A stretch of DNA of 64,000 nucleotides from an uncultured Azospirillum sp. (GTDB lineage Bacteria > Pseudomonadota > Alphaproteobacteria > RF32 > CAG-239), in NCBI GenBank assembly GCA_947301965.1, contig CAMYUM010000005.1:22128-86127 (forward strand), written 5' to 3'. Every line of letters starts with the position of its first letter. The first letter of the stretch is position 1. Position numbers and translations under genes: made by a program. Positions 1-64,000 of the stretch are shown here, piece after piece. The notes under the pieces were generated by a model. It was not told the origin of the DNA, did not search any database, and saw only the letters and a list, made by a program, of their open reading frames with translations.

Positions 1-292
1 TGCTTACCTTTCCCAACAAACGATTGTCGTTGCCGATGGCAACACCTTGCGGAACAACGCCGCCGATCAATTTTCCTTTTGCGTCCAAAATCAAGCTGTC
101 GGCGGTGATATTGCCGATAAGTCGATTATCAAAGCTTACAACCTTACCATCAGGAATAACTTTGCCGATTAAATCACCGTTAAAGTCAATGGCAGTAATC
201 TCTTGTGCATATCCGTTTGCGGCACACACAAACACCGCTGCAAAAGCAGTCCCAAGAATTTTTATAATTTTGCCATTCAGCTTCAAAATCAA
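1..292 (-). CDS. Partial secreted protein with 17-aa GxxIG repeats, runs off left edge; TTG start 2 bp after the upstream stop
   Basis: Hand translation of complement(1..292) is open: (M)ILKLNGKIIKILGTAFAAVFVCAANGYAQEITAIDFNGDLIGKVIPDGKVVSFDNRLIGNITADSLILDAKGKLIGGVVPQGVAIGNDNRLLGK; signal peptide followed by the same repeats as the upstream gene; not in the ORF track (non-ATG start, edge-truncated). Confidence 0.7.
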   Translation of the reverse strand, partial: MILKLNGKIIKILGTAFAAVFVCAANGYAQEITAIDFNGDLIGKVIPDGKVVSFDNRLIGNITADSLILDAKGKLIGGVVPQGVAIGNDNRLLGKVS

Positions 293-294
293 CT

Positions 295-3200
295 TTAGTT
301 CCTCCGATTTTTAGCAACTTCCTGTAAAGCATATCCGGCTACACGTTTATCCAAATTGATGAACGAACCGTTGCTTTTTAAATAACCGATGATTTTATTG
401 CCGGTATCTATTACATTGCCGTCAGCGGCAAGACGCCCTATATATTTTCCGGTGTTGCCGAGAATTGTGGCTCCTATTTTGTATATACGGCCGAGAATTC
501 CGTCTTCGCTATCTACTGCCAGGTCGGTTGAAAGAGTGCGGCCGATGATTGATCCGCTTCGGTCAATAATTGAACCATCAGAATTAATATAACCGGCAAT
601 CTTGTCTTCACTATTAATTACCAAATCACCATCTACTATTTCGCCGATAAGTTTGCCCGAATTATTAAGGACATTTCCGTCAGACAACGCACGGCCGATT
701 TTGATGTTAAGAGTGTCAATAACCGAACCGTCCGGCATTACAGAACCTATTACTTTGCCCGCGAAGTCAATAACCGTACCGCGTTTCAACAAACTTAAGT
801 TTTTATCGGTGGAGCCGCCGGGCAAAATAGCCGTAATGTTGTTGCCGTTCAAATCAATAACATCACCAAGTGAATCGGTGTGACCTTTATATGTACCCCA
901 GACATCGGTAACAATGCCTTCAGAAATAATTTCACCGACAATTACCGATTTTTGATTCATAACTTTGCCGTCAGGAGTGCTTTGTCCTGAAACTTTGCCT
1001 TCCAAATCAATGATACGACCGTCAGATAAACCATAGCCGATGAAAGAGCCGTCATAGCCGATAGCGGTGCCGCGGCGAATTAATCCGCCTTTCAAGGACC
1101 CTTTGTCGTCAAAGTAGAACCCTTTGGCATCAAGTTTTCCGAGCCGTTCTCCGAAACGGTTGACCACTTCACTGTTGTAACCTGCTGAACCAACGATTTT
1201 ACCGCTGAAATCCGCAACCTGTCCGACAGGAATGGAATAACCGTTTACCTGACCGTAAAAACCTACACCATCGCCATAAATTTTGCCTAAGGATACCCCT
1301 TTGCCGTTATAAACATTGCCATCAGGGAATAAGCGTCCCAAGATATTGCCTTTGGCATCTATAATTGCCGATTTTGCAGGTAAAGCAACACCGATGATTT
1401 TGCTGTTTTCATCAATAATTACATTGTTCGGCAGCAAACGCCCCGAAGGTTGTCCTCGCATCGGAACCCGGGCATTGGCATTAACCATGCCGATAAAGTT
1501 GCCCTCCAAATCATAAGCATAAGTGTTTTGAAGAACTTTGCCGATATACGCACCTTTTTTATCAAAAATGTCTCCATAGGTGCCTACACAGCCGACCGCT
1601 TGTCCCTGAGGTGAGAAAACAAGACCGTTTTCAACAATTTTACCTAAAAGATTGCCGTCGTACGAAACAGCTATGCCGGAGCGGGCAACTCCGCCTATAA
1701 TATCACCCTTTTCATTCAAAACCGTGCCATCAGGATTTACACACCCTACATAGTTGCCGTTTTGACGAACAATTCCGTCGGTTTCGACATCACCGATTTT
1801 GGTACATGTATCGTCAAAAACCGGTCCGGGAGCAACAACTTCTCCGATATAATTACCGCTGTCATCTATAACGACACCGTCAGAATTAACTTTATATCCG
1901 GTTTCTTGGTTGGATTTGCGAACAAGCCCGTCTTTTTCCAGATAACCAATATTTTTGCACCCCTGTCCGACCACAAGACCACCGCGAACTAGACGAGCAA
2001 TTATTTTTGAACCGCTGGGGCTTTTTACCAATCCGTTAGACTGTATTCTTCCTACAATTTGCTTATCTTCGTTTTCAATCGTACCGTTGTTATTGACCGT
2101 ACCTAAAACTTCGCCTTGCGGAGTAACCGGAATCATATGTTCTTGGATAAGACGTCCCAAGACTGTCTGAGTATTGCTTACAATATTGCCGTTTTCATCC
2201 GTATAGCCAGTAACATTGCCTTCAACATCAAAGACCTCACCGTCTTTTCCGATATAACCGGTTATCTTGTTATTATTATCCAACAACAATTTAGCAAAAC
2301 CGCCAACCGTGCCGATTTCATTGCCTTTGCCGTCAACAAGTTTTCCCGACGGAATCATTTTGCCGATGGCGTCACCATTAAAGTTAATAACATTGCCGTT
2401 TTCATCAACATAGCCTATCACTTTGCCATCTTTGTCATACGCCAGTTGACGCGGGGTTAAGCCGGCATGTCCAATAACATTGCCATTGGCATCTACAATA
2501 GAGCCGTCAGGAAGCATTTTACCGATAATGTTACCGTTAAAGTCTCTGACTGTACCGTCATCATCAACGTAGCCCATAACTCTGCCCTGAGCATCATATG
2601 CAAGACGATATCCGTTTTCTTTTTCCGGACCGGCTTTACCAATTATTTTGCTGTTCGGATCAATTACCGTACCATCAGAAAGAACTTGACCGATTTTATT
2701 GCCGGCAAAGTCATAAACATTACCATCTTCACCGACATAACCAATAACATTGCCGTCTTTGTCATATACTAACTCTGTAGGCAATGCTCCCCGACCGATT
2801 ACATTGCCGTTTTCATCAACAATGGTGCCGTCCTCAAGCATTTTGCCGATTTTATTGCCATTGAAGTCATAAACGTCACCATTCTCATCAACATAGCCTA
2901 TCAGGTCGCCATCTTTGTCATAAGCAAGACGCTCCGGAGCATGACCGATTACGTCGCCGTTTTCATCAACAACAGTACCATCTTCAAGCATTTTGCCGAT
3001 TTTGTTACCATTGAAGTCATAAACGTCACCGTTCTCATCAACATAACCTATCAGCTTGCCGTCTTTATCATAAGCCAATTTGTTGGCCTGAACCGCACGA
3101 CCGATAACGTTGCCGTCATTGTCAACGATGGTGCCGTCATCAAGCATTTTACCGATTTTATTGCCGGCAAAATCATAAACATTGCCATCATCATCAACAT

Positions 3201-5004
3201 AACCTATGAGTTTACCGTCCTTATCGTAGGCTAATTTTTTGCCGTTTAAGGCTTTGCCCACAATTGTTCCGTCTCCGCTGACTATTGTGCCGTCGGGCAT
3301 AACCTTGCCAATAATATTGCCGTTAAAATCACGGACAATACCATCTTCATCAATATATCCGATAACATTGCCGTCTTTGTCGTAGGCAAACGCCTTAACC
3401 CGAGAATCTTTATCACCTTCAGAAGCGGCGCGACCGATTATGTTCCCCTCGCCGTCAACAATCATTCCGTTGGAGGATACGGTACCCAAAGATTTACCGT
3501 TTTCACCGATTGCGTTGCCGTCTTTATCAATGTAGCCGATTACTTTTCCGTCATCATTATATGCTAATAAAGACCCCGATGTGGTAAGCTCGTTACCGTT
3601 GTTGTCAACGATAGTTCCGTCAGGACGAGTTCTACCAATAGCGTTGCCGTTGAAATCTCTGACGGTGCCGTTTTCGTCGACATACCCGACGACCTGACCG
3701 TCATTATTGCGAACAAGACGGCGGTTAGCGCTGCGTGAAGGAGCATTTTTGCTTGCGACAACATTACCGTCTTTATCAACATTGCCGACAACATCACCAT
3801 TAGCATCAACTACCGAACCGTCAGGCATTACAACACCTATAATATTACCATCTTCATCGACGGCAACACGTCCGGTTTTGGTAACATGACCAATTACATT
3901 GCCGTTTTCGTCAACAACCTCACCTTTTTCATTAAGGCGACCGATTACATTGCCGTTCATGTCAACAACCGTACCGTCCGGCATTACCCGTCCGATAATA
4001 TTGCCATTGTCGTCATACACATATCCCATATCTACAGCATGACCGATTACGTTGCCATCATTATCAACAACCGTGCCGTCCGGCAGCATACGACCGATTA
4101 CGTTGCCATTTAAATCAACAACCGAACCGTCGGGGTTTACATAACCGATAACATTTCCATTTTGGTCAAATACCAACTTACGATTATTAGCAACACCAAT
4201 GATGTTGCCGTCACCATCTACGGCCAAGCCGTTTTCATTAATGCGGCCGATTACGTTGCCTTTAGAATCGTAGACATAACCTTCATCGTCAGCATACCCT
4301 ATTACCGAACCATCAGGACCGACTATTGTTCTTGATAGGGTTTCTCCTTTTTTGTTGGTTGCTTTAGAGCCTGAACCAGAACCTCCGCCAACCACATTCG
4401 TATCGCAGAAATTGCAATCTTCTTTGGTAACAGCATTCCCGAAAACCGGTACTTTTTCCGATTTGGCATTACTTTTAGCAAAATTGCTTTCATGCCAGGC
4501 AATGATGAAATTGTTTTGTACATTTCCGGTGGCAACCGGGGTCCATTCCATGGTAATATCGCAAGTTTCGGAACCGCGTAAAAGTCTGCCGGTACAATAA
4601 TCTTTAAAACTAAAGCCGTCAAAAGGAGCTTCCGCCAATTGTACGGATATAATATTGACAGAGGCTTTTCCGTTTGTGCCGATAGTTAAGACATTTTTGG
4701 CATCAGAACCGATAACAACCTGACCGAGAGCGACCGGGTTGGGTGTCGACGTAATCGGCGGTACTCCGTCATCAACTACCGTAAATTCTATACCGGTATC
4801 TTCAGAGGTTGAAGTTTCAACCTGAAGGGGATCGTCATTATCGGTAAAAACAGGGTCTGTATATTCGCTAGTTTTTTCTCCGCTTGAAAAAAGAAGGTAT
4901 AAACCAAGGAGAAAAATAACAAAAGAAGTTATACCAACCGCAAGAATTATGCGGTTGGTTTTTCTGATATAACTTTCCGAATGTGTTAATACTTCTTTAC
5001 TCAT
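295..5004 (-). CDS. Giant repeat protein in the VirB10/DotG position of the T4SS; N-terminal TM, Ig/ASH-like domain, then dozens of 17-aa repeats
   Basis: N-terminal TM (RIILAVGITSFVIFLLGLYLLF), beta-rich NPVALGQVVIGS...CDITMEWTP segment, then GNVIGRMLPDGTVVDND-type repeats to the C-terminus; ATG overlaps the end of the VirB9-like gene. Confidence 0.75.
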   Translation of the reverse strand: MSKEVLTHSESYIRKTNRIILAVGITSFVIFLLGLYLLFSSGEKTSEYTDPVFTDNDDPLQVETSTSEDTGIEFTVVDDGVPPITSTPNPVALGQVVIGSDAKNVLTIGTNGKASVNIISVQLAEAPFDGFSFKDYCTGRLLRGSETCDITMEWTPVATGNVQNNFIIAWHESNFAKSNAKSEKVPVFGNAVTKEDCNFCDTNVVGGGSGSGSKATNKKGETLSRTIVGPDGSVIGYADDEGYVYDSKGNVIGRINENGLAVDGDGNIIGVANNRKLVFDQNGNVIGYVNPDGSVVDLNGNVIGRMLPDGTVVDNDGNVIGHAVDMGYVYDDNGNIIGRVMPDGTVVDMNGNVIGRLNEKGEVVDENGNVIGHVTKTGRVAVDEDGNIIGVVMPDGSVVDANGDVVGNVDKDGNVVASKNAPSRSANRRLVRNNDGQVVGYVDENGTVRDFNGNAIGRTRPDGTIVDNNGNELTTSGSLLAYNDDGKVIGYIDKDGNAIGENGKSLGTVSSNGMIVDGEGNIIGRAASEGDKDSRVKAFAYDKDGNVIGYIDEDGIVRDFNGNIIGKVMPDGTIVSGDGTIVGKALNGKKLAYDKDGKLIGYVDDDGNVYDFAGNKIGKMLDDGTIVDNDGNVIGRAVQANKLAYDKDGKLIGYVDENGDVYDFNGNKIGKMLEDGTVVDENGDVIGHAPERLAYDKDGDLIGYVDENGDVYDFNGNKIGKMLEDGTIVDENGNVIGRGALPTELVYDKDGNVIGYVGEDGNVYDFAGNKIGQVLSDGTVIDPNSKIIGKAGPEKENGYRLAYDAQGRVMGYVDDDGTVRDFNGNIIGKMLPDGSIVDANGNVIGHAGLTPRQLAYDKDGKVIGYVDENGNVINFNGDAIGKMIPSGKLVDGKGNEIGTVGGFAKLLLDNNNKITGYIGKDGEVFDVEGNVTGYTDENGNIVSNTQTVLGRLIQEHMIPVTPQGEVLGTVNNNGTIENEDKQIVGRIQSNGLVKSPSGSKIIARLVRGGLVVGQGCKNIGYLEKDGLVRKSNQETGYKVNSDGVVIDDSGNYIGEVVAPGPVFDDTCTKIGDVETDGIVRQNGNYVGCVNPDGTVLNEKGDIIGGVARSGIAVSYDGNLLGKIVENGLVFSPQGQAVGCVGTYGDIFDKKGAYIGKVLQNTYAYDLEGNFIGMVNANARVPMRGQPSGRLLPNNVIIDENSKIIGVALPAKSAIIDAKGNILGRLFPDGNVYNGKGVSLGKIYGDGVGFYGQVNGYSIPVGQVADFSGKIVGSAGYNSEVVNRFGERLGKLDAKGFYFDDKGSLKGGLIRRGTAIGYDGSFIGYGLSDGRIIDLEGKVSGQSTPDGKVMNQKSVIVGEIISEGIVTDVWGTYKGHTDSLGDVIDLNGNNITAILPGGSTDKNLSLLKRGTVIDFAGKVIGSVMPDGSVIDTLNIKIGRALSDGNVLNNSGKLIGEIVDGDLVINSEDKIAGYINSDGSIIDRSGSIIGRTLSTDLAVDSEDGILGRIYKIGATILGNTGKYIGRLAADGNVIDTGNKIIGYLKSNGSFINLDKRVAGYALQEVAKNRRN
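2380..3560 (-). repeat. Higher-order repeat block (three 17-aa units plus linker, ~55 aa / ~165 nt) within the giant repeat CDS
   Basis: Near-identical copies of LAYDKDGKLIGYVDENGDVYDFNGNKIGKMLEDGTIVDENGNVIGR, also close at DNA level around 2780-3240. Confidence 0.8.
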
Positions 5005-6656
5005 TGGGTTCTGACTACACTACAAAATACACCACTTCGACCAAGTCTGCTGCAAACGCCGTCACCTTCTTCAAGTGATTTAACCGGTCCGACACGCAGG
5101 TGGAATAACTCTTTGCCCTGTCCATCTGCCGGAGCATCAACAGAGAAGAACGGATCATACTTTTTAAGCAATTTACCGTGCTTGTCGGAAAGATTGTCCC
5201 ACAAACTCTCCAGATTTTCGACATTGGCATCAGTACCGAGCTCAATTGAAATATTTGATCCGGAACCATCGCTAAAGCCTGAACCGTAACGATATTGGCT
5301 AGCAAAATTGCTGGCTGCGGGGTCAAATTGTTGAGTATTTTGAATCCGATGCATTTTTGAATAATCAAAATCTGTTCCGCCCGCACCGGCTCCGTATAAG
5401 CCTCCTTGTGCACCACCGCCGGCTCCGTTACCATATTGCGGAGCAATAATTGAGCTTCCGTCAACATTAATATTAACTTCACCATACGGTATATTGGCAG
5501 CACCATCAATCGGACCTGAACTGAAATCAGGGTACGAAGCACCACCGGCTTTTGATTGGGCTCCGGTCGGAATTTTGGCTCCGCGATCCCATTCTTTGTC
5601 GGTGACATCTTTAGCATAACTTACATCCTCAAGACCGGTATCATCAGAACGACGCATCTTCAGGCAGACAATCCTTTTGCCGTTACGCAAAACCATATCA
5701 CCGATTGCTTCAACAATAATTAAACGGTTGTTCGGACCTTTGGTACGAAAACCTACGGGAACCTCCATTCTTTCAACAATCAAAGTAACAATAGGACGTT
5801 GGGTCATGTTCAGAGATTTGCTGCCTAAATCAATATATGTAAATATGTCGTCACGCCAAACTCTTTCCGGTGCAATTACAACGTCATCAGGGTTCGGAAC
5901 GTAAACTTCGATATCAAAACGAAATTTGGTCGGATCAAGAGGAATACTCTCTATCCAATTGTTTTTTTGATTGCGTTTAGTAAACGTGGAATCAACAGAT
6001 TTTCCGCCCCCGCCATAATAAGAGGTTGCATTAACGTGTCCTCCCGCGGAAGCGGCGTTCCCGTTTCCCATTGCGCCGGCTCCACCATGACCGTTGTTAC
6101 CGCCGACAACTTCAATATCAACGATTGCATTGGTCAATCTTTCGGTATTTACACCCTCACTACGGACATAAAAGACATAACGATTGCCTGAACGTCCAAA
6201 AACGATAACGTTGGTGTCAACTCCGACGTTGGCTCCAGAGCGAGGATACAGCAACAAGGTACTGGGACCGGAAATTTGCCCGTCAAATGTAGAATTGTCA
6301 CCGATGTAGATATCTTCAATCATTTCCCACTCGGGGAAGTTGATCATGGTAATCATGCCTTCACGCAGGCGTAAGGGCAAAACCAAATCCGGCGACCAAT
6401 AATATTTTGAATACGCAGGCTTGCTTTGGCCTTCTCCGAGATTTTGCAAAGGATCAAGCCATGCGCTTTGCATCATTCCCAAAGAACTGAAGCCGGCATA
6501 GCTCATATCCATCGGCTGATATTGTCCGTTGGCCTGCGCCGCGCCCTGATCCATGCTGTTAACCGTTGCCTGGGCAAAAGAATCCTCGGCAAAGAAAACG
6601 CCGAATAAGGCTATAAAACCGATTTTAACATATTTTGACAGCATAATTTTATCCAT
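5001..6656 (-). CDS. VirB9/DotH-like outer-membrane core complex protein with C-terminal SPOR-like domain
   Basis: Signal peptide; VirB9-like N-domain (LRLREGMITMINFPEWEMIEDIYIGD...GNRYVFYVRS) and C-domain (APERVWRDDIFTYIDLG...DMVLRNGKRIVCLKMRR); C-term FHLRVGPVKSLEEGDGVCSRLGRSGVFCSVVRTQ resembles SPOR. Confidence 0.65.
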   Translation of the reverse strand: MDKIMLSKYVKIGFIALFGVFFAEDSFAQATVNSMDQGAAQANGQYQPMDMSYAGFSSLGMMQSAWLDPLQNLGEGQSKPAYSKYYWSPDLVLPLRLREGMITMINFPEWEMIEDIYIGDNSTFDGQISGPSTLLLYPRSGANVGVDTNVIVFGRSGNRYVFYVRSEGVNTERLTNAIVDIEVVGGNNGHGGAGAMGNGNAASAGGHVNATSYYGGGGKSVDSTFTKRNQKNNWIESIPLDPTKFRFDIEVYVPNPDDVVIAPERVWRDDIFTYIDLGSKSLNMTQRPIVTLIVERMEVPVGFRTKGPNNRLIIVEAIGDMVLRNGKRIVCLKMRRSDDTGLEDVSYAKDVTDKEWDRGAKIPTGAQSKAGGASYPDFSSGPIDGAANIPYGEVNINVDGSSIIAPQYGNGAGGGAQGGLYGAGAGGTDFDYSKMHRIQNTQQFDPAASNFASQYRYGSGFSDGSGSNISIELGTDANVENLESLWDNLSDKHGKLLKKYDPFFSVDAPADGQGKELFHLRVGPVKSLEEGDGVCSRLGRSGVFCSVVRTQ

Positions 6657-6657
6657 C

Positions 6658-7398
6658 TTATTGTACCTTATTAAAACTCAAAGAATAATTTGTAACCGTG
6701 AAGCCAATCGGATTTTTAAGACGCTCTTTGTGTTTTACGACTTTATGTCTGTACGTAACTCGCAAAGATGCTGTCCAATAATTGACTTCGGGGGTTTTGG
6801 AATCCGGAAACATATCTCTGGTCTCATATTCGACCTGCCAAATTCCCTGGCTAAGCTCGTTGACGGTCATAATGCGCACATCACGAATCATTCTGCGGGT
6901 GCGGATTAAATCAAGAGCACGATTGGCCGTATTTTTCAAAAAGTCATCATATACCGTTTGCGCCGACATTTCCTGAATCGCGCCGCCCGGCATCCACCTG
7001 GCCTCAACCTCTTTAATGTCACGATTGAAAGAACTGCGCATTAAAACATATTGGCGAACAAATACTTCCGTAATGTTTTTTGCCGCAGTCATGTTTCTGT
7101 TGAGCGGAACCAGGTTATAGACCTGTTCTTCTTTGTTTTGAAAAGTAAGCAGGAACGGTTCAACACGGTAGAGCGGAATAACCTGAGCAACCGCCAAAAG
7201 AAGGATTATGTTACAGCAAAAGCTTATTGCCGTAATTATGGCAAAGGCGCGAGCTGTCCACAAATATCTTTTTTCTGCCACGTTGGCAACAAATACATCT
7301 CCGGATGAAGATGGTTTGCTCTTGGCGGCAGGCGTGTTGCCGGGCAGAAGACGTTGATTATTGGGGGTATTTCCGATTGGTGTGGCCATACTTTTCAA
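6658..7398 (-). CDS. VirB8-like (DotI/IcmL/TrbF-type) inner-membrane T4SS protein, copy 1
   Basis: N-terminal TM, VEPFLLTFQ, C-term LKNPIGFTVTNYSLSF. Confidence 0.7.
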   Translation of the reverse strand: MKSMATPIGNTPNNQRLLPGNTPAAKSKPSSSGDVFVANVAEKRYLWTARAFAIITAISFCCNIILLLAVAQVIPLYRVEPFLLTFQNKEEQVYNLVPLNRNMTAAKNITEVFVRQYVLMRSSFNRDIKEVEARWMPGGAIQEMSAQTVYDDFLKNTANRALDLIRTRRMIRDVRIMTVNELSQGIWQVEYETRDMFPDSKTPEVNYWTASLRVTYRHKVVKHKERLKNPIGFTVTNYSLSFNKVQ

Positions 7399-7412
7399 AC
7401 TCTCCGAATAAG

Positions 7413-7601
7413 TTAAATAGTCTCAACAAACCAATCCGGCAAAGTGTGCGGGAGCTCAACCTGCAAGCAAGCACAAGGCGAAAGTTTGAGCTCGTCAGTT
7501 GCCTTACCGACTTCAACCGGTTCCGGCTCATAATAAGAACCGAAAAGGCCACAACCGGCCAATAATACGACAAATAAAAGAAGTATTATTTTTTTCATCA
7601 T
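7413..7601 (-). CDS. Small lipoprotein, VirB7-like candidate
   Basis: 62 aa with lipobox (LLFVVLLAGC) between two virB8-like genes. Confidence 0.55.
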   Translation of the reverse strand: MMKKIILLLFVVLLAGCGLFGSYYEPEPVEVGKATDELKLSPCACLQVELPHTLPDWFVETI

Positions 7602-7637
7602 AAGAATATTCCTCTGTTAACTATAGTTAGTTTGACT

Positions 7638-7665
7638 TTAGACTCTTTTTTTGTAAAAGTCTAAA
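7638..7665 (-). other. Intergenic stem-loop between virB8-like copy 2 and the lipoprotein gene
   Basis: TTTAGACT(c)TTTT...AAAAGTCTAAA inverted repeat; possible processing or attenuation element. Confidence 0.4.
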
Positions 7666-7691
7666 TATAACCAACTTATTAACAGGCAATA

Positions 7692-8447
7692 TTAAAATTG
7701 AACTTTTGCTTGATCGTATTTAACAACCGTAAAACCGAGGGGATTGAGCAAACGACGCCCCATAAATATACGTTCAGGAATAAAATATGCCGTAACCGAA
7801 GCAGTCCAATAACTTGTATTCAGGACCAAGTAGCCGCTTTTGTCGCTACGGTCTTTATTCGCAATTTCAAATGTCTTAAAATTCACTTTCCAAACCGCAC
7901 TACGTTTGCCACCGACACGTTGCGCAGATATAATTTCCACCTCTTGAGAAACTTCTTTTTTTTGATTAGACCTTTCAACAGCTTCAAGATTTTTGTTAAA
8001 CTCCTTGTATACGCTTGCACTGGATAAGAAGTTGACTATTCCGCCGGGATGCCAACGAGACATCATTTCAAGTTTATCATTAAGAATTGTATTGCGATAT
8101 ATGACATATTGACGAACAAAAGTTTCCATAAATTGTTCGCGCGATGCCATATTGTAGGCAATCGGCTCATAGCGGGCAATGTCTTCGGAACTGTTTTGAT
8201 TGATAATTAAAAACGGTTCAACCGTAACCATCGGAGCAAGCTTAAATAAAGCCAGTGATGCGGCGACAAAAACAATCAACGATATGGCTGCAGTAAAAAT
8301 AAACATACGCGACAGCCACAGGTAATAATACATTTTAACGCTGCGTTTTTCTTTTTCGGCCTGACCGAGAAAGTGGTATATTCTACCACTTTTGTCGGTC
8401 AAAGCCATTATTTTAGTGTTCTCAAGTATATTACCTAATTTACTCAT
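7692..8447 (-). CDS. VirB8-like inner-membrane T4SS protein, copy 2
   Basis: N-terminal TM, VEPFLIINQN, C-term LLNPLGFTVVKYDQAKVQF, parallel architecture to 6658-7398. Confidence 0.7.
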   Translation of the reverse strand: MSKLGNILENTKIMALTDKSGRIYHFLGQAEKEKRSVKMYYYLWLSRMFIFTAAISLIVFVAASLALFKLAPMVTVEPFLIINQNSSEDIARYEPIAYNMASREQFMETFVRQYVIYRNTILNDKLEMMSRWHPGGIVNFLSSASVYKEFNKNLEAVERSNQKKEVSQEVEIISAQRVGGKRSAVWKVNFKTFEIANKDRSDKSGYLVLNTSYWTASVTAYFIPERIFMGRRLLNPLGFTVVKYDQAKVQF

Positions 8448-8460
8448 TTACTGGCGTTCT

Positions 8461-11400
8461 CTAATACGGCATACATACCGGGCGTTCATAATTATCAATC
8501 TGTTCTTGGATAGAATCATAGCCTTCCTTACGAGATTTTTCAATTACTTTTTCGTTTGTTACCGCAGTCTTCATACTTTCCGTCAGAGAAGCTCCGGATT
8601 GAGTATTTGTCGTCAAACTGACTTTATACTTGCTGTCCTGCATCAGAGCTTTATATGTATTGTTCAATCTTTGATAACGCTCGTTAACCGTCTCGTTACC
8701 ATGATTGATTGAGCTCATAGAGCTTGAAATTCTGCCCATAAGAGTATTCTTTGTTTCCACAAGTTTTTTAGAAACATAATTAAAGTCACTTTCTGATGCA
8801 AAATTAATATCCTCTTTCAGCTTAAAGCCTATTTTATCAAACAATTCAACAATACTTGTTTTGAGGTTAGCCATATTGGCTTCCATTTCCTCAAGGTTCT
8901 TCTTGATGTCAAGCTCTTTGTCTACAAAGTGCAGGAAGTCACCGATTTGGTTGTTGGTAAACATCGCGCGCTGATAAATGTTGTCATCAGCATTAAGTTT
9001 ATATTTCCCGTTTTTCTCGGCTTCTTTCTCCTTTTTAATCAAGGTTGTAAAGCCATAATAAGGAAGTTTATTCATAGACAAGACGCCATCGTTATACCTT
9101 AAGAACATACCAAGCTCACTGTTGTTGGTATCGCTGATACCTCCGGCAGCATTACCAAGTGTTCTGCGATCTTTCTTCTTTTCAATATCAGCGTCATATA
9201 TGATATAGGTGTTAAGTGTATTTCCTATACCGATAGTTTGACCGTCTACGCGCAAATCCTTACATTCATAAAGTTTCTTATACCTTTGCATATTTGACGG
9301 TGACGAATTTTTCTGAATATCGACAACTGAATATTTACCGTTATCAGAAATGTCAATTATATAGTGACCTGAACGGCAAGGAAGTTGTGAGCCTCTGGCA
9401 AAGGCTTTACCTTCGCCGCCTTTTTCAAGAACAACATTAAGGTCGACACCTCTTTCGATAAACGCTTTATCAGAGAGGAGTAATTGCCAAATATACGGTT
9501 GTTCAAGTCCATATTCAAGAAAAGCATTACGATTGAGGCGACCGTCATCACTTACATCAAGACGTTTGTAGTCTGTCGTATCCAAGTGGATCATGTCACG
9601 AACCGGAGGATAGTGGGCGACGAGCGGAGCTTTGGGCGCCGTAAAGTCGCGTGCTTTGGCCGGTAATCCGACAAAATATTGCTCATCCCCGGCATCACAG
9701 CTGTACTGTGCACAAATCTCACTTAAAGAAGGTTTGAACAAATTCTGCAAGAGAGGAATTATGCTTTCCGGACTTACACTCAATGATCCGATGGCGGAAG
9801 CGACACTCTTTTCAAAGCAATTGCGGGGCAAGCTTTGCAGCGTGGTAATCAAGTTGGAGTGCTTTTGAACAACTCCGGAGTGATTACTATTTAGATACAA
9901 AACGTCATTGGCTTTCATTGCTGACAAATCTTCTTCGTGATTTTCAATAAACTTGATTGCACAAGTGCGTGCCGTACCGATTAAGCCGTCAGCTTTACTG
10001 ATAAACCCAAGAGCGTCGCCGTCAGATATGCCGACACTTTGTGCGATTGTTGATAGAAGCGGGGCAATCTCAGGATTGTTTTGCAGTGCAATCATTTGGG
10101 CATCATAGTCGCTTTCGATTGAAATTATCTCATGTTGATATCTGTCCTTAATTTCTTTAATTTGGGCATTCAACCTATCAATAGCGGCTTCTACTTTATC
10201 GCGCTCAAGTTCGTATTTTTTAAGGGTAATACGTTTTTCGCCGAGTTCTTCTACGTTTTCAGCATATGATTCAGTCGCATTTGCAAATGTATCTTTTGCT
10301 TCTTTGTACAAAGAGGAATCAGACGGCGTGCCGCGATTGTTCATAGATTCAATTTGTCTGTTAGCGCTTTCGGCACGAGATTTATTATACGACGATTGCT
10401 GATTTAAGCCGTTAATTTCTTCCGTAATTTCAACGATAGATTCAGTCCATGCGTCAAGTTTTTCATCCAAACTGTCTTTTTGATTGTAGTACGGAGCAAG
10501 CTCGTTGGCTTCTGCCTGTCTGATTTGACTCAGCTTTTGAGTTTTTTCGGCCAAAAGTTTGCTGGATGCTTTTAGCGGAGGTTCCATATTTTCCATCGCG
10601 CTTGCCAACTGTCCCAAAGCGGTAGCTGTAGCATCTTTGTCTTCGCCTTCTTCCTGTCCGCTATTAAACATTTGAGCGATAGATAATGCAACTTTGGTAA
10701 AATCAAGCTCTCGCAAATATGCTTTCATATCTCCATATTTGCCGCTGATATATTGATCATAATAGCTGCGTTGGTCGTTCCAAATCGGGAACGGGTTCGC
10801 GGCTTTGCCATAAGCGGGTTGGTCTTTATACTGGTCTGCAACTAATTCCATAGCCGCTTTTCTACCGATTATCCAATTCAGCAGTTCAACTTCGCGAACA
10901 GAATCCGAATACTCCTGATCATGGCTGGGTTTGTTATATGATTCTTCTACCCGTTTATCCTCGTTTTCTTTTGCGAGTTGGTCAGGGTCAACATCTACTA
11001 AAGTTTCACTATCTTCTTCTGTGTTTATGTCATAGTTAGAAAATGAGTTTACGTCAATTGCAGTACCGGCATCATTATTCGCTGATTGATAGGCGGTAAT
11101 AGCCCATTGAGACATACCTTTACGAGAGTTGTAATCACAGGCGTTTTGGGGGGCTTTTGCCTGTCCGAACCACACGTTGTTAGGCTCGGAATAATGGCGT
11201 CCGAGATATCTGATTACGCAGACATCGGCTTCTCTTACAGCCTCGACCGATCTTTCGTGAAGTTTTTTGTAAAGGCTATACTGCTTATACATTGCTCTAT
11301 ATTCGGGCATACGCTGCAACATGTTGTGAACATCAAGTGCAGAGTTAACAATTTCTTGTGTATTTGCAATTTGTTTTAGGGCTTCAAGTTCGGCTTCGCT

Positions 11401-12321
11401 GCCTTCAAGTTGAGCAGAAGTGGCTGGAACTGGCGCTTCAACAAAGCGGTCGGCTGATTTGCCTTTGTCCGCAGTTTCTTTTTGAGTGTTTTCGGCACTG
11501 GCTTCTTCCTCGTTACTTGACGGGGCGGCGGCTTCCTTTGACATATATTGAGCAAACATCAACTCAATGCTTCCGCTTAATTCAGAAGTTTTTATTGATG
11601 ATGTGTCTTTGTTTTCTTTCTTCATTTCTGCCGGCAATACCTGTCTCCCGCCATGCATCATGCTCGCAGCATAATATTGGTTGCGCATGGCCACGAGTTC
11701 CTCTGTAATTTTTAAGATATCATTCATCTTGCGGGCTGCCATATAAGTGTTATAGTCAACACCGTTTTCTTCTTCCGAGTTGGCGGTTGAACCTTCTCCG
11801 TCTGAAGTCATTGCTTCTTCGGTAAAGGCTTCTACCTCTTTACGATATCTTCCTAAATCAGTTTCCAGCCTATCAAGCGCAGTTCTCACTTCAACTAGTG
11901 TATCATAGTAAAATTGCTCGGCTTTTTGCTCATATGCTTTCTTTATGCGGGGATCATCTGACGGATATTGTAAAAACAACTCATGAAATGCGGTTTTAAC
12001 AGCATCATAGTCGTACACATCAACCGAACCTCCCATGTCAAAATCTTTGGTTCCCGGGATTTTGCTGACAAGCTTGGTAATCGTTCCTCTCAACTTGTCT
12101 GTTGTTGATTTTACGGCTGTTAACGCCTTTTTGACGTTGGCAACGACTTCTTCTTGTATTGTGGCCAAATATTGTTCAACTTGCTGAATAGTCGATTGGA
12201 CATCGCCCGGAGCATCAAAAGATATACCGAACAAAAGTTGCGCATCCGCCGGTTTGGACATTAAGAGCCCGCCGGTCACGACACAAACAGCTAGAAAAAT
12301 ACGGCTAAAAATTTTTTTCAT
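8461..12321 (-). CDS. Large secreted coiled-coil protein (1286 aa) in the VirB5 position
   Basis: Signal peptide (MKKIFSRIFLAVCVVTGGLLMSKPADAQ), long charged coiled-coil stretches, no obvious TM after the signal. Confidence 0.6.
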   Translation of the reverse strand: MKKIFSRIFLAVCVVTGGLLMSKPADAQLLFGISFDAPGDVQSTIQQVEQYLATIQEEVVANVKKALTAVKSTTDKLRGTITKLVSKIPGTKDFDMGGSVDVYDYDAVKTAFHELFLQYPSDDPRIKKAYEQKAEQFYYDTLVEVRTALDRLETDLGRYRKEVEAFTEEAMTSDGEGSTANSEEENGVDYNTYMAARKMNDILKITEELVAMRNQYYAASMMHGGRQVLPAEMKKENKDTSSIKTSELSGSIELMFAQYMSKEAAAPSSNEEEASAENTQKETADKGKSADRFVEAPVPATSAQLEGSEAELEALKQIANTQEIVNSALDVHNMLQRMPEYRAMYKQYSLYKKLHERSVEAVREADVCVIRYLGRHYSEPNNVWFGQAKAPQNACDYNSRKGMSQWAITAYQSANNDAGTAIDVNSFSNYDINTEEDSETLVDVDPDQLAKENEDKRVEESYNKPSHDQEYSDSVREVELLNWIIGRKAAMELVADQYKDQPAYGKAANPFPIWNDQRSYYDQYISGKYGDMKAYLRELDFTKVALSIAQMFNSGQEEGEDKDATATALGQLASAMENMEPPLKASSKLLAEKTQKLSQIRQAEANELAPYYNQKDSLDEKLDAWTESIVEITEEINGLNQQSSYNKSRAESANRQIESMNNRGTPSDSSLYKEAKDTFANATESYAENVEELGEKRITLKKYELERDKVEAAIDRLNAQIKEIKDRYQHEIISIESDYDAQMIALQNNPEIAPLLSTIAQSVGISDGDALGFISKADGLIGTARTCAIKFIENHEEDLSAMKANDVLYLNSNHSGVVQKHSNLITTLQSLPRNCFEKSVASAIGSLSVSPESIIPLLQNLFKPSLSEICAQYSCDAGDEQYFVGLPAKARDFTAPKAPLVAHYPPVRDMIHLDTTDYKRLDVSDDGRLNRNAFLEYGLEQPYIWQLLLSDKAFIERGVDLNVVLEKGGEGKAFARGSQLPCRSGHYIIDISDNGKYSVVDIQKNSSPSNMQRYKKLYECKDLRVDGQTIGIGNTLNTYIIYDADIEKKKDRRTLGNAAGGISDTNNSELGMFLRYNDGVLSMNKLPYYGFTTLIKKEKEAEKNGKYKLNADDNIYQRAMFTNNQIGDFLHFVDKELDIKKNLEEMEANMANLKTSIVELFDKIGFKLKEDINFASESDFNYVSKKLVETKNTLMGRISSSMSSINHGNETVNERYQRLNNTYKALMQDSKYKVSLTTNTQSGASLTESMKTAVTNEKVIEKSRKEGYDSIQEQIDNYERPVCMPY

Positions 12322-12356
12322 TTGTTTTCTCCTTTACTACTGTCAATGTCGACGCA

Positions 12357-13577
12357 TTACTCTTTTGTTGCGGATGCCGAAATATCGGCAAGTCCGGCCG
12401 CAACTGCCGGTTCTGATGCGGCAGTAATAGAACTGTCTAACGGGGTTCCCTGTGTTGCCGGAGATAATGTTACGTCGTCAACATCATACTCAGGATCTTC
12501 GGGATTAAACTTATAATTATCAAAGTTAAAGTTATCTACTGCCGTAGTGGCATTGATTTTTTGGAAACCGCTGTTTGACAAATCATAACTTATATCCAAT
12601 TTGAGTCTTTGTAACACCAGTTCTGCATAGTCTAGTAACGCTAACATGTTAGCCTTTTTCAACTCAAGCGATGCTGCGGCATTGGCAGATGTAGAACCCT
12701 CAAGGGTGCTACTGGCGGCTTGATTGACGGTTTGAGCGTTTTCATTATTGGCAACCAACTGAGCACGAATAGCCGTGGCTCGTTGCATAGCTGTATTAAG
12801 ATCTTGCCAATGCATAGAATCATATCTTTCTTTGTAGGCATAAACAATGTTGCTCGTAACTCTGGTATCTTGAGCCGGAGATAACATTTTTACAGTATCT
12901 TTCAGATCCTCAACTGAATTATAGTTTTTGGGTAACGGATTAAAATCTGAAAGTATTGCTTTCAGTTCGGCACGGGCAGCATCTTTCATATCATTAAACC
13001 CTTGCAATGCCTTGTTCAGTGCATCGTTTATGCCTGTGGTTTCGTTTTGGGCATTGGCGATTATTTCGTCTTTTTTGGCAATCAGCTCACTTATTTTTGC
13101 AGTGTTGGCCACAGCATGATCGGGATTAAGCAGACTGTCCTGTGACAGTTTATTAATGTTGTCATTAATGCTTTTTTCCTTTTCAGCCGCTTCTTTTGCA
13201 ATGGCTCCTGCCTCTTGAGCGGCTTTATCTTTGGCTTCGGTCTTCTGAATGTCTATTTTCTTGATTTTTGATGACAAAACCGAAATTTGCCGATAATCGG
13301 CACCTAAAATATTTTGAATGGAGTCAAAGTTTACGCTTTTTACAAAATCATAAGCCTCACGAGCTCCCTCGCCGATTTGGATAATGGTTTGCATGATATT
13401 ACTTTCCATAACCATTTTATAAGCTTTATCAACTTTAGTCTTGATGGTTGTATAGCCCTTTTGCAAACTGTTGACGAGGTCCACTTTGAAAGGCGGCAAC
13501 AAAAAAGCTTCAGCTTTCAGCGGAAAAAGCGAAAACAGAATGGAAGCCGCAATTATGATTGACTTTATTTTTTTCAT
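12357..13577 (-). CDS. Secreted coiled-coil protein, possible VirB5-like
   Basis: Signal peptide (MKKIKSIIIAASILFSLFPLKAEA), helical/coiled-coil composition, overlaps the start of the next gene. Confidence 0.5.
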   Translation of the reverse strand: MKKIKSIIIAASILFSLFPLKAEAFLLPPFKVDLVNSLQKGYTTIKTKVDKAYKMVMESNIMQTIIQIGEGAREAYDFVKSVNFDSIQNILGADYRQISVLSSKIKKIDIQKTEAKDKAAQEAGAIAKEAAEKEKSINDNINKLSQDSLLNPDHAVANTAKISELIAKKDEIIANAQNETTGINDALNKALQGFNDMKDAARAELKAILSDFNPLPKNYNSVEDLKDTVKMLSPAQDTRVTSNIVYAYKERYDSMHWQDLNTAMQRATAIRAQLVANNENAQTVNQAASSTLEGSTSANAAASLELKKANMLALLDYAELVLQRLKLDISYDLSNSGFQKINATTAVDNFNFDNYKFNPEDPEYDVDDVTLSPATQGTPLDSSITAASEPAVAAGLADISASATKE

Positions 13578-14236
13578 TGATTGCCTCCTTCTTTTTCATC
13601 TTCTTCATCCGCTTCAGGAACTCTCAAATTGGCGGCGATAAGACGACGCTGAAACTCGTTAAGCGAACTTTGCATATCTAAAATTCGTGTAAAGCGACGA
13701 GCAGTTTCCATGGTTTCTTTCTTCAGCATTTGCTTGGTAGCACGGTTGTTTTCAAGCAACGACGGTTGGTCGTCTCCACTTTCTCTGTCTTTGGCCATTC
13801 CGGTACGAAGAGTAAATGCGTAGGCATACAATCGACTCAAATCTTCACGCATAATGTCCGCATTGTTATTTTCGTTGGCAACAGAAACTACTATTTGATC
13901 CTTTTTACCAATATTGGCCATGGTGCCTTTTTGGATAGCTTTTTCCAAATTGCGAAGGTTTCCAAGATTTTCTGACACAATCGGAAGCGTGCGAACAGGG
14001 ATGTTTTTGAAATTGAGTTTGCTTGATACTTCAAACAATTTGCCTAAAGGTCCTTGGCGCAACGCATTCAATTGACTTTCAATTTTCTGATATTTTTCCT
14101 GAATGACCTGAGCTTTCTTTTGAATGTTTTCAATAACACTCAAAACCGTTTCAACTAGCTCAAAGTCAGCCCTGGCATCGGGAATGACCGACATCCAAAA
14201 GCATAAAGCCAACAATGTCAGCAGTATTTTTTTCAT
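13574..14236 (-). CDS. Secreted coiled-coil protein, possible VirB5-like
   Basis: Signal peptide ending ARA; FELVETVLSVIENIQKKAQVIQEKYQKIESQLNAL. Confidence 0.5.
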   Translation of the reverse strand: MKKILLTLLALCFWMSVIPDARADFELVETVLSVIENIQKKAQVIQEKYQKIESQLNALRQGPLGKLFEVSSKLNFKNIPVRTLPIVSENLGNLRNLEKAIQKGTMANIGKKDQIVVSVANENNNADIMREDLSRLYAYAFTLRTGMAKDRESGDDQPSLLENNRATKQMLKKETMETARRFTRILDMQSSLNEFQRRLIAANLRVPEADEEDEKEGGNQ

Positions 14237-15681
14237 TATTGACCTCCATTTGAGCTTTCAGATTTTTCGCTATCTACCAATATATTTTTTGAAGTCGCAC
14301 AGATTTGCTGTACTCCCTGAAGAAGGATGGCTGCTGACTCTAACATATTCATCTGATTTAATAATTTTTGAGTTTCTTCTCCGTTCATTCCAATTACGCC
14401 GGTATCGTCACGAATTGTGCTGCTTTCGGCACCGAGTTTGTCTTGTTTGTCAAGAGTGTCGGTATAATTAGATGCCTCATATTTAGCTTTTGTTGATTCA
14501 GAAAGCAGGGCAACCACGGCTTCATAAACCATGGTTTCACAGTCCTTACGACTGTTAATAGCATCTTCTTGGTCTTTGGCGTTGTTTTCTGCAACAATTT
14601 TGGTTGCACAGGACTTCATACCATCGTAACTGACTAAATCTTTAACGCTCAAATCGCATCTTTTGGCAAACGGAGTTATAAAAGTTCCTTTTGAGTCATA
14701 ATTAACGCCTTTTTCGTTACTGATTTCAGCAGCAAATACCTGACGGCTGGTAAAACTGAGTTCACTGCTTGAAATCTTGTCAAGTTGTATCGGTTCACGC
14801 AATTTTGACGGAGATATTCTGAATTTTGGACTGGGTTCTTTTGTGGCAGAATCAGGAGAAATAGATTCAGTGGCAGCATCTGAAGAAATTGTATCAACAG
14901 CAGCTTTTGTTGCTGCGCCTGCCGGGGTTGAGGGAGTTCCCAAATCGATTTCCGTCGAAATATCGTCCGAAGAAGCGAAAGGCTGACGACCGGTTGATGG
15001 GTTTGCACTATTGGTGGTGTTGCCCGGTTTGGCATCAAATATGCCAGGGAGATCAGAACTGTTTGTTCCGTTAGTCGTATTACCGCTTGACGGTCCGGCA
15101 TCGACTACATTGCTGCCGGAGGTTGTATTACCGCTTGACGGTCCGGCATCGACTACGCTGTTGCCGGCAGTGGTGTCATTTTTTGATGTTTCCGTAGTAG
15201 AAGTTGTATCGGGATCATAATCAGCGTCGTTTTCTGCGCTATAGTCTTCAGAATATCCGCCGTTTTCCGTTTCTGAACTATCATTATAGTTTTCTTTTTT
15301 AGGATTCAGCTGATCAAGGAGAGCCTGGTATTTGGCTTTGCGGGCTTCAATTTCATTTTTATATTTATTGTAAGCCGCCTTGCCCTCTTGAATTCGAGCT
15401 TGAGCTTCTTGAGCTAATTGTAAGGCTTTTTGAATGTTCTCACCAAACAAATCTTTGAATTTGCTTAATGTTCCGGCAGCGTCACCTATTGTTGAAAGTA
15501 GCGAACTGCCGTTGGTAATGATTTCAACAGCTTGCATAACACCGGTTGCGCCATTAATAACAATACCGATTGTACCTGCAATGTTACCGGGGTCTAATGT
15601 GACCAACGCTTTTGCCGGTGATGACGTCATAATAATCGCCGCGCATGCCGAAACCATAGTAATAGACTTAATTTTTATCAT
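14236..15681 (-). CDS. Secreted protein with helical N-terminus and low-complexity Ser/Thr/Asn linker
   Basis: Start set at MIKIKSITMVSACAAIIMTSSPAKA (SD GGGAGG just upstream); contains VVDAGPSSGNTT repeats. Confidence 0.5.
   Translation of the reverse strand: MIKIKSITMVSACAAIIMTSSPAKALVTLDPGNIAGTIGIVINGATGVMQAVEIITNGSSLLSTIGDAAGTLSKFKDLFGENIQKALQLAQEAQARIQEGKAAYNKYKNEIEARKAKYQALLDQLNPKKENYNDSSETENGGYSEDYSAENDADYDPDTTSTTETSKNDTTAGNSVVDAGPSSGNTTSGSNVVDAGPSSGNTTNGTNSSDLPGIFDAKPGNTTNSANPSTGRQPFASSDDISTEIDLGTPSTPAGAATKAAVDTISSDAATESISPDSATKEPSPKFRISPSKLREPIQLDKISSSELSFTSRQVFAAEISNEKGVNYDSKGTFITPFAKRCDLSVKDLVSYDGMKSCATKIVAENNAKDQEDAINSRKDCETMVYEAVVALLSESTKAKYEASNYTDTLDKQDKLGAESSTIRDDTGVIGMNGEETQKLLNQMNMLESAAILLQGVQQICATSKNILVDSEKSESSNGGQ
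15077..15156 (-). repeat. 48-bp-period direct repeat in the linker of the 14236-15681 gene
   Basis: gtattaccgcttgacggtccggcatcgactac at 15077-15108 and 15125-15156. Confidence 0.85.
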
Positions 15682-15760
15682 ACCATCCTCCCTTATGAGA
15701 TTCTCCCTCATAATACATGATAGCATAAAAAAAACTGTTTATAAACTTATTTTGATATAA

Positions 15761-18193
15761 TCAGGCTAAATTTAAATATTTTGTAACAAAGTTTTCTTCG
15801 CCATACTGTCTTATGAGGTCTTCAACCAGCAAAACATTCTTGCGGCTGGAGTTATAAAGCTTAAGATACGGACCGAGTCCGCTTAAATTGACATCCAAAA
15901 TAACCGACTCTCCCGTCGCCGGACGTGAAAGCAAAATTGCATACGGAAATTCACGATATGATTTACCGAAAACAAAATCTATTTCTCGTTGGTTGAGATT
16001 CCAGTTTTCATAGTCCTCAGGACGAGCTTGCGGGTTACGGAAGAAAATTACGGTCTGGCATTGACCGCGAATAACCTCGCCAACCCCTAAAGAGTCAATA
16101 ATATTCGGTTGTTGGAAAGCGCAAAGGTAAGCTTGGCGTTTTTTACGTCCTTCTTGCAGACCTATAATAAAGTAGTCGCGGAACATCGGGTGCTTTAACA
16201 TAGGTGCGGTTTCATCAATCATAATCAGTGAAGGAACACCTGTTTCACCGGTTTCGGACTGAATACGGTGCATGATATAACTGATGACCGCAGGAGCCAA
16301 TGTGTCATCTTCAAAAATGTGAGTAAAGTCAAATGCCATAAAGCGTTTGCTGTGCAAATCAAGGCTATCGGTAGTGGCATTAAAAATTTTGCCGTATTGG
16401 TCCGGATTGACCCAACGATAAAGCTCTCGGCGCATGTTCCCGGTCGGCGAAAAACAGCTTTTATATAAATTGCTCATAACACGTTCTTCAGGACGAAGAT
16501 AATCAAATGCCGTAGTTACGGCACGAGCAATTTCTCGCTCAGAAAGAGCATCATCAACCATGGTAATCGACTTCATCCAACGACGCAAAAATGCACGGTT
16601 ATTAGGTGTTGGAGAGGCATCAAACGGGTTAAGCGACACATTTTTCTCATCCCCGTCAAAACCAATATATGCTCCGCCAACCGCACGAGTGAAAATTTCC
16701 GCACCCAAGTGACGGTCGAAGAAAAATACTTTAAGGTCTTTGTGGCGCATGGCCTGTCCGGCCAAAAACGTCAGCAAAGTCGTTTTACCTTGACCGGTAG
16801 GTCCGATAATACAACAGTGAGCAACCGCCGCTTCTTCAGAAGATACGTGGAACTGAAAACGATAGCCGGATCCGGTGGTGGTGCGGAATGTCGTAATCGC
16901 TCCGGGACCCCAGTCACTCTTATTGAAGCCTTCGGCCGGCTTGTCAAAAGAAATTGCCGCCGTAACCACGCGTGATAAATATAAGTATGCCCGAGGATAA
17001 ATTTCGTATGTCGGAAATTGGTTAAAGAATGTTGCTTGGGCAACCCAGCCCTCACGAACCGGGGTAACACCAAACAAACGACAAATTCTTTGGACTTCGC
17101 TTTCCGCAAAGTCTATCTCTTCTTTGCTGTCACCGCGCAAAACTATGGCCATTGCATATTGTGTCAAAGCCTGGAAGTTGGCATCACTATCCTCAATCGA
17201 ACTCATGGCATAGCTGTATTGATCAATAACGTCTTGAGAAAAACTGGTCATGCGCGCCATGTTGCGCTGTTGTATCAACAAACCTCTGGCCGCGGGACGA
17301 TAAATCGGCTTTATGTTATGCAAAAGGGTTAATTCGCTATCTATTGCCAACAATGAAACAATCATTGACTCGTCCATGTAGTCGCTCGATGCGCGAATCC
17401 CCATGGTGATGGCTAATTTTTCCTTATCCCCGGAAAAGAAACGTATAAGACCGTTTTCACCGGTAAAATGAATATGGTCGGAAGTCAGCAATTCATTAAG
17501 TTGTGCGCCCTCCGCGTTACCGACTTTGGGGTCAGGCTTGGATATCGGACTGCATAAACGACTGAAAACATGAAACGGACTGTCCAAGGCGGAGCTGTCT
17601 TCGCTTTCAAACATGGCACGGACACCATATTCACTAAGGGTTGCCAGTAAAGATTGCGAAGCATAATTCAGGTCTTTGAGCGCATCAGGACGATCCGGAA
17701 CCGACACTATTATGTAGTGTGAGTTGGTATAAACTCGATTTAATGTTGATTGCCAAGTGTAGGCGACTTTTTCGAGAATTTGATTGTCAAAGGTATTTTC
17801 TATGACATCGGCAGGAATACGTTCGCGCAGTGTAAGCACGCGTGCGGTAATTTGCAAATCCGACATGCTGTCAATCCACGCTTTGCGCGCTTCGGCCATG
17901 GAAATAATTTTTTCTTCGGTGGCAAAGGCCAAGTCCATCCCTTCAACCTGGAATACACGGCAAAATGAGCCGTTATAGCAACGAATGGTCATGCCGTCGG
18001 ACATCAGCTTATTAAAAGGCAAAAAGTCGGAAACACGCGACTCATTCGGTTGGGGTAAAACAGCGCGTCCGATTTTGGTAATCCATAAACCGGCAAAGGC
18101 AGCGGCTGAAATAAAGCCTAGTATTGTTACAAAAACCTCTTTGTTGCTTAACCCCTGCACAAAGATGCTGAAAAAATCAAAATCAGGGTGCAA
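15761..18193 (-). CDS. virB4: T4SS ATPase, VirB4/TrbE family
   Basis: Walker A GPTGQGKTTLLTFLAGQ, Walker B LIMIDETAPML; overlaps virB3-like gene. Confidence 0.88.
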   Translation of the reverse strand: MHPDFDFFSIFVQGLSNKEVFVTILGFISAAAFAGLWITKIGRAVLPQPNESRVSDFLPFNKLMSDGMTIRCYNGSFCRVFQVEGMDLAFATEEKIISMAEARKAWIDSMSDLQITARVLTLRERIPADVIENTFDNQILEKVAYTWQSTLNRVYTNSHYIIVSVPDRPDALKDLNYASQSLLATLSEYGVRAMFESEDSSALDSPFHVFSRLCSPISKPDPKVGNAEGAQLNELLTSDHIHFTGENGLIRFFSGDKEKLAITMGIRASSDYMDESMIVSLLAIDSELTLLHNIKPIYRPAARGLLIQQRNMARMTSFSQDVIDQYSYAMSSIEDSDANFQALTQYAMAIVLRGDSKEEIDFAESEVQRICRLFGVTPVREGWVAQATFFNQFPTYEIYPRAYLYLSRVVTAAISFDKPAEGFNKSDWGPGAITTFRTTTGSGYRFQFHVSSEEAAVAHCCIIGPTGQGKTTLLTFLAGQAMRHKDLKVFFFDRHLGAEIFTRAVGGAYIGFDGDEKNVSLNPFDASPTPNNRAFLRRWMKSITMVDDALSEREIARAVTTAFDYLRPEERVMSNLYKSCFSPTGNMRRELYRWVNPDQYGKIFNATTDSLDLHSKRFMAFDFTHIFEDDTLAPAVISYIMHRIQSETGETGVPSLIMIDETAPMLKHPMFRDYFIIGLQEGRKKRQAYLCAFQQPNIIDSLGVGEVIRGQCQTVIFFRNPQARPEDYENWNLNQREIDFVFGKSYREFPYAILLSRPATGESVILDVNLSGLGPYLKLYNSSRKNVLLVEDLIRQYGEENFVTKYLNLA

Positions 18194-18473
18194 ATTTGTT
18201 CCCCTTTTCTTTATACAAATTATTGGTTGAGCGATATGTCGTTCCGAAAGCCTGAATCATGTTGGAAATATGTGGTTCCTTAGCCCCCCATAAAATTATT
18301 GCACTGTGGCAGGATATGATAGTTGCCACAAAAACCAGCGGATTAATTTCAAACATTGCAAGCGCGCCAAACATCATGGGAAACTGCAGTCCGAGGTTAA
18401 GTAACACCGGAAGATATGGTCCCCACAAAATCTTCGGAGGATTGGCAACAGCTTTCAATATAGGCTCTCTCAT
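18183..18473 (-). CDS. virB3: VirB3-like T4SS inner-membrane protein
   Basis: 96 aa, hydrophobic N-terminal half, directly upstream of and overlapping virB4. Confidence 0.7.
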   Translation of the reverse strand: MREPILKAVANPPKILWGPYLPVLLNLGLQFPMMFGALAMFEINPLVFVATIISCHSAIILWGAKEPHISNMIQAFGTTYRSTNNLYKEKGNKFAP

Positions 18474-18555
18474 CGAATCTCCTTCGTAATCATATCGAAG
18501 ATTCTATTCAAAAATTTTGAGCTTTGCAACAAAAAACTGGTAATATCAGCACAAA

Positions 18556-18583
18556 AAATATGCCGCTTGAATGCGGCATATTT
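18556..18583 (-). terminator. Stem-loop between the VirB2-like trio and virB3-virB4
   Basis: AAATATGCCGC ttgaat GCGGCATATTT; on the minus strand followed by T-rich sequence. Confidence 0.6.
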
Positions 18584-18608
18584 ATTTAATTAACAAGATT
18601 TTTAGTCT

Positions 18609-19022
18609 TTAGGGGTCAGATTTTGGACATTCTCCACCGCCACATTTTCCGCCACCCGGACTGTCGTTAGGAACTGTACTGTTGTGAGTGGGGGTGTTAT
18701 CTTTATATTCAAGCTCACCCTGCGCAGTATCATCACCGGTAAAATGACTGATAAACAGCCCCATCGCTGCAACCAAGAACAAACTGAAACTAATAGTTGC
18801 CAAGTGCTTAAAACTTATACGTCCAAATATTGCAGCAAAAGTAAAGCAACCAAGGCCCAGGCCTCCGATAACATAAACAATGCCGCGTACATCTTTCAAT
18901 GTTTCATAAACTTTATCTTTTACTGTTTCAAAAATATTGGCCGCTGCGGCATCAGAAACCAGCGCCACGCATAAAATAAGCGAAAGTGTCGTTATAATTC
19001 CGAGATTATATAGTTTTTTCAT
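18609..19022 (-). CDS. VirB2/TrbC-like pilin with Gly/Cys-rich C-terminal tail
   Basis: Signal peptide plus two hydrophobic segments (DVRGIVYVIGGLGLGCFTFAAIFGRISFKHLATI); ATG at 19022 preceded by GAGGGAGGG. Confidence 0.65.
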   Translation of the reverse strand: MKKLYNLGIITTLSLILCVALVSDAAAANIFETVKDKVYETLKDVRGIVYVIGGLGLGCFTFAAIFGRISFKHLATISFSLFLVAAMGLFISHFTGDDTAQGELEYKDNTPTHNSTVPNDSPGGGKCGGGECPKSDP

Positions 19023-19033
19023 CGCACCCTCCC

Positions 19034-19369
19034 TCATTTTAGTGTATCGGTAATGTTGACTATTTCTTCACCAACCATATATTCAATAATGCCGGAAGTA
19101 AGAGCAATAACCATCAATCCGATAATAATCGCACCAAGCCACTTCCAGTTAAAATTACCAAAAAAACCACCGACAGCAATAGCGATAATACCAAAACCTG
19201 CAACGGCAAAGATTATATCGCGCATACCTTCAAAAATTTCGCCACCTTTTGCGGTTAAGTCCGCAAACAAACCGCCGTCAGCAAACGAGTTGGTTGCAAA
19301 TAAAATTGAAGAAAACGCAAACACCATCAGCGTTAACAAAACAATTTTCTTTAATTTTATGTACAACAT
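19034..19369 (-). CDS. VirB2/TrbC-like pilin paralog
   Basis: Signal peptide; MRDIIFAVAGFGIIAIAVGGFFGNFNWKWLGAIIIGLMVIAL. Confidence 0.7.
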   Translation of the reverse strand: MLYIKLKKIVLLTLMVFAFSSILFATNSFADGGLFADLTAKGGEIFEGMRDIIFAVAGFGIIAIAVGGFFGNFNWKWLGAIIIGLMVIALTSGIIEYMVGEEIVNITDTLK

Positions 19370-19422
19370 TCTACTCTCCGTATTAAAATTGTGGTAAGAG
19401 GGGGCAGAGCCCCCCCTGTTTA

Positions 19423-19782
19423 CTACATTCCGCCTGCGGCGCCTTCAAATGTGTCGCTAACACCACTGTTAGTAAGACCATCACCCATTTGACTACCGGC
19501 AGAGTATTGAACAACCGCATTAGCTGCAGCCAATACAGCCAAGCCTACAGCCAATCCGGCAAACCATTTCCAGTTTACTTTACCGAAGATAGCGGCAAAA
19601 GCGACGGCAACCAAACCAAAACCACCAAGAATAAACACGATGGTTCTGACGTTTGTGAACAATGTTACCATTTTTTGAGATGCAACATCCATTACTGTTG
19701 CGCAAGCATCGCCAGTCATAGCAATGAAGGCCACCATAGCAAAGGTAACTAAAGCCCACATATTCTTACTAATAAATCGCAT
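19423..19782 (-). CDS. VirB2/TrbC-like pilin paralog
   Basis: Signal peptide; VRTIVFILGGFGLVAVAFAAIFGKVNWKWFAGLAVGLAVLA. Confidence 0.7.
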   Translation of the reverse strand: MRFISKNMWALVTFAMVAFIAMTGDACATVMDVASQKMVTLFTNVRTIVFILGGFGLVAVAFAAIFGKVNWKWFAGLAVGLAVLAAANAVVQYSAGSQMGDGLTNSGVSDTFEGAAGGM

Positions 19783-20074
19783 AGTTTTTCTCCTTAAATT
19801 AATTTAAAGTGCTTCTTATACACTTTCAGAATACTAAATTTTTGCCAAAAATTCCAGTATTATTGCTCCCTCAAAAACAGGGGCTAATATTTTGTTTTAT
19901 CGATATTTTTTAAGTCTGTAACAAAAAATTCATAGTCATATCAAAGCAAATTTGGGCGTTTGAGGCGGGTTTTAAAGAGATTAAAAAGAAAAAAATCGAT
20001 TTTATTAACAGCCTCAAATAAGACCTTGCCAAGAGTCACGCTTTATTTTACTTTAGTTTTCGGATGGGTTAACA
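19783..20074. promoter_or_regulatory. Divergent regulatory region between T4SS and pilus operons, with an AAAGTG-N9-CACTTT inverted repeat
   Basis: AAAGTG 19806-19811, CACTTT 19821-19826; AT-rich interval between divergent gene sets. Confidence 0.45.
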
Positions 20075-21640
20075 ATGAAGAAAACACTCAAGGGATTTTG
20101 CATAAGTTTTACGCTGTCTTCGTTTGCAATTTGGGTTGCAAACGAGGTGTTTTCGTCTGTTGTACCGGCTCCGCAAAATGATATAGAAATTCCGCAAAAA
20201 AGCATTGCGCTGTTTTTTCAAAAAAATGATTTTGCACCTCAACCGTTAAAAACCGGAAGAGTTGCCGTTACCCGTCTGTCAACACTGTCAACTCCGAAGG
20301 AAGAAGAAGGTCTGAGCGACAAGGAAATTGCCGAACTTACTTCCGATGTTTTATATCCCATCCAAATTGCATCGGTAGAAGATGTTGCCGACATACCTCT
20401 TGAACATATATCGACTTCAACCGACGACGAGGTTGCGTATAGTGATGACACAAAAAATCTTCAGCCTCAAAAAATAGCAAGCAAATCGTATATGCCGCCG
20501 ATTTCGGATATAAAACCAAAGGCAAAACCGCCGGTTGCGGAAGAGCCGATTATTAAGGTCGCTGATGCAACGGAGGCAATTAAGGCTCCAGCCCCTATTG
20601 TGACTAAAGATGATAAAGATACCGATATTATTCCGATAGAAAACAGCCGTTCAGAAATTACCCGCGACAAGGTAGAAGTTGTCGATAGCGCTCCGGAAAG
20701 TCAAATAGCCGCGGCAAGCAAACAGATTTCGGTTGACACCATGTCTATTGAAGTCAACGACGCGGTTGAAGAGCCGAAGCAGCGCGAGTGGCAAGAAATG
20801 AGCGAAACGGATGAAAATCCGTGGGTGGTTGCCAAGTCGAACAGTTTTGCCAAAAACAGCAAGGCTGCGGAAGATTATTCCGATGTCGGAAAGGAGCAAG
20901 AAGTGGAAAAACTGCTTTCTCCGTCAAAAATGGAAGAAGAAGGAAAAGAAGTTCAGACCGCTGAAAAGATGGTAAAAAATATTCTTATTCCTATTCCCGA
21001 AGATATTTTGAATGACGAGAATCTTACTCCGCAACTGGTTTCTCCCAAAAAAACACCGGTTGAACGCGTCGGATACAAAAGAGATACTGAGGATGAAGAG
21101 GCTGAAACCGATGAAGAACTATCGGGAGCCGGAAAGAAAAAAGGATTTTTCAAGAAATTGTCTTCACTATTCGGAGGAGGCGATGATGAAGACGAAACTG
21201 ACGAAGAAGACGAAGAAACGACATCTTCAAAAAAGAAAAAATCCAATAAAAAACTAATCGGAAGTTTGAGAGGAGAAAAGGGCGGCACAAAGATTTTGCC
21301 GGCAGAAATGCGACTTTCTTTTCAACCCGGTCGTGCGGAAATTTCCGGACAGACGTTGCGCTGGGTGCAGGCTTTTGCCAATAAAGCGGCTGAAGATCCG
21401 AACATAATTTTGGAAATAAGAATTGATAAAAACAGTTCTTATGCTTTGCAACAACGAAGATTAGATCTTTTGCATAAAGTACTTGATCGTCACGGTGTCG
21501 ATGACGAGAAAATTAACACCGTATTTACGTCAAGAGAGCCTAATTCCTTTATTATAAGGACATTGAGGATTAATGACAGTGAAAGGAGCAAGATGATAAA
21601 AAATAATCCGCAACCAAAAACAAATTATCAGACATGGTGA
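20075..21640 (+). CDS. Membrane/periplasmic protein with OmpA-like C-terminal domain, first gene of pilus operon
   Basis: N-terminal hydrophobic segment, acidic disordered middle, C-term MRLSFQPGRAEISGQTLRWVQAFANKAAEDPNIILEIRIDKNSSYALQQRRLDLLHKVLDRHG. Confidence 0.6.
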   Translation: MKKTLKGFCISFTLSSFAIWVANEVFSSVVPAPQNDIEIPQKSIALFFQKNDFAPQPLKTGRVAVTRLSTLSTPKEEEGLSDKEIAELTSDVLYPIQIASVEDVADIPLEHISTSTDDEVAYSDDTKNLQPQKIASKSYMPPISDIKPKAKPPVAEEPIIKVADATEAIKAPAPIVTKDDKDTDIIPIENSRSEITRDKVEVVDSAPESQIAAASKQISVDTMSIEVNDAVEEPKQREWQEMSETDENPWVVAKSNSFAKNSKAAEDYSDVGKEQEVEKLLSPSKMEEEGKEVQTAEKMVKNILIPIPEDILNDENLTPQLVSPKKTPVERVGYKRDTEDEEAETDEELSGAGKKKGFFKKLSSLFGGGDDEDETDEEDEETTSSKKKKSNKKLIGSLRGEKGGTKILPAEMRLSFQPGRAEISGQTLRWVQAFANKAAEDPNIILEIRIDKNSSYALQQRRLDLLHKVLDRHGVDDEKINTVFTSREPNSFIIRTLRINDSERSKMIKNNPQPKTNYQTW

Positions 21641-21696
21641 TAACATTTTGAGCGCGCTTGATTATTTTTTTTCAGCTTGTATGATGGTATAAAATT

Positions 21697-22425
21697 ATGA
21701 TTAAAAACAACTTGGAAAGCATGGAAAAAATGAGCTATAAAATTCTTTTATCAGCAGGTTTCTTGGGGGTTCTACTGGTGTCGGGATGCGCAAGTTTTGA
21801 CAGACGTCAAGGACAAGAAGAATACGCTGCGCTTCATGGGCAACAACCTACTGTTGAAAACAGACAAACCTGCCCCGCTGCACAATATCCGGGTGAATAC
21901 GACGCAAAATGCGCCGCAGAAGATGAATTTGTTAATTACACCAAGGTAGCCGCAGATTATCGAGAATTCGGAGAGCGCTCTCCTCGTGATTATATGGTGG
22001 TAGACGGTGGCGCCGGCAGCAATATGTCAGCTACAATTCCTCCCATGCTGGAAGGCGAAGTTGTTGACTATGAAAACGCCGTTGCCGCAAACTCCGGTGA
22101 TATTATGGAAACTTACGATGATGGAACCTCCGGCGGTGAATATGCTGCTGATGACCCCGTTCAAGATTGGTTGGCTGAGGAAGGAAAAAGCCTGAAAGTA
22201 ATTTTGACCGATTGGAGTGAGCGTTCCGGCTGGAGATTGGTATGGAATACCAACAGAAATTACACATTGACCGCCGGCGCAATGTTCCGCGGACGGTTTG
22301 CCGATGTTAGTTCGGCTTTAGTCAGAGCCTTTGCAAGGGCTCGCCCGGCACCGATTGCCACTTTTTACAAAGGAAACCGAGTCTTAGTGGTTGAGACTAT
22401 GGAGGATGAAAATGCTTATGAATAA
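21697..22425 (+). CDS. Lipoprotein with TcpQ/PilL C-terminal-like domain
   Basis: Lipobox LLVSGC; C-term SLKVILTDWSERSGWRLVWNTNRNYTL...VLVVE. Confidence 0.65.
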   Translation: MIKNNLESMEKMSYKILLSAGFLGVLLVSGCASFDRRQGQEEYAALHGQQPTVENRQTCPAAQYPGEYDAKCAAEDEFVNYTKVAADYREFGERSPRDYMVVDGGAGSNMSATIPPMLEGEVVDYENAVAANSGDIMETYDDGTSGGEYAADDPVQDWLAEEGKSLKVILTDWSERSGWRLVWNTNRNYTLTAGAMFRGRFADVSSALVRAFARARPAPIATFYKGNRVLVVETMEDENAYE

Positions 22426-24016
22426 ATGGATAAAATATGGTTTGGGTTGCGGCATAGTCGCTTTGATTGGCGCATGCTCCATATCTACAGACTTGGATGC
22501 TACATTAGAAAGAGAAATTGAAGCAACAACCGAACTGAAAGAACGCGCAAAAGTTCCGACAGAAATGGTCTCTAATGATGTGGTTCATGTAAAAGATGAA
22601 ATTTGGCTCGGCGACAAAAGTGAAATTGAATATGAAGGTTCTCCAGTTCCGAGTTATTTGGAAACAAAGGACGGTATAACTTTGATTAGCAATCGCCCGA
22701 TTACTCTTTATGAAATCGGCGATATGATTACAAAAATCACCTCAATCCGTGTAAGATATGCTTCAAACCTTGAAAACGAGGTAAAAAGCGATGCCGCAGG
22801 CAACGAGCCGACACCGGATAAAATCAACGCTCACTGGGCAGCTCCGGGAAAAATGCTCGTTTCATACCGCGGCCCTTTGAGTGGCTTGCTTGATGAAGTC
22901 GCTGCTCGTTTCGGTTTATGGTGGAAGTATGATAAAAACGAGGTACACTTTTATAAATTCATAAGCAAGACTTTTGTCATTTACAGCCTGCCGACCACAC
23001 AAAGCTTGTCTAACAACATCGGTGGTTCTTCGACGGATTCCGGAAGCGGCGGTACTTCAGCTTTGACATTGTCATCATCTGCTCAATTACAACTTTGGAG
23101 CAATATTGAGGCGACAATCAGATCAATGATAAGCGATGATGCCAAAATGTCCGTTGATCAATCAAACGGTACCATTTCTTTGACCGCAACACCGACAGAT
23201 ATTAAGAAGGTGTCAAAATATGTTAATGAACAAAATATTCGTTTGTCACGACAAGTTGCAATCAGCGTAAAAGTATTGCAGGTAAATTTGAGCGATTCAG
23301 ACACTTTCGGTCTTGATTTTGCGGCAACATATACGGGATCTAACGATTTGAGAAGCATACAAATTCTTAGCCCGAATACAGGTATAAGTGAAGATGTTGC
23401 TAAAAACCTGACCATGCAGATTATGCCTGGGGATTGGAATATCAATGCAAGCATTCAAGCGTTATCTAAAAAGAATACGGCGAATATTGTAACCAGTGGC
23501 ACGGTTACAACTATGAATAATAAGCCGGCTCCGATCCAGGTAGTTAAGAAACAAAACTACATTTCCGAAATTACCAAGACTAACAGCGGCGGCGAGGGAG
23601 ATAACTATGATATCTCTACCGAAACCGAAGAAATCGAAACCGGTTTTACGATGAGTGTTTTGCCGAGAATTTTGGAACACGGACGCTTGATGCTCATGTT
23701 TAACCTGACATTGTCAGACTTGCTTGAACTGCAAAAAGTTGACTTATCAGATAATGGCGGTGAATACATTCAAAACCCGATTATCGAATCACGCGGATTT
23801 TCACAAGAAGTTGCTCTTAAATCAGGTGAATCTCTGGTTTTGACCGGCTACGAAAGAGTTGAAAATTCTGCAGAAAAAACTGGATTGGGTTCCGCAGAGA
23901 ACTCTTTACTCGGCGGTGCAGCGGTTGCCTCAAAAGCAAGAAGCGTTTTGGTAATCATTTTAACGCCGGTGGTTTTGGAATCTCCGCTTAATCCGGAAAC
24001 AAGAGTACACGAATAA
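22412..24016 (+). CDS. pilN: Type IVb pilus secretin, PilN/BfpB family lipoprotein
   Basis: Lipobox GACS; secretin-like C-terminal half (QVAISVKVLQVNLSDSDTFGLDF...ESLVLTGYERV); start moved from TTG 22391 to ATG 22412 after GGAGG. Confidence 0.8.
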   Translation: MLMNKWIKYGLGCGIVALIGACSISTDLDATLEREIEATTELKERAKVPTEMVSNDVVHVKDEIWLGDKSEIEYEGSPVPSYLETKDGITLISNRPITLYEIGDMITKITSIRVRYASNLENEVKSDAAGNEPTPDKINAHWAAPGKMLVSYRGPLSGLLDEVAARFGLWWKYDKNEVHFYKFISKTFVIYSLPTTQSLSNNIGGSSTDSGSGGTSALTLSSSAQLQLWSNIEATIRSMISDDAKMSVDQSNGTISLTATPTDIKKVSKYVNEQNIRLSRQVAISVKVLQVNLSDSDTFGLDFAATYTGSNDLRSIQILSPNTGISEDVAKNLTMQIMPGDWNINASIQALSKKNTANIVTSGTVTTMNNKPAPIQVVKKQNYISEITKTNSGGEGDNYDISTETEEIETGFTMSVLPRILEHGRLMLMFNLTLSDLLELQKVDLSDNGGEYIQNPIIESRGFSQEVALKSGESLVLTGYERVENSAEKTGLGSAENSLLGGAAVASKARSVLVIILTPVVLESPLNPETRVHE

Positions 24017-24034
24017 CCATAAGGAAAAACCGTA

Positions 24035-25291
24035 GTGGCAGATAATGCAGACATAAATGAGGCTAACGGCAACAGAACGTGGGATACCGACATTGTTGTT
24101 GACGGTGTTGAGTATGCTACCAGTCTGTTTTGGCAGTCGTTGCAGAATCAGGATAATCCGCAGCCTGAAGTTATAGAATCTTCACAGGGCGTGTTGGAAG
24201 GTGCCGATTTATATTGTATTAAAAAGGGTAAAACACCGCAATTCGGTATCTGTGTATCTGCAGACGGCTACAAACAGGGTGAATATGTTGCGGCGCCAAC
24301 TGTCGCTACAGCCCTTGCAGACCAACCCTCTTTTGTAGCTGTATTTAAGGTTGATAACGGTTGGTGGTATATCTGCGTTCGTGATGATGTTATTTTAGCA
24401 AACGGCGACATGCTTTATAAAAACGAAGAAGATGCTAAAAAGCAATTTATGAGCATGTTGATGGTGCCGGATTGGCGTTTAAAAATCGCTCCTCCGGAAT
24501 GGGGTATTGAAGAAACACTATATCCTGACCTTGCCGACCTTATGCAACGCGGCAGCCGCGTGAGACTGCAAAAAATCGATACTAAAGGTAAAACGTTTTA
24601 TATCGTAGCCGCCGTTATAGCTTTTGTCGTTTTATATTTGGTTTACAAGCTGTTTATGATGTTGTTCTCAGCTCCACCGAAACCGGTTGTGGTTCCGATA
24701 CAGCCTAAAGTAGTTGCCCAGCCTGAAGTTCCACCGGAGCCAAAGCCGTGGGAGAATCTGCCGCAACAGGATGTTTATATGCAGCGTTGTTATGCAAATG
24801 TGCTTAGTTTGGTCAAGATTTTGCCTCCGGGGTGGAATATCGGTATGGTTAACTGCTCTTTGAGCGCAACCAGCACTTCCTGGAATAGGGAGTTTGGTCG
24901 GATTTCAACGATTGATAAAGCATTATCCGAATCCGGCGTTAACCTGTCGGGCAGATCGATTTCGCCGGATGGAAATATGGCGATGGCAGCAGTTTCGATG
25001 GGCGAAATTAAGACAGAAAATTCTGAACCGACGAAAAATATGGTTGATTTGAAAAACATTTTGAATAACTTTTTCCAGTCTATCGGACAAACGGTTGAAT
25101 TGTCTGACTATACTTACACTTCGCCGCAACAAAATGTTTATTTTTCCGTAAAATTTAAGTTCATGTCGAACTATAATCCGAGAATTTGGAGCAATTTGTT
25201 AACTAAATTTTCAGGACTTGAGATGAATACAATACAATATAACCCTGCAAATGGTGTTTGGAGTTATGAAGGAGCTATCTATGCGTTATAG
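24035..25291 (+). CDS. pilO: Type IVb pilus protein PilO-like
   Basis: Order after pilN, central TM, PilO-like layout; GTG start. Confidence 0.7.
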   Translation: MADNADINEANGNRTWDTDIVVDGVEYATSLFWQSLQNQDNPQPEVIESSQGVLEGADLYCIKKGKTPQFGICVSADGYKQGEYVAAPTVATALADQPSFVAVFKVDNGWWYICVRDDVILANGDMLYKNEEDAKKQFMSMLMVPDWRLKIAPPEWGIEETLYPDLADLMQRGSRVRLQKIDTKGKTFYIVAAVIAFVVLYLVYKLFMMLFSAPPKPVVVPIQPKVVAQPEVPPEPKPWENLPQQDVYMQRCYANVLSLVKILPPGWNIGMVNCSLSATSTSWNREFGRISTIDKALSESGVNLSGRSISPDGNMAMAAVSMGEIKTENSEPTKNMVDLKNILNNFFQSIGQTVELSDYTYTSPQQNVYFSVKFKFMSNYNPRIWSNLLTKFSGLEMNTIQYNPANGVWSYEGAIYAL

Positions 25292-26705
25292 TTTTAGAAA
25301 TACATTATGTGGTTTGGCTGTTTTGGCTGCGGCAGGATTGCTGGCTGATTTGGCTAATGCGCAAGGAACCGTTTCATTGCTTGATGACAGCGGAGCAAAA
25401 GTTGATTTATCGTCCAACAACGATGACCTCTCGTTGAATGTTGATGTTTCGTTACCGAGCAGCGGTTTGATTTCGCCCTCATCTCCGGAAAAGAACGCTA
25501 CTCCGAGTACTCCGTCAGACGTTATTCCGATGGATGTTGATAATCACGATGTCAATCGCGTTTCTATGAGTTTCGATGATGGTGATGACAACGGTGATGA
25601 CATTGATATGCAAATTGACGCTGACCCACGTCCGGTAGCCCAGAATGCTCAGGTTGCAAACGATGTTCGGCAGCCGGACACAAGCATAGCTGCTGTATTG
25701 AACGATAATATCAATAATGAATTGTTTATGAGAATGTCTGATTTGGAAAAGCAAACAACATTATTGAATTTGGAATTAAAAAAGGAAAAAATCGCTAACG
25801 AAATTGCGGCAGTTAAGGCTCAACGCCTAAAAGCTCAACAAGAAGAAGAAGCTCGCAAGGCTGAAGAAGAACGCAAGCGTATTGAATGGGAAAATGAGCA
25901 AGAGCGCTTGATGGTAGAAGAACAGCGCAAGCTGAAAGAAGTTGAGATGGCTCTTGAAAAACTGCGTCAGGAAAAGATTATTAAGGCCTATAAAGAGACA
26001 ATGTTGGCCTCAACTCAAAAATGGATAAAGAAAAACGCAGAAATTTATGCCGAGATTGCCAAACGCGATGAACAGATTAAAGAAATGCTGAAAGATTACA
26101 AAGAAAAATTCGGCATTGTTGCTCAAAAAGCCGAAGATGTTCGCGGCAAAGCAGAAGTTGCAAAAGTCAATCACGATAAAAAAGTGGCTAACCTCGAAAA
26201 TCAAATTTCAATCTTGAAGACAAGATTGGAAGCCGAGATGGAAAAAGCAAGACAAGCTGTTATATCTGGAAAAGCTAAGAAGAATCCGTTTGCAGACGGA
26301 ACATCTGAGGCCGTTGCTCCGGAAAAAGTAAAATTGAGCAGAGAATATGCAATTATGGAAATTCTCGGTTCGGGTGATGATTTAGCCGCTCGATTGATTA
26401 ATGAAGACGGCGATGTATTTATGGTTAAGGTCGGCACAACCTTGCGTAATGGATATACTGTTGATGAAATTACCAAAACTTTCTTAAGTGCAGTAAAAGA
26501 AAACGATAAAGACTACCTCTACTTTGCTGCAGGCGGTATTTTGGATCGTGAGCCGGTGAAACCAGCCGTAAACATTAAGGAACCGACAAGTTCGTCATCT
26601 TCGGTAGGTGCCGATGGTGCAGACGGCGGTGCGTCTGCTACACGACGCAGATTTAATGTAACAAAGGGAATTCCCAGCCTTGGTAAAGGAATGATTGTTA
26701 AATAA
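25281..26705 (+). CDS. pilP: Type IVb pilus protein PilP-like, with coiled coil
   Basis: Signal peptide, Lys/Glu coiled coil, C-term EYAIMEILGSGDDLAARLINEDGDVFMVKVGTTLRNGYTVDEI; start at ATG 25281 after GGAG. Confidence 0.7.
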   Translation: MRYSFRNTLCGLAVLAAAGLLADLANAQGTVSLLDDSGAKVDLSSNNDDLSLNVDVSLPSSGLISPSSPEKNATPSTPSDVIPMDVDNHDVNRVSMSFDDGDDNGDDIDMQIDADPRPVAQNAQVANDVRQPDTSIAAVLNDNINNELFMRMSDLEKQTTLLNLELKKEKIANEIAAVKAQRLKAQQEEEARKAEEERKRIEWENEQERLMVEEQRKLKEVEMALEKLRQEKIIKAYKETMLASTQKWIKKNAEIYAEIAKRDEQIKEMLKDYKEKFGIVAQKAEDVRGKAEVAKVNHDKKVANLENQISILKTRLEAEMEKARQAVISGKAKKNPFADGTSEAVAPEKVKLSREYAIMEILGSGDDLAARLINEDGDVFMVKVGTTLRNGYTVDEITKTFLSAVKENDKDYLYFAAGGILDREPVKPAVNIKEPTSSSSSVGADGADGGASATRRRFNVTKGIPSLGKGMIVK

Positions 26706-26718
26706 CCATTGAGAAAAA

Positions 26719-28389
26719 ATGGCTGAAGAAGAAGAAAAAAAAGAAGAGGAATCTCAAGAGGAAGGAGCGGCAGAAAAAGCCGCTCCTAAAAAACCTTTTG
26801 ACGCAAAGGCTTTTATTGAAGGATTGTTTGCCAACGGCAACTATCTTTGTACTCTTCCCGGCGCAAAACTTCCGGACGGAACAACTTTAAACATCAACGA
26901 CGAAACCAGACGTCGTTTGGCTTTGTTTTCGGATGGACAGTTTTTGGTTTCTGTTGAGCATAAGTTTGACGGTCCGGTATTAAACTTCCAGACCATTGCG
27001 GCTAAAAAAGGTTTGGTTATGCAGCAGCCGCAATATATTTCACAAAACGAACTTAATACCATTTATGCCATGGCTGAGCGTAACAAGACGATTTCGGGTG
27101 ATGACGTCGACTTGGAACGCCTGCAAATGCAACAAGACTTTGTGAACATTGTTAAACGTGCTTCATCAATGAAAGTGTCGGATGTGCATATCGTGGTTTC
27201 CGACAACTATTCAGAGGTTATTTTCCGTACCAACGGTATTATGGTAAAGGAGATGGAGTACAGCAAAGAATGGGGCGATTTGTTTGTACGTGCGGCTTTT
27301 GCATCGTCAGATATTTCGGACTCCAACTATGCTCAAAACGAGTTCCAAGGTGCACAAAAACTAGGTTCTACTCCATTGCGCGGATCAAAAGGTAAATTGA
27401 TGTTGCCGCATAATGTGTTGGCTATTCGTTTACAATTTAACCCGATTGCTTTCGGTTCTCAATATTTGGTTATGCGTATTTTGTACGCCGATGATAACCC
27501 CGACGGCAGTGATGACTTGTCGGCATTGGGTTGCGGAGATTATGAGCAGGATTTGTTCTTCCGTCTGCGTTCGGCTCCGGTCGGACTGAATGTGGTTGCC
27601 GGACCTACCGGTTCGGGAAAATCGACGTTGTTGCAACGCAACATGATTAAGTTGATTAAAGAAAAAAATAATGAAGTTAATTTGCTGACCGTGGAAGACC
27701 CTCCGGAATATCCGATCCCGGGAGCAAGACAAATGCCGGTTACCAACGCTAATACCGAAGAAGAAAAAGCTGAACAATTCGGTTTGGCACTAAACGCCGC
27801 GTTGCGTTCTGACCCTGACGTTTTGATGGTTGGGGAAACACGTTCTCTATCAGCAGCAAATTTGGTGTTTAAGGGAGCATTGTCGGGACACTTGGTATGG
27901 ACAACTTTACACGCTAACTCAGCGCCTGCGATTGTTACGCGTTTGCGCGATATGGGTGTACAATCATATATGCTGGGCGATCCTGAGTTGTTGAAAGGTT
28001 TGGTATCACAACGTTTGTTCCGTAAACTTTGTCCTTATTGTCGCATGCCGGCAAGAGAACACCTTGATAATCCGGCAGTGCAAAGACTGAGAACAGCTTT
28101 GGGTGATTTTGGTATTGAAAATACTTATTTGAAAGGACCAGGCTGCAAATTCTGTGGAGGACGCGGTATTAAAGGACGTTTAGGTGTTCAGGAGATGATT
28201 TTGCCCGATGCTACATTTTTGGAACTGATGATTGCCGGTGAAACTCGTAAGGCAATTGATTATTGGACCAGTGACCTCAATGGTCGTCCGTTGAAAGATG
28301 CGGCATTGGAAAGAATGTTGAAAGGTTTGATTGACCTTGATGAAGTTGAGCGTTGGTGTGGTTTGTTAGATCAACGCCCGGTATATTAA
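26719..28389 (+). CDS. pilQ: Type IVb pilus assembly ATPase (PilQ; GspE/PilT family)
   Basis: Walker A GPTGSGKSTLLQRNMIK, DVLMVGETRS, CxxC pairs LCPYC and CKFC. Confidence 0.88.
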   Translation: MAEEEEKKEEESQEEGAAEKAAPKKPFDAKAFIEGLFANGNYLCTLPGAKLPDGTTLNINDETRRRLALFSDGQFLVSVEHKFDGPVLNFQTIAAKKGLVMQQPQYISQNELNTIYAMAERNKTISGDDVDLERLQMQQDFVNIVKRASSMKVSDVHIVVSDNYSEVIFRTNGIMVKEMEYSKEWGDLFVRAAFASSDISDSNYAQNEFQGAQKLGSTPLRGSKGKLMLPHNVLAIRLQFNPIAFGSQYLVMRILYADDNPDGSDDLSALGCGDYEQDLFFRLRSAPVGLNVVAGPTGSGKSTLLQRNMIKLIKEKNNEVNLLTVEDPPEYPIPGARQMPVTNANTEEEKAEQFGLALNAALRSDPDVLMVGETRSLSAANLVFKGALSGHLVWTTLHANSAPAIVTRLRDMGVQSYMLGDPELLKGLVSQRLFRKLCPYCRMPAREHLDNPAVQRLRTALGDFGIENTYLKGPGCKFCGGRGIKGRLGVQEMILPDATFLELMIAGETRKAIDYWTSDLNGRPLKDAALERMLKGLIDLDEVERWCGLLDQRPVY

Positions 28390-28404
28390 TAATGGAGAAA
28401 ATTT

Positions 28405-29532
28405 ATGGCTAGTAATGACAGACCAACGACCTCCAACTTAGCAAAAGCAATGCGAAAGCTAAACTCGATTGAGGTTTATTATGCCAAAATAATTTGCAAT
28501 ATGTCGGGCGAAACACGATTGAAAATGTATCGCAAAATTGCATCATTAATGTCAAACCGATTTTCGTTGATGAATGCATTGGATATGTTACACGCCACAG
28601 TTACCAATGACGGGAAAAACCCCAGTGAACCGATGGCGATTGCAATTGCCAGTTGGGCAAACGCCCTGCAAAATGGTCAACCATTTTCGGAAGCATTGCG
28701 TGGTTGGGCTCCTGACCGTGAAAGATTGATGTTGTCGGTGGGTGACGTTTCGGACCTGGAAAGCGCTTTGCTTAACTTGATTAAGGTTACGGAAGGCACC
28801 ACCAAAATGATACGACCAATTGTCGGTGCTATCAGTTACCCTGCATTTTTGTTGATGATGGTAACCCTTATTATTTATGGTATCGGTGCTTACATGGTAC
28901 CGCCAATGATTGAAGCTGCCCCGAATGTTCACTGGACGGGTATTGCTAAAAACCTGGCTGATTTGTCTGACTGGATCAGAGTATATTGGCCGATTGCGTT
29001 TTCTATTGTGCCGGTTACCGGTATTATAATTTATGCCACCATCGGTGTCTGGACCGGTACCATCAGAGCTGTTTTTGATAAATTTCCACCTTGGTCTTTG
29101 TATAAAGTATTTGTGGGTATTACATGGCTGTTGGCTATGTCGGCATTAATTAAAGGCGGAACGCCTGTGGCTAATGCCTTGCGAGCTCTGCGTCGTGACT
29201 CGACAAGATATTTGAGAGAAAGAATTGATAAGACCTTAGTGTTTATTAATAACGGTGATAACTTGGGACAAGCTTTGGCTAAAACCGGAATGGATTTTCC
29301 GGATCCGGAAATTATCGGTGACTTAAAGATTTATTCAGAAATGGATAACTTTGAAGAAGCTCTGGATAAGTTGGCTAACGAGTGGTTGGAAAATTCGGCT
29401 TATACCATTGAACAAAAGGCCGGCATTTTGAACATGATAGCCTTACTGTTGGTGTCAGGTGTTATTGCTTGGGCAGTTATGGGTACATTTGTCATGCAAG
29501 ACCAAATTACCAGCGCGATGGGAATTGGTTAA
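28405..29532 (+). CDS. pilR: Type IVb pilus inner-membrane platform protein (PilR; GspF family)
   Basis: GspF-like TM layout; directly after pilQ. Confidence 0.83.
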   Translation: MASNDRPTTSNLAKAMRKLNSIEVYYAKIICNMSGETRLKMYRKIASLMSNRFSLMNALDMLHATVTNDGKNPSEPMAIAIASWANALQNGQPFSEALRGWAPDRERLMLSVGDVSDLESALLNLIKVTEGTTKMIRPIVGAISYPAFLLMMVTLIIYGIGAYMVPPMIEAAPNVHWTGIAKNLADLSDWIRVYWPIAFSIVPVTGIIIYATIGVWTGTIRAVFDKFPPWSLYKVFVGITWLLAMSALIKGGTPVANALRALRRDSTRYLRERIDKTLVFINNGDNLGQALAKTGMDFPDPEIIGDLKIYSEMDNFEEALDKLANEWLENSAYTIEQKAGILNMIALLLVSGVIAWAVMGTFVMQDQITSAMGIG

Positions 29533-29533
29533 C

Positions 29534-30094
29534 ATGGCTAAAAACAAAAAAAATAACAATAAAAAATTATTATTAACTATTGCTATAATCAGTTTGGCAG
29601 TAGTTGTCCTCGTCTTTGCGTTTGTTTATAAAAACAAACAAATAAGCGGAGAAAACGCTGCTATTGATGTTGTAAAAATTGTCGGTGACGTGCATAAAAT
29701 GTATGTAAATAAAGCAAGTTATTGGCAATTGAGTACAAAATCTTTTTTTGGTAACGATATATTAACTAAATATCGTTATAAAGGAAATCAGCTGATTAAT
29801 ACCCTGGGCAAACCTATTCTGATTGGAAGAGGTGAAAGCGGAGACGTGATCATGCCCGGCGAAAAAAGCTTTGACGTTGTTTATACTGATTTGACTGCAG
29901 AAGAATGCGTAAGTGTTGCGGCTTATCGGTTTGAGCAACCGGAAAATTTGGGACTTTTGCAAATCACAATTATGAATGACGAAGAAAGTCAGACATTTGA
30001 GTGGGGCGCTGAGGACCATAGGCTCCCGATAAGTCGGGTCGAAGCAAAAAGTTTTTGCTCGAGCAATGCAAAGGTTGTTTGGACTTTTGAGTAG
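29534..30094 (+). CDS. Pilin-fold membrane protein without canonical prepilin cleavage motif
   Basis: N-term NNKKLLLTIAIISLAVVVLVFAFVY; C-half motif LTAEECVSVAAY...CSSNAKVVWTFE parallels PilS; start corrected from 29459 to ATG 29534. Confidence 0.55.
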   Translation: MAKNKKNNNKKLLLTIAIISLAVVVLVFAFVYKNKQISGENAAIDVVKIVGDVHKMYVNKASYWQLSTKSFFGNDILTKYRYKGNQLINTLGKPILIGRGESGDVIMPGEKSFDVVYTDLTAEECVSVAAYRFEQPENLGLLQITIMNDEESQTFEWGAEDHRLPISRVEAKSFCSSNAKVVWTFE

Positions 30095-30126
30095 CGAAAG
30101 CAAAAGGGGTTTCAGATAAAAAACGC

Positions 30127-30155
30127 TTGCTTATGTTGTTAAAATACGATATAAT
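30127..30155 (+). promoter_or_regulatory. Sigma70-like promoter for pilS
   Basis: TTGCTT, 17-nt spacer, perfect TATAAT at 30150-30155. Confidence 0.65.
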
Positions 30156-30191
30156 GTAGAGTGGGATGTGATATTTTTTTGAGGAGATCAA

Positions 30192-30752
30192 ATGATGAAA
30201 ATGAGAAGTGAACAAACCGGTCGTTCAATGGTTGAAATGCTTGGTGTGTTAGCCATTATCGGCGTTTTGTCAGTTGGTGGTATCGCCGGTTATTCAAAGG
30301 CTATGGCCAAATATAAATTGACCAAATGTATGGATCAGGTTTCTACCACTGTTACCAATCTTCGTACTTTGTATTCTGGTCAGCCTAACTATTCAGGTTT
30401 AACCACACAGGTTATGATTCAAATGGGTGCAGTCGGTGCTGAAATGTTGAACGGTGTTTCTCCAACTACAGCTACAGCTGCATACAACGCTTTCAACGGT
30501 GCAGTTACAATTGAAGGCACATCTGGTCAAACCTTCAAACTTAAATTTGCAGGTTTGTCTAAAGATGCTTGCGTAGCAATTGCTTCTTCTGACTGGGGAT
30601 CTGGCTCAGGTTCTGGTTTGGTATCAATTCAAGCCGGTAGTGCCACAGCTGGAACAACAGCTGCCGGAACATTACCTTTGAGCTTGGCTACAGCAGCTTC
30701 TGGTTGTAATGCTGTCGGTGACACCAACTATGTTACTTGGGAATACTACTAA
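30192..30752 (+). CDS. pilS: Type IVb major pilin, PilS-like
   Basis: Prepilin leader MMKMRSEQTG|RSMVEMLGVLAIIGVLSVGGIAGYSKAM with Glu5; C-terminal Cys pair. Confidence 0.82.
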   Translation: MMKMRSEQTGRSMVEMLGVLAIIGVLSVGGIAGYSKAMAKYKLTKCMDQVSTTVTNLRTLYSGQPNYSGLTTQVMIQMGAVGAEMLNGVSPTTATAAYNAFNGAVTIEGTSGQTFKLKFAGLSKDACVAIASSDWGSGSGSGLVSIQAGSATAGTTAAGTLPLSLATAASGCNAVGDTNYVTWEYY

Positions 30753-30780
30753 GAATATTTCCGTAACGGAAAAAGCTTGA

Positions 30781-30811
30781 AGAGGATGGCGAAAGCCATC
30801 CTCTTTTTTTG
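30781..30811 (+). terminator. Rho-independent terminator after pilS
   Basis: AGAGGATGGC GAAA GCCATCCTCT then T-tract. Confidence 0.92.
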
Positions 30812-30880
30812 TGCGGATGAGTAAAGTTTATTTGTTGCAGAGGGCATAAAAAAAATATAGCCTGTTTTTAGGTGAGAAGA

Positions 30881-32635
30881 ATGAAAAAAATATTCAATAC
30901 GATATTAAGTTTGTTGATGTTTATTGCCGGCGGTATTGTTGCAGTATGCGTTTTGACCTTGTTTTTGTGGGGCAGAGTACGAATTGATCACGCCTGGATA
31001 TACGCACTGACATTTGGCGATGTCGGAATGAGCCTAAAATGTGTTTTTGCACTATGGGTTGCTGTTGGGGCAATATTGTTCGCCGTGTTGGGAAAATATT
31101 CTAAAAAAATTGCTTTGGTTATACCGTTGGTTGCAATCGGACTTTTTGCTTATACATTCAAGGTTGTAGAATGTTGGTGGAATGCTGGTGAAGTCTCAAC
31201 TTTGTATGAAAAAGAATATAAAACTTTTTTGTCGATGGAACAAGCTCCCAAGCGCAATTTGGTTGTGTTATTTTTGGAATCAATGGAAAATGAATATCGC
31301 AATTATAATGCTGATGGGGGAAATTTGTTACCGGAATTATCGGAAATTGCCGACAATAACCACTATTTTGATGATTTTTATCAGCTGGAATACAGTAATG
31401 CAACAATTTCGGCACAAGTGGCAGGATTGTGCGGTTTGGTTTATAAGACCGAACTTGAAGAATATAGTTTGTCTGCTCTACTAAATAATACTCTGCCTAA
31501 TGCGGTCTGCATTTCTGATGTGTTGGCAAATGCCGGATATAACTCTTATTTTTTGAAAGGGGCATCACTTGATTTTGCTTTGACCGAAAAATTTATGGCG
31601 CAACATAGTTTTAAAGAGTTGCAGGGCTTGCACGAGTTATCCAACTATAAAAAAGGCAGCGATTGGGGTATAAGAGACAGTGATTTATATACTGTTGCTA
31701 AGCAAAAAATTAAATGGTTGGCAGCGCAGAAAAAACCGTTTTTAGCCGTAGTGACCACTCTTGATATGCTCTATCCGAACGAATATTTAGATGCCCAATG
31801 CCTCAAAAGGTTTGGCGACCGACGTGATATTGTTCAATGTGCCGATTTTATGGCCGGAGAATTTGTGCATTGGTTACAAGAACAGGATTTTTCTGAAAAC
31901 ACCACCATTGTGTTGTTGGGTGATCATATTTTTGTCGGTAAAAATAATATTTATCCCGACAAGAAGGAGCGGCAGATTTTTAATGCAATTATCAATCCGG
32001 TTAAAGATTTGAGTGCTAAAAAACATAAATGGACAACTTTGGATATGGCGCCCACAATTTTGGAAGCTATCGGTATTAAGGCTCCCGAGTTCGGTTTGGG
32101 ACGATCATTATGGCAAAATGAACCGACGCTGTTTGAAAAATATGGCAACAGTTTGGATTTGGAGTTTATGAAAAATTCTGATTTTTATAAAAAGCTGAAC
32201 CAAACGTCGGAAGTAAACAAAAAATATGAACAACTCCCGTTAGGCGTTACACTGAAAGGAAATCAGATTAAACCCTACACTTCATTATTGATTGAAACAA
32301 AAGACAATGCTTTTGATGCTGTGTGGAGTGACGGGCTGAATTTCGCGGTCGGTAATGAGAACGGCTTGTGCCTCAAAGCAAAGTTTTTGCTGATAAAGAA
32401 TCGTTCAGATGAAAAAATCGAAGTGCTGCTCAACAATAAAAAATTTACCGAGTGGACTTTTGTAAAAGAAGAAAACGCCCCGTTTGAGAGAGAATTGTGC
32501 TTGCGCAAAGCAGATATTCCGACAAGCGGAAAAATTGCACTAACGTTTGTCAGAAAAATGGCATCGGCCAACCCGTTTGCTTACGCTCTGGGATGGCAAA
32601 ATATCAGTACAAGAATATGGACAAACAACAAATAA
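30881..32635 (+). CDS. Membrane sulfatase / LTA synthase-like phosphotransferase
   Basis: N-terminal TMs then RNLVVLFLESMENEYRNYN, NATISAQVAGLCGL, TTIVLLGDHIFVGKNN. Confidence 0.7.
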   Translation: MKKIFNTILSLLMFIAGGIVAVCVLTLFLWGRVRIDHAWIYALTFGDVGMSLKCVFALWVAVGAILFAVLGKYSKKIALVIPLVAIGLFAYTFKVVECWWNAGEVSTLYEKEYKTFLSMEQAPKRNLVVLFLESMENEYRNYNADGGNLLPELSEIADNNHYFDDFYQLEYSNATISAQVAGLCGLVYKTELEEYSLSALLNNTLPNAVCISDVLANAGYNSYFLKGASLDFALTEKFMAQHSFKELQGLHELSNYKKGSDWGIRDSDLYTVAKQKIKWLAAQKKPFLAVVTTLDMLYPNEYLDAQCLKRFGDRRDIVQCADFMAGEFVHWLQEQDFSENTTIVLLGDHIFVGKNNIYPDKKERQIFNAIINPVKDLSAKKHKWTTLDMAPTILEAIGIKAPEFGLGRSLWQNEPTLFEKYGNSLDLEFMKNSDFYKKLNQTSEVNKKYEQLPLGVTLKGNQIKPYTSLLIETKDNAFDAVWSDGLNFAVGNENGLCLKAKFLLIKNRSDEKIEVLLNNKKFTEWTFVKEENAPFERELCLRKADIPTSGKIALTFVRKMASANPFAYALGWQNISTRIWTNNK

Positions 32636-32679
32636 TGATCTAGATTGATTGAAGATTTTGATACCTCGGGAGAGCTATA

Positions 32680-33258
32680 ATGAAAAATGTACAGAACAAA
32701 AAATTTACCGTTAGAAACTTGTTGATTGCTTTTGCTTGTGTGTGCATTATCGGAACATCGGGTTTTGTTATCTATACACATCTGCTTGAAAAAGCGAGAA
32801 TAAATAATACGCTGAACCAAATTGCGACCCTGATTAATAACACTTATGCAATCTATAATTGGCGAAAACTATATGACGGATTGGGTAATGTTAGTGCTGT
32901 ACAAATGGGAATTTTGCCTAAAGATATGATTGTATCACCTTTGGTTTTGCACAATCCGTTTAAGGGCGATGTTCATTTAGGTTCGGTCAGTGGCGGTGAA
33001 GGATTTGCTATTTTGTATGGCGGGTTGCCTCCGAAGGCTTGCAACGCTATCGCTTCTACCGATTGGGGACACGCACATTCCTCAGGTTTGAAGTATTTAA
33101 TGATCAGTCCGAGCGGCTATTTAATGCCGAAATTCTTCCCCGAAAGACTGAGCGACGGCGAATACGATTCATCAAATTTGCCGCTAAAATATGATGAAAC
33201 ATCAAAGCACTGCATTTGTAACGGATCAAAATGTGCAGTGCTGTTCTTCTTCCAATAA
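32680..33258 (+). CDS. Pilin-like membrane protein without canonical prepilin motif
   Basis: N-terminal hydrophobic helix; LPPKACNAIASTDWGHAHSSGLKYLMI matches PilS LSKDACVAIASSDWGSGSGSGLVSI. Confidence 0.65.
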   Translation: MKNVQNKKFTVRNLLIAFACVCIIGTSGFVIYTHLLEKARINNTLNQIATLINNTYAIYNWRKLYDGLGNVSAVQMGILPKDMIVSPLVLHNPFKGDVHLGSVSGGEGFAILYGGLPPKACNAIASTDWGHAHSSGLKYLMISPSGYLMPKFFPERLSDGEYDSSNLPLKYDETSKHCICNGSKCAVLFFFQ

Positions 33259-33261
33259 AAA

Positions 33262-33825
33262 TCAGTGGTTGACTTCGAGTAATAAGGCGGAAAATTTTTC
33301 TTCAGACGGATTACAGATATATGCGCCGGCTTTTATTTCGGCGTAGGGTGTCGGTATTTGGAAAAGGCGAATCCTGATAAAATCTTTGCCGTTGAGTGAG
33401 TATGAAAGGCAAAAACTGCCCTGATACGACTCAAGCCGATAAGACATTTGATCGGAAATGACGGCTAACGGCACTAAAGACAGGTCAGAGATACCATTGC
33501 AACAAACCGTTGCGGCAACAGACCAACTTTGGTCAGAATTGCGAACCAGCGAAATTTTGCACCAATTATGTTCGTCAAAGCGCCCCATAAGCCCGCATTG
33601 CGCTCCACAGGGTTGTTCGGAGTTTACCTGCCATTTGGCGGTAAGTATAAAATCACGCAAATAACGAACAAAGAAAAAATGCCCGTTGTCACGAGAAACA
33701 TTATGACGAACGTCCTGCCAAAAATCGGTTTTGGGGGCAGATGTTATTTCAAAAGCATCGTTTACCAGATGAAAATCAGGCTCGTTAAACCACTCAAAGT
33801 CTCGTATAGCCTCTATCAGCATCAA
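33262..33825 (-). CDS. DUF1349-like (concanavalin-like) protein
   Basis: FEWFNEPDFHLVNDAFEITSAPKTDFWQDVRH...CGLMGRFDEHNWCKISL. Confidence 0.6.
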   Translation of the reverse strand: MMLIEAIRDFEWFNEPDFHLVNDAFEITSAPKTDFWQDVRHNVSRDNGHFFFVRYLRDFILTAKWQVNSEQPCGAQCGLMGRFDEHNWCKISLVRNSDQSWSVAATVCCNGISDLSLVPLAVISDQMSYRLESYQGSFCLSYSLNGKDFIRIRLFQIPTPYAEIKAGAYICNPSEEKFSALLLEVNH

Positions 33826-34730
33826 AAACTCCTGACATTTTCATCGGGGAGCTTGGAAACAACTTTATCAAGTTCGGCACTTTTTTGTGACGGAGAAATT
33901 ATTTTTAAGGTCATAATTTGGTCTCCGGTACCTTTAAAGTTTTTCAACCCCTTGCCTTTAAGACGTAATTTTTCGCCGCTGCGAGCGTATGGCGGGATTT
34001 TGACAGCGACGCTGCCATCAATGGTCGGAACCACGATTTTGGCTCCCAAAATTGCTTCTTTGAGACTAATCGGCAAATCCATAATTACATTTTGACCGTC
34101 AAGGTTGAAATAGGGGTGCTTGGCAACGCTCAATGTTATCAGCACATCGCCGTTTTCTCCGCCCATGTGACCGGGATTGCCCAGGCCTTTAAGGCGCAAA
34201 GTCTGCCCGTCAACCGTGCCGGCAGGAATTTTGACGTTGATATTGCGACCGCCGATTTTGACTTGTTTTTCAGAACCTTTAACCGCCGATAGAAAATCAA
34301 CTTTCATGGTATAGGCAATATCTTCGCCTTTACGGGCGCGCGTCTGTCTCCGTCCGGCTCCGGTAAAAGCTGAAAAAATATCGTCTCCGAAAATTGATGA
34401 AAAATCAAAATTGGCACCCTGCCCGCCCGATGAAGAATAGTAAAAACCATTATCACCGCCGAAAGGATTGCCGTTTTGACCGAATCCGGCGCCAAAACCC
34501 GTCGGTTTGCCATCCGAATCGATTTCATTATTGTCATATTTGGCGCGTTTGGCTTCATCACCCAAAATATCGTAAGCGGCAGAAACTTCTTTGAATTTTT
34601 CTGCCGCCGAGGGATTGTCTTTGTTGACATCGGGGTGATATTTGCGCGCAAGTTTATGGTAGGCAGACTTAATATCCGTCTTGCTTGCGTTTTTACTAAC
34701 ACCTAATATTGCATATAAATCTTTGCCCAT
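33822..34730 (-). CDS. cbpA: DnaJ-class co-chaperone lacking the zinc-finger domain (CbpA-type)
   Basis: J domain (YAILGVSKNASKTDIKSAYHKLARKYHPDVNKDNP) with HPD; no CxxCxGxG repeats. Confidence 0.85.
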   Translation of the reverse strand: MGKDLYAILGVSKNASKTDIKSAYHKLARKYHPDVNKDNPSAAEKFKEVSAAYDILGDEAKRAKYDNNEIDSDGKPTGFGAGFGQNGNPFGGDNGFYYSSSGGQGANFDFSSIFGDDIFSAFTGAGRRQTRARKGEDIAYTMKVDFLSAVKGSEKQVKIGGRNINVKIPAGTVDGQTLRLKGLGNPGHMGGENGDVLITLSVAKHPYFNLDGQNVIMDLPISLKEAILGAKIVVPTIDGSVAVKIPPYARSGEKLRLKGKGLKNFKGTGDQIMTLKIISPSQKSAELDKVVSKLPDENVRSF

Positions 34731-34780
34731 TTGATACTTTTACGACCTTTCAGTATCTATATAGGGTTTATTTTTGACGA

Positions 34781-35278
34781 TTACAAGTTTACGCAATCAA
34801 AGGTAACGCGACGATAATAACCATGGTAAAGGTTGATTTTGCGCATAATAGCCGTGCCGTTGCCATGTTCGCGGCAATAGTGAGCGGCCAACGGCATCAG
34901 TTCATCAACCTGAATATCGCGGTATTCGTAGGTAACAGCATTGCTGTTTTCTTCTTTAACCGAAACACGTTTGGAAAATGTTTTATATTCATTTTCATCA
35001 ACTTTAACATCTTTGCTGACGGTCGGAGCTTTGATTACGGCGCTCTCACTGACACAGCTGGTGTCTTGTTCAACAACATAATAGCTGATTTTGTCTTGAA
35101 CTACCGGTGCCGGAACAACAATTTTTTGCGGTTGAACCATGGTTATTGCCGGTTGACGACGAGGCTGATTGCAGAACAAAGCAAAATAGTTTTCGCACCC
35201 GCCGGTAGTGCAATTTACGCAATGGCAGGCTCCCAAAACAAAACATAGTCCGAGTGTGATTAAGTTAATTTTTTTCAT
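34781..35278 (-). CDS. Hypothetical Cys-containing lipoprotein
   Basis: Signal with lipobox VLGAC. Confidence 0.5.
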   Translation of the reverse strand: MKKINLITLGLCFVLGACHCVNCTTGGCENYFALFCNQPRRQPAITMVQPQKIVVPAPVVQDKISYYVVEQDTSCVSESAVIKAPTVSKDVKVDENEYKTFSKRVSVKEENSNAVTYEYRDIQVDELMPLAAHYCREHGNGTAIMRKINLYHGYYRRVTFDCVNL

Positions 35279-35348
35279 AGTTTATGCCCTCTCGTAAAAA
35301 TTATGTGACGGAAATCTAGCACTTTTTGACAAAAATGGCAACTTGTTT

Positions 35349-35651
35349 TTAATCAAGCAAATCATAAATCTCTTTGCCGGAACGTTCCAAAATTTGCAAA
35401 ACCCTGCGGTTAGTAGTATCTTTGGTGCGGGCATTGCTGAGTTTGTCGAGCATTTTTTGAAGTTTGTTATTAAATTTTTCGTTGGAACGAAGCTCTTCCA
35501 TCTGACGCAAAGTTTCTTCATCGTCAATTTTGTAGTTGGCAACGGCCTTCATAACCGCAAGATATTGGGCATCTTTACTCGCCGCAAACTGGGCGTTTAC
35601 ATCACCGGTAGCCAAAAGGGTTGCAAGCATCACAATCGGCAATATTTTCAT
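35349..35651 (-). CDS. Hypothetical secreted small protein
   Basis: Signal peptide MKILPIVMLATLLATGDVNA. Confidence 0.5.
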   Translation of the reverse strand: MKILPIVMLATLLATGDVNAQFAASKDAQYLAVMKAVANYKIDDEETLRQMEELRSNEKFNNKLQKMLDKLSNARTKDTTNRRVLQILERSGKEIYDLLD

Positions 35652-35744
35652 ATTTTTCCCTCTTTATAAATTAATGATTGAGTTTGTCTTCGGTAATAAT
35701 ATAATACAAACAAATATATTCGCAATTGTATAGTGAGGGTTGTA

Positions 35745-36728
35745 ATGAAGAAAACGATTTGGGTGCTGCTTGACAACCGTATGGGCAGTGTCGGTCAGGC
35801 CAAAGGGGTTTTGCAGGAACTGCAAGATGACTTTGAAATTGTTGAGAAAAAGATTGTATATACAAAATTTGCCGCTTTGCCCAACCAAATCAGAGGGTGT
35901 CATTTTTTAATCGGCGTTAATACTAAAGAATCGGATTGTCTGAAAACAACGGAATATCCCGATGCCGTCTTATCAATCAGCCGCAGAACCGCTCCCATTG
36001 CTCTATGGATTAAGCGAAAATCAAAAGGAAAAACCAAAATAATTCAACTTATGCTGCCGGGAAAATACGGTTTGAATGATATGGACTTGGTAATTGTTTC
36101 AAAGCATGACCAGGGCAAGGTCTTCGGCAAAAATCTGTTTTATATTACCGGCTGTCCGCACCGTATAAACGACAAAACTTTGGCAGAAGCAAAAGAAAAA
36201 TGGAGCGGTGAATTTGCCAAATTGCCCAAGCCGTTAACGGCGGTTTTGGTCGGAGGCTCAATTAAAGGCAAACCTTTTACCGATGAAAATGCCGCAAGAT
36301 TGGCCGATACCATCGCTATGGTGCAAAATCAGGTGAGCGGATCAATATTAATTACATCTTCGCGCCGAACCGGTAAAAGCGCCGAAAACATTATAATGAA
36401 TAAAATTAGCGGGATTCCTACATATACATATTTGTGGGGAGAAGACAAAGAAAACCCAATTATGGGATTTTATGCCTGCGCAGACCGCTTTGTTACAACC
36501 GGAGACTCGGTTTCGATGACTTGTGAAGCCTGCGGAACAGGAAAACCGGTGATAGTGTTTACCGGCAAAAAATGGCTGACACGTAAACATTTGCGCTTTG
36601 TTCAATCGCTGATTGACGGCGGTTATGCGATTGGCGCCGAAACCAAAAATATCGTCGATTTTGCACCGGAAAAAACTTTGCGGCCGGCAATTGAGGCAGC
36701 TGAAAAAATAAAACAGTTATTCGATTAG
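35745..36728 (+). CDS. ELM1/GtrOC1-family protein (DUF1022)
   Basis: TIWVLLDNRMGSVGQAKGVL...ITSSRRTGKSAE...VTGDSVSMTCEACGTGKPV; start moved to ATG 35745. Confidence 0.75.
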   Translation: MKKTIWVLLDNRMGSVGQAKGVLQELQDDFEIVEKKIVYTKFAALPNQIRGCHFLIGVNTKESDCLKTTEYPDAVLSISRRTAPIALWIKRKSKGKTKIIQLMLPGKYGLNDMDLVIVSKHDQGKVFGKNLFYITGCPHRINDKTLAEAKEKWSGEFAKLPKPLTAVLVGGSIKGKPFTDENAARLADTIAMVQNQVSGSILITSSRRTGKSAENIIMNKISGIPTYTYLWGEDKENPIMGFYACADRFVTTGDSVSMTCEACGTGKPVIVFTGKKWLTRKHLRFVQSLIDGGYAIGAETKNIVDFAPEKTLRPAIEAAEKIKQLFD

Positions 36729-37426
36729 TACAAATTGCCTTTGCGGGTTATGACTACTTTTTGGTACATTTTGCCGAAATAAGTGGTTTTGTGCCATTCA
36801 TATGAGCGGCGATTGGAAACATAGTCTTTAATTTCGGTCTGCCACATTCTTTCAGCAAAAGGCTGGTAAAGCCGGTTGAACATTTTGACCAACCATTTTA
36901 ATGGGTGCCACCAGACGGCGTTATTATAATCTATAAACACGGCTTTGCCCTCGGGAGCAAGGTTTGAAAGAATTTGGTTGATTACCTTGCTTTTGGACGG
37001 AAGAGGAAGTTCGTGGAGCAGCATATAGCAAATAATTACATCATATTTTCCGCTGAACGGTACGGTTGCATCGCGATTGATAAAGTTCATAAACGGGTAA
37101 GCAAAACGATGTTTGTTGCGAATGTAGCGCAGTTGAGTAAGGCTGACATCAACTACATCAAGACGACCGTAAACTCCGATTTTGGAAGCAAGCCGCCCGA
37201 GTTGATCGCCAAAAGTTGCTCCCAACTGCAAAACCTGTTGGCGGGATTTTACTTCGGCGGCGCAAGCATCGGCAAGTTTTTTGCTGTAACCAAAGGTTAA
37301 TATGTTTAACAACCATTGATGATCAAACAGCTTGGTCAGGCGGCGGCTTTCATACAGACCGCTGTAAAACTCCTGCTGATAAGGCGGAATCATTGCCGGA
37401 TTTTCAACTATTTTTTGTTTTGCCAT
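36725..37426 (-). CDS. rquA: Class I methyltransferase, probable rhodoquinone biosynthesis methyltransferase RquA
   Basis: LFDHQWLLNILTFGYSKKLADAC, VLQLGATFGDQLGRLA, LDVVDVSLTQLRYIRNKH, MLLHELPLPSKSKVINQILSNLAPEGKAVFIDYNNAVWWHPLKWL resemble RquA as recalled. Confidence 0.65.
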   Translation of the reverse strand: MAKQKIVENPAMIPPYQQEFYSGLYESRRLTKLFDHQWLLNILTFGYSKKLADACAAEVKSRQQVLQLGATFGDQLGRLASKIGVYGRLDVVDVSLTQLRYIRNKHRFAYPFMNFINRDATVPFSGKYDVIICYMLLHELPLPSKSKVINQILSNLAPEGKAVFIDYNNAVWWHPLKWLVKMFNRLYQPFAERMWQTEIKDYVSNRRSYEWHKTTYFGKMYQKVVITRKGNLY

Positions 37427-37429
37427 GAT

Positions 37430-38167
37430 TTACTCCTTTTTCCAATCACCACAAATTGCTTGCCAGCATGATAATGATGCCATCGCCGCAGTTTCAGCAC
37501 GCAAAATGCGTTTGCCTAAACTAACGGCGCAGGCATATGGCTTTGAGTGTAATAAATTAAGTTCTTGCGCACTAAAACCACCCTCGGGTCCGATTAACAA
37601 AGCCAACGGAGGTTTTGCCGACGAAAAGACGGTTGCAACGTCTGTTCCGGAGCCGGTTTCATCCATAAAATAAAGTCGGCGACGCGAATCCCAATTTTCT
37701 AAAAGTTTGGAAAGCGCAATCGGCTCATCAATTTGCGGAAGATCAACGCGGCGTGATTGTTCGGCGGCTTCAATTGTTTGAGCTTGCCAACGCTCAATTT
37801 TTATCTTGTCCGAAATGGTATATTCGGTAATAACCGGAACAATTTTAGAAGCACCGAGTTCGGTTGCTTTTTCAACCACAAAATCGGTGCGGTCTTTTTT
37901 CAACGGAGCAAACATCAACCATATGTCGGGACAACTTTCGTATTTTTTGGTTTGGAAATTGACTTTTAACTGTGCCTGCTTTTTGCTTTGGGGCAAAAGC
38001 GTACACTCAAATTCTCCGTCGCGGTTGTTGAAGACCAAAATTTTTTCGTCAGCCGTTAAACGCATGACCATAAGCAAATAATGACTCTGTTCGGGAGTTA
38101 GGTTGACAAGCGAATCGACGCTTAAGTCAACATCTGCGTAAATACGTATTTTTGAAGTCTTCGGCAC
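37430..38167 (-). CDS. rsmE: 16S rRNA (uracil1498-N3)-methyltransferase
   Basis: LLIGPEGGFSAQELNLL, VSLGKRILRAETAAMASL; GTG start at 38167 preceded by GGGAGAAC. Confidence 0.87.
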   Translation of the reverse strand: MPKTSKIRIYADVDLSVDSLVNLTPEQSHYLLMVMRLTADEKILVFNNRDGEFECTLLPQSKKQAQLKVNFQTKKYESCPDIWLMFAPLKKDRTDFVVEKATELGASKIVPVITEYTISDKIKIERWQAQTIEAAEQSRRVDLPQIDEPIALSKLLENWDSRRRLYFMDETGSGTDVATVFSSAKPPLALLIGPEGGFSAQELNLLHSKPYACAVSLGKRILRAETAAMASLSCWQAICGDWKKE

Positions 38168-38274
38168 AGCGTTCTCCCTGAACAAAATTCTGCATAAATG
38201 ACTCAATCAACTTGAGTTTCAACGCAAATTATTATAACTGATGGTTAGTTAAGTTTTCGTTACAGGCAAAAAAT

Positions 38275-38940
38275 ATGATTATCACTATCGACGGACCTGC
38301 GGCAGCAGGAAAAGGGACTCTGGCAGCCAGTCTGGCAAAAGAGTTTAATTTGGCGTATTTTGATACCGGTATGGTATATAGAGCCGTGGGTTTGGAAATG
38401 TTGCTCAACGGATATGAGCTGACCGACAACGAAAAAGCCGAAAAATTTGCCGAACAACTAACTTTTCCCCGAATGATGGAACTGTCAAAAAATCCGGAAT
38501 TTCGCTCTTTGAACGGAAGCCGCGCGGCTTCGGCAGTAGCGGCAATGCCCAAAGTGAGACAAGCTTTGTTGGAAATGCAACAAAATTTTTCGCATAATCC
38601 GGTATTTGCTGACGGAAGCAAGGCAGACGGCGCAATTTATGACGGGAGAGATACCGGAACCGTAATTTGTCCGCATGCCGATATAAAATTTTTTATTACC
38701 GCATCGCCGGAAGTCAGGGCAATGCGCCGTTTTAAAGAATATCAGGAAAAAGGGCAAGATGTAGATTATAAAGAAGTTTTGGAACAGACCATCGCTCGGG
38801 ATAAAAACGACTTTGCCCGCGCCGGAAGTCAACCGGCGGCAGACGCCATACATTTTGACACCTCAGACCTTTCCATCAGTGAGGTTTTTGAGCAGGTTTG
38901 CAAAATTATCGTTGAAAAACAAAAAACACTTGAAAAATAA
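38275..38940 (+). CDS. cmk: Cytidylate kinase
   Basis: IITIDGPAAAGKGTLAASLAKEFNLAYFDTGMVYRAVG; DGRDTGTVICPHADIKFFITAS. Confidence 0.93.
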   Translation: MIITIDGPAAAGKGTLAASLAKEFNLAYFDTGMVYRAVGLEMLLNGYELTDNEKAEKFAEQLTFPRMMELSKNPEFRSLNGSRAASAVAAMPKVRQALLEMQQNFSHNPVFADGSKADGAIYDGRDTGTVICPHADIKFFITASPEVRAMRRFKEYQEKGQDVDYKEVLEQTIARDKNDFARAGSQPAADAIHFDTSDLSISEVFEQVCKIIVEKQKTLEK

Positions 38941-38967
38941 ATATTTGTGTGTATAAAAGACCTGACT

Positions 38968-39024
38968 CTGAAAATACGGTGCGTTGTTTTCAGGGTGATG
39001 TAACACGCACAAGTCCACCCTTTT
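38968..39024 (+). promoter_or_regulatory. Structured rpsA 5' leader; two hairpins with complementary loops
   Basis: CTGAAAA/TTTTCAG hairpin, GGTG/CACC hairpin, loop GTGCGT 38979-38984 complementary to loop ACGCAC 39005-39010. Confidence 0.45.
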
Positions 39025-39062
39025 TAGTTCTTGGGTTGGCATGTTTTGAATTGATTTTTTAT

Positions 39063-40739
39063 ATGAATACAGAATTTCAAGTTCCAGAAACAAAAGAAGT
39101 ATTTGCCGACTTGCTCAAAGAGCAAATGGGCGACCAACATTTTGCCGGTTCAGTAGTTAAAGGCACTATTGTCAGAATTACCCCCGACTTCGTTATGGTT
39201 GACGTAGGTCTTAAATCCGAAGGTCGTATTCCGCTTCGTGAATTCGGTCAAAACCCGGAATTGAACGTCGGCGACGTTATCGAAGTTTATGTTGATCGCT
39301 ATGAAGACAGAGACGGAAACGTTGTATTGTCTCGTGAAAAAGCTCGCCGCGAAGAAGCTTGGCAGGATTTGGAAAAGGCTATGAATGCCGGCGAACGTAT
39401 CAACGGTGTTATTTTTGGTCGTGTTAAAGGCGGCTTTACCGTTGACTTGAACGGCGCTATCGCTTTCTTGCCGGGATCACAAATCGATATCCGCCCGATC
39501 CGCGATATTTCTCCGTTGATGGGAATTTCTCAGCCGTTCCAAATTTTGAAAATGGACAAGGTCAGAGGCAATATCGTTGTTTCTCGCCGTGTCGTTTTGG
39601 AAGAAACCCGCGCAGAATCTCGCGCCGAACTCATTGATGCCATCAAAGAAGGTTCTATTCTTGAAGGTGTTGTTAAAAATGTTACCGATTACGGTGCATT
39701 CATTGATTTGGGCGGTGTTGACGGCTTGTTGCACGTTACCGATATTTCGTGGAAACGTATTAATCATCCGGCAGAAGTTTTGTCGGTTGGTCAGACAGTT
39801 AAAGTTCAGGTTATTAAATTCAACGAAGACAACCAACGCATCAGCTTGGGTATGAAACAGTTGGAAAATGACCCGTGGCAAAACGTTGAAGAAAGATTCC
39901 ATGTCGGCGACGTATGCAAAGGTAAGGTTACAAATATTACCGATTATGGTGCATTTGTTGAATTGGAAGATGGAATTGAAGGTTTGGTTCACGTTTCAGA
40001 AATGAGCTGGACACGCAAAAACGTTCATCCGGGCAAAATCGTTTCTACTTCTCAAGAAGTTGAAGTTAAGGTTTTGGAAGTTGATGCCGAAAAGAGAAGA
40101 ATCAGCCTCGGTATCAAACAATGCACTCCTAACCCATGGGCTGCTTATGTTGAAGAGCATCCTGTCGGATCAGTTATTGAAGGCAAAATTAAAAATATTA
40201 CCGAATTTGGTTTGTTCATCGGTTTGAACGACGAAATCGACGGTATGATTCATTTGTCTGATATTTCTTGGGACAAAGCCGGTGAAGAAGCTGTTAAAGA
40301 CTACACCAAAGGCCAGGAAATTCAGGCTAAAATCATTGATGTTGATGTCGAAAAAGAACGTATCAGCCTCGGTATTAAGCAGTTGACCGAAAACGCAAAT
40401 GCTACCGCTTTGGACAACTTCAAGAAAGGTGACAATGTTAAAGCCACCGTTGTTGATGCTGCCGACGATGTATTGAACGTTGAGGTTGACGGCGTTGCCG
40501 CTACAATCAAAAAAGCCGATTTGGCAAAAGACAAAGCCGGTCAGGATTTGAGCAAATTCAAAGCCGGTGATGTTGTTGAAGCTAAAGTCAGCACCGTTGA
40601 CAAGAAAAAAGGTAAACTGACTTTGTCAATCAAAGCATTGGAAATCGAAGAAGAGAAGAAGGCTTTGGAAGAATATTCCAACACAACTTCAGGCTCTACC
40701 CTCGGTGATGCTTTGGGCGAAGCTTTGAAAAAGAAATAA
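39063..40739 (+). CDS. rpsA: 30S ribosomal protein S1
   Basis: Multiple S1 repeats; start assigned to MNTEFQVPETKEVFADLL at 39063. Confidence 0.95.
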   Translation: MNTEFQVPETKEVFADLLKEQMGDQHFAGSVVKGTIVRITPDFVMVDVGLKSEGRIPLREFGQNPELNVGDVIEVYVDRYEDRDGNVVLSREKARREEAWQDLEKAMNAGERINGVIFGRVKGGFTVDLNGAIAFLPGSQIDIRPIRDISPLMGISQPFQILKMDKVRGNIVVSRRVVLEETRAESRAELIDAIKEGSILEGVVKNVTDYGAFIDLGGVDGLLHVTDISWKRINHPAEVLSVGQTVKVQVIKFNEDNQRISLGMKQLENDPWQNVEERFHVGDVCKGKVTNITDYGAFVELEDGIEGLVHVSEMSWTRKNVHPGKIVSTSQEVEVKVLEVDAEKRRISLGIKQCTPNPWAAYVEEHPVGSVIEGKIKNITEFGLFIGLNDEIDGMIHLSDISWDKAGEEAVKDYTKGQEIQAKIIDVDVEKERISLGIKQLTENANATALDNFKKGDNVKATVVDAADDVLNVEVDGVAATIKKADLAKDKAGQDLSKFKAGDVVEAKVSTVDKKKGKLTLSIKALEIEEEKKALEEYSNTTSGSTLGDALGEALKKK

Positions 40740-40764
40740 TCGAATCTGATGGTTTGGTTTTGAC

Positions 40765-40798
40765 AAAGCCGTCCGCAAGGGCGGCTTTGTTGATTTTA
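40765..40798 (+). terminator. Rho-independent terminator after rpsA
   Basis: AAAGCCGTC cgcaa GGGCGGCTTT then T-rich. Confidence 0.7.
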
Positions 40799-40847
40799 AA
40801 ATAACTCTTGCCAAGTAAAATAAAAAAAGCTAAACAATAAGCACTTC

Positions 40848-40938
40848 GGATAGATGGCCGAGTGGTCGAAGGCGCACGATTGGAAATCGTGTGTACGTCT
40901 AAAGCGTACCGAGGGTTCGAATCCCTCTCTATCCGCCA
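40848..40938 (+). tRNA. tRNA-Ser(GGA) with encoded CCA
   Basis: GGATAGA/TCTATCC acceptor, anticodon GGA in CGATTGGAAATCG, long variable arm, GGTTCGAATCC T-loop. Confidence 0.95.
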
Positions 40939-40980
40939 TTTACATAAAAACCCTCCCTCGCGGAGGGTTTTGATGTAAAT
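40938..40980. terminator. Stem-loop terminator, usable on both strands, between tRNA-Ser and the MFS gene
   Basis: ATTTACAT aAAAACCCTCC ctcgc GGAGGGTTTTg ATGTAAAT. Confidence 0.85.
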
Positions 40981-40993
40981 AGCGAATGAAAAA

Positions 40994-42166
40994 CTATGAA
41001 TTTAACTGTTTCATAAGTAACCAATAGTAAATGCTTACGGCAATTTTATAACATAATAATGCAGATAAAGCCGCATATATAGAATACATATCTGCAATAA
41101 GACCAAAAACATAAAACGATACCGTGGTTAACAATCCACCAAATATGGCAACAATAGAGCGCATGGTTGCACGTTGTGTATCTGAAAATTCTTTTTGCAA
41201 TAGTGCTGATTCCGCAGAATGTTCTCCGCCTGTTGCCAAAGATGAAACAGACATAATAAACGGCGATAAAACATTATTAATTAATAATCCCAAAAATATG
41301 GTTATGCATTTAAATGTGCTTGAAACAAAAGCCATTTTAAATAGACCGATTTTGCGCATAAATATTGCAAAATAAAATCCTATTGAACCACAAATTCTAT
41401 AAATAAATACCACAATATCTACAGCCCATAAAGGGATAAACGAGTTATAATATATGCTATTAAGTCTATATTGAGTTTCTCCCCAGCTATAATTCATAAT
41501 TTGAGCTACGGTTATTTTTTGCAATTTTTTATTTTCTTTGAATTGTTTTAGAGCTTCTATAAAATGTTTTAGTGTATTAGCGGATGAAGGCGTGTAATTT
41601 GAAGGTTCTACAAACAAGAAACATATGGATAATTGGCAAATGGCAGGAAGTATAGATACCCATGCTAAAATATTCAGATTAAGAAAATATATGACAGGAA
41701 CAGCAATTACTGTCGATATTGCTGCACCTAACCATCTGTATATCTTTGTTGCAGAAAATATGATGTCATATTTCTCTGTTTTGCGTAAATCTTTCATAGT
41801 TTCAAATATGAGGGCTTCATCTGTACCCGAGTTAAACGCATCACCTATCCCCCAAAAGACGGCTCCCAGAAATAATAAAAATATGCTATGCATGTTCCCC
41901 GCTAAAGCAAAACAAAATCCTGATAGAATTAAAAATATTCCCGACATAATTAATGTTTTTTTTCGAGACCATTTATCAGATATCAAACTTGTCGGCAGTT
42001 CTGCCAAAGATTGTGTCAGAATATAAGCAGAGAACACTAAAGCTGCAGACGCATAACTGCCTGTTATTTGGTCAAAATAAATGATTGCTACCGCTGACAA
42101 CGGCCACATGTATATAAAAAAATTATTTAGTTTGAATAACCTGATGTTTCTACGGATTTTTAACAT
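40994..42166 (-). CDS. MFS transporter, AT-rich
   Basis: Multiple TMs, ELPTSLISDKWSRKKTLIMSG MFS motif A-like. Confidence 0.8.
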   Translation of the reverse strand: MLKIRRNIRLFKLNNFFIYMWPLSAVAIIYFDQITGSYASAALVFSAYILTQSLAELPTSLISDKWSRKKTLIMSGIFLILSGFCFALAGNMHSIFLLFLGAVFWGIGDAFNSGTDEALIFETMKDLRKTEKYDIIFSATKIYRWLGAAISTVIAVPVIYFLNLNILAWVSILPAICQLSICFLFVEPSNYTPSSANTLKHFIEALKQFKENKKLQKITVAQIMNYSWGETQYRLNSIYYNSFIPLWAVDIVVFIYRICGSIGFYFAIFMRKIGLFKMAFVSSTFKCITIFLGLLINNVLSPFIMSVSSLATGGEHSAESALLQKEFSDTQRATMRSIVAIFGGLLTTVSFYVFGLIADMYSIYAALSALLCYKIAVSIYYWLLMKQLNS

Positions 42167-42334
42167 TTAATTTTTGTTTTGATTTGAATTTATGATTGGT
42201 TTATAGCTTATTACAACTGCTTAAACTAGTCAAGGATCAAGCCGGGGTTTTGATGTTTTGAATATTCTTTATAATAATCTTAACTTTTGCCGTTCTATAA
42301 TGTTTGGCACAGTAAAGAAATAAGGACATTAAAA

Positions 42335-44245
42335 ATGCATTCAATCAATTCGCTCATTTTGGATTTGACCTTAATTACCATTTATGCCGGTATTACGACT
42401 TTGATTTTCAAAAAACTAAAGCAACCGACGGTTTTGGGATATGTATTGGCAGGTATTTTCGCCGGTCCTTATTTTGGTCTGGTGCCGACGGTTACCGATA
42501 GAGCCAACCTTGAAGTATGGGCAGATATCGGCGTGATTTTCCTGCTTTTCGGTTTGGGATTGGAATTCAGTTTCAAAAAAATGATGAATGTAGGTAAATC
42601 GGCGTTGATTACCGCAAATACCAATATTTTGTTTATGCTGTTTTTGGGCTACAATACCGGCTTGTTGCTCGGGTGGTCGATAATGGACAGTTTCTTTTTG
42701 GGAAGTATGATTTCCATGTCGTCGACAACCATTATTATCAAGGCTTTTGAAGATTTAAATATCCGCAAACAAAAGTTTACGGATTTGGTCTTCGGGGTTT
42801 TGGTGGTTGAAGATATTATGGGGATTTTGATGTTGGTGTTGTTGCCGACAATTGCTTTGAGCAGCACCATAAACGGCAAGGAATTGGCGCAAAGTATTGC
42901 CAAATTGGCATTTTTCTTGGTGCTGTGTTTTGTTATCGGAATATATTTGGTACCGAGTTTTTTGAAAAAAATTGCCTCATTTTTGAACGATGAAATGCTG
43001 CTGTTGATTTCTATCTGTCTTTGTTTCGGTATGGTCTTGATGGCCACGGCATCAGGTTTTTCATCAGCGTTGGGGGCATTTTTGATGGGGTCAATTTTGG
43101 CTGAAACCCCGATTATTGAGAGAATCGAAAAAAACATAAAGCCGCTGAAAGACTTTTTCGGAATGGTGTTTTTTGTATCTGTCGGCATGATGGTTGATCC
43201 GGCAATGTTTATAAAGTATGCCGAGCCGATTTTGGTGATTACCTTAATTGTTATTGTCGGAATGGTCTTCTTTTCGTGCATGGGATTTTTATTTTCGGGC
43301 GAAACCTTAAAAACTGCAATGCACGGTGGTTTTTCATTGGCACAGGTCGGTGAGTTCGCATTTATTATCGCCAGTCTCGGCATGAGTATTAAGGTGCTGA
43401 GCCCGCAAGTATATCCGATTATTGTGGCGGTATCGGTAATTACGACTTTTTTAACTCCGGTAATGATTAAGGCCGCCGATCCGGCTTATAAATATGTGCA
43501 GAAGATGTTGCCGGAAGCGGTTTTAAAACGGATTGAAAATACGGCAATTGCACAAGAAACAAAAATTGAAGAACAGCGTTGGAAGTTGTTATTTAAGAAT
43601 TATTTTATCCGCTTGGTTTTGCTGACTATGATTTCGCTGACGATTTTCGGTTTGTCAAACTATTTTATAAAACCGTTTGTTCATAAAGTATTGCCTAATT
43701 TGGCGGCCAGAATCATTGTAACCGGAATAACTTTGTTGCTGATGTCGCCGTTTTTAAAGGCGTTAATCGGGTGGAGAACCATTGTTCCGCCGGTGGTCAA
43801 AGACAAGATTGTTGAAGTTATGGAGCGTAAAAAGAAAAATAAAGATAATGCCGAAAATAAGAAAAGTCTGGCCAAAAAACTCGTCAGCAACACCATAAAA
43901 GTCAGCAATCTTTATCTTCAGGCGTTGTCCGATAAAAGTTTCTTTATTTCAAACCATAAAGCCTCCGCGGTATATTATAAATTATGGAACGCGAAAAGAA
44001 TTAACCGATTGCCGTTAATGTTGATGACAAGTTTCAGGCTGCTAGTGGTGCTGTTTATTATCTCAACCGTAGTACACCAGTTTTTGACCGAGAACACAAA
44101 GGTTACATGGGCTTTGGTGGTTATATCGATTTTGTTGCTGACCCAATCAAGCTGGTTGTTTAAGCAATATCTTAAAATTGAACATCAGTTTCTTGATAAC
44201 CTTAACGGACAAAAAGCCAGCGAAAATCCCGAACAGGGAGAATAG
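42335..44245 (+). CDS. CPA2 family cation:proton antiporter (KefB/KefC-like membrane domain)
   Basis: LKQPTVLGYVLAGIFAGPYFGLVP, IGVIFLLFGLGLEFS; start at MHSINSLILDLT. Confidence 0.85.
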   Translation: MHSINSLILDLTLITIYAGITTLIFKKLKQPTVLGYVLAGIFAGPYFGLVPTVTDRANLEVWADIGVIFLLFGLGLEFSFKKMMNVGKSALITANTNILFMLFLGYNTGLLLGWSIMDSFFLGSMISMSSTTIIIKAFEDLNIRKQKFTDLVFGVLVVEDIMGILMLVLLPTIALSSTINGKELAQSIAKLAFFLVLCFVIGIYLVPSFLKKIASFLNDEMLLLISICLCFGMVLMATASGFSSALGAFLMGSILAETPIIERIEKNIKPLKDFFGMVFFVSVGMMVDPAMFIKYAEPILVITLIVIVGMVFFSCMGFLFSGETLKTAMHGGFSLAQVGEFAFIIASLGMSIKVLSPQVYPIIVAVSVITTFLTPVMIKAADPAYKYVQKMLPEAVLKRIENTAIAQETKIEEQRWKLLFKNYFIRLVLLTMISLTIFGLSNYFIKPFVHKVLPNLAARIIVTGITLLLMSPFLKALIGWRTIVPPVVKDKIVEVMERKKKNKDNAENKKSLAKKLVSNTIKVSNLYLQALSDKSFFISNHKASAVYYKLWNAKRINRLPLMLMTSFRLLVVLFIISTVVHQFLTENTKVTWALVVISILLLTQSSWLFKQYLKIEHQFLDNLNGQKASENPEQGE

Positions 44246-47200
44246 TCAGTTTTTAAGCAGTTCTGCCGCCGAAATATAATCAAATTTGCCGCTACCGAGA
44301 ACCGGAGGCTTTTTGACATAGATTATCTTTTTGGGCATCCACAACTCACTTAATCCCTCTTTTTTGAAATGTTCTCTGACGGTAGCAATGTCGGCATCTT
44401 CACAATCGGTTATCAAGACCAACTGTTCGCCTTTTTTTTCATCATCAACGGCCAAAATGCCTTGAACAGCTTGGGGGTACAGACGGTCCATAACTTCTTC
44501 AACCGCGGTTAGAGAAACCATTTCTCCGCCAATCTTGGCAAAGCGTTTAGCTCGACCTTGGATAAAAATATAACCGTCATCATCTATGTTGACAATGTCT
44601 CCCGTGTCGTACCATCCGTCATCAAGCGGCTGCAAAACTTCAGGACAATCGGCTTTCATATAACCCTGCATTATGTTGTCGCCCTTAACCAACAGCTCTC
44701 CGCCGTTGTCAACTCCGCGTACGGGTTTAAGTTTGTATTCTATACCGGGAATAAAACGCCCTACGCTCCCCTCGCGGAAATGCATCGGAGTATTGAGGCT
44801 CAATACCGGAGAGGTTTCGGTTGCACCATAGCCTTCCAATATACGTACTCCGAATTTTTTCATCCATAAATCGGCTGTTGTCGGCTTGAGCTTCTCACCG
44901 CCGATTACGGCATATTTTAGTGAGAAAAAGTCGTACGGATTGGCCATTTTTCCATACCCGGCAAAAAAGGTATCGGTACCGAAAATTACTGTTGAAACGG
45001 TATCATAACACAATTCGGGAACTATGCGGTAATGAAGAGGTGATGGGTAGAAAAAGGTTTTTAATCCGAAAAGTAAGGGCAAAAGAGCTCCGACGCTCAA
45101 GCCAAAAGAGTGAAACATCGGCAACGCATTAAAGACCGCATCGCCGGAATTAAACGGGATTATGCTTGAAATTTGGTAACGATTTGCCTGCAAGTTGCGG
45201 TGAGATAAAAATACGGCTTTAGGCAATCCTTCAGAACCCGAAGTAAACAAAATTACCGCTGTCTTATCCGGCGTTTTTTCAGGGCGACGATGTCGTAAAT
45301 ATTCTACGCAACCGCGTAATTTGGTTAATAATGAGATTTGATGTGCAAAATCTTCCAAATAAACAATTTTAACACCGGCTTCCTGCATTATCTGTTCCAA
45401 ACGACCGAGATTAGCCTGTTCAATAAAGGCGTGAGATGTAATAACCGTTTTTAAATTAACGGCTTTCAAAGATGCCAAAAACGGTTTGCTTCCGAGAGTA
45501 AAGTTGAGCATGGCCGGAGTTTTATCAGCGTATTGCAAAGCAAAAAAGCTGATTATATTGGCTAAAACGTTGGGCAGCATAATTCCGATTTTGTCTTGCC
45601 GCGCAAAACTTTGGCGATACGCCGTACCTAAAATATAACTTTTGAAAATAAACGATTTGCAACTTTGCGGTTTGCGATTGATGTCTTCGGCAAGAATATG
45701 TTTTTTGCCGTAAATGTGGCGCACATCAAGAAGCGAATCGAAAATATTCTGGTTTATTTTTGAGGTGTGGTAAATCATTGCGGACATAATATCGTACAGT
45801 TTTTGAGACACCAAACGACGATATTGACGACGGGGAACGGTGGTGTCGATTTCAAATTTCTGCGGTTGCAAAATCTCTAAATTGATTTGGGGAAACCAAC
45901 GAGTGCGGATTTTGTTTTTGAGATATGAAAACTTGGAATACTGTGCGCCATTGATGCGTACAGGAAGAATTTTTGCTCCGGCTTTTTGCGCGATTACCCC
46001 GGCTCCTTCATAAACTTTCATCATAGAACCGGTAACGGTTATGCGCCCTTCGGGAAAAATCATAATTTTTTTGTTTTTCTTGAGTTCGTCTATCAAATTG
46101 CGCAGAGACATGGGGTTGCGAGGATCTATGGCGTAAAAATCAACCAACAATCGAGCTACGGGCATAAACCATTTTTTGGCCCAGGCAGTGTTGATGGCAA
46201 AAGTTATGCGTTCAGGCATAAAAGCCGCCATTAAAACACCATCAAGTAATGATACGTGGTTGGCAACAATCAGAACTCTTTTGCCGGCTTTGCGAAAGTT
46301 ACTCAATCCATGAACTTTGCTGTGAAACAAAAAACCCAAAAGACTCTGCACCAGCGAGCGAGGCAGGGCTTCGGGCAAAAGTTTGCAGATATAAAACGAA
46401 ACTATCGCGCTGATAATTGCCATGCATAAAAAAAGGTTGGGCAAACCTAGACCTAGCCCTAAAAAGACGGCAGCAAATACGGCAACTAGCGCCATGCCGA
46501 GTGCATTCAAAATGTTATTGCCGGCAATAACCGTGGCAACGTGAGATTTTGGAGCGCGGGATTGCATCATGGCGTTGAGCGGAATAATATAAAGCCCCCC
46601 AAAAAACGCCAGCATAAACAACGACATGCTCAAGCCTAAAGCGTGCGGTTGTGAAAAGAATTTTATAAAAGATATTTGAGCGGAGGGGGTCGGGTAGTCG
46701 TCTGTAAAGACATAAATTAAATAGAGGCAAATTGCCATGCCGATGGCGCCCAAGGGTACATAGGTGGTATGAATAAAACCTTTGAGCAGTTTATTGCAGG
46801 CATATGAGCCAACGGCAACGCCAAGCGAAAAAAGTACCAAAAAGAAAGTTATAACACCTTCCGAAGTATTGAGGATTTGTCCGCAAATCGGATAAACCTG
46901 AACCGCAACCAGTGCGCCGATAATCCAAAACCAAGTAGCCCCAAGAATACTCTGAAAAACGGTTTTGTTTTTGCGTAAGAAAGAAAAATTTGAAATTGTT
47001 GCCGCAAAGATGTTGCGCCTAACCTTCAAATCAGGACGGGGAGCCGGAGCATCAGGTATATACCATGAAGAGCAAAGACCAAAAACGGCAAGAGTAATCA
47101 GCACTATTATCGTGACGTCTGTGGGGAGTAAGGTTCCTAAAATCAAACCGAGCAAAATGGCTAAATAGGTTGTACTTTCAACATAGGCATTGCCGGTTAT

Positions 47201-47602
47201 CAGTTCCTCGGTCTTGAGGTGCTGAGGAAGAAGCGAATATTTGACCGGACCGAAAAATGCCGATTGAGACCCCATTAACGCCAAAATAACAATCAGAAAC
47301 GGCAAACTGCGTGTATACCAGGCAATGGCAACACCGGTCATTAAAATGACTTCGGTGATTTTTAAAATCCGCGCGATAATATTGCGATGATATTTGTCGG
47401 CAAGCTCTCCCGCAGTTGCCGAAAACAAGAAAAACGGCAAAATAAAAAGACCGGCAATCACATTTGACAAGACATCGGATTGGGCGGTCATTTTGAGAGT
47501 AACCATGGTCAGAAGAGCATTTTTGAACAAGTTGTCATTAAGCGCTCCCAAAAATTGAGTGATTAACAATGGCAGGAAACGGCGGGTTTTAAGTAGTGAC
47601 AT
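44246..47602 (-). CDS. aas: LplT-type MFS / PlsC acyltransferase / acyl-ACP synthetase fusion (Aas)
   Basis: ITQFLGALNDNLFKNALL; NHVSLLDGVLMAAF, FPEGRIT; AMP-binding LFTSGSEGLPKAVFLSHRN. Confidence 0.85.
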   Translation of the reverse strand: MSLLKTRRFLPLLITQFLGALNDNLFKNALLTMVTLKMTAQSDVLSNVIAGLFILPFFLFSATAGELADKYHRNIIARILKITEVILMTGVAIAWYTRSLPFLIVILALMGSQSAFFGPVKYSLLPQHLKTEELITGNAYVESTTYLAILLGLILGTLLPTDVTIIVLITLAVFGLCSSWYIPDAPAPRPDLKVRRNIFAATISNFSFLRKNKTVFQSILGATWFWIIGALVAVQVYPICGQILNTSEGVITFFLVLFSLGVAVGSYACNKLLKGFIHTTYVPLGAIGMAICLYLIYVFTDDYPTPSAQISFIKFFSQPHALGLSMSLFMLAFFGGLYIIPLNAMMQSRAPKSHVATVIAGNNILNALGMALVAVFAAVFLGLGLGLPNLFLCMAIISAIVSFYICKLLPEALPRSLVQSLLGFLFHSKVHGLSNFRKAGKRVLIVANHVSLLDGVLMAAFMPERITFAINTAWAKKWFMPVARLLVDFYAIDPRNPMSLRNLIDELKKNKKIMIFPEGRITVTGSMMKVYEGAGVIAQKAGAKILPVRINGAQYSKFSYLKNKIRTRWFPQINLEILQPQKFEIDTTVPRRQYRRLVSQKLYDIMSAMIYHTSKINQNIFDSLLDVRHIYGKKHILAEDINRKPQSCKSFIFKSYILGTAYRQSFARQDKIGIMLPNVLANIISFFALQYADKTPAMLNFTLGSKPFLASLKAVNLKTVITSHAFIEQANLGRLEQIMQEAGVKIVYLEDFAHQISLLTKLRGCVEYLRHRRPEKTPDKTAVILFTSGSEGLPKAVFLSHRNLQANRYQISSIIPFNSGDAVFNALPMFHSFGLSVGALLPLLFGLKTFFYPSPLHYRIVPELCYDTVSTVIFGTDTFFAGYGKMANPYDFFSLKYAVIGGEKLKPTTADLWMKKFGVRILEGYGATETSPVLSLNTPMHFREGSVGRFIPGIEYKLKPVRGVDNGGELLVKGDNIMQGYMKADCPEVLQPLDDGWYDTGDIVNIDDDGYIFIQGRAKRFAKIGGEMVSLTAVEEVMDRLYPQAVQGILAVDDEKKGEQLVLITDCEDADIATVREHFKKEGLSELWMPKKIIYVKKPPVLGSGKFDYISAAELLKN

Positions 47603-47677
47603 TGGTGGAAATCCTTGTTGTTTTTTTATAAAAATAAACTTTGGATTGATGATGTGTCAAGAGTTATAAACAAAAAA

Positions 47678-47715
47678 CAAGAGCAGACTTTTGATAAGTC
47701 TGCTCTTGTTTTTGA
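47678..47715. terminator. Bidirectional terminator, 14-bp perfect stem
   Basis: ACAAGAGCAGACTT ttgat AAGTCTGCTCTTGT with T/A tracts. Confidence 0.92.
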
Positions 47716-47727
47716 TGAGAGTGTCCG

Positions 47728-48351
47728 TTAGTCGTCGCCTTCTGAAGTCTCTTCTTTGGATTCTTCTTTGGGTTCTTCCTGGGGATCTGCGGCAGCACCA
47801 TCTTCGTCGGGAATGTTTTCCGAAGTCTTTTGGTGCTCGCACTTCGGGGTCTGAATGGAAATTTTTCCGCCCAAAAGTTTGACACCGCTGAGGGAAATAT
47901 CACGTCCGCCCGAAATAGACAGCAATGTCAGCAATGCAATTGCCAGGTTGTCCCACTCGACGACGGTGATCGACGGTATCAGCGGCCACATAACACAGTT
48001 CATGAAATAACCTCCAGCCAGCGCCCAGCCAACGACCGGTATCCAGTAGCGTTTTACGGCTTTGCGGAAAGGTTGGCATTCGGGATCTTCACATTCGGTT
48101 ATGTTTTTGATGGAAACACGGCCTCCGATGAGTTTGATGCCTTCGAGGGTAATGTCGCGCGTTCCGCTGATGGCCAGCAAAATCAGCAAAGACTGGTTGA
48201 GATCTTTCCAGTCTATCAAGCGTACGGCCCCTTCGCATGACGGCTGAACGATGCAGTTCATTATGTAGCCGAGGGCTATCATAAATCCGACTGCGGAAAT
48301 CCATAACCTCTTGGTCAAGAATTTCTCTACTTGTTGTTCTTGCTTTTTCAT
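47728..48351 (-). CDS. Membrane protein with tandem duplication of a 3TM holin-like domain
   Basis: KRLWISAVGFMIALGYIMNCIVQP...LLILLAISGTRDITLEGIKLIGGRVSI and KRYWIPVVGWALAGGYFMNCVMWP...LLTLLSISGGRDISLSGVKLLGGKISI. Confidence 0.65.
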   Translation of the reverse strand: MKKQEQQVEKFLTKRLWISAVGFMIALGYIMNCIVQPSCEGAVRLIDWKDLNQSLLILLAISGTRDITLEGIKLIGGRVSIKNITECEDPECQPFRKAVKRYWIPVVGWALAGGYFMNCVMWPLIPSITVVEWDNLAIALLTLLSISGGRDISLSGVKLLGGKISIQTPKCEHQKTSENIPDEDGAAADPQEEPKEESKEETSEGDD

Positions 48352-48483
48352 ATTCTTAAAATTAATAATTCTTTTAGTAACTGAATGATGACTCTTTTAG
48401 ACTTTTTTGTCAAGTTTTTTGTTTATAAGAACGTCGGTCTTATAAATCCAATAAATTATTGTTGGGAACGAAAACCGGAAGTT

Positions 48484-49230
48484 TTAATAAAAGATTTCTT
48501 TCAGATAAAGTCCGTGAGCAGGAGCGGTGGGACCGGCAGCAGCACGGTCTTTGGCTTCAATGATAGACTTTATTTCTTCAGGCTTAAGATGTCCATCGCC
48601 GACCATTTTAAGGGTTCCGACCATATTGCGTACCTGGTGGTGCAAAAATGATTTGGCCTTGACATAGCAGGTTATCTCTTCACCGTTTTGGCTAATTTCA
48701 AAGACATCAAGCGTCTTGAGCGGAGATTTTGCCTGGCATTTGGCGGCACGAAAAGAGCTGAAGTCATGATGACCGAGCAGATATTCTGCGCCTTGGCGCA
48801 TTTTTTCAACATCAAGCGGAACATATACCCACCAGCTGCGATATTTATCAATTATCAAAGGAGCGCGGCGGTTAGTAATGCGATAAATATAGCTGCGACC
48901 TTTTGCCGAAAATCGGGCGTTAAAATCGGGAGATGCTTCTTCTACCATTAAAACCGATACCGGAGCATCAAGCTCACGCAAGTGGGCGTTTACCGCCTCA
49001 CGAATACGAAATGTATCTATCGGAGAATCAAGATCAAAATGAGCAACCTGAGCCAAAGCGTGAACGCCGGCATCTGTGCGACCGGCACCATAGACTTCAA
49101 CCTTCTGTCCGCAAAAATCAAGTATAGCCTTTTCAAGAAACTCTTGCGCACTCGGTCCATCAAGCTGTTTTTGCCAACCTAACAGCGTGGTTCCATCGTA
49201 CTCTACAACAGTTTTGTACCTTTGTGTCAT
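48484..49230 (-). CDS. truA: tRNA pseudouridine(38-40) synthase
   Basis: VEYDGTTLLGWQKQ, GAGRTDAGVHALAQVAHFD. Confidence 0.95.
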   Translation of the reverse strand: MTQRYKTVVEYDGTTLLGWQKQLDGPSAQEFLEKAILDFCGQKVEVYGAGRTDAGVHALAQVAHFDLDSPIDTFRIREAVNAHLRELDAPVSVLMVEEASPDFNARFSAKGRSYIYRITNRRAPLIIDKYRSWWVYVPLDVEKMRQGAEYLLGHHDFSSFRAAKCQAKSPLKTLDVFEISQNGEEITCYVKAKSFLHHQVRNMVGTLKMVGDGHLKPEEIKSIIEAKDRAAAGPTAPAHGLYLKEIFY

Positions 49231-50249
49231 TATGCGGCTTTTAGAGATTTTTCTGCAGGGACATCTATTGACGAAAGCCCAAGTTTGCGTTCAACTTCCC
49301 AAATAACCTTAAGAGCTTCAAAAGCATTTTCACCACTAATGCGAGGAGTTTCAATGCCGTTAACACATTTTACAAAGTGTGTTAACTCGGCTTGTAACGG
49401 TTGATTGGTCGGAATAAACAGCTGTTCAACACTACCTTTTAAGCCATAGTTCATCCATTCGGGGATTTCTTCCTGATTTACATAAGGCATACGGCCTTGG
49501 GAGTGAACGTTAATGCTTTGGTTGATAAAGTCCATATCAATGTAGTTGGTATCGGTTGTAACCGTCAAAGTACGTACACGAGCCTGGGTAATACGGCTGG
49601 CGGTAATGTTGGCGGTAACTCCGTTTTCAAATTGTAACAACGCGGTGATATAGTCTTTGCCTTCCGGGTGGTCAGGGGTTTTGACCGCGGCGGCCTGAAC
49701 ATCAACAACCGGAGATTTAACCAAAGATTGAATAACTTCAACATCGTGAATCATCAAGTCCATAGCAACAGAAACGTCAGTGATACGACCGGAAGCGGCG
49801 GACATTCTTTGTGCCGTCAATGAACGGATTTTTGATGTATCGGAAAGAATTTTTGACATTTGCTCAACTGCCGGATTGAAACGTTCAATATGGCCGACGC
49901 ACAGAACAACTTTGTTCTTGGCGGCAGCATTAATCAAACGACGACACCCTTCAGGAGAAGTCGCCAAAGGTTTTTCCATCATGCAGTGAATGCCGTGGTT
50001 CAAGAAAAACTCACCGACATCGGCATGGGTAACAGAGGTGGTAACGACACTGACCGCGTCAACTTTTTTAGCAACTTCTTCCATAGAAGTGAAGGCTTTG
50101 ATGCCAAAAGTTTCTGCAGCTGCTTTTGCGGCTTCGGGGAAAATATCATAAACGCCGACCAATTCGACATCTTGCATATTTTTGTAGGTCTTAATGTGGT
50201 TTTTGCCCATCATACCGGCGCCAATAACCGCAACTTTAAGTTTTCCCAT
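49230..50249 (-). CDS. Gfo/Idh/MocA family oxidoreductase
   Basis: VAVIGAGMMGKNHIKTYKNM, MEKPLATSPEGC, VGHIERFNPAV. Confidence 0.85.
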   Translation of the reverse strand: MGKLKVAVIGAGMMGKNHIKTYKNMQDVELVGVYDIFPEAAKAAAETFGIKAFTSMEEVAKKVDAVSVVTTSVTHADVGEFFLNHGIHCMMEKPLATSPEGCRRLINAAAKNKVVLCVGHIERFNPAVEQMSKILSDTSKIRSLTAQRMSAASGRITDVSVAMDLMIHDVEVIQSLVKSPVVDVQAAAVKTPDHPEGKDYITALLQFENGVTANITASRITQARVRTLTVTTDTNYIDMDFINQSINVHSQGRMPYVNQEEIPEWMNYGLKGSVEQLFIPTNQPLQAELTHFVKCVNGIETPRISGENAFEALKVIWEVERKLGLSSIDVPAEKSLKAA

Positions 50250-50289
50250 ATTATTCAATCCTTAAAATGTTGATATTAAATCTGGGCGT

Positions 50290-50360
50290 AATATAGCAGA
50301 AACAGAGCAAAAAATCTGCTAACATCTTGTTACAGATTGTTACAGATATTTTATCTGTAT
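50290..50360. promoter_or_regulatory. Intergenic repeat cluster between yejB and the oxidoreductase
   Basis: Tandem TTGTTACAGA x2 (50327-50346) and ACAGATA-TTT-TATCTGT inverted repeat. Confidence 0.5.
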
Positions 50361-50385
50361 TTTCAAAGCGTTATATGGCTTATAT

Positions 50386-51456
50386 TTACTCAATTTTACT
50401 GAAATTAATACGCGGATCTACCAGTGAATAAGTTATATCGCTAATCAGTTTCAAGACCAACCCCAGCAGGGCAAAAATATACAATGTTCCGAAAATGACC
50501 GGATAATCGCGGGTGGTAATAGCCTCATATCCAAGTAATCCCAGTCCGTTGAGCGAAAATATTACTTCAATCAGCAATGAGCCCGTAAACAGCATTTTGA
50601 TTAAAAGCGCCGGAAAACCAGCGATTACAATCAGCATTGCGTTGCGAAAAACGTGCCCGTACAGGACTTTGCGTTCGCTTAATCCTTTGGCGCGGGCGGT
50701 CAAAACGTATGGCTTGTTGAGTTCGTCTAAGAAAGAGTTTTTGGTCAGCATGGTCAAGCTGGCAAAACCGCCTATAACCATTGCTGTAACCGGAAGAGTG
50801 ATATGCCACAAATAATCCAATATCTTATAAAACCAGTTCAGGTTTTCCCAGTTGTCGGAAGTAAGTCCTCGCAGCGGAAAAATGTGAAAATAGGTGCCTC
50901 CGGCTAAAAAAACAATCAAAAACACAGCAAACAGAAATACCGGTATGGCCGAACCGATTACCACCGCAACCGACGTCCATACATCAAATTTGGAGCCGTC
51001 TTTTACCGCTTTTTTCACCCCGAGAGGAATTGCAATAAGATAAATAATCAGCGTTGACCACAAGCCCAAAGATATTGAAACCGGCATGCGTTCAACAATT
51101 AATTGCCAAACCGTCTTGTCCTGATAGTAACTGCTGCCAAAGTTAAAAGTCGCGTAGTCTTTTATCATTTTCCAAAAACGCACGTGAACCGGCTTGTCAA
51201 ATCCGAATTGTTTTTCCAACTCTGCCACCAAATCTTCGGGAACGCCCTGCGCTCCTTGATAACGGCTTGAGTTAGAGTTCATTTGTACCGATGAAGTCAG
51301 TTGCGACTTGGCATCGGTGTTCATTCCTCGGTATTGGGCTAAAACGTGTTCAACAGGTCCGCCGGGTGCCATTTGAATAATGGCAAAATTGATGAGCAAA
51401 ATACCAAACAGAGTAACCGGAATTAAAAGCAAGCGTTTAATGATATAACTGCGCAT
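50386..51456 (-). CDS. yejB: Peptide/microcin C ABC transporter permease YejB
   Basis: [36 protein letters not shown]. Confidence 0.9.
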
Positions 51457-53247
51457 TTATTTGTCCTCTTTTATCCACCATGTGTCCGGCTGAAATCCGA
51501 CTTTAAGGTCTGTTTTTTTATGTTCAAAACGATTGCGGTAGGCAATGCGTTCGTACGGAGAATACCATTGCATTACCATGTAATGTCCGTTTAACAAAAC
51601 TCGGTCAAGAGCTTTGATGTGAGCAATATAGTCTTCTTTGTTTTGGGCCGTGACCAGACCGTCAACTATCTTGTCAACCACCGGATTTTTAATGCCGAGC
51701 AGATTATAGCTGCCTTTTATGTCCGCAGATAAACTTCCCCAAAACTCTTTTTGCTCGTTACCGGGTAACTGGCTAATCGGAAAAGTCAAAATGGCCATAT
51801 CAAAATCAAAATTATCCAAGCGATTTTTAAAAACGTTGACTTCAACATTGCGAAATTCCGCCTTAATGCCGATTTTGGCAAGATTACTGACAAACGGCAA
51901 CATTACACGAGTAAACGAGCTGCCGTTGGCAGAGTTGCTCAAAACCTCAATTTCAAGCGGTTCATCGGTTTTGAGGTTGGTCATTTTGCCGTCAACAAAA
52001 TCATAGCCGGCTTCGTTTAACAATTTTACCGCATGGCGAAGATTGGAGCGGGAAGACTCTACATCGGCATAGACAGGGTTGGACGGGGCTTTTGTGAAAA
52101 CGGTTTCGGGAAGCTCGTCTTTGTATTTGTTGAGTATTTTTAATTCACTACCTTGCGGAAGGTCTGTCGCCTCCATCCCGCTGTTGGTAAAATAGCTGAA
52201 CAAACGAGAATATTGATTATAAAACAAATTTTCACCCGCCCACTCGTAATTAAATGCCCAATCTATTGCCTCGCGAACTCGGGGGTCGGCAAATTTTTCC
52301 CGGCGAAGATTAAAGCCGAAATTTTGTAAACGAGCCGTATTATTGTGAGAAATATTCTCTTTTATGATTTGTCCGCTCTTTACCAACTCATTATTATAAC
52401 CTGTAACCCAAATTTTGGCTATATACTCCTCGCGCATATCAATATTGCCGGCAAAAAGAGCTTGAAGAGTTACGGTCGTATCTTGATAATAATCATAGCG
52501 AATTTCATCAAAATTATAAAAACCGCGGCGAGAAGGAATATCTTTGCCCCAATAATCAGGATTGCGCCTGAATATCAGATATTTGTTGGGAGAAAAACCA
52601 TCCAGCACATAAGGGCCGCTACCTAACGGCGCCCTTAGTTCAGGTTTGGCAAAATCTCGTCCCTGCCAGTCGTGAGCCGAAAAAATCTTAATCTGTGAAA
52701 TTATAAGCGGAAGTTCTTTGTTGTTACTATCGGGTTTGAACCAAAAACGAATATGTCGATCGTTAATTTTTTCTACTTTTTCAACATCGGAATAGTATAC
52801 TTTGTAAAAAGGAGAACCTTTTTCTATCAGGCTGTTAAAGCTGAAAATAACATCATCAGCCAAAACCGGCGTTCCGTCGCTGAACTTGGCTCGTTCATCC
52901 AAAAAAAATCCGACATATTCTTTGGTTAATTCAAACGATTTGGCCAAAAGCGGATAAGCCACGGTAACATCATCGGCCGGAACAAAAGCTAACGAATCGA
53001 GCGTTAAGTCAGCCACCTGCGAGGCGGCTATCCCTTTGAAAATAAACGGATTAAAGTTATCAAAAGTACCATATGCCGGCAGAACTACGCGTCCGCCTTT
53101 AGGAGCATCGGGGCGAACATATTCAAAAGATTGCCAATTGCCGTTATATTTGGCATCACCGTAAAGGGCTATACAATCAAGTTGGCGGGCAAATACCGTG
53201 ACCGGCAAAAACAACAGCGCAAAAAACAGGTAAATACTTTTATTCAT
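51457..53247 (-). CDS. yejA: Extracellular solute-binding protein YejA
   Basis: Signal peptide; ALYGDAKYNGNWQSFEYVRPDAPKGGRV; adjacent to yejB. Confidence 0.87.
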   Translation of the reverse strand: MNKSIYLFFALLFLPVTVFARQLDCIALYGDAKYNGNWQSFEYVRPDAPKGGRVVLPAYGTFDNFNPFIFKGIAASQVADLTLDSLAFVPADDVTVAYPLLAKSFELTKEYVGFFLDERAKFSDGTPVLADDVIFSFNSLIEKGSPFYKVYYSDVEKVEKINDRHIRFWFKPDSNNKELPLIISQIKIFSAHDWQGRDFAKPELRAPLGSGPYVLDGFSPNKYLIFRRNPDYWGKDIPSRRGFYNFDEIRYDYYQDTTVTLQALFAGNIDMREEYIAKIWVTGYNNELVKSGQIIKENISHNNTARLQNFGFNLRREKFADPRVREAIDWAFNYEWAGENLFYNQYSRLFSYFTNSGMEATDLPQGSELKILNKYKDELPETVFTKAPSNPVYADVESSRSNLRHAVKLLNEAGYDFVDGKMTNLKTDEPLEIEVLSNSANGSSFTRVMLPFVSNLAKIGIKAEFRNVEVNVFKNRLDNFDFDMAILTFPISQLPGNEQKEFWGSLSADIKGSYNLLGIKNPVVDKIVDGLVTAQNKEDYIAHIKALDRVLLNGHYMVMQWYSPYERIAYRNRFEHKKTDLKVGFQPDTWWIKEDK

Positions 53248-54430
53248 CCGCGGCTTTATCCTGAGAAGCGGGGGTGAAATCGTTTTTCTTCATGTCTTCC
53301 CATTCTTTCTGCAGATTTTTTATGGTTCTGTTGGTACCGTCAAAAGAAAAACGCTGATTTGTTTCGTCTTCCGCATTTTCCTCAGGCGCAGGATTGTTTG
53401 CAGCGGATTCAGAAACATTTTCGTTTCGCGAACTTGATAAAAACGACGGAGCTCGGTCTAACATCTGCTCGTCACCGAAACTGCGTTCCAAAGCTATGCT
53501 GAACGGGTCAAAACGCTCTTTTTCTTCTTCCGGCTCTTCTGTTGTCGGCATAAAACGAGCAACAATCCTTTTCAGCAGGTTCGGGCGCTTTTGGTTGTCT
53601 GACGGCACGTCCGGCGATAATGAAGTGTTGTTATCTGACGCTTCATCTTTGAAAAACCTTTCTTCTTCACTTAATTCCGGACCTTCGTCGCGGTACGCCT
53701 GGGTGCCCACGACTTCTTCTTCGATTTCCGGCTCATGAAGATTGCGCACTACCGACGCAAAAACCGCAAACACTTTACCTAAAGCTCCGGTTTCAATAAT
53801 ATCTTGCAAAATATTGTCTTCGTCGTGATCTTTCAAAAGACGCAAAAGTCTGGTATAATTGGCACAAAACTCCGTAATACTGCCGGCAAGCAGAGGGTGC
53901 GAGCGGGCCGATTTGGTAAGTTTTTTCTCAAAATCGGCATCTTTGTTGTAAAGGTCAACCACCGCTTTGGCAAAACCCCAGCGGTTACCTTGGGCTACCG
54001 TTCTGATAACCGTGCTGTAATAGGTTTTATCTAAAAATTCGTACCTCTGTAGCACGTCAGATAAAATTTCATTCATTTCGCTGATATATAAATCAACCTT
54101 GCTTAAGGCAAAAGAATGAACCTGTTGCTGGCAATTTTTGAGCAGAATTCGAGCCATAACGTCTGAATATTCACGATTTTGATTTAGTTGTGCAGAAATT
54201 GCATCAAGCTGTTTTTGCAATTTTTTCTCGTGACTGAGGTTATAAAAACGTCCCCATATCGACCACAAAATTGCCAGCGGCAGAAAAATGATTGCCGTGT
54301 AAAGAGCCGTATCCACAAGCCCGAGAGATGTTAAATCAATTCCGGCAAGACGAATGCTGAGATAAATGCTGACATATATCAGCCACATAATACTGATAAA
54401 CACGGTTGCAAAAAAGCTGAAGGTAAGCAC
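53240..54430 (-). CDS. Hypothetical membrane protein with two N-terminal TMs
   Basis: Two TMs then long cytoplasmic/disordered region; overlaps yejA start. Confidence 0.5.
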   Translation of the reverse strand: MLTFSFFATVFISIMWLIYVSIYLSIRLAGIDLTSLGLVDTALYTAIIFLPLAILWSIWGRFYNLSHEKKLQKQLDAISAQLNQNREYSDVMARILLKNCQQQVHSFALSKVDLYISEMNEILSDVLQRYEFLDKTYYSTVIRTVAQGNRWGFAKAVVDLYNKDADFEKKLTKSARSHPLLAGSITEFCANYTRLLRLLKDHDEDNILQDIIETGALGKVFAVFASVVRNLHEPEIEEEVVGTQAYRDEGPELSEEERFFKDEASDNNTSLSPDVPSDNQKRPNLLKRIVARFMPTTEEPEEEKERFDPFSIALERSFGDEQMLDRAPSFLSSSRNENVSESAANNPAPEENAEDETNQRFSFDGTNRTIKNLQKEWEDMKKNDFTPASQDKAADE

Positions 54431-54613
54431 GTTTAATCTCCGTAAAAAAACATTTTTGTATAATGCTAGTAATTTTTGGAACAGATTTCAACCAAATATT
54501 TAAGGTTATCACCCTGAAAACAAAGGCTATTCACATATAACAAAAATAATTGTCGAAATTTGAAAGATTTTGTGCTATTGCATACAGAAGCGACAATAAA
54601 AAAGAGTTGTAAA

Positions 54614-55597
54614 ATGAGTGATGAAACAAATGTAGTTTTGGATTTTGAAAGAAAAATCGTTGAGATTGAAGACAGAATCAAAACCGTAACTGCTTTAGCC
54701 AAGGACAGCGACGTTAATATAGATAAGGAACTTAATCGTCTGCAACTTAAGCTCGAAAGACAGATTAAGCTTTCGTACGCGAATTTGACACCGTGGCAGA
54801 GAGTGCAGATTGCTCGCCACCCCAAACGTCCGCAATGTCTTGATTATGTAAAGGCTTTAATTGACGACTTTGTACCGTTGTGCGGTGACCGTATGTTTGC
54901 CGATGACCCGACGATGATTGGCGGAATCGGTCGTTATCACGGGATTTCGGTTGTGGTAATCGGACAGGAAAAAGGCGTCGATTTGGAAACGCGCGTAAAA
55001 TATAATTTCGGTATGGCCAAGCCCGAAGGATATCGGAAAGCACAAAGACTTATGGATTTGGCTGAAAAATTTAATATGCCGGTAATTTGTTTTGTGGATA
55101 CGGACGGCGCTTATCCGGGAATTGAATCCGAAGCTCGCGGACAGGCCGAAGCTATTGCCGCATCAATTCAAAAATGTTTGCAACTGCATGTGCCGATTGT
55201 TTCGGTCATTATCGGCATGGGAGGCTCTGGAGGCGCAATTGCCATTGCAACCGCCAATCGAATTTTGATGATGGAAAACTCCATTTATTCGGTTATTTCT
55301 CCCGAAGGGTGTGCCTCTATTTTGTGGAGATCCGCCGAAAAAGCCAAAGAAGCTGCCGAAGCTTTACGGCTGACCGCTTTTGATTTGAAACGTTTCGGAG
55401 TAATTGATGAAATCATTAACGAACCCGTGGGCGGAGCACATCGCGATACGGTCGCTGCTATAGAAAAAGTTGATGAAACCATTTACCGACATTTGCAAGA
55501 GCTTATGACGCTGAGCCGCGACGAATTGAAAAAACAACGTAACGATAAAATTCTGGAAATGGGACACCACATTGAGGTTGAAAACACCAAGGGATAG
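54614..55597 (+). CDS. accA: Acetyl-CoA carboxylase carboxyltransferase subunit alpha
   Basis: ARHPKRPQCLDYVKALIDDF, GGSGGAIAIATANRILMMENSIYSVISPEGCASILW; start at MSDETN. Confidence 0.95.
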   Translation: MSDETNVVLDFERKIVEIEDRIKTVTALAKDSDVNIDKELNRLQLKLERQIKLSYANLTPWQRVQIARHPKRPQCLDYVKALIDDFVPLCGDRMFADDPTMIGGIGRYHGISVVVIGQEKGVDLETRVKYNFGMAKPEGYRKAQRLMDLAEKFNMPVICFVDTDGAYPGIESEARGQAEAIAASIQKCLQLHVPIVSVIIGMGGSGGAIAIATANRILMMENSIYSVISPEGCASILWRSAEKAKEAAEALRLTAFDLKRFGVIDEIINEPVGGAHRDTVAAIEKVDETIYRHLQELMTLSRDELKKQRNDKILEMGHHIEVENTKG

Positions 55598-55599
55598 TT

Positions 55600-56718
55600 A
55601 TGGAAATATCATTATCTAACGAATTTTTATTGATGATTTCCGTAGCAACAATTGTGATTGCGGTTGTTGTAGTGGTGGTAACATTGCTCAAAAAAGGCTC
55701 AATTTTCAGCGCTATGGAAAAGCATCAGTCGGAACTGATCGGTCGCTTGGCGCAGATGTCGCAATATGCCTCGCTGGAGCAGAATAAAATATCGCAAGCA
55801 ATTGCCGAACAAAAACTTTCTTTGTTGAACATGATTGATGAGCGGCTGTTTCAGGTAACACAAAATGTCGGAAGCGGATTGCAACAGTCGGCTTCAAAGA
55901 CCAACGAAACACTTGCAAATTTGCGCGAACGCCTGGCAGCAATAGATGCCGCACAACAAAAAATTACATCTCTTTCCGAGCAGGTAGTGTCTTTGCAAGA
56001 GGTCTTGTCAAACAAACAAGCGCGAGGCGCTTTCGGAGAAATTCAGTTACATGATTTGATTGTATCGGTGTTGCCTTCGTCGGTATATGCTTTTCAATGT
56101 GTCTTATCTAACCAAAAACGTGCAGATTGCGTAATCAAACTGCCCAATCCTCCGGGAACAATCGTTATTGATTCAAAATTTCCGCTCGAAAGCTACCAAG
56201 CACTAAGGAAAGCCTCATCCGAACAAGAAAAAAACGAAGCCGAGAAATTTTTTAAGGCCTCGGTATTAAAACACATAAAAGACATTGCGGAAAAGTATAT
56301 TATTCCCGGAGAAACCGCCGAATCAGCATTAATGTTTATTCCGGCAGAAAGTGTTTATGCCGAACTGTATTCAAATTTTGAAGATGTGGTTCGAGAATCT
56401 TATAAATCAAAAGTTTGGATTGTTTCGCCAACGACCATGATGGCGTTGCTTAATACGGTGCGAGCAGTGCTGAAAGACGCAACAATGCAACAACAGGCCT
56501 GTATTATCCAAAAGGAAGTGGGGCTGTTGGCTGATGATGTTACCAGATTGAGCGAGAGGGTTGATAATTTATCGCGACATTTTGAACAGTCGGTAAGAGA
56601 TATTGATGAAATAAAAATTTCGGCGGGAAAAATTGTTAACAGAGCAGAAAGAATAGGCGTTGTCGAGCCGGAACCCGTTCCTTTTCCGACGTTGCCTAAG
56701 CAACAGGAGGCTGTATAA
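55600..56718 (+). CDS. rmuC: DNA recombination protein RmuC
   Basis: N-terminal TM, coiled coil, RGAFGEIQLHDLI, IDSKFPLESYQAL. Confidence 0.88.
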   Translation: MEISLSNEFLLMISVATIVIAVVVVVVTLLKKGSIFSAMEKHQSELIGRLAQMSQYASLEQNKISQAIAEQKLSLLNMIDERLFQVTQNVGSGLQQSASKTNETLANLRERLAAIDAAQQKITSLSEQVVSLQEVLSNKQARGAFGEIQLHDLIVSVLPSSVYAFQCVLSNQKRADCVIKLPNPPGTIVIDSKFPLESYQALRKASSEQEKNEAEKFFKASVLKHIKDIAEKYIIPGETAESALMFIPAESVYAELYSNFEDVVRESYKSKVWIVSPTTMMALLNTVRAVLKDATMQQQACIIQKEVGLLADDVTRLSERVDNLSRHFEQSVRDIDEIKISAGKIVNRAERIGVVEPEPVPFPTLPKQQEAV

Positions 56719-56818
56719 TTTTGGATTTTTTGAATACGGCTATTGATTTATTTGATAAAAACCGCTAACTTACGATTAAAACAAATTCAACAACTTAATT
56801 AAGAAAAGGACAAAAGAA

Positions 56819-57097
56819 GTGACTAAATCCGAATTGATTGAAAAGATTGCTGCTAAAAACCCTAATTTAACAGTAAAAGACATTGAAAAAATCGTGTCTG
56901 TCATTTTGGACAGCGTGATTAGGTCAATGGCTAAAGGCGAAAGAGTTGAGTTCAGAGGTTTCGGCGCTTTTTCCGTACACTCCCGCGGTGAACGCATCGC
57001 CAAAAATCCCCGTACCGGTGAAAAGCTCAAAGTCGAAGCACGCAACATTCCTCACTTTAAAGCAGGAAAACACTTGTACGATATGCTTAACAAGTAA
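56819..57097 (+). CDS. ihfB: Integration host factor subunit beta
   Basis: GTG start; MTKSELIEKIAAKNPNL, RVEFRGFGAFSVHSRGERIAKNPRTGEKL. Confidence 0.88.
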   Translation: MTKSELIEKIAAKNPNLTVKDIEKIVSVILDSVIRSMAKGERVEFRGFGAFSVHSRGERIAKNPRTGEKLKVEARNIPHFKAGKHLYDMLNK

Positions 57098-57117
57098 TTT
57101 TTGAAAGGTAAAACGCC

Positions 57118-57552
57118 ATGAGTTTCTTAAGATTTATAATCGGATTGGTTTTAGTGGTTGCCGTTGCGGTATTGGCGGTAATGAACAGCGATATGGTTGT
57201 AATAAACTTGTGGCCGTTTTACATCGATATCAAAGCAAAGATGAGTATTGTCATAATTGTTTTGGTATTGGTCGGATATATTGTCGGCAAGTTTGACACA
57301 TGGGCGGCCTACTCTCCCCTGCGTTCGGCCTTGCGCGCACAGAAACGACAAAACAAAAAATTAAATGTAGAAAAACAAAAATTGGTTGAAAAAGTCGAGG
57401 GCTTGAACGAAAACATAGAAAGCCTGAAACATTCGGAGCCGACCGCCGCTTCCGAACCGGCAATCGGCAAAGGTGCCAAAATTAAGCAAAAATTGTCATC
57501 GCTGTTTAAGTTTAAGAAAAAAACAAAGCAAGAAGAGTTTTGGTGTTTGTAA
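57118..57552 (+). CDS. LapA-domain (DUF1049) membrane protein
   Basis: Two TMs, MNSDMVVINLWPF. Confidence 0.65.
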   Translation: MSFLRFIIGLVLVVAVAVLAVMNSDMVVINLWPFYIDIKAKMSIVIIVLVLVGYIVGKFDTWAAYSPLRSALRAQKRQNKKLNVEKQKLVEKVEGLNENIESLKHSEPTAASEPAIGKGAKIKQKLSSLFKFKKKTKQEEFWCL

Positions 57553-57571
57553 TTATCAAAAAGGATAAGTA

Positions 57572-58465
57572 ATGAACTGGCTTTCTGATTTTGTTCGACC
57601 GAAAATCAAAAAAAACGCTCAGAAAGAGATTGCCGACGATTTGTGGCTTAAATGCCCGAATTGCGGCAAATTGCTTTTTACAAAAGAGCTGAAAAAAACA
57701 TGGTATGTTTGTCCGGAGTGCGATTATCACTTGCGGCTGTATTTGGACAAACGGCTGAAAATGCTGTTTGACAACGGATTATATGCGGAAGTTGCGCTCA
57801 AACAAACCCCCGAAGATCCGCTAAAATTTAAAGACAGCAAAAAATATACCGAAAGATTACGTTCATACCGCAAAGCAACCGGTCGTGATGATGCAATTGT
57901 TGTGGCAAAGGGCAACATCGGCGGAGTAAAATGCGTGATGGCCGTATTGAACTTTGCTTTTATGGGCGGTTCCATGGGAATGGCGGTCGGTGAAGGGATT
58001 GTCAGGGCGGCTGAAATTGCCATAAAAAACAAAATTCCGTTGATTACGGTTGCCAGTTCGGGCGGAGCGCGCATGCAAGAGGGGATTTTGTCCTTGATGC
58101 AAATGGCAAGAACGGTATCGGCGGTCAATAGCGTAAAAGAAAGCGGCTTACCTTTTATTTCGATTTTGGCTGATCCGACCACAGGCGGTGTTTCTGCTTC
58201 TTTTGCAATGCTGGGCGATATTCATATTGCCGAAAAAGGTTGCTTAATCGGTTTTGCGGGACCGCGTGTTATTGAGCAGACAATTCGTGAAAAACTCCCT
58301 GACGGTTTCCAGAAGGCAGAATATTTGCGGCAACACGGGATGGTTGATATTGTAGTTCATCGTTCCGAAATGAAAAATACTTTGGCAACAATATTGCGGG
58401 TTTTGACCAATAAAGGACCGGCACCCGTTGAGCCAAAAGGCGAAAAAAATAAAAAATCGGCATAG
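57572..58465 (+). CDS. accD: Acetyl-CoA carboxylase carboxyltransferase subunit beta
   Basis: Zn ribbon LKCPNCGKLLFTKELKKTWYVCPECDYH; SSGGARMQEGILSLMQMART. Confidence 0.95.
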   Translation: MNWLSDFVRPKIKKNAQKEIADDLWLKCPNCGKLLFTKELKKTWYVCPECDYHLRLYLDKRLKMLFDNGLYAEVALKQTPEDPLKFKDSKKYTERLRSYRKATGRDDAIVVAKGNIGGVKCVMAVLNFAFMGGSMGMAVGEGIVRAAEIAIKNKIPLITVASSGGARMQEGILSLMQMARTVSAVNSVKESGLPFISILADPTTGGVSASFAMLGDIHIAEKGCLIGFAGPRVIEQTIREKLPDGFQKAEYLRQHGMVDIVVHRSEMKNTLATILRVLTNKGPAPVEPKGEKNKKSA

Positions 58466-58515
58466 TGGGAAAGCCTTAACTATGTCGATAAAGACTGATA
58501 AAAATGGAGAAGGCT

Positions 58516-59997
58516 ATGCTTGTACTAAAACATATTCCGGTTCGTTCGTTTAACGAAAATATTGCGTATATCAATAAAGATTGTACGATTTATAAGGTTG
58601 ATAACATAAAATCTCTGACCAGAATTGAAATCCACGGCGGAACCAAGCCGGTTTTTGCGTTTTTGCAAATCGTTGATAACAAGCTGGTACGTCCCGACGA
58701 ATTGGGATTAAATACCGAAGCTTTTGTGCAAACCGGGTTGCCCGAAGGGTCAAAAATCACCCTCACCTTAACCCCTCCCGCACCATCGCTAAATGCCGTA
58801 AAACGCAAAATTGACGGAAATGTGTTGAGCGCAAAAGATTATGCCGCAATCGTGAACGATATTTCCGAATATCGCTATTCCAACATGGATATAGCTTCAT
58901 TTTTGGTTGCGATGAACTCTTTTATTACGCCTAATGAAATCTTGGATTTGACCGAAGCTTTGCGCGGCGACAAAAGCATTGATTGGGGGGCAGAAGAAAT
59001 TGTTGCTGATTATCAGTGTATGGACGACATTCCCGGCAACAAAGTTGATTTGATTATTACGGCAATCGTTGCCGCCTATGGTTTACCAATGCCTAAAATC
59101 ATATCTTCGTCATCGCTCTCCGGAAGCGGAGTTCTTGACACAATGAAAACTTTGGCCAATGTCAGCATTGATACACGCAGTCTGAAAAAACAGGTTTTGG
59201 AACGCCGCGGAGCCATTGTAGATGCCGACAAAATTGAGATTTGCGAAGCAGACAGAATAATTTCGCGCGTTGAACAACAAAACGGTCTGTCAACTTTAGA
59301 AAGAAGCGTATCTTCCCTGCTGGCAAATAAAATGGCGGCGGGCATTACCCATTTGCTGATTGATATTCCGGTCGGTCCGCGGACAAGAGTTAAGAACTCT
59401 GCAGACGCTATGCATTTGCGCAAAATTATTGAATATGTAAGCGATATGTTAGGGTTGAATGTTGATGTCACCATAACTGACGGCAGTGAACCGATCGGAG
59501 CCGGTGTCGGTGCCGCGCTTGAGGCAAGAGATGTTGTAAAAGTGCTCAAAAACAAAGAAGATGCTCCTGATGATTTGCGTGAAAAAGCTTTGTTTATGGC
59601 CGGCAGAATTTTGGAATTTGATCCCAAACTGCGTGGCGGACAGGGATATTTGGTTGCTAAAGAACTGCTAAAAAGCGGAAAAGCCTTTGATGTGTTTGAG
59701 ATGATTTTGAAAACGCAAGGCAAGACCGAACCTGTACAGCTGGGGCATTTGACCCGTGATGTGGTCGCCGAAAAAGACGGCGTTGTAGCAAGAATTAATA
59801 CCGCTTTTATCAGCAGAGCCGCTATTTTGGCCGGAGCCGGACAATATGCCGGAGCCGGTGTTGATATTTTCCGCAAAAGCGGTGAATCGGTAACCGCCGG
59901 GGATATTTTATATCGTATCTATTCTTGCAATCAAAACGATTTTGCCTTTGTTACTTCAATGATAGAAAACGGCAAAAACGGTTTTGATATTGAATAA
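58516..59997 (+). CDS. Thymidine phosphorylase / archaeal-type AMP phosphorylase family
   Basis: N-terminal beta domain plus LTEALRGDKSIDWG..., GPRTRVKNSADAMHL, GAGVGAALEARDVVKVL. Confidence 0.8.
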   Translation: MLVLKHIPVRSFNENIAYINKDCTIYKVDNIKSLTRIEIHGGTKPVFAFLQIVDNKLVRPDELGLNTEAFVQTGLPEGSKITLTLTPPAPSLNAVKRKIDGNVLSAKDYAAIVNDISEYRYSNMDIASFLVAMNSFITPNEILDLTEALRGDKSIDWGAEEIVADYQCMDDIPGNKVDLIITAIVAAYGLPMPKIISSSSLSGSGVLDTMKTLANVSIDTRSLKKQVLERRGAIVDADKIEICEADRIISRVEQQNGLSTLERSVSSLLANKMAAGITHLLIDIPVGPRTRVKNSADAMHLRKIIEYVSDMLGLNVDVTITDGSEPIGAGVGAALEARDVVKVLKNKEDAPDDLREKALFMAGRILEFDPKLRGGQGYLVAKELLKSGKAFDVFEMILKTQGKTEPVQLGHLTRDVVAEKDGVVARINTAFISRAAILAGAGQYAGAGVDIFRKSGESVTAGDILYRIYSCNQNDFAFVTSMIENGKNGFDIE

Positions 59998-60023
59998 AAA
60001 TAATTAAATTTGCAAAAAAAATT

Positions 60024-60050
60024 GCCGGTGCACTTGCATCGGCTTTTTTT
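60024..60050 (+). terminator. Rho-independent terminator upstream of dnaK
   Basis: GCCGGTGC ACTT GCATCGGC TTTTTTT. Confidence 0.92.
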
Positions 60051-60108
60051 GTTCCCTATATAAGCAGGTAGAAAAGATTTTAACAGGTTTTAATGAGGGA
60101 AACAAATT

Positions 60109-62025
60109 ATGAGCAATAAAGTTATTGGTATCGATTTGGGTACAACCAACTCCTGCTTTGCCGTTATGGAAGGCAAAGACGCCAAAGTTTTGGAAAACAG
60201 TGAAGGCGCAAGAACAACTCCTTCAATTGTTGCTTTTACCGACAACGAACGTTTGGTCGGAGCGGCAGCAAAACGTCAAGCCGTAACCAACCCCGAAAAC
60301 ACGTTGTTTGCCATTAAGCGCTTGATCGGACGTCGTTTTGATTCGCCCGAAGTTGAAAAAGATAAAAAACTGGTGCCTTTCAAAATTGTTTCCGGTGACA
60401 ACGGTGATGCTTGGGTTGAAGTAAAAGATCAAAAATATGCCCCATCACAGATTTCGGCAATCGTATTGCAAAAAATCAAAGAATATGCCGAGGCTTATTT
60501 GGGCGAGCCGATTGATAAAGCGGTTATTACCGTTCCGGCATATTTTAATGACTCGCAACGTCAGGCTACTAAAGACGCAGGAAAAATTGCCGGCTTAGAT
60601 GTTTTGCGTATTATCAACGAGCCGACAGCCGCGGCCTTGGCTTATGGTCTGGATAAAAACACCAGCGGCACAATTGCAGTTTATGACTTGGGCGGCGGTA
60701 CGTTTGATATTTCTATTTTGGAAATCGGTGACGGTGTGTTTGAAGTTAAGTCCACCAACGGTGATACTTTCCTCGGAGGTGAAGACTTTGACCAACGCAT
60801 TGTTAACTATTTGGCCGAAGAGTTCAAAAAAGAAAGCGGTATTGATTTGAAAAACGACCGTTTGGCTTTGCAACGTTTGAAAGAAGCCGCCGAAAAGGCC
60901 AAAATTGAACTGTCTGCCGCCACACAAACCGATGTTAATTTACCGTTTATTACTGCTGATGCAACCGGTCCTAAACACCTCAATATCAAATTGACCAGAG
61001 CCAAATTGGAAGCTTTGGTTGATGACTTGATTGAGCGTACTGTTGAGCCGTGCAAAAAAGCTTTGGCCGATGCCGGATTGACTGCCGGAGATGTTAAGGA
61101 AGTTATTTTGGTCGGCGGTATGACACGTATGCCAAAAGTACAGGAAAAAGTTAAAGAGATATTCGGCAAAGAACCTCATAAAGGTGTTAACCCTGATGAA
61201 GTTGTTGCCGTCGGTGCAGCTATTCAGGGCGGTGTTTTGATGGGCGATGTCAAAGATGTGTTGTTGCTTGATGTTACTCCGCTTTCTTTGGGTATTGAAA
61301 CATTGGGCGGTGTATTCACTCGTTTGATTGACCGCAACACCACAATTCCGACACGCAAGAGCCAGGTTTTCTCTACTGCGGAAGACGGGCAGACGGCAGT
61401 TACCATCAGAGTGTTCCAGGGCGAACGCGAAATGGCTGCCGACAACAAATTGCTCGGACAGTTTGATTTGGTCGGTATTCCGCCGGCTCCGCGCGGTATG
61501 CCGCAAATTGAAGTTACATTCGATATTGATGCTAACGGTATTGTTAATGTTTCGGCCAAGGATAAGGCCACAAACAAAGAACAAGCTATTCGTATTCAGG
61601 CTAGCGGCGGTTTATCTGATGCCGATATTGAAAAGATGGTAAAAGATGCTGAAGCTAATGCCGAAGCCGATAAGAAAAAGAAAGAAGTTGTTGAGGCTCG
61701 TAACCAGGCCGAAGGTTTGGTTCACGCCACCGAAAAAACTTTGAAAGAAAATGCCGACAAGATTTCTGATGCCGATAAAAAAGCTATTGAAACCGAAATT
61801 AAGGCTCTTAAGACCGCTCTTGAAGCGGACGATGCCGCGGCAATCAAAGAAAAAACCGAGAGTTTAATGCAGGCTTCATTAAAACTGGGTGAGGCTATGT
61901 ATAAACAAGCCGGAGCAAACGCCGGTGCTCAGCAAGGACCGGATATGGGCGCAACCGCAGGAAACAGCGGTGAGCAGCCTAAAGATGACGGTGTTGTTGA
62001 TGCCGATTTTGAAGAAGTAAAATAA
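60109..62025 (+). CDS. dnaK: Chaperone protein DnaK
   Basis: [40 protein letters not shown]-term [11 protein letters not shown]. Confidence 0.98.
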
Positions 62026-62043
62026 CTTACTTTCAATGGAACA

Positions 62044-62070
62044 AAACCGCCCTTCTCGGGCGGTTTTTTT
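62044..62070 (+). terminator. Rho-independent terminator after dnaK
   Basis: AAACCGCCC TTCTC GGGCGG TTTTTTT. Confidence 0.95.
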
Positions 62071-62135
62071 ATATCGATTCGCCACCGAAAAGCAACCAAT
62101 CGTCTAACCCTTTAAAAATACGAAAAATTAAACAC

Positions 62136-62164
62136 TTTTTAATTCCTTTAAAATATGGTATAAT
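62136..62164 (+). promoter_or_regulatory. Sigma70-like promoter for the 62203 gene
   Basis: TTTAAAATATGG then perfect TATAAT at 62159-62164; weak -35. Confidence 0.5.
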
Positions 62165-62202
62165 GTTAGTTATAATGTGAGACCTTTGTAGGGGAGGTTG
62201 CC

Positions 62203-64000
62203 ATGAAAAATTTGTATTTATTATCCGCTTTGCTTGTCGGCACATTTTTAAGCGTTCCTGCTTTTGCCGGAGACTATGAAGTTACTGCTGACCAACTAAA
62301 CGCTGCCACACCTCATTTTACGTGGGAAGAAGTTAATGATATGTCCACGCCCGGAGCGGCTGTTGCCGATGATTGGGACAACACCGGATATGTTAATATC
62401 GTTGATTATGACAACGCTCCCTATTTTCGTACTTTTAATTTTGCTTACAGTGCTCCCGAGGATTATAACCGTATAAGCGGGCGGACATGGTATGACCCGA
62501 TTACCGAAAAGACAACTTTTTATAACGCTATATATAATATTGGCTCCAGCACTTCTTATCCCGATCTTACTGCCGACTTTGTCTATAGCGGTATTCTCAA
62601 TTATAGCAACATTGGCAACATTACCGGCGACTTTGTAGGCTTTAATGACGGATTGGCAACAAATAGTTCAGTGTACGCGGCAATAAGCAACATAGTGTAT
62701 GATGCCGATCAACCTTTTGTTTCTATCGGAGATATAAATGGTAACTTTGTCGGGACTTATGGTATTTACAACTATGTTAATGATTCTCCTCGTCACAATA
62801 GTCAGTTTGCGACCATTGGTGACATCACTTCTCGACTGATTGCGGGAAACATTAAAGGCGAATATGGAGGCTTTCTCCTCAATGAGAATGGTACTGTTGG
62901 CAATATAAATGCTGAAACTGCTATCAACAACGCGGCAAAATTCGGTGGGTATATAGCCAATGTGGGCATAGAAAATTTTTATTATGATGACCAATGGGAA
63001 TACGTTCCGCCGACACCTAAACTTGCTAAAGCAGAGGATGACGGTCGGATAACGGACCCCGAAAAATATTCCGCTACTGTCGGCAATATTTCAGGTAATA
63101 TCATTGGTAACATTGCGATTAATTCTGAAGCTTATGGTGGTGCTATTTATAACGAATACGGGCAAATCGGCGATATCAGTGCGAATTTCTTGGGTAATTA
63201 TGCCAAAGAGTATATACTTGAATCACTTCCTACAATTGATGTTCCTGTTGTTAATGAGGAATTTGTTTCGGACGATACTCAAAGTTACCCGACTCATTCG
63301 GGTGGCGCTATTGCCAACTTCAACGGTAAAATCGGCACCATCAGCGGAGATTTTAAAGACAACTTTGCTGAAGGAGCAATGGCTGTCGGTGGTGCTATTG
63401 CCAATATGATACAATTACGGAGCCGTACTCAACCGGTTATTCAAGAATGGGTAGAGTGGGAAGATACCTTTAACGTCAAAAATATAGTTCGTTTGTATGA
63501 CGTATATGCCGAACGCATGAATATTGAGGGTTCAACCTTTGATAACAACTATGCGCATTCAACCGAAGACAATGCCTACGGCGGGGCTATTTATAATGAC
63601 TTTTATTTTGAAGATGACCGTTCCGTTTATCACGAATATCTCAATGATGAAGAATGGCTTTTGTCAGAAGGTTATGTTTATATGAGCGATGAAGAACTGC
63701 AACAGAAGATTATTAATGTTAAAGCCAATGCTGCTTTGACTTTAACTAACACCAACTTCATCAATAATCATGCTGATTCTGACAGCGGTCGCGCTTTTGG
63801 CGGTGCGATTTATTCTACCGGTGATGTCAATATTATTGCCAAAGACGGTAAAACCTCGCTGTTTAGCGGTAACACCGCTAATGGTGAAAATAACGCTATT
63901 TATATGCAGGCATCGATTCAAAAAACAAATTTATTAGATCTTATTAATGTTGATCCGCTCTTACCCTCCAACTTGAACCTGACAGCTGTTGACAACGGTA
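62203..64000 (+). CDS. Partial secreted Pmp/autotransporter-like protein with GGAI and FxxN repeats, runs off right edge
   Basis: MKNLYLLSALLVGTFLSVPAFAGDYEVT signal peptide; GGAIYNEYGQIG, GGAIANFNGKIG, GGAIYNDFYF, GGAIYSTGDVNI plus FLGNYA, FKDNFA, FSGNTA; SD GGGGAGG; absent from ORF track. Confidence 0.75.
   Translation, partial: MKNLYLLSALLVGTFLSVPAFAGDYEVTADQLNAATPHFTWEEVNDMSTPGAAVADDWDNTGYVNIVDYDNAPYFRTFNFAYSAPEDYNRISGRTWYDPITEKTTFYNAIYNIGSSTSYPDLTADFVYSGILNYSNIGNITGDFVGFNDGLATNSSVYAAISNIVYDADQPFVSIGDINGNFVGTYGIYNYVNDSPRHNSQFATIGDITSRLIAGNIKGEYGGFLLNENGTVGNINAETAINNAAKFGGYIANVGIENFYYDDQWEYVPPTPKLAKAEDDGRITDPEKYSATVGNISGNIIGNIAINSEAYGGAIYNEYGQIGDISANFLGNYAKEYILESLPTIDVPVVNEEFVSDDTQSYPTHSGGAIANFNGKIGTISGDFKDNFAEGAMAVGGAIANMIQLRSRTQPVIQEWVEWEDTFNVKNIVRLYDVYAERMNIEGSTFDNNYAHSTEDNAYGGAIYNDFYFEDDRSVYHEYLNDEEWLLSEGYVYMSDEELQQKIINVKANAALTLTNTNFINNHADSDSGRAFGGAIYSTGDVNIIAKDGKTSLFSGNTANGENNAIYMQASIQKTNLLDLINVDPLLPSNLNLTAVDNG

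What the first reader, a model, noticed from the sequence alone, without database searches (positions are those of the whole stretch)
8461..15681. Four consecutive secreted coiled-coil proteins, including a 1286-aa one, occupying the VirB5 position
Canonical loci have one small VirB5. Here four signal-peptide proteins (1286, 406, 220, ~481 aa) with coiled coils sit between virB4 and virB8, with stop/start overlaps. They may form an enlarged pilus tip, adhesin or extracellular filament.
Basis: partly seen in the sequence, partly recalled or inferred. Interest (0 to 1): 0.6.

Follow-up and report, generated by a model that had tools for sequence, protein, structure and literature searches.

The report
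Enlarged multi-gene VirB5 region of T4SS
In a family of uncultured gut and rumen bacteria, the single small protein thought to cap a secretion machine's pilus is replaced by a fixed row of four to seven fast-changing secreted proteins, one of them a giant with a previously undescribed module that is present and absent together with the machine.

Summary
Four signal-peptide proteins (481, 220, 406 and 1286 aa; here A, B, C, D) lie between virB4 and virB8 on the minus strand. Two of the three junctions overlap. This is a lineage-wide design: 49 of 49 complete virB4–virB8 intervals fetched from related genomes hold A, B, C, D in that order (4–7 genes), and 92 of 109 good genomes of the family encode D. 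Sixteen of the 17 genomes lacking D also lack this VirB4; the exception is broken by a contig end. So they are T4SS parts.

The VirB5 link is good for A: the VirB5/TrbJ N-terminal motif sits just behind its signal peptide (57 of 106 A-class proteins, 9.4 expected), and VirB5/TrbJ models are the top NCBIfam hits of relatives. It is moderate for C and for D's N-terminal ~200 residues, a separate gene in one sublineage. B is linked mainly through the C-terminal hairpin it shares with A and C. No window protein reaches a VirB5 cut-off.

D's remaining ~1000 residues form a confidently modelled module with no PDB match; its core recurs in several other alphaproteobacterial families. Best reading: an enlarged, hetero-oligomeric VirB5-type stalk/pilus tip. 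Surface or adhesin function is untested.

The parts
14236..15681 (-). Protein A, 481 aa, secreted; probable divergent VirB5 (first gene after virB4)
   Evidence: VirB5/TrbJ N-motif LVTLDPGNIAGTIG directly after the signal peptide (11.1 bits, next best place -2.6)
15565..15606 (-). VirB5/TrbJ-type mature N-terminal motif of A (residues 26-39 of the 481-aa form)
13574..14236 (-). Protein B, 220 aa, secreted, VirB5-sized; shares a C-terminal helical hairpin with A and C
   Evidence: AF2 model pLDDT 76, pTM 0.48, long helices 27-61, 114-152 and 164-202
12357..13577 (-). Protein C, 406 aa, secreted; shares a C-terminal hairpin with B
8461..12321 (-). Protein D, 1286 aa, secreted; VirB5-like N-terminal module plus large C-terminal module
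11626..12240 (-). D residues 28-232: VirB5-like module, a separate 223-235 aa signal-peptide gene in loci L093, L094, L103, L107, L111
8464..11481 (-). D residues 281-1286: conserved large module (D2), confidently predicted fold without a PDB match
   Evidence: pLDDT 86.7, pTM 0.77; no Foldseek match at E <= 0.001
10078..10569 (-). D residues 585-748: predicted antiparallel coiled-coil hairpin (two ~79-residue helices), absent or shorter in distant relatives
15761..18193 (-). virB4 (810 aa), upstream neighbour of the four genes
18183..18473 (-). virB3-like (96 aa)
   Evidence: (PF05101 E 0.03, below cut-off) and position
18609..19782 (-). three VirB2/TrbC-like pilin genes in tandem
   Evidence: PF04956
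7692..8447 (-). virB8 copy 1, downstream neighbour of the four genes
   Evidence: PF04335
6658..7398 (-). virB8 copy 2
   Evidence: PF04335
5001..6656 (-). virB9/CagX protein with C-terminal SPOR domain
   Evidence: PF03524, PF05036

Best explanation
The four genes encode an expanded VirB5 complex of a chromosomal VirB/VirD4-type T4SS. Each protein is exported by the Sec pathway (inferred from the signal peptide). A is the VirB5 counterpart; C and the N-terminal ~200 residues of D, and less surely B, carry related VirB5-like helical bundles. D also carries a ~1000-residue module (D2) containing a predicted ~12-nm coiled-coil hairpin, which was joined to its VirB5-like part by fusion, or separated from it in one sublineage. 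By analogy with R388, where a VirB5 pentamer sits on VirB6 and is pushed out by the VirB2 pilus (PMC9259494), the proteins would assemble as a mixed cap on the stalk built by this genome's several VirB6-like proteins, with D2 extending from it towards the outside or the target cell. Shown: secretion signals, fixed gene order, joint presence and absence with the T4SS, fast evolution, and the VirB5 N-motif in A. Inferred: the hetero-oligomer, tip location and target contact.
For: 49/49 complete virB4-virB8 intervals hold A-B-C-D in order. D2 is in 95/112 family genomes and all 14 genera; 16 of the 17 genomes without it also lack this VirB4, and the other is cut by a contig end. The VirB5/TrbJ N-motif is the best match just behind the signal peptide in A 57/106 (9.4 expected, p 6e-32), D 15/73 (2.8, p 8e-8), C 16/66 (5.2, p 5e-5), B 16/64 (9.2, p 0.02). 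HHalign without signal peptides: A vs VirB5 N-terminus P 1.3e-5, A vs TrbJ 4e-5; A-B 5e-7, B-C 3e-5, A-D1 7e-4; reversed controls 0.02-0.4. Top NCBIfam hits of relatives are VirB5 (E 5e-4, 1.5e-3) and TrbJ (E 8e-5). D1 and D2 are separate genes in one sublineage. VirB6-like proteins are multiple (three TrbL matches), as are VirB2 (three) and VirB8 (two). A-D identity is 31-55% where VirB4 is 80-91% identical. VirD4 is present and no relaxase was found.
Against: PF07996 has no match in this genome at E <= 1, and no window protein reaches any VirB5 cut-off. Hits of VirB5 HMMs to the interval are partly coiled-coil bias, because reversed models and reversed proteins also hit it. Foldseek of the B model found no VirB5 structure, and the model's pTM is low. 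B's N-terminal signal is weak. D2 itself shows no VirB5 similarity. Nothing here shows extracellular location.
Confidence: 0.6

Rival explanations
1. The proteins build an enlarged periplasmic central cylinder (channel wall) of the T4SS, as proposed for IcmX with DotA in Dot/Icm, and are not displayed on a pilus tip.
For: [quoted passage not shown] This system has several large VirB6-like proteins and giant beta-flower VirB10-side proteins, which suggest a large periplasmic assembly. D2 has conserved cysteines.
Against: A-D evolve much faster than the rest of the machine, which fits exposed parts better than channel walls. R64 TraW, taken here from memory to be the IcmX counterpart, shows no profile similarity to A-D (single sequence, weak test).
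Confidence: 0.22
2. The four are long-coiled-coil secreted proteins without common descent from VirB5: a separate T4SS-linked surface or envelope assembly that replaced VirB5.
For: No curated VirB5 family match in the window, coiled-coil bias in HMM searches, no Foldseek match.
Against: Position-controlled N-motif test in A, C and D; reversed-profile controls fail while forward ones succeed; relatives hit VirB5/TrbJ models first in NCBIfam.
Confidence: 0.13
3. They are secreted cargo (effectors or an independent adhesin/filament) that merely sits in the T4SS operon.
For: Secreted, fast-evolving and coiled-coil rich.
Against: Fixed order between two structural genes in every complete interval and joint loss with VirB4. 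The D core sits in the same interval in other alphaproteobacterial families. Cargo loci are usually scattered and patchy (general knowledge).
Confidence: 0.05

Closest known systems
VirB5/TrbJ family (R388 TrwJ, pKM101 TraC, TrbJ; PF07996, TIGR02791, TIGR02780)
   Same: Sec signal, position near virB4, A's mature N-terminus LVTLDPGNIAG versus (I/V)PV(I/V)DxxNLAQ, mainly helical; B has the size and a three-long-helix layout
   Different: Four to seven proteins instead of one; A, C and D are much larger; below all curated cut-offs; D carries a ~1000-residue extra module
Bartonella Trw T4SS (PMC2883598)
   Same: Multiplied pilin (VirB2/TrwL) and VirB5 (TrwJ) genes that diversify faster than the rest of the locus, in Alphaproteobacteria; proposed host-specific adhesion
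   Different: Bartonella copies are tandem duplicates whose number varies between species; here the four are strongly differentiated and in fixed order; Trw lacks VirD4, this genome has a VirD4-like protein
H. pylori Cag T4SS CagL (with CagI/CagH, from memory)
   Same: Several secreted proteins tied to the tip or pilus; CagL is a VirB5 counterpart structurally (PMC9259494)
   Different: No sequence relation seen in PDB sequence searches; Cag has no giant VirB5-linked protein (from memory)
Dot/Icm IcmX-DotA (VirB5/VirB6 of T4BSS; PMC12857230)
   Same: A VirB5-position protein that works with a large VirB6
   Different: R64 TraW (IcmX counterpart, from memory) shows no profile similarity to A-D; gene set here is VirB-type with TIGR00929-like VirB4
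Rickettsia rvh T4SS (PMC2653234)
   Same: Alphaproteobacterial chromosomal T4SS with several VirB6 copies
   Different: rvh lacks VirB5 altogether; here the VirB5 position is multiplied

Membership tests
VirB5/TrbJ family | Sec signal peptide, exported soluble protein | tested here: met
   Hydrophobic N-segment in all four window proteins, no later strong TM segment; 46/55, 53/56, 53/56 and 54/56 homologues of A, B, C, D pass a simple hydrophobicity test; no dedicated signal-peptide predictor was available
VirB5/TrbJ family | Encoded next to virB4 and virB6/virB8 of a T4SS | tested here: met
   Between virB4 and virB8 in 49/49 complete intervals
VirB5/TrbJ family | Matches the curated family models above cut-off (PF07996, TIGR02791, TIGR02780) | tested here: not met
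   No match in G000; relatives reach only E 8e-5 to 2e-3, below cut-off, though VirB5/TrbJ models are their best NCBIfam hits
VirB5/TrbJ family | Conserved mature N-terminus (I/V)PV(I/V)DxxNLAQ | tested here: met
   Met for A (57/106 vs 9.4 expected); partial for D and C; weak for B
VirB5/TrbJ family | Single domain of about 200-250 residues | tested here: not met
   Only B (220 aa) and the D N-terminal module have that size
VirB5/TrbJ family | Three-helix bundle with globular appendage | tested here: inconclusive
   B model has three long helices with small helices after the first, pLDDT 76, pTM 0.48; no Foldseek match to a VirB5 structure
VirB5/TrbJ family | Pentamer on VirB6, located at the pilus tip | not testable with these tools
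   Needs complex prediction or experiment
IcmX/TraW family | Sequence-profile similarity to IcmX/TraW | tested here: not met
   R64 TraW vs all A-D profiles P 0.3-0.8; single-sequence query, so weak
Conjugative T4SS | Relaxase in the same genome | tested here: not met
   PF03432 no match, PF08751 best E 0.15; other relaxase families not searched
VirB/VirD4 T4SS | VirB2, 3, 4, 6, 8, 9, 10, 11 and VirD4 present | tested here: met
   VirB3 assigned by position with a weak PF05101 match, VirB11 by a PF00437 match (T2SSE family) and position; VirB7 not identified

The most novel reading that the evidence does not exclude
D2 founds a new class of T4SS component, so far undescribed: a large secreted module, with its core conserved across several alphaproteobacterial families, that is physically joined to a VirB5 tip protein and projects a long coiled-coil arm, so that the machine carries a composite tip of three or four distinct VirB5 proteins plus an arm that contacts the target cell.
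Probability: 0.35. Interest if true: 0.75.

Novelty: new variant of a known kind. Interest (0 to 1): 0.58.

Why it matters
How VirB5 and the T4SS tip recognise target cells is poorly understood, and the known structures have a single VirB5. A lineage of uncultured gut Alphaproteobacteria that multiplied VirB5-position, VirB6, VirB2 and VirB8 genes together, and attached a ~1000-residue conserved module to one of them, offers a natural dissection of the tip: four fixed classes, one with a natural gene split, and about a hundred genomes for coevolution tests. It also gives D2, a marker present and absent together with the machine, although no effector or target is known.

Tried and rejected
Pfam and NCBIfam scans of A-D: only chance coiled-coil hits. 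PDB sequence searches with B and D2 profiles: coiled coils and other chance matches only. Simple VirB5 HMM enrichment was dropped as evidence by itself, because reversed controls gave similar enrichment; it was replaced by a position-controlled motif test. HHalign with signal peptides left in gave inflated scores and was redone on mature sequences. Foldseek of the B and D2 models in the PDB: no significant match. R64 TraW/IcmX kinship of D: no signal. Conjugation as the function: no relaxase of the two families searched. Papers on a T4SS of this bacterial family: none found in the open library.

Full report
**Observation.** In transcription order they are A (481 aa from the ATG at 15681, 496 aa by the first ATG), B (220 aa), C (406 aa) and D (1286 aa). 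The 481-aa start of A has a good ribosome-binding site and begins the signal peptide. A/B overlap by 1 nt and B/C by 4 nt; C/D are 35 nt apart. All four have an N-terminal hydrophobic segment typical of Sec signal peptides and no later strong transmembrane segment.

**Setting.** In transcription order the locus runs: three VirB2/TrbC-like pilins, VirB3-like, VirB4, A-D, two VirB8s, VirB9/CagX with a SPOR domain, a 1569-aa beta-flower repeat protein, a 1433-aa beta-flower plus VirB10 (TrbI) protein, and a T2SSE-family ATPase taken as VirB11. Further along the contig lie large VirB6-like proteins: three TrbL matches (1010, 432 and 1006 aa), one fused to an M23 peptidase. VirD4 is on another contig. 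Relaxase models PF03432 and PF08751 find nothing convincing, so a protein-delivery or adhesion role is more likely than conjugation. The genome is 1.29 Mb. Relatives fetched by VirB4 are uncultured gut and rumen Alphaproteobacteria, including 'Azospirillum sp. CAG:239'.

**Conservation and co-occurrence.** Eighty loci were fetched by VirB4 alone, so D's presence was not selected for. Sixty-six contain D. The other 14 end within 4.8 kb after virB4. All 49 loci that reach virB8 contain A, B, C and D in this order, with 4 to 7 genes in the interval. Across 112 genomes of the family, 95 (all 14 genera) carry the D2 module; among genomes at least 90% complete and at most 5% contaminated it is 92 of 109. 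Of the 17 without it, 16 also lack this VirB4. The seventeenth (G011) has VirB4 and a D fragment at a contig end. D2 and the T4SS are therefore kept or lost together. A profile of D2 also finds shorter relatives (about 530-810 aa) in other alphaproteobacterial families. Where flanks are available they lie in the same virB4-virB8 interval, directly after virB4 and its followers, or directly before virB8, behind other signal-peptide proteins mostly of 210-420 aa. Two low-scoring matches (L248, and L249, where no T4SS gene was recognised nearby) are not counted. A-D are fast-evolving: 31-55% identical where VirB4 is 80-91% identical.

**Are they VirB5?** No curated VirB5 model matches the window proteins. 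A VirB5 profile built here from 27 VirB5 and 27 TrbJ proteins hits the interval more than elsewhere, but reversed controls do so nearly as well, so that enrichment is mostly coiled-coil composition. A position-controlled test is cleaner. The VirB5/TrbJ motif at the mature N-terminus was scored along each protein, and the question was whether its best place lies just behind the signal peptide. It does in 57 of 106 A-class proteins (9.4 expected, p 6e-32), 15 of 73 D-class (2.8, p 8e-8), 16 of 66 C-class (5.2, p 5e-5) and 16 of 64 B-class (9.2, p 0.02). These p-values treat related proteins as independent, so they overstate significance. In the window's own A the motif is LVTLDPGNIAGTIG, 11.1 bits against -2.6 for the next best place; in the window's own B, C and D it is not the best place. 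Profile-profile comparison without signal peptides gives A versus VirB5 P 1.3e-5 and versus TrbJ about 4e-5 (reversed controls 0.1-0.4). It also shows a shared C-terminal hairpin between A and B (5e-7), B and C (3e-5) and A and the D N-terminus (7e-4; reversed 0.36). NCBIfam names VirB5 (E 5e-4 and 1.5e-3) or TrbJ (8e-5) as top hit for three relatives in this interval.

**D is two things.** In loci L093, L094, L103, L107, L109 and L111 the N-terminal part of D is a separate signal-peptide protein (223-235 aa in five of them, 514 aa in L109; for example ...LFDPGSLATQ...), followed by a 1168-1248 aa protein with D2; the one inspected (L041, a locus with the same gene sizes as L109) has its own signal peptide. 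So D1 is a VirB5-sized unit. D2 (residues 281-1286) is modelled with mean pLDDT 86.7 and pTM 0.77: helical N-part, a hairpin of two ~79-residue helices (about 12 nm at 1.5 A per residue), then a mixed alpha/beta part. No PDB structure matches at E <= 0.001, and D2 has no VirB5 similarity. Distant relatives lack much of the middle, so the core is roughly D residues 306-551 plus ~1130-1286.

**B model.** AlphaFold2 gives three long helices (27-61, 114-152, 164-202) with small helices after the first. TraC is described as three bundled helices with a globular appendage (PMC2653234), so the layout is compatible. Confidence is moderate (pTM 0.48) and Foldseek finds nothing, so the structural test is inconclusive.

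**Mechanism (inferred).** In R388 a VirB5 pentamer docks on a VirB6 pentamer, VirB2 is thought to insert between them, and VirB5 ends at the pilus tip (PMC9259494). Here VirB2, VirB5-like, VirB6-like and VirB8 genes are all multiplied. The simplest reading is a mixed stalk and tip with A as VirB5 proper, B, C and the D N-terminus as partners, and D2 as an outward module. Bartonella Trw is the nearest functional precedent: its amplified TrwL and TrwJ vary most and are proposed to decide erythrocyte specificity (PMC2883598). The main rival is an enlarged periplasmic cylinder like IcmX-DotA (PMC12857230).

**Verdict.** Real, conserved and coupled to the machine. A is probably a divergent VirB5; the set may work like VirB5 but is not filed as members, because curated-model and size criteria are not met. 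D2 is an unnamed T4SS-linked family as far as these libraries show. New variant of a known kind.

Noticed in passing
window 295-5004 and L003 8119-12420: Two giant beta-flower repeat proteins (1569 aa; and 1433 aa with a C-terminal TrbI/VirB10 domain) form the VirB10 side of this T4SS, recalling the repeats of DotG.
   Followed up: partly
window 18609-19782: Three tandem VirB2/TrbC-like pilin genes, and two virB8 genes (6658-8447): several components are multiplied, not only VirB5.
   Followed up: partly
L002 1564-11348: Three large TrbL/VirB6-like proteins (1010, 432, 1006 aa; the last with an M23 peptidase domain) plus an 800-aa protein without a match, reminiscent of rickettsial VirB6 multiplication.
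   Followed up: no
window 20075-33258: Divergent R64-like type IVb pilus cluster (TcpQ/PilL, secretin, PilO, ATPase, PilR-like, three PilS/bundlin-type pilins) with a sulfatase-family gene (30872-32635) between the pilins.
   Followed up: partly
window 5001-6656: VirB9/CagX protein carries a C-terminal SPOR (peptidoglycan-binding) domain.
   Followed up: no
L241, L242, L243, L244: In another alphaproteobacterial family the D relative ends the T4SS block and directly adjoins genes that look like the ATP synthase operon.
   Followed up: no
L087 (JAISVX010000001.1): A record titled 'Lactobacillaceae bacterium' carries this alphaproteobacterial T4SS locus; the organism label looks wrong.
   Followed up: no
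L146 12508-13290: The A protein of this relative matches Pfam DUF4141 (PF13605, E 8e-7), and the window's A weakly (E 0.15); DUF4141 may be a VirB5-related signal-peptide region.
   Followed up: no
G001, G754, G755, G756, G758, G763 and ten others: Sixteen genomes of the family, eight of them in one genus (g12), lack both this VirB4 and D, so the T4SS seems dispensable in some hosts or lifestyles.
   Followed up: partly
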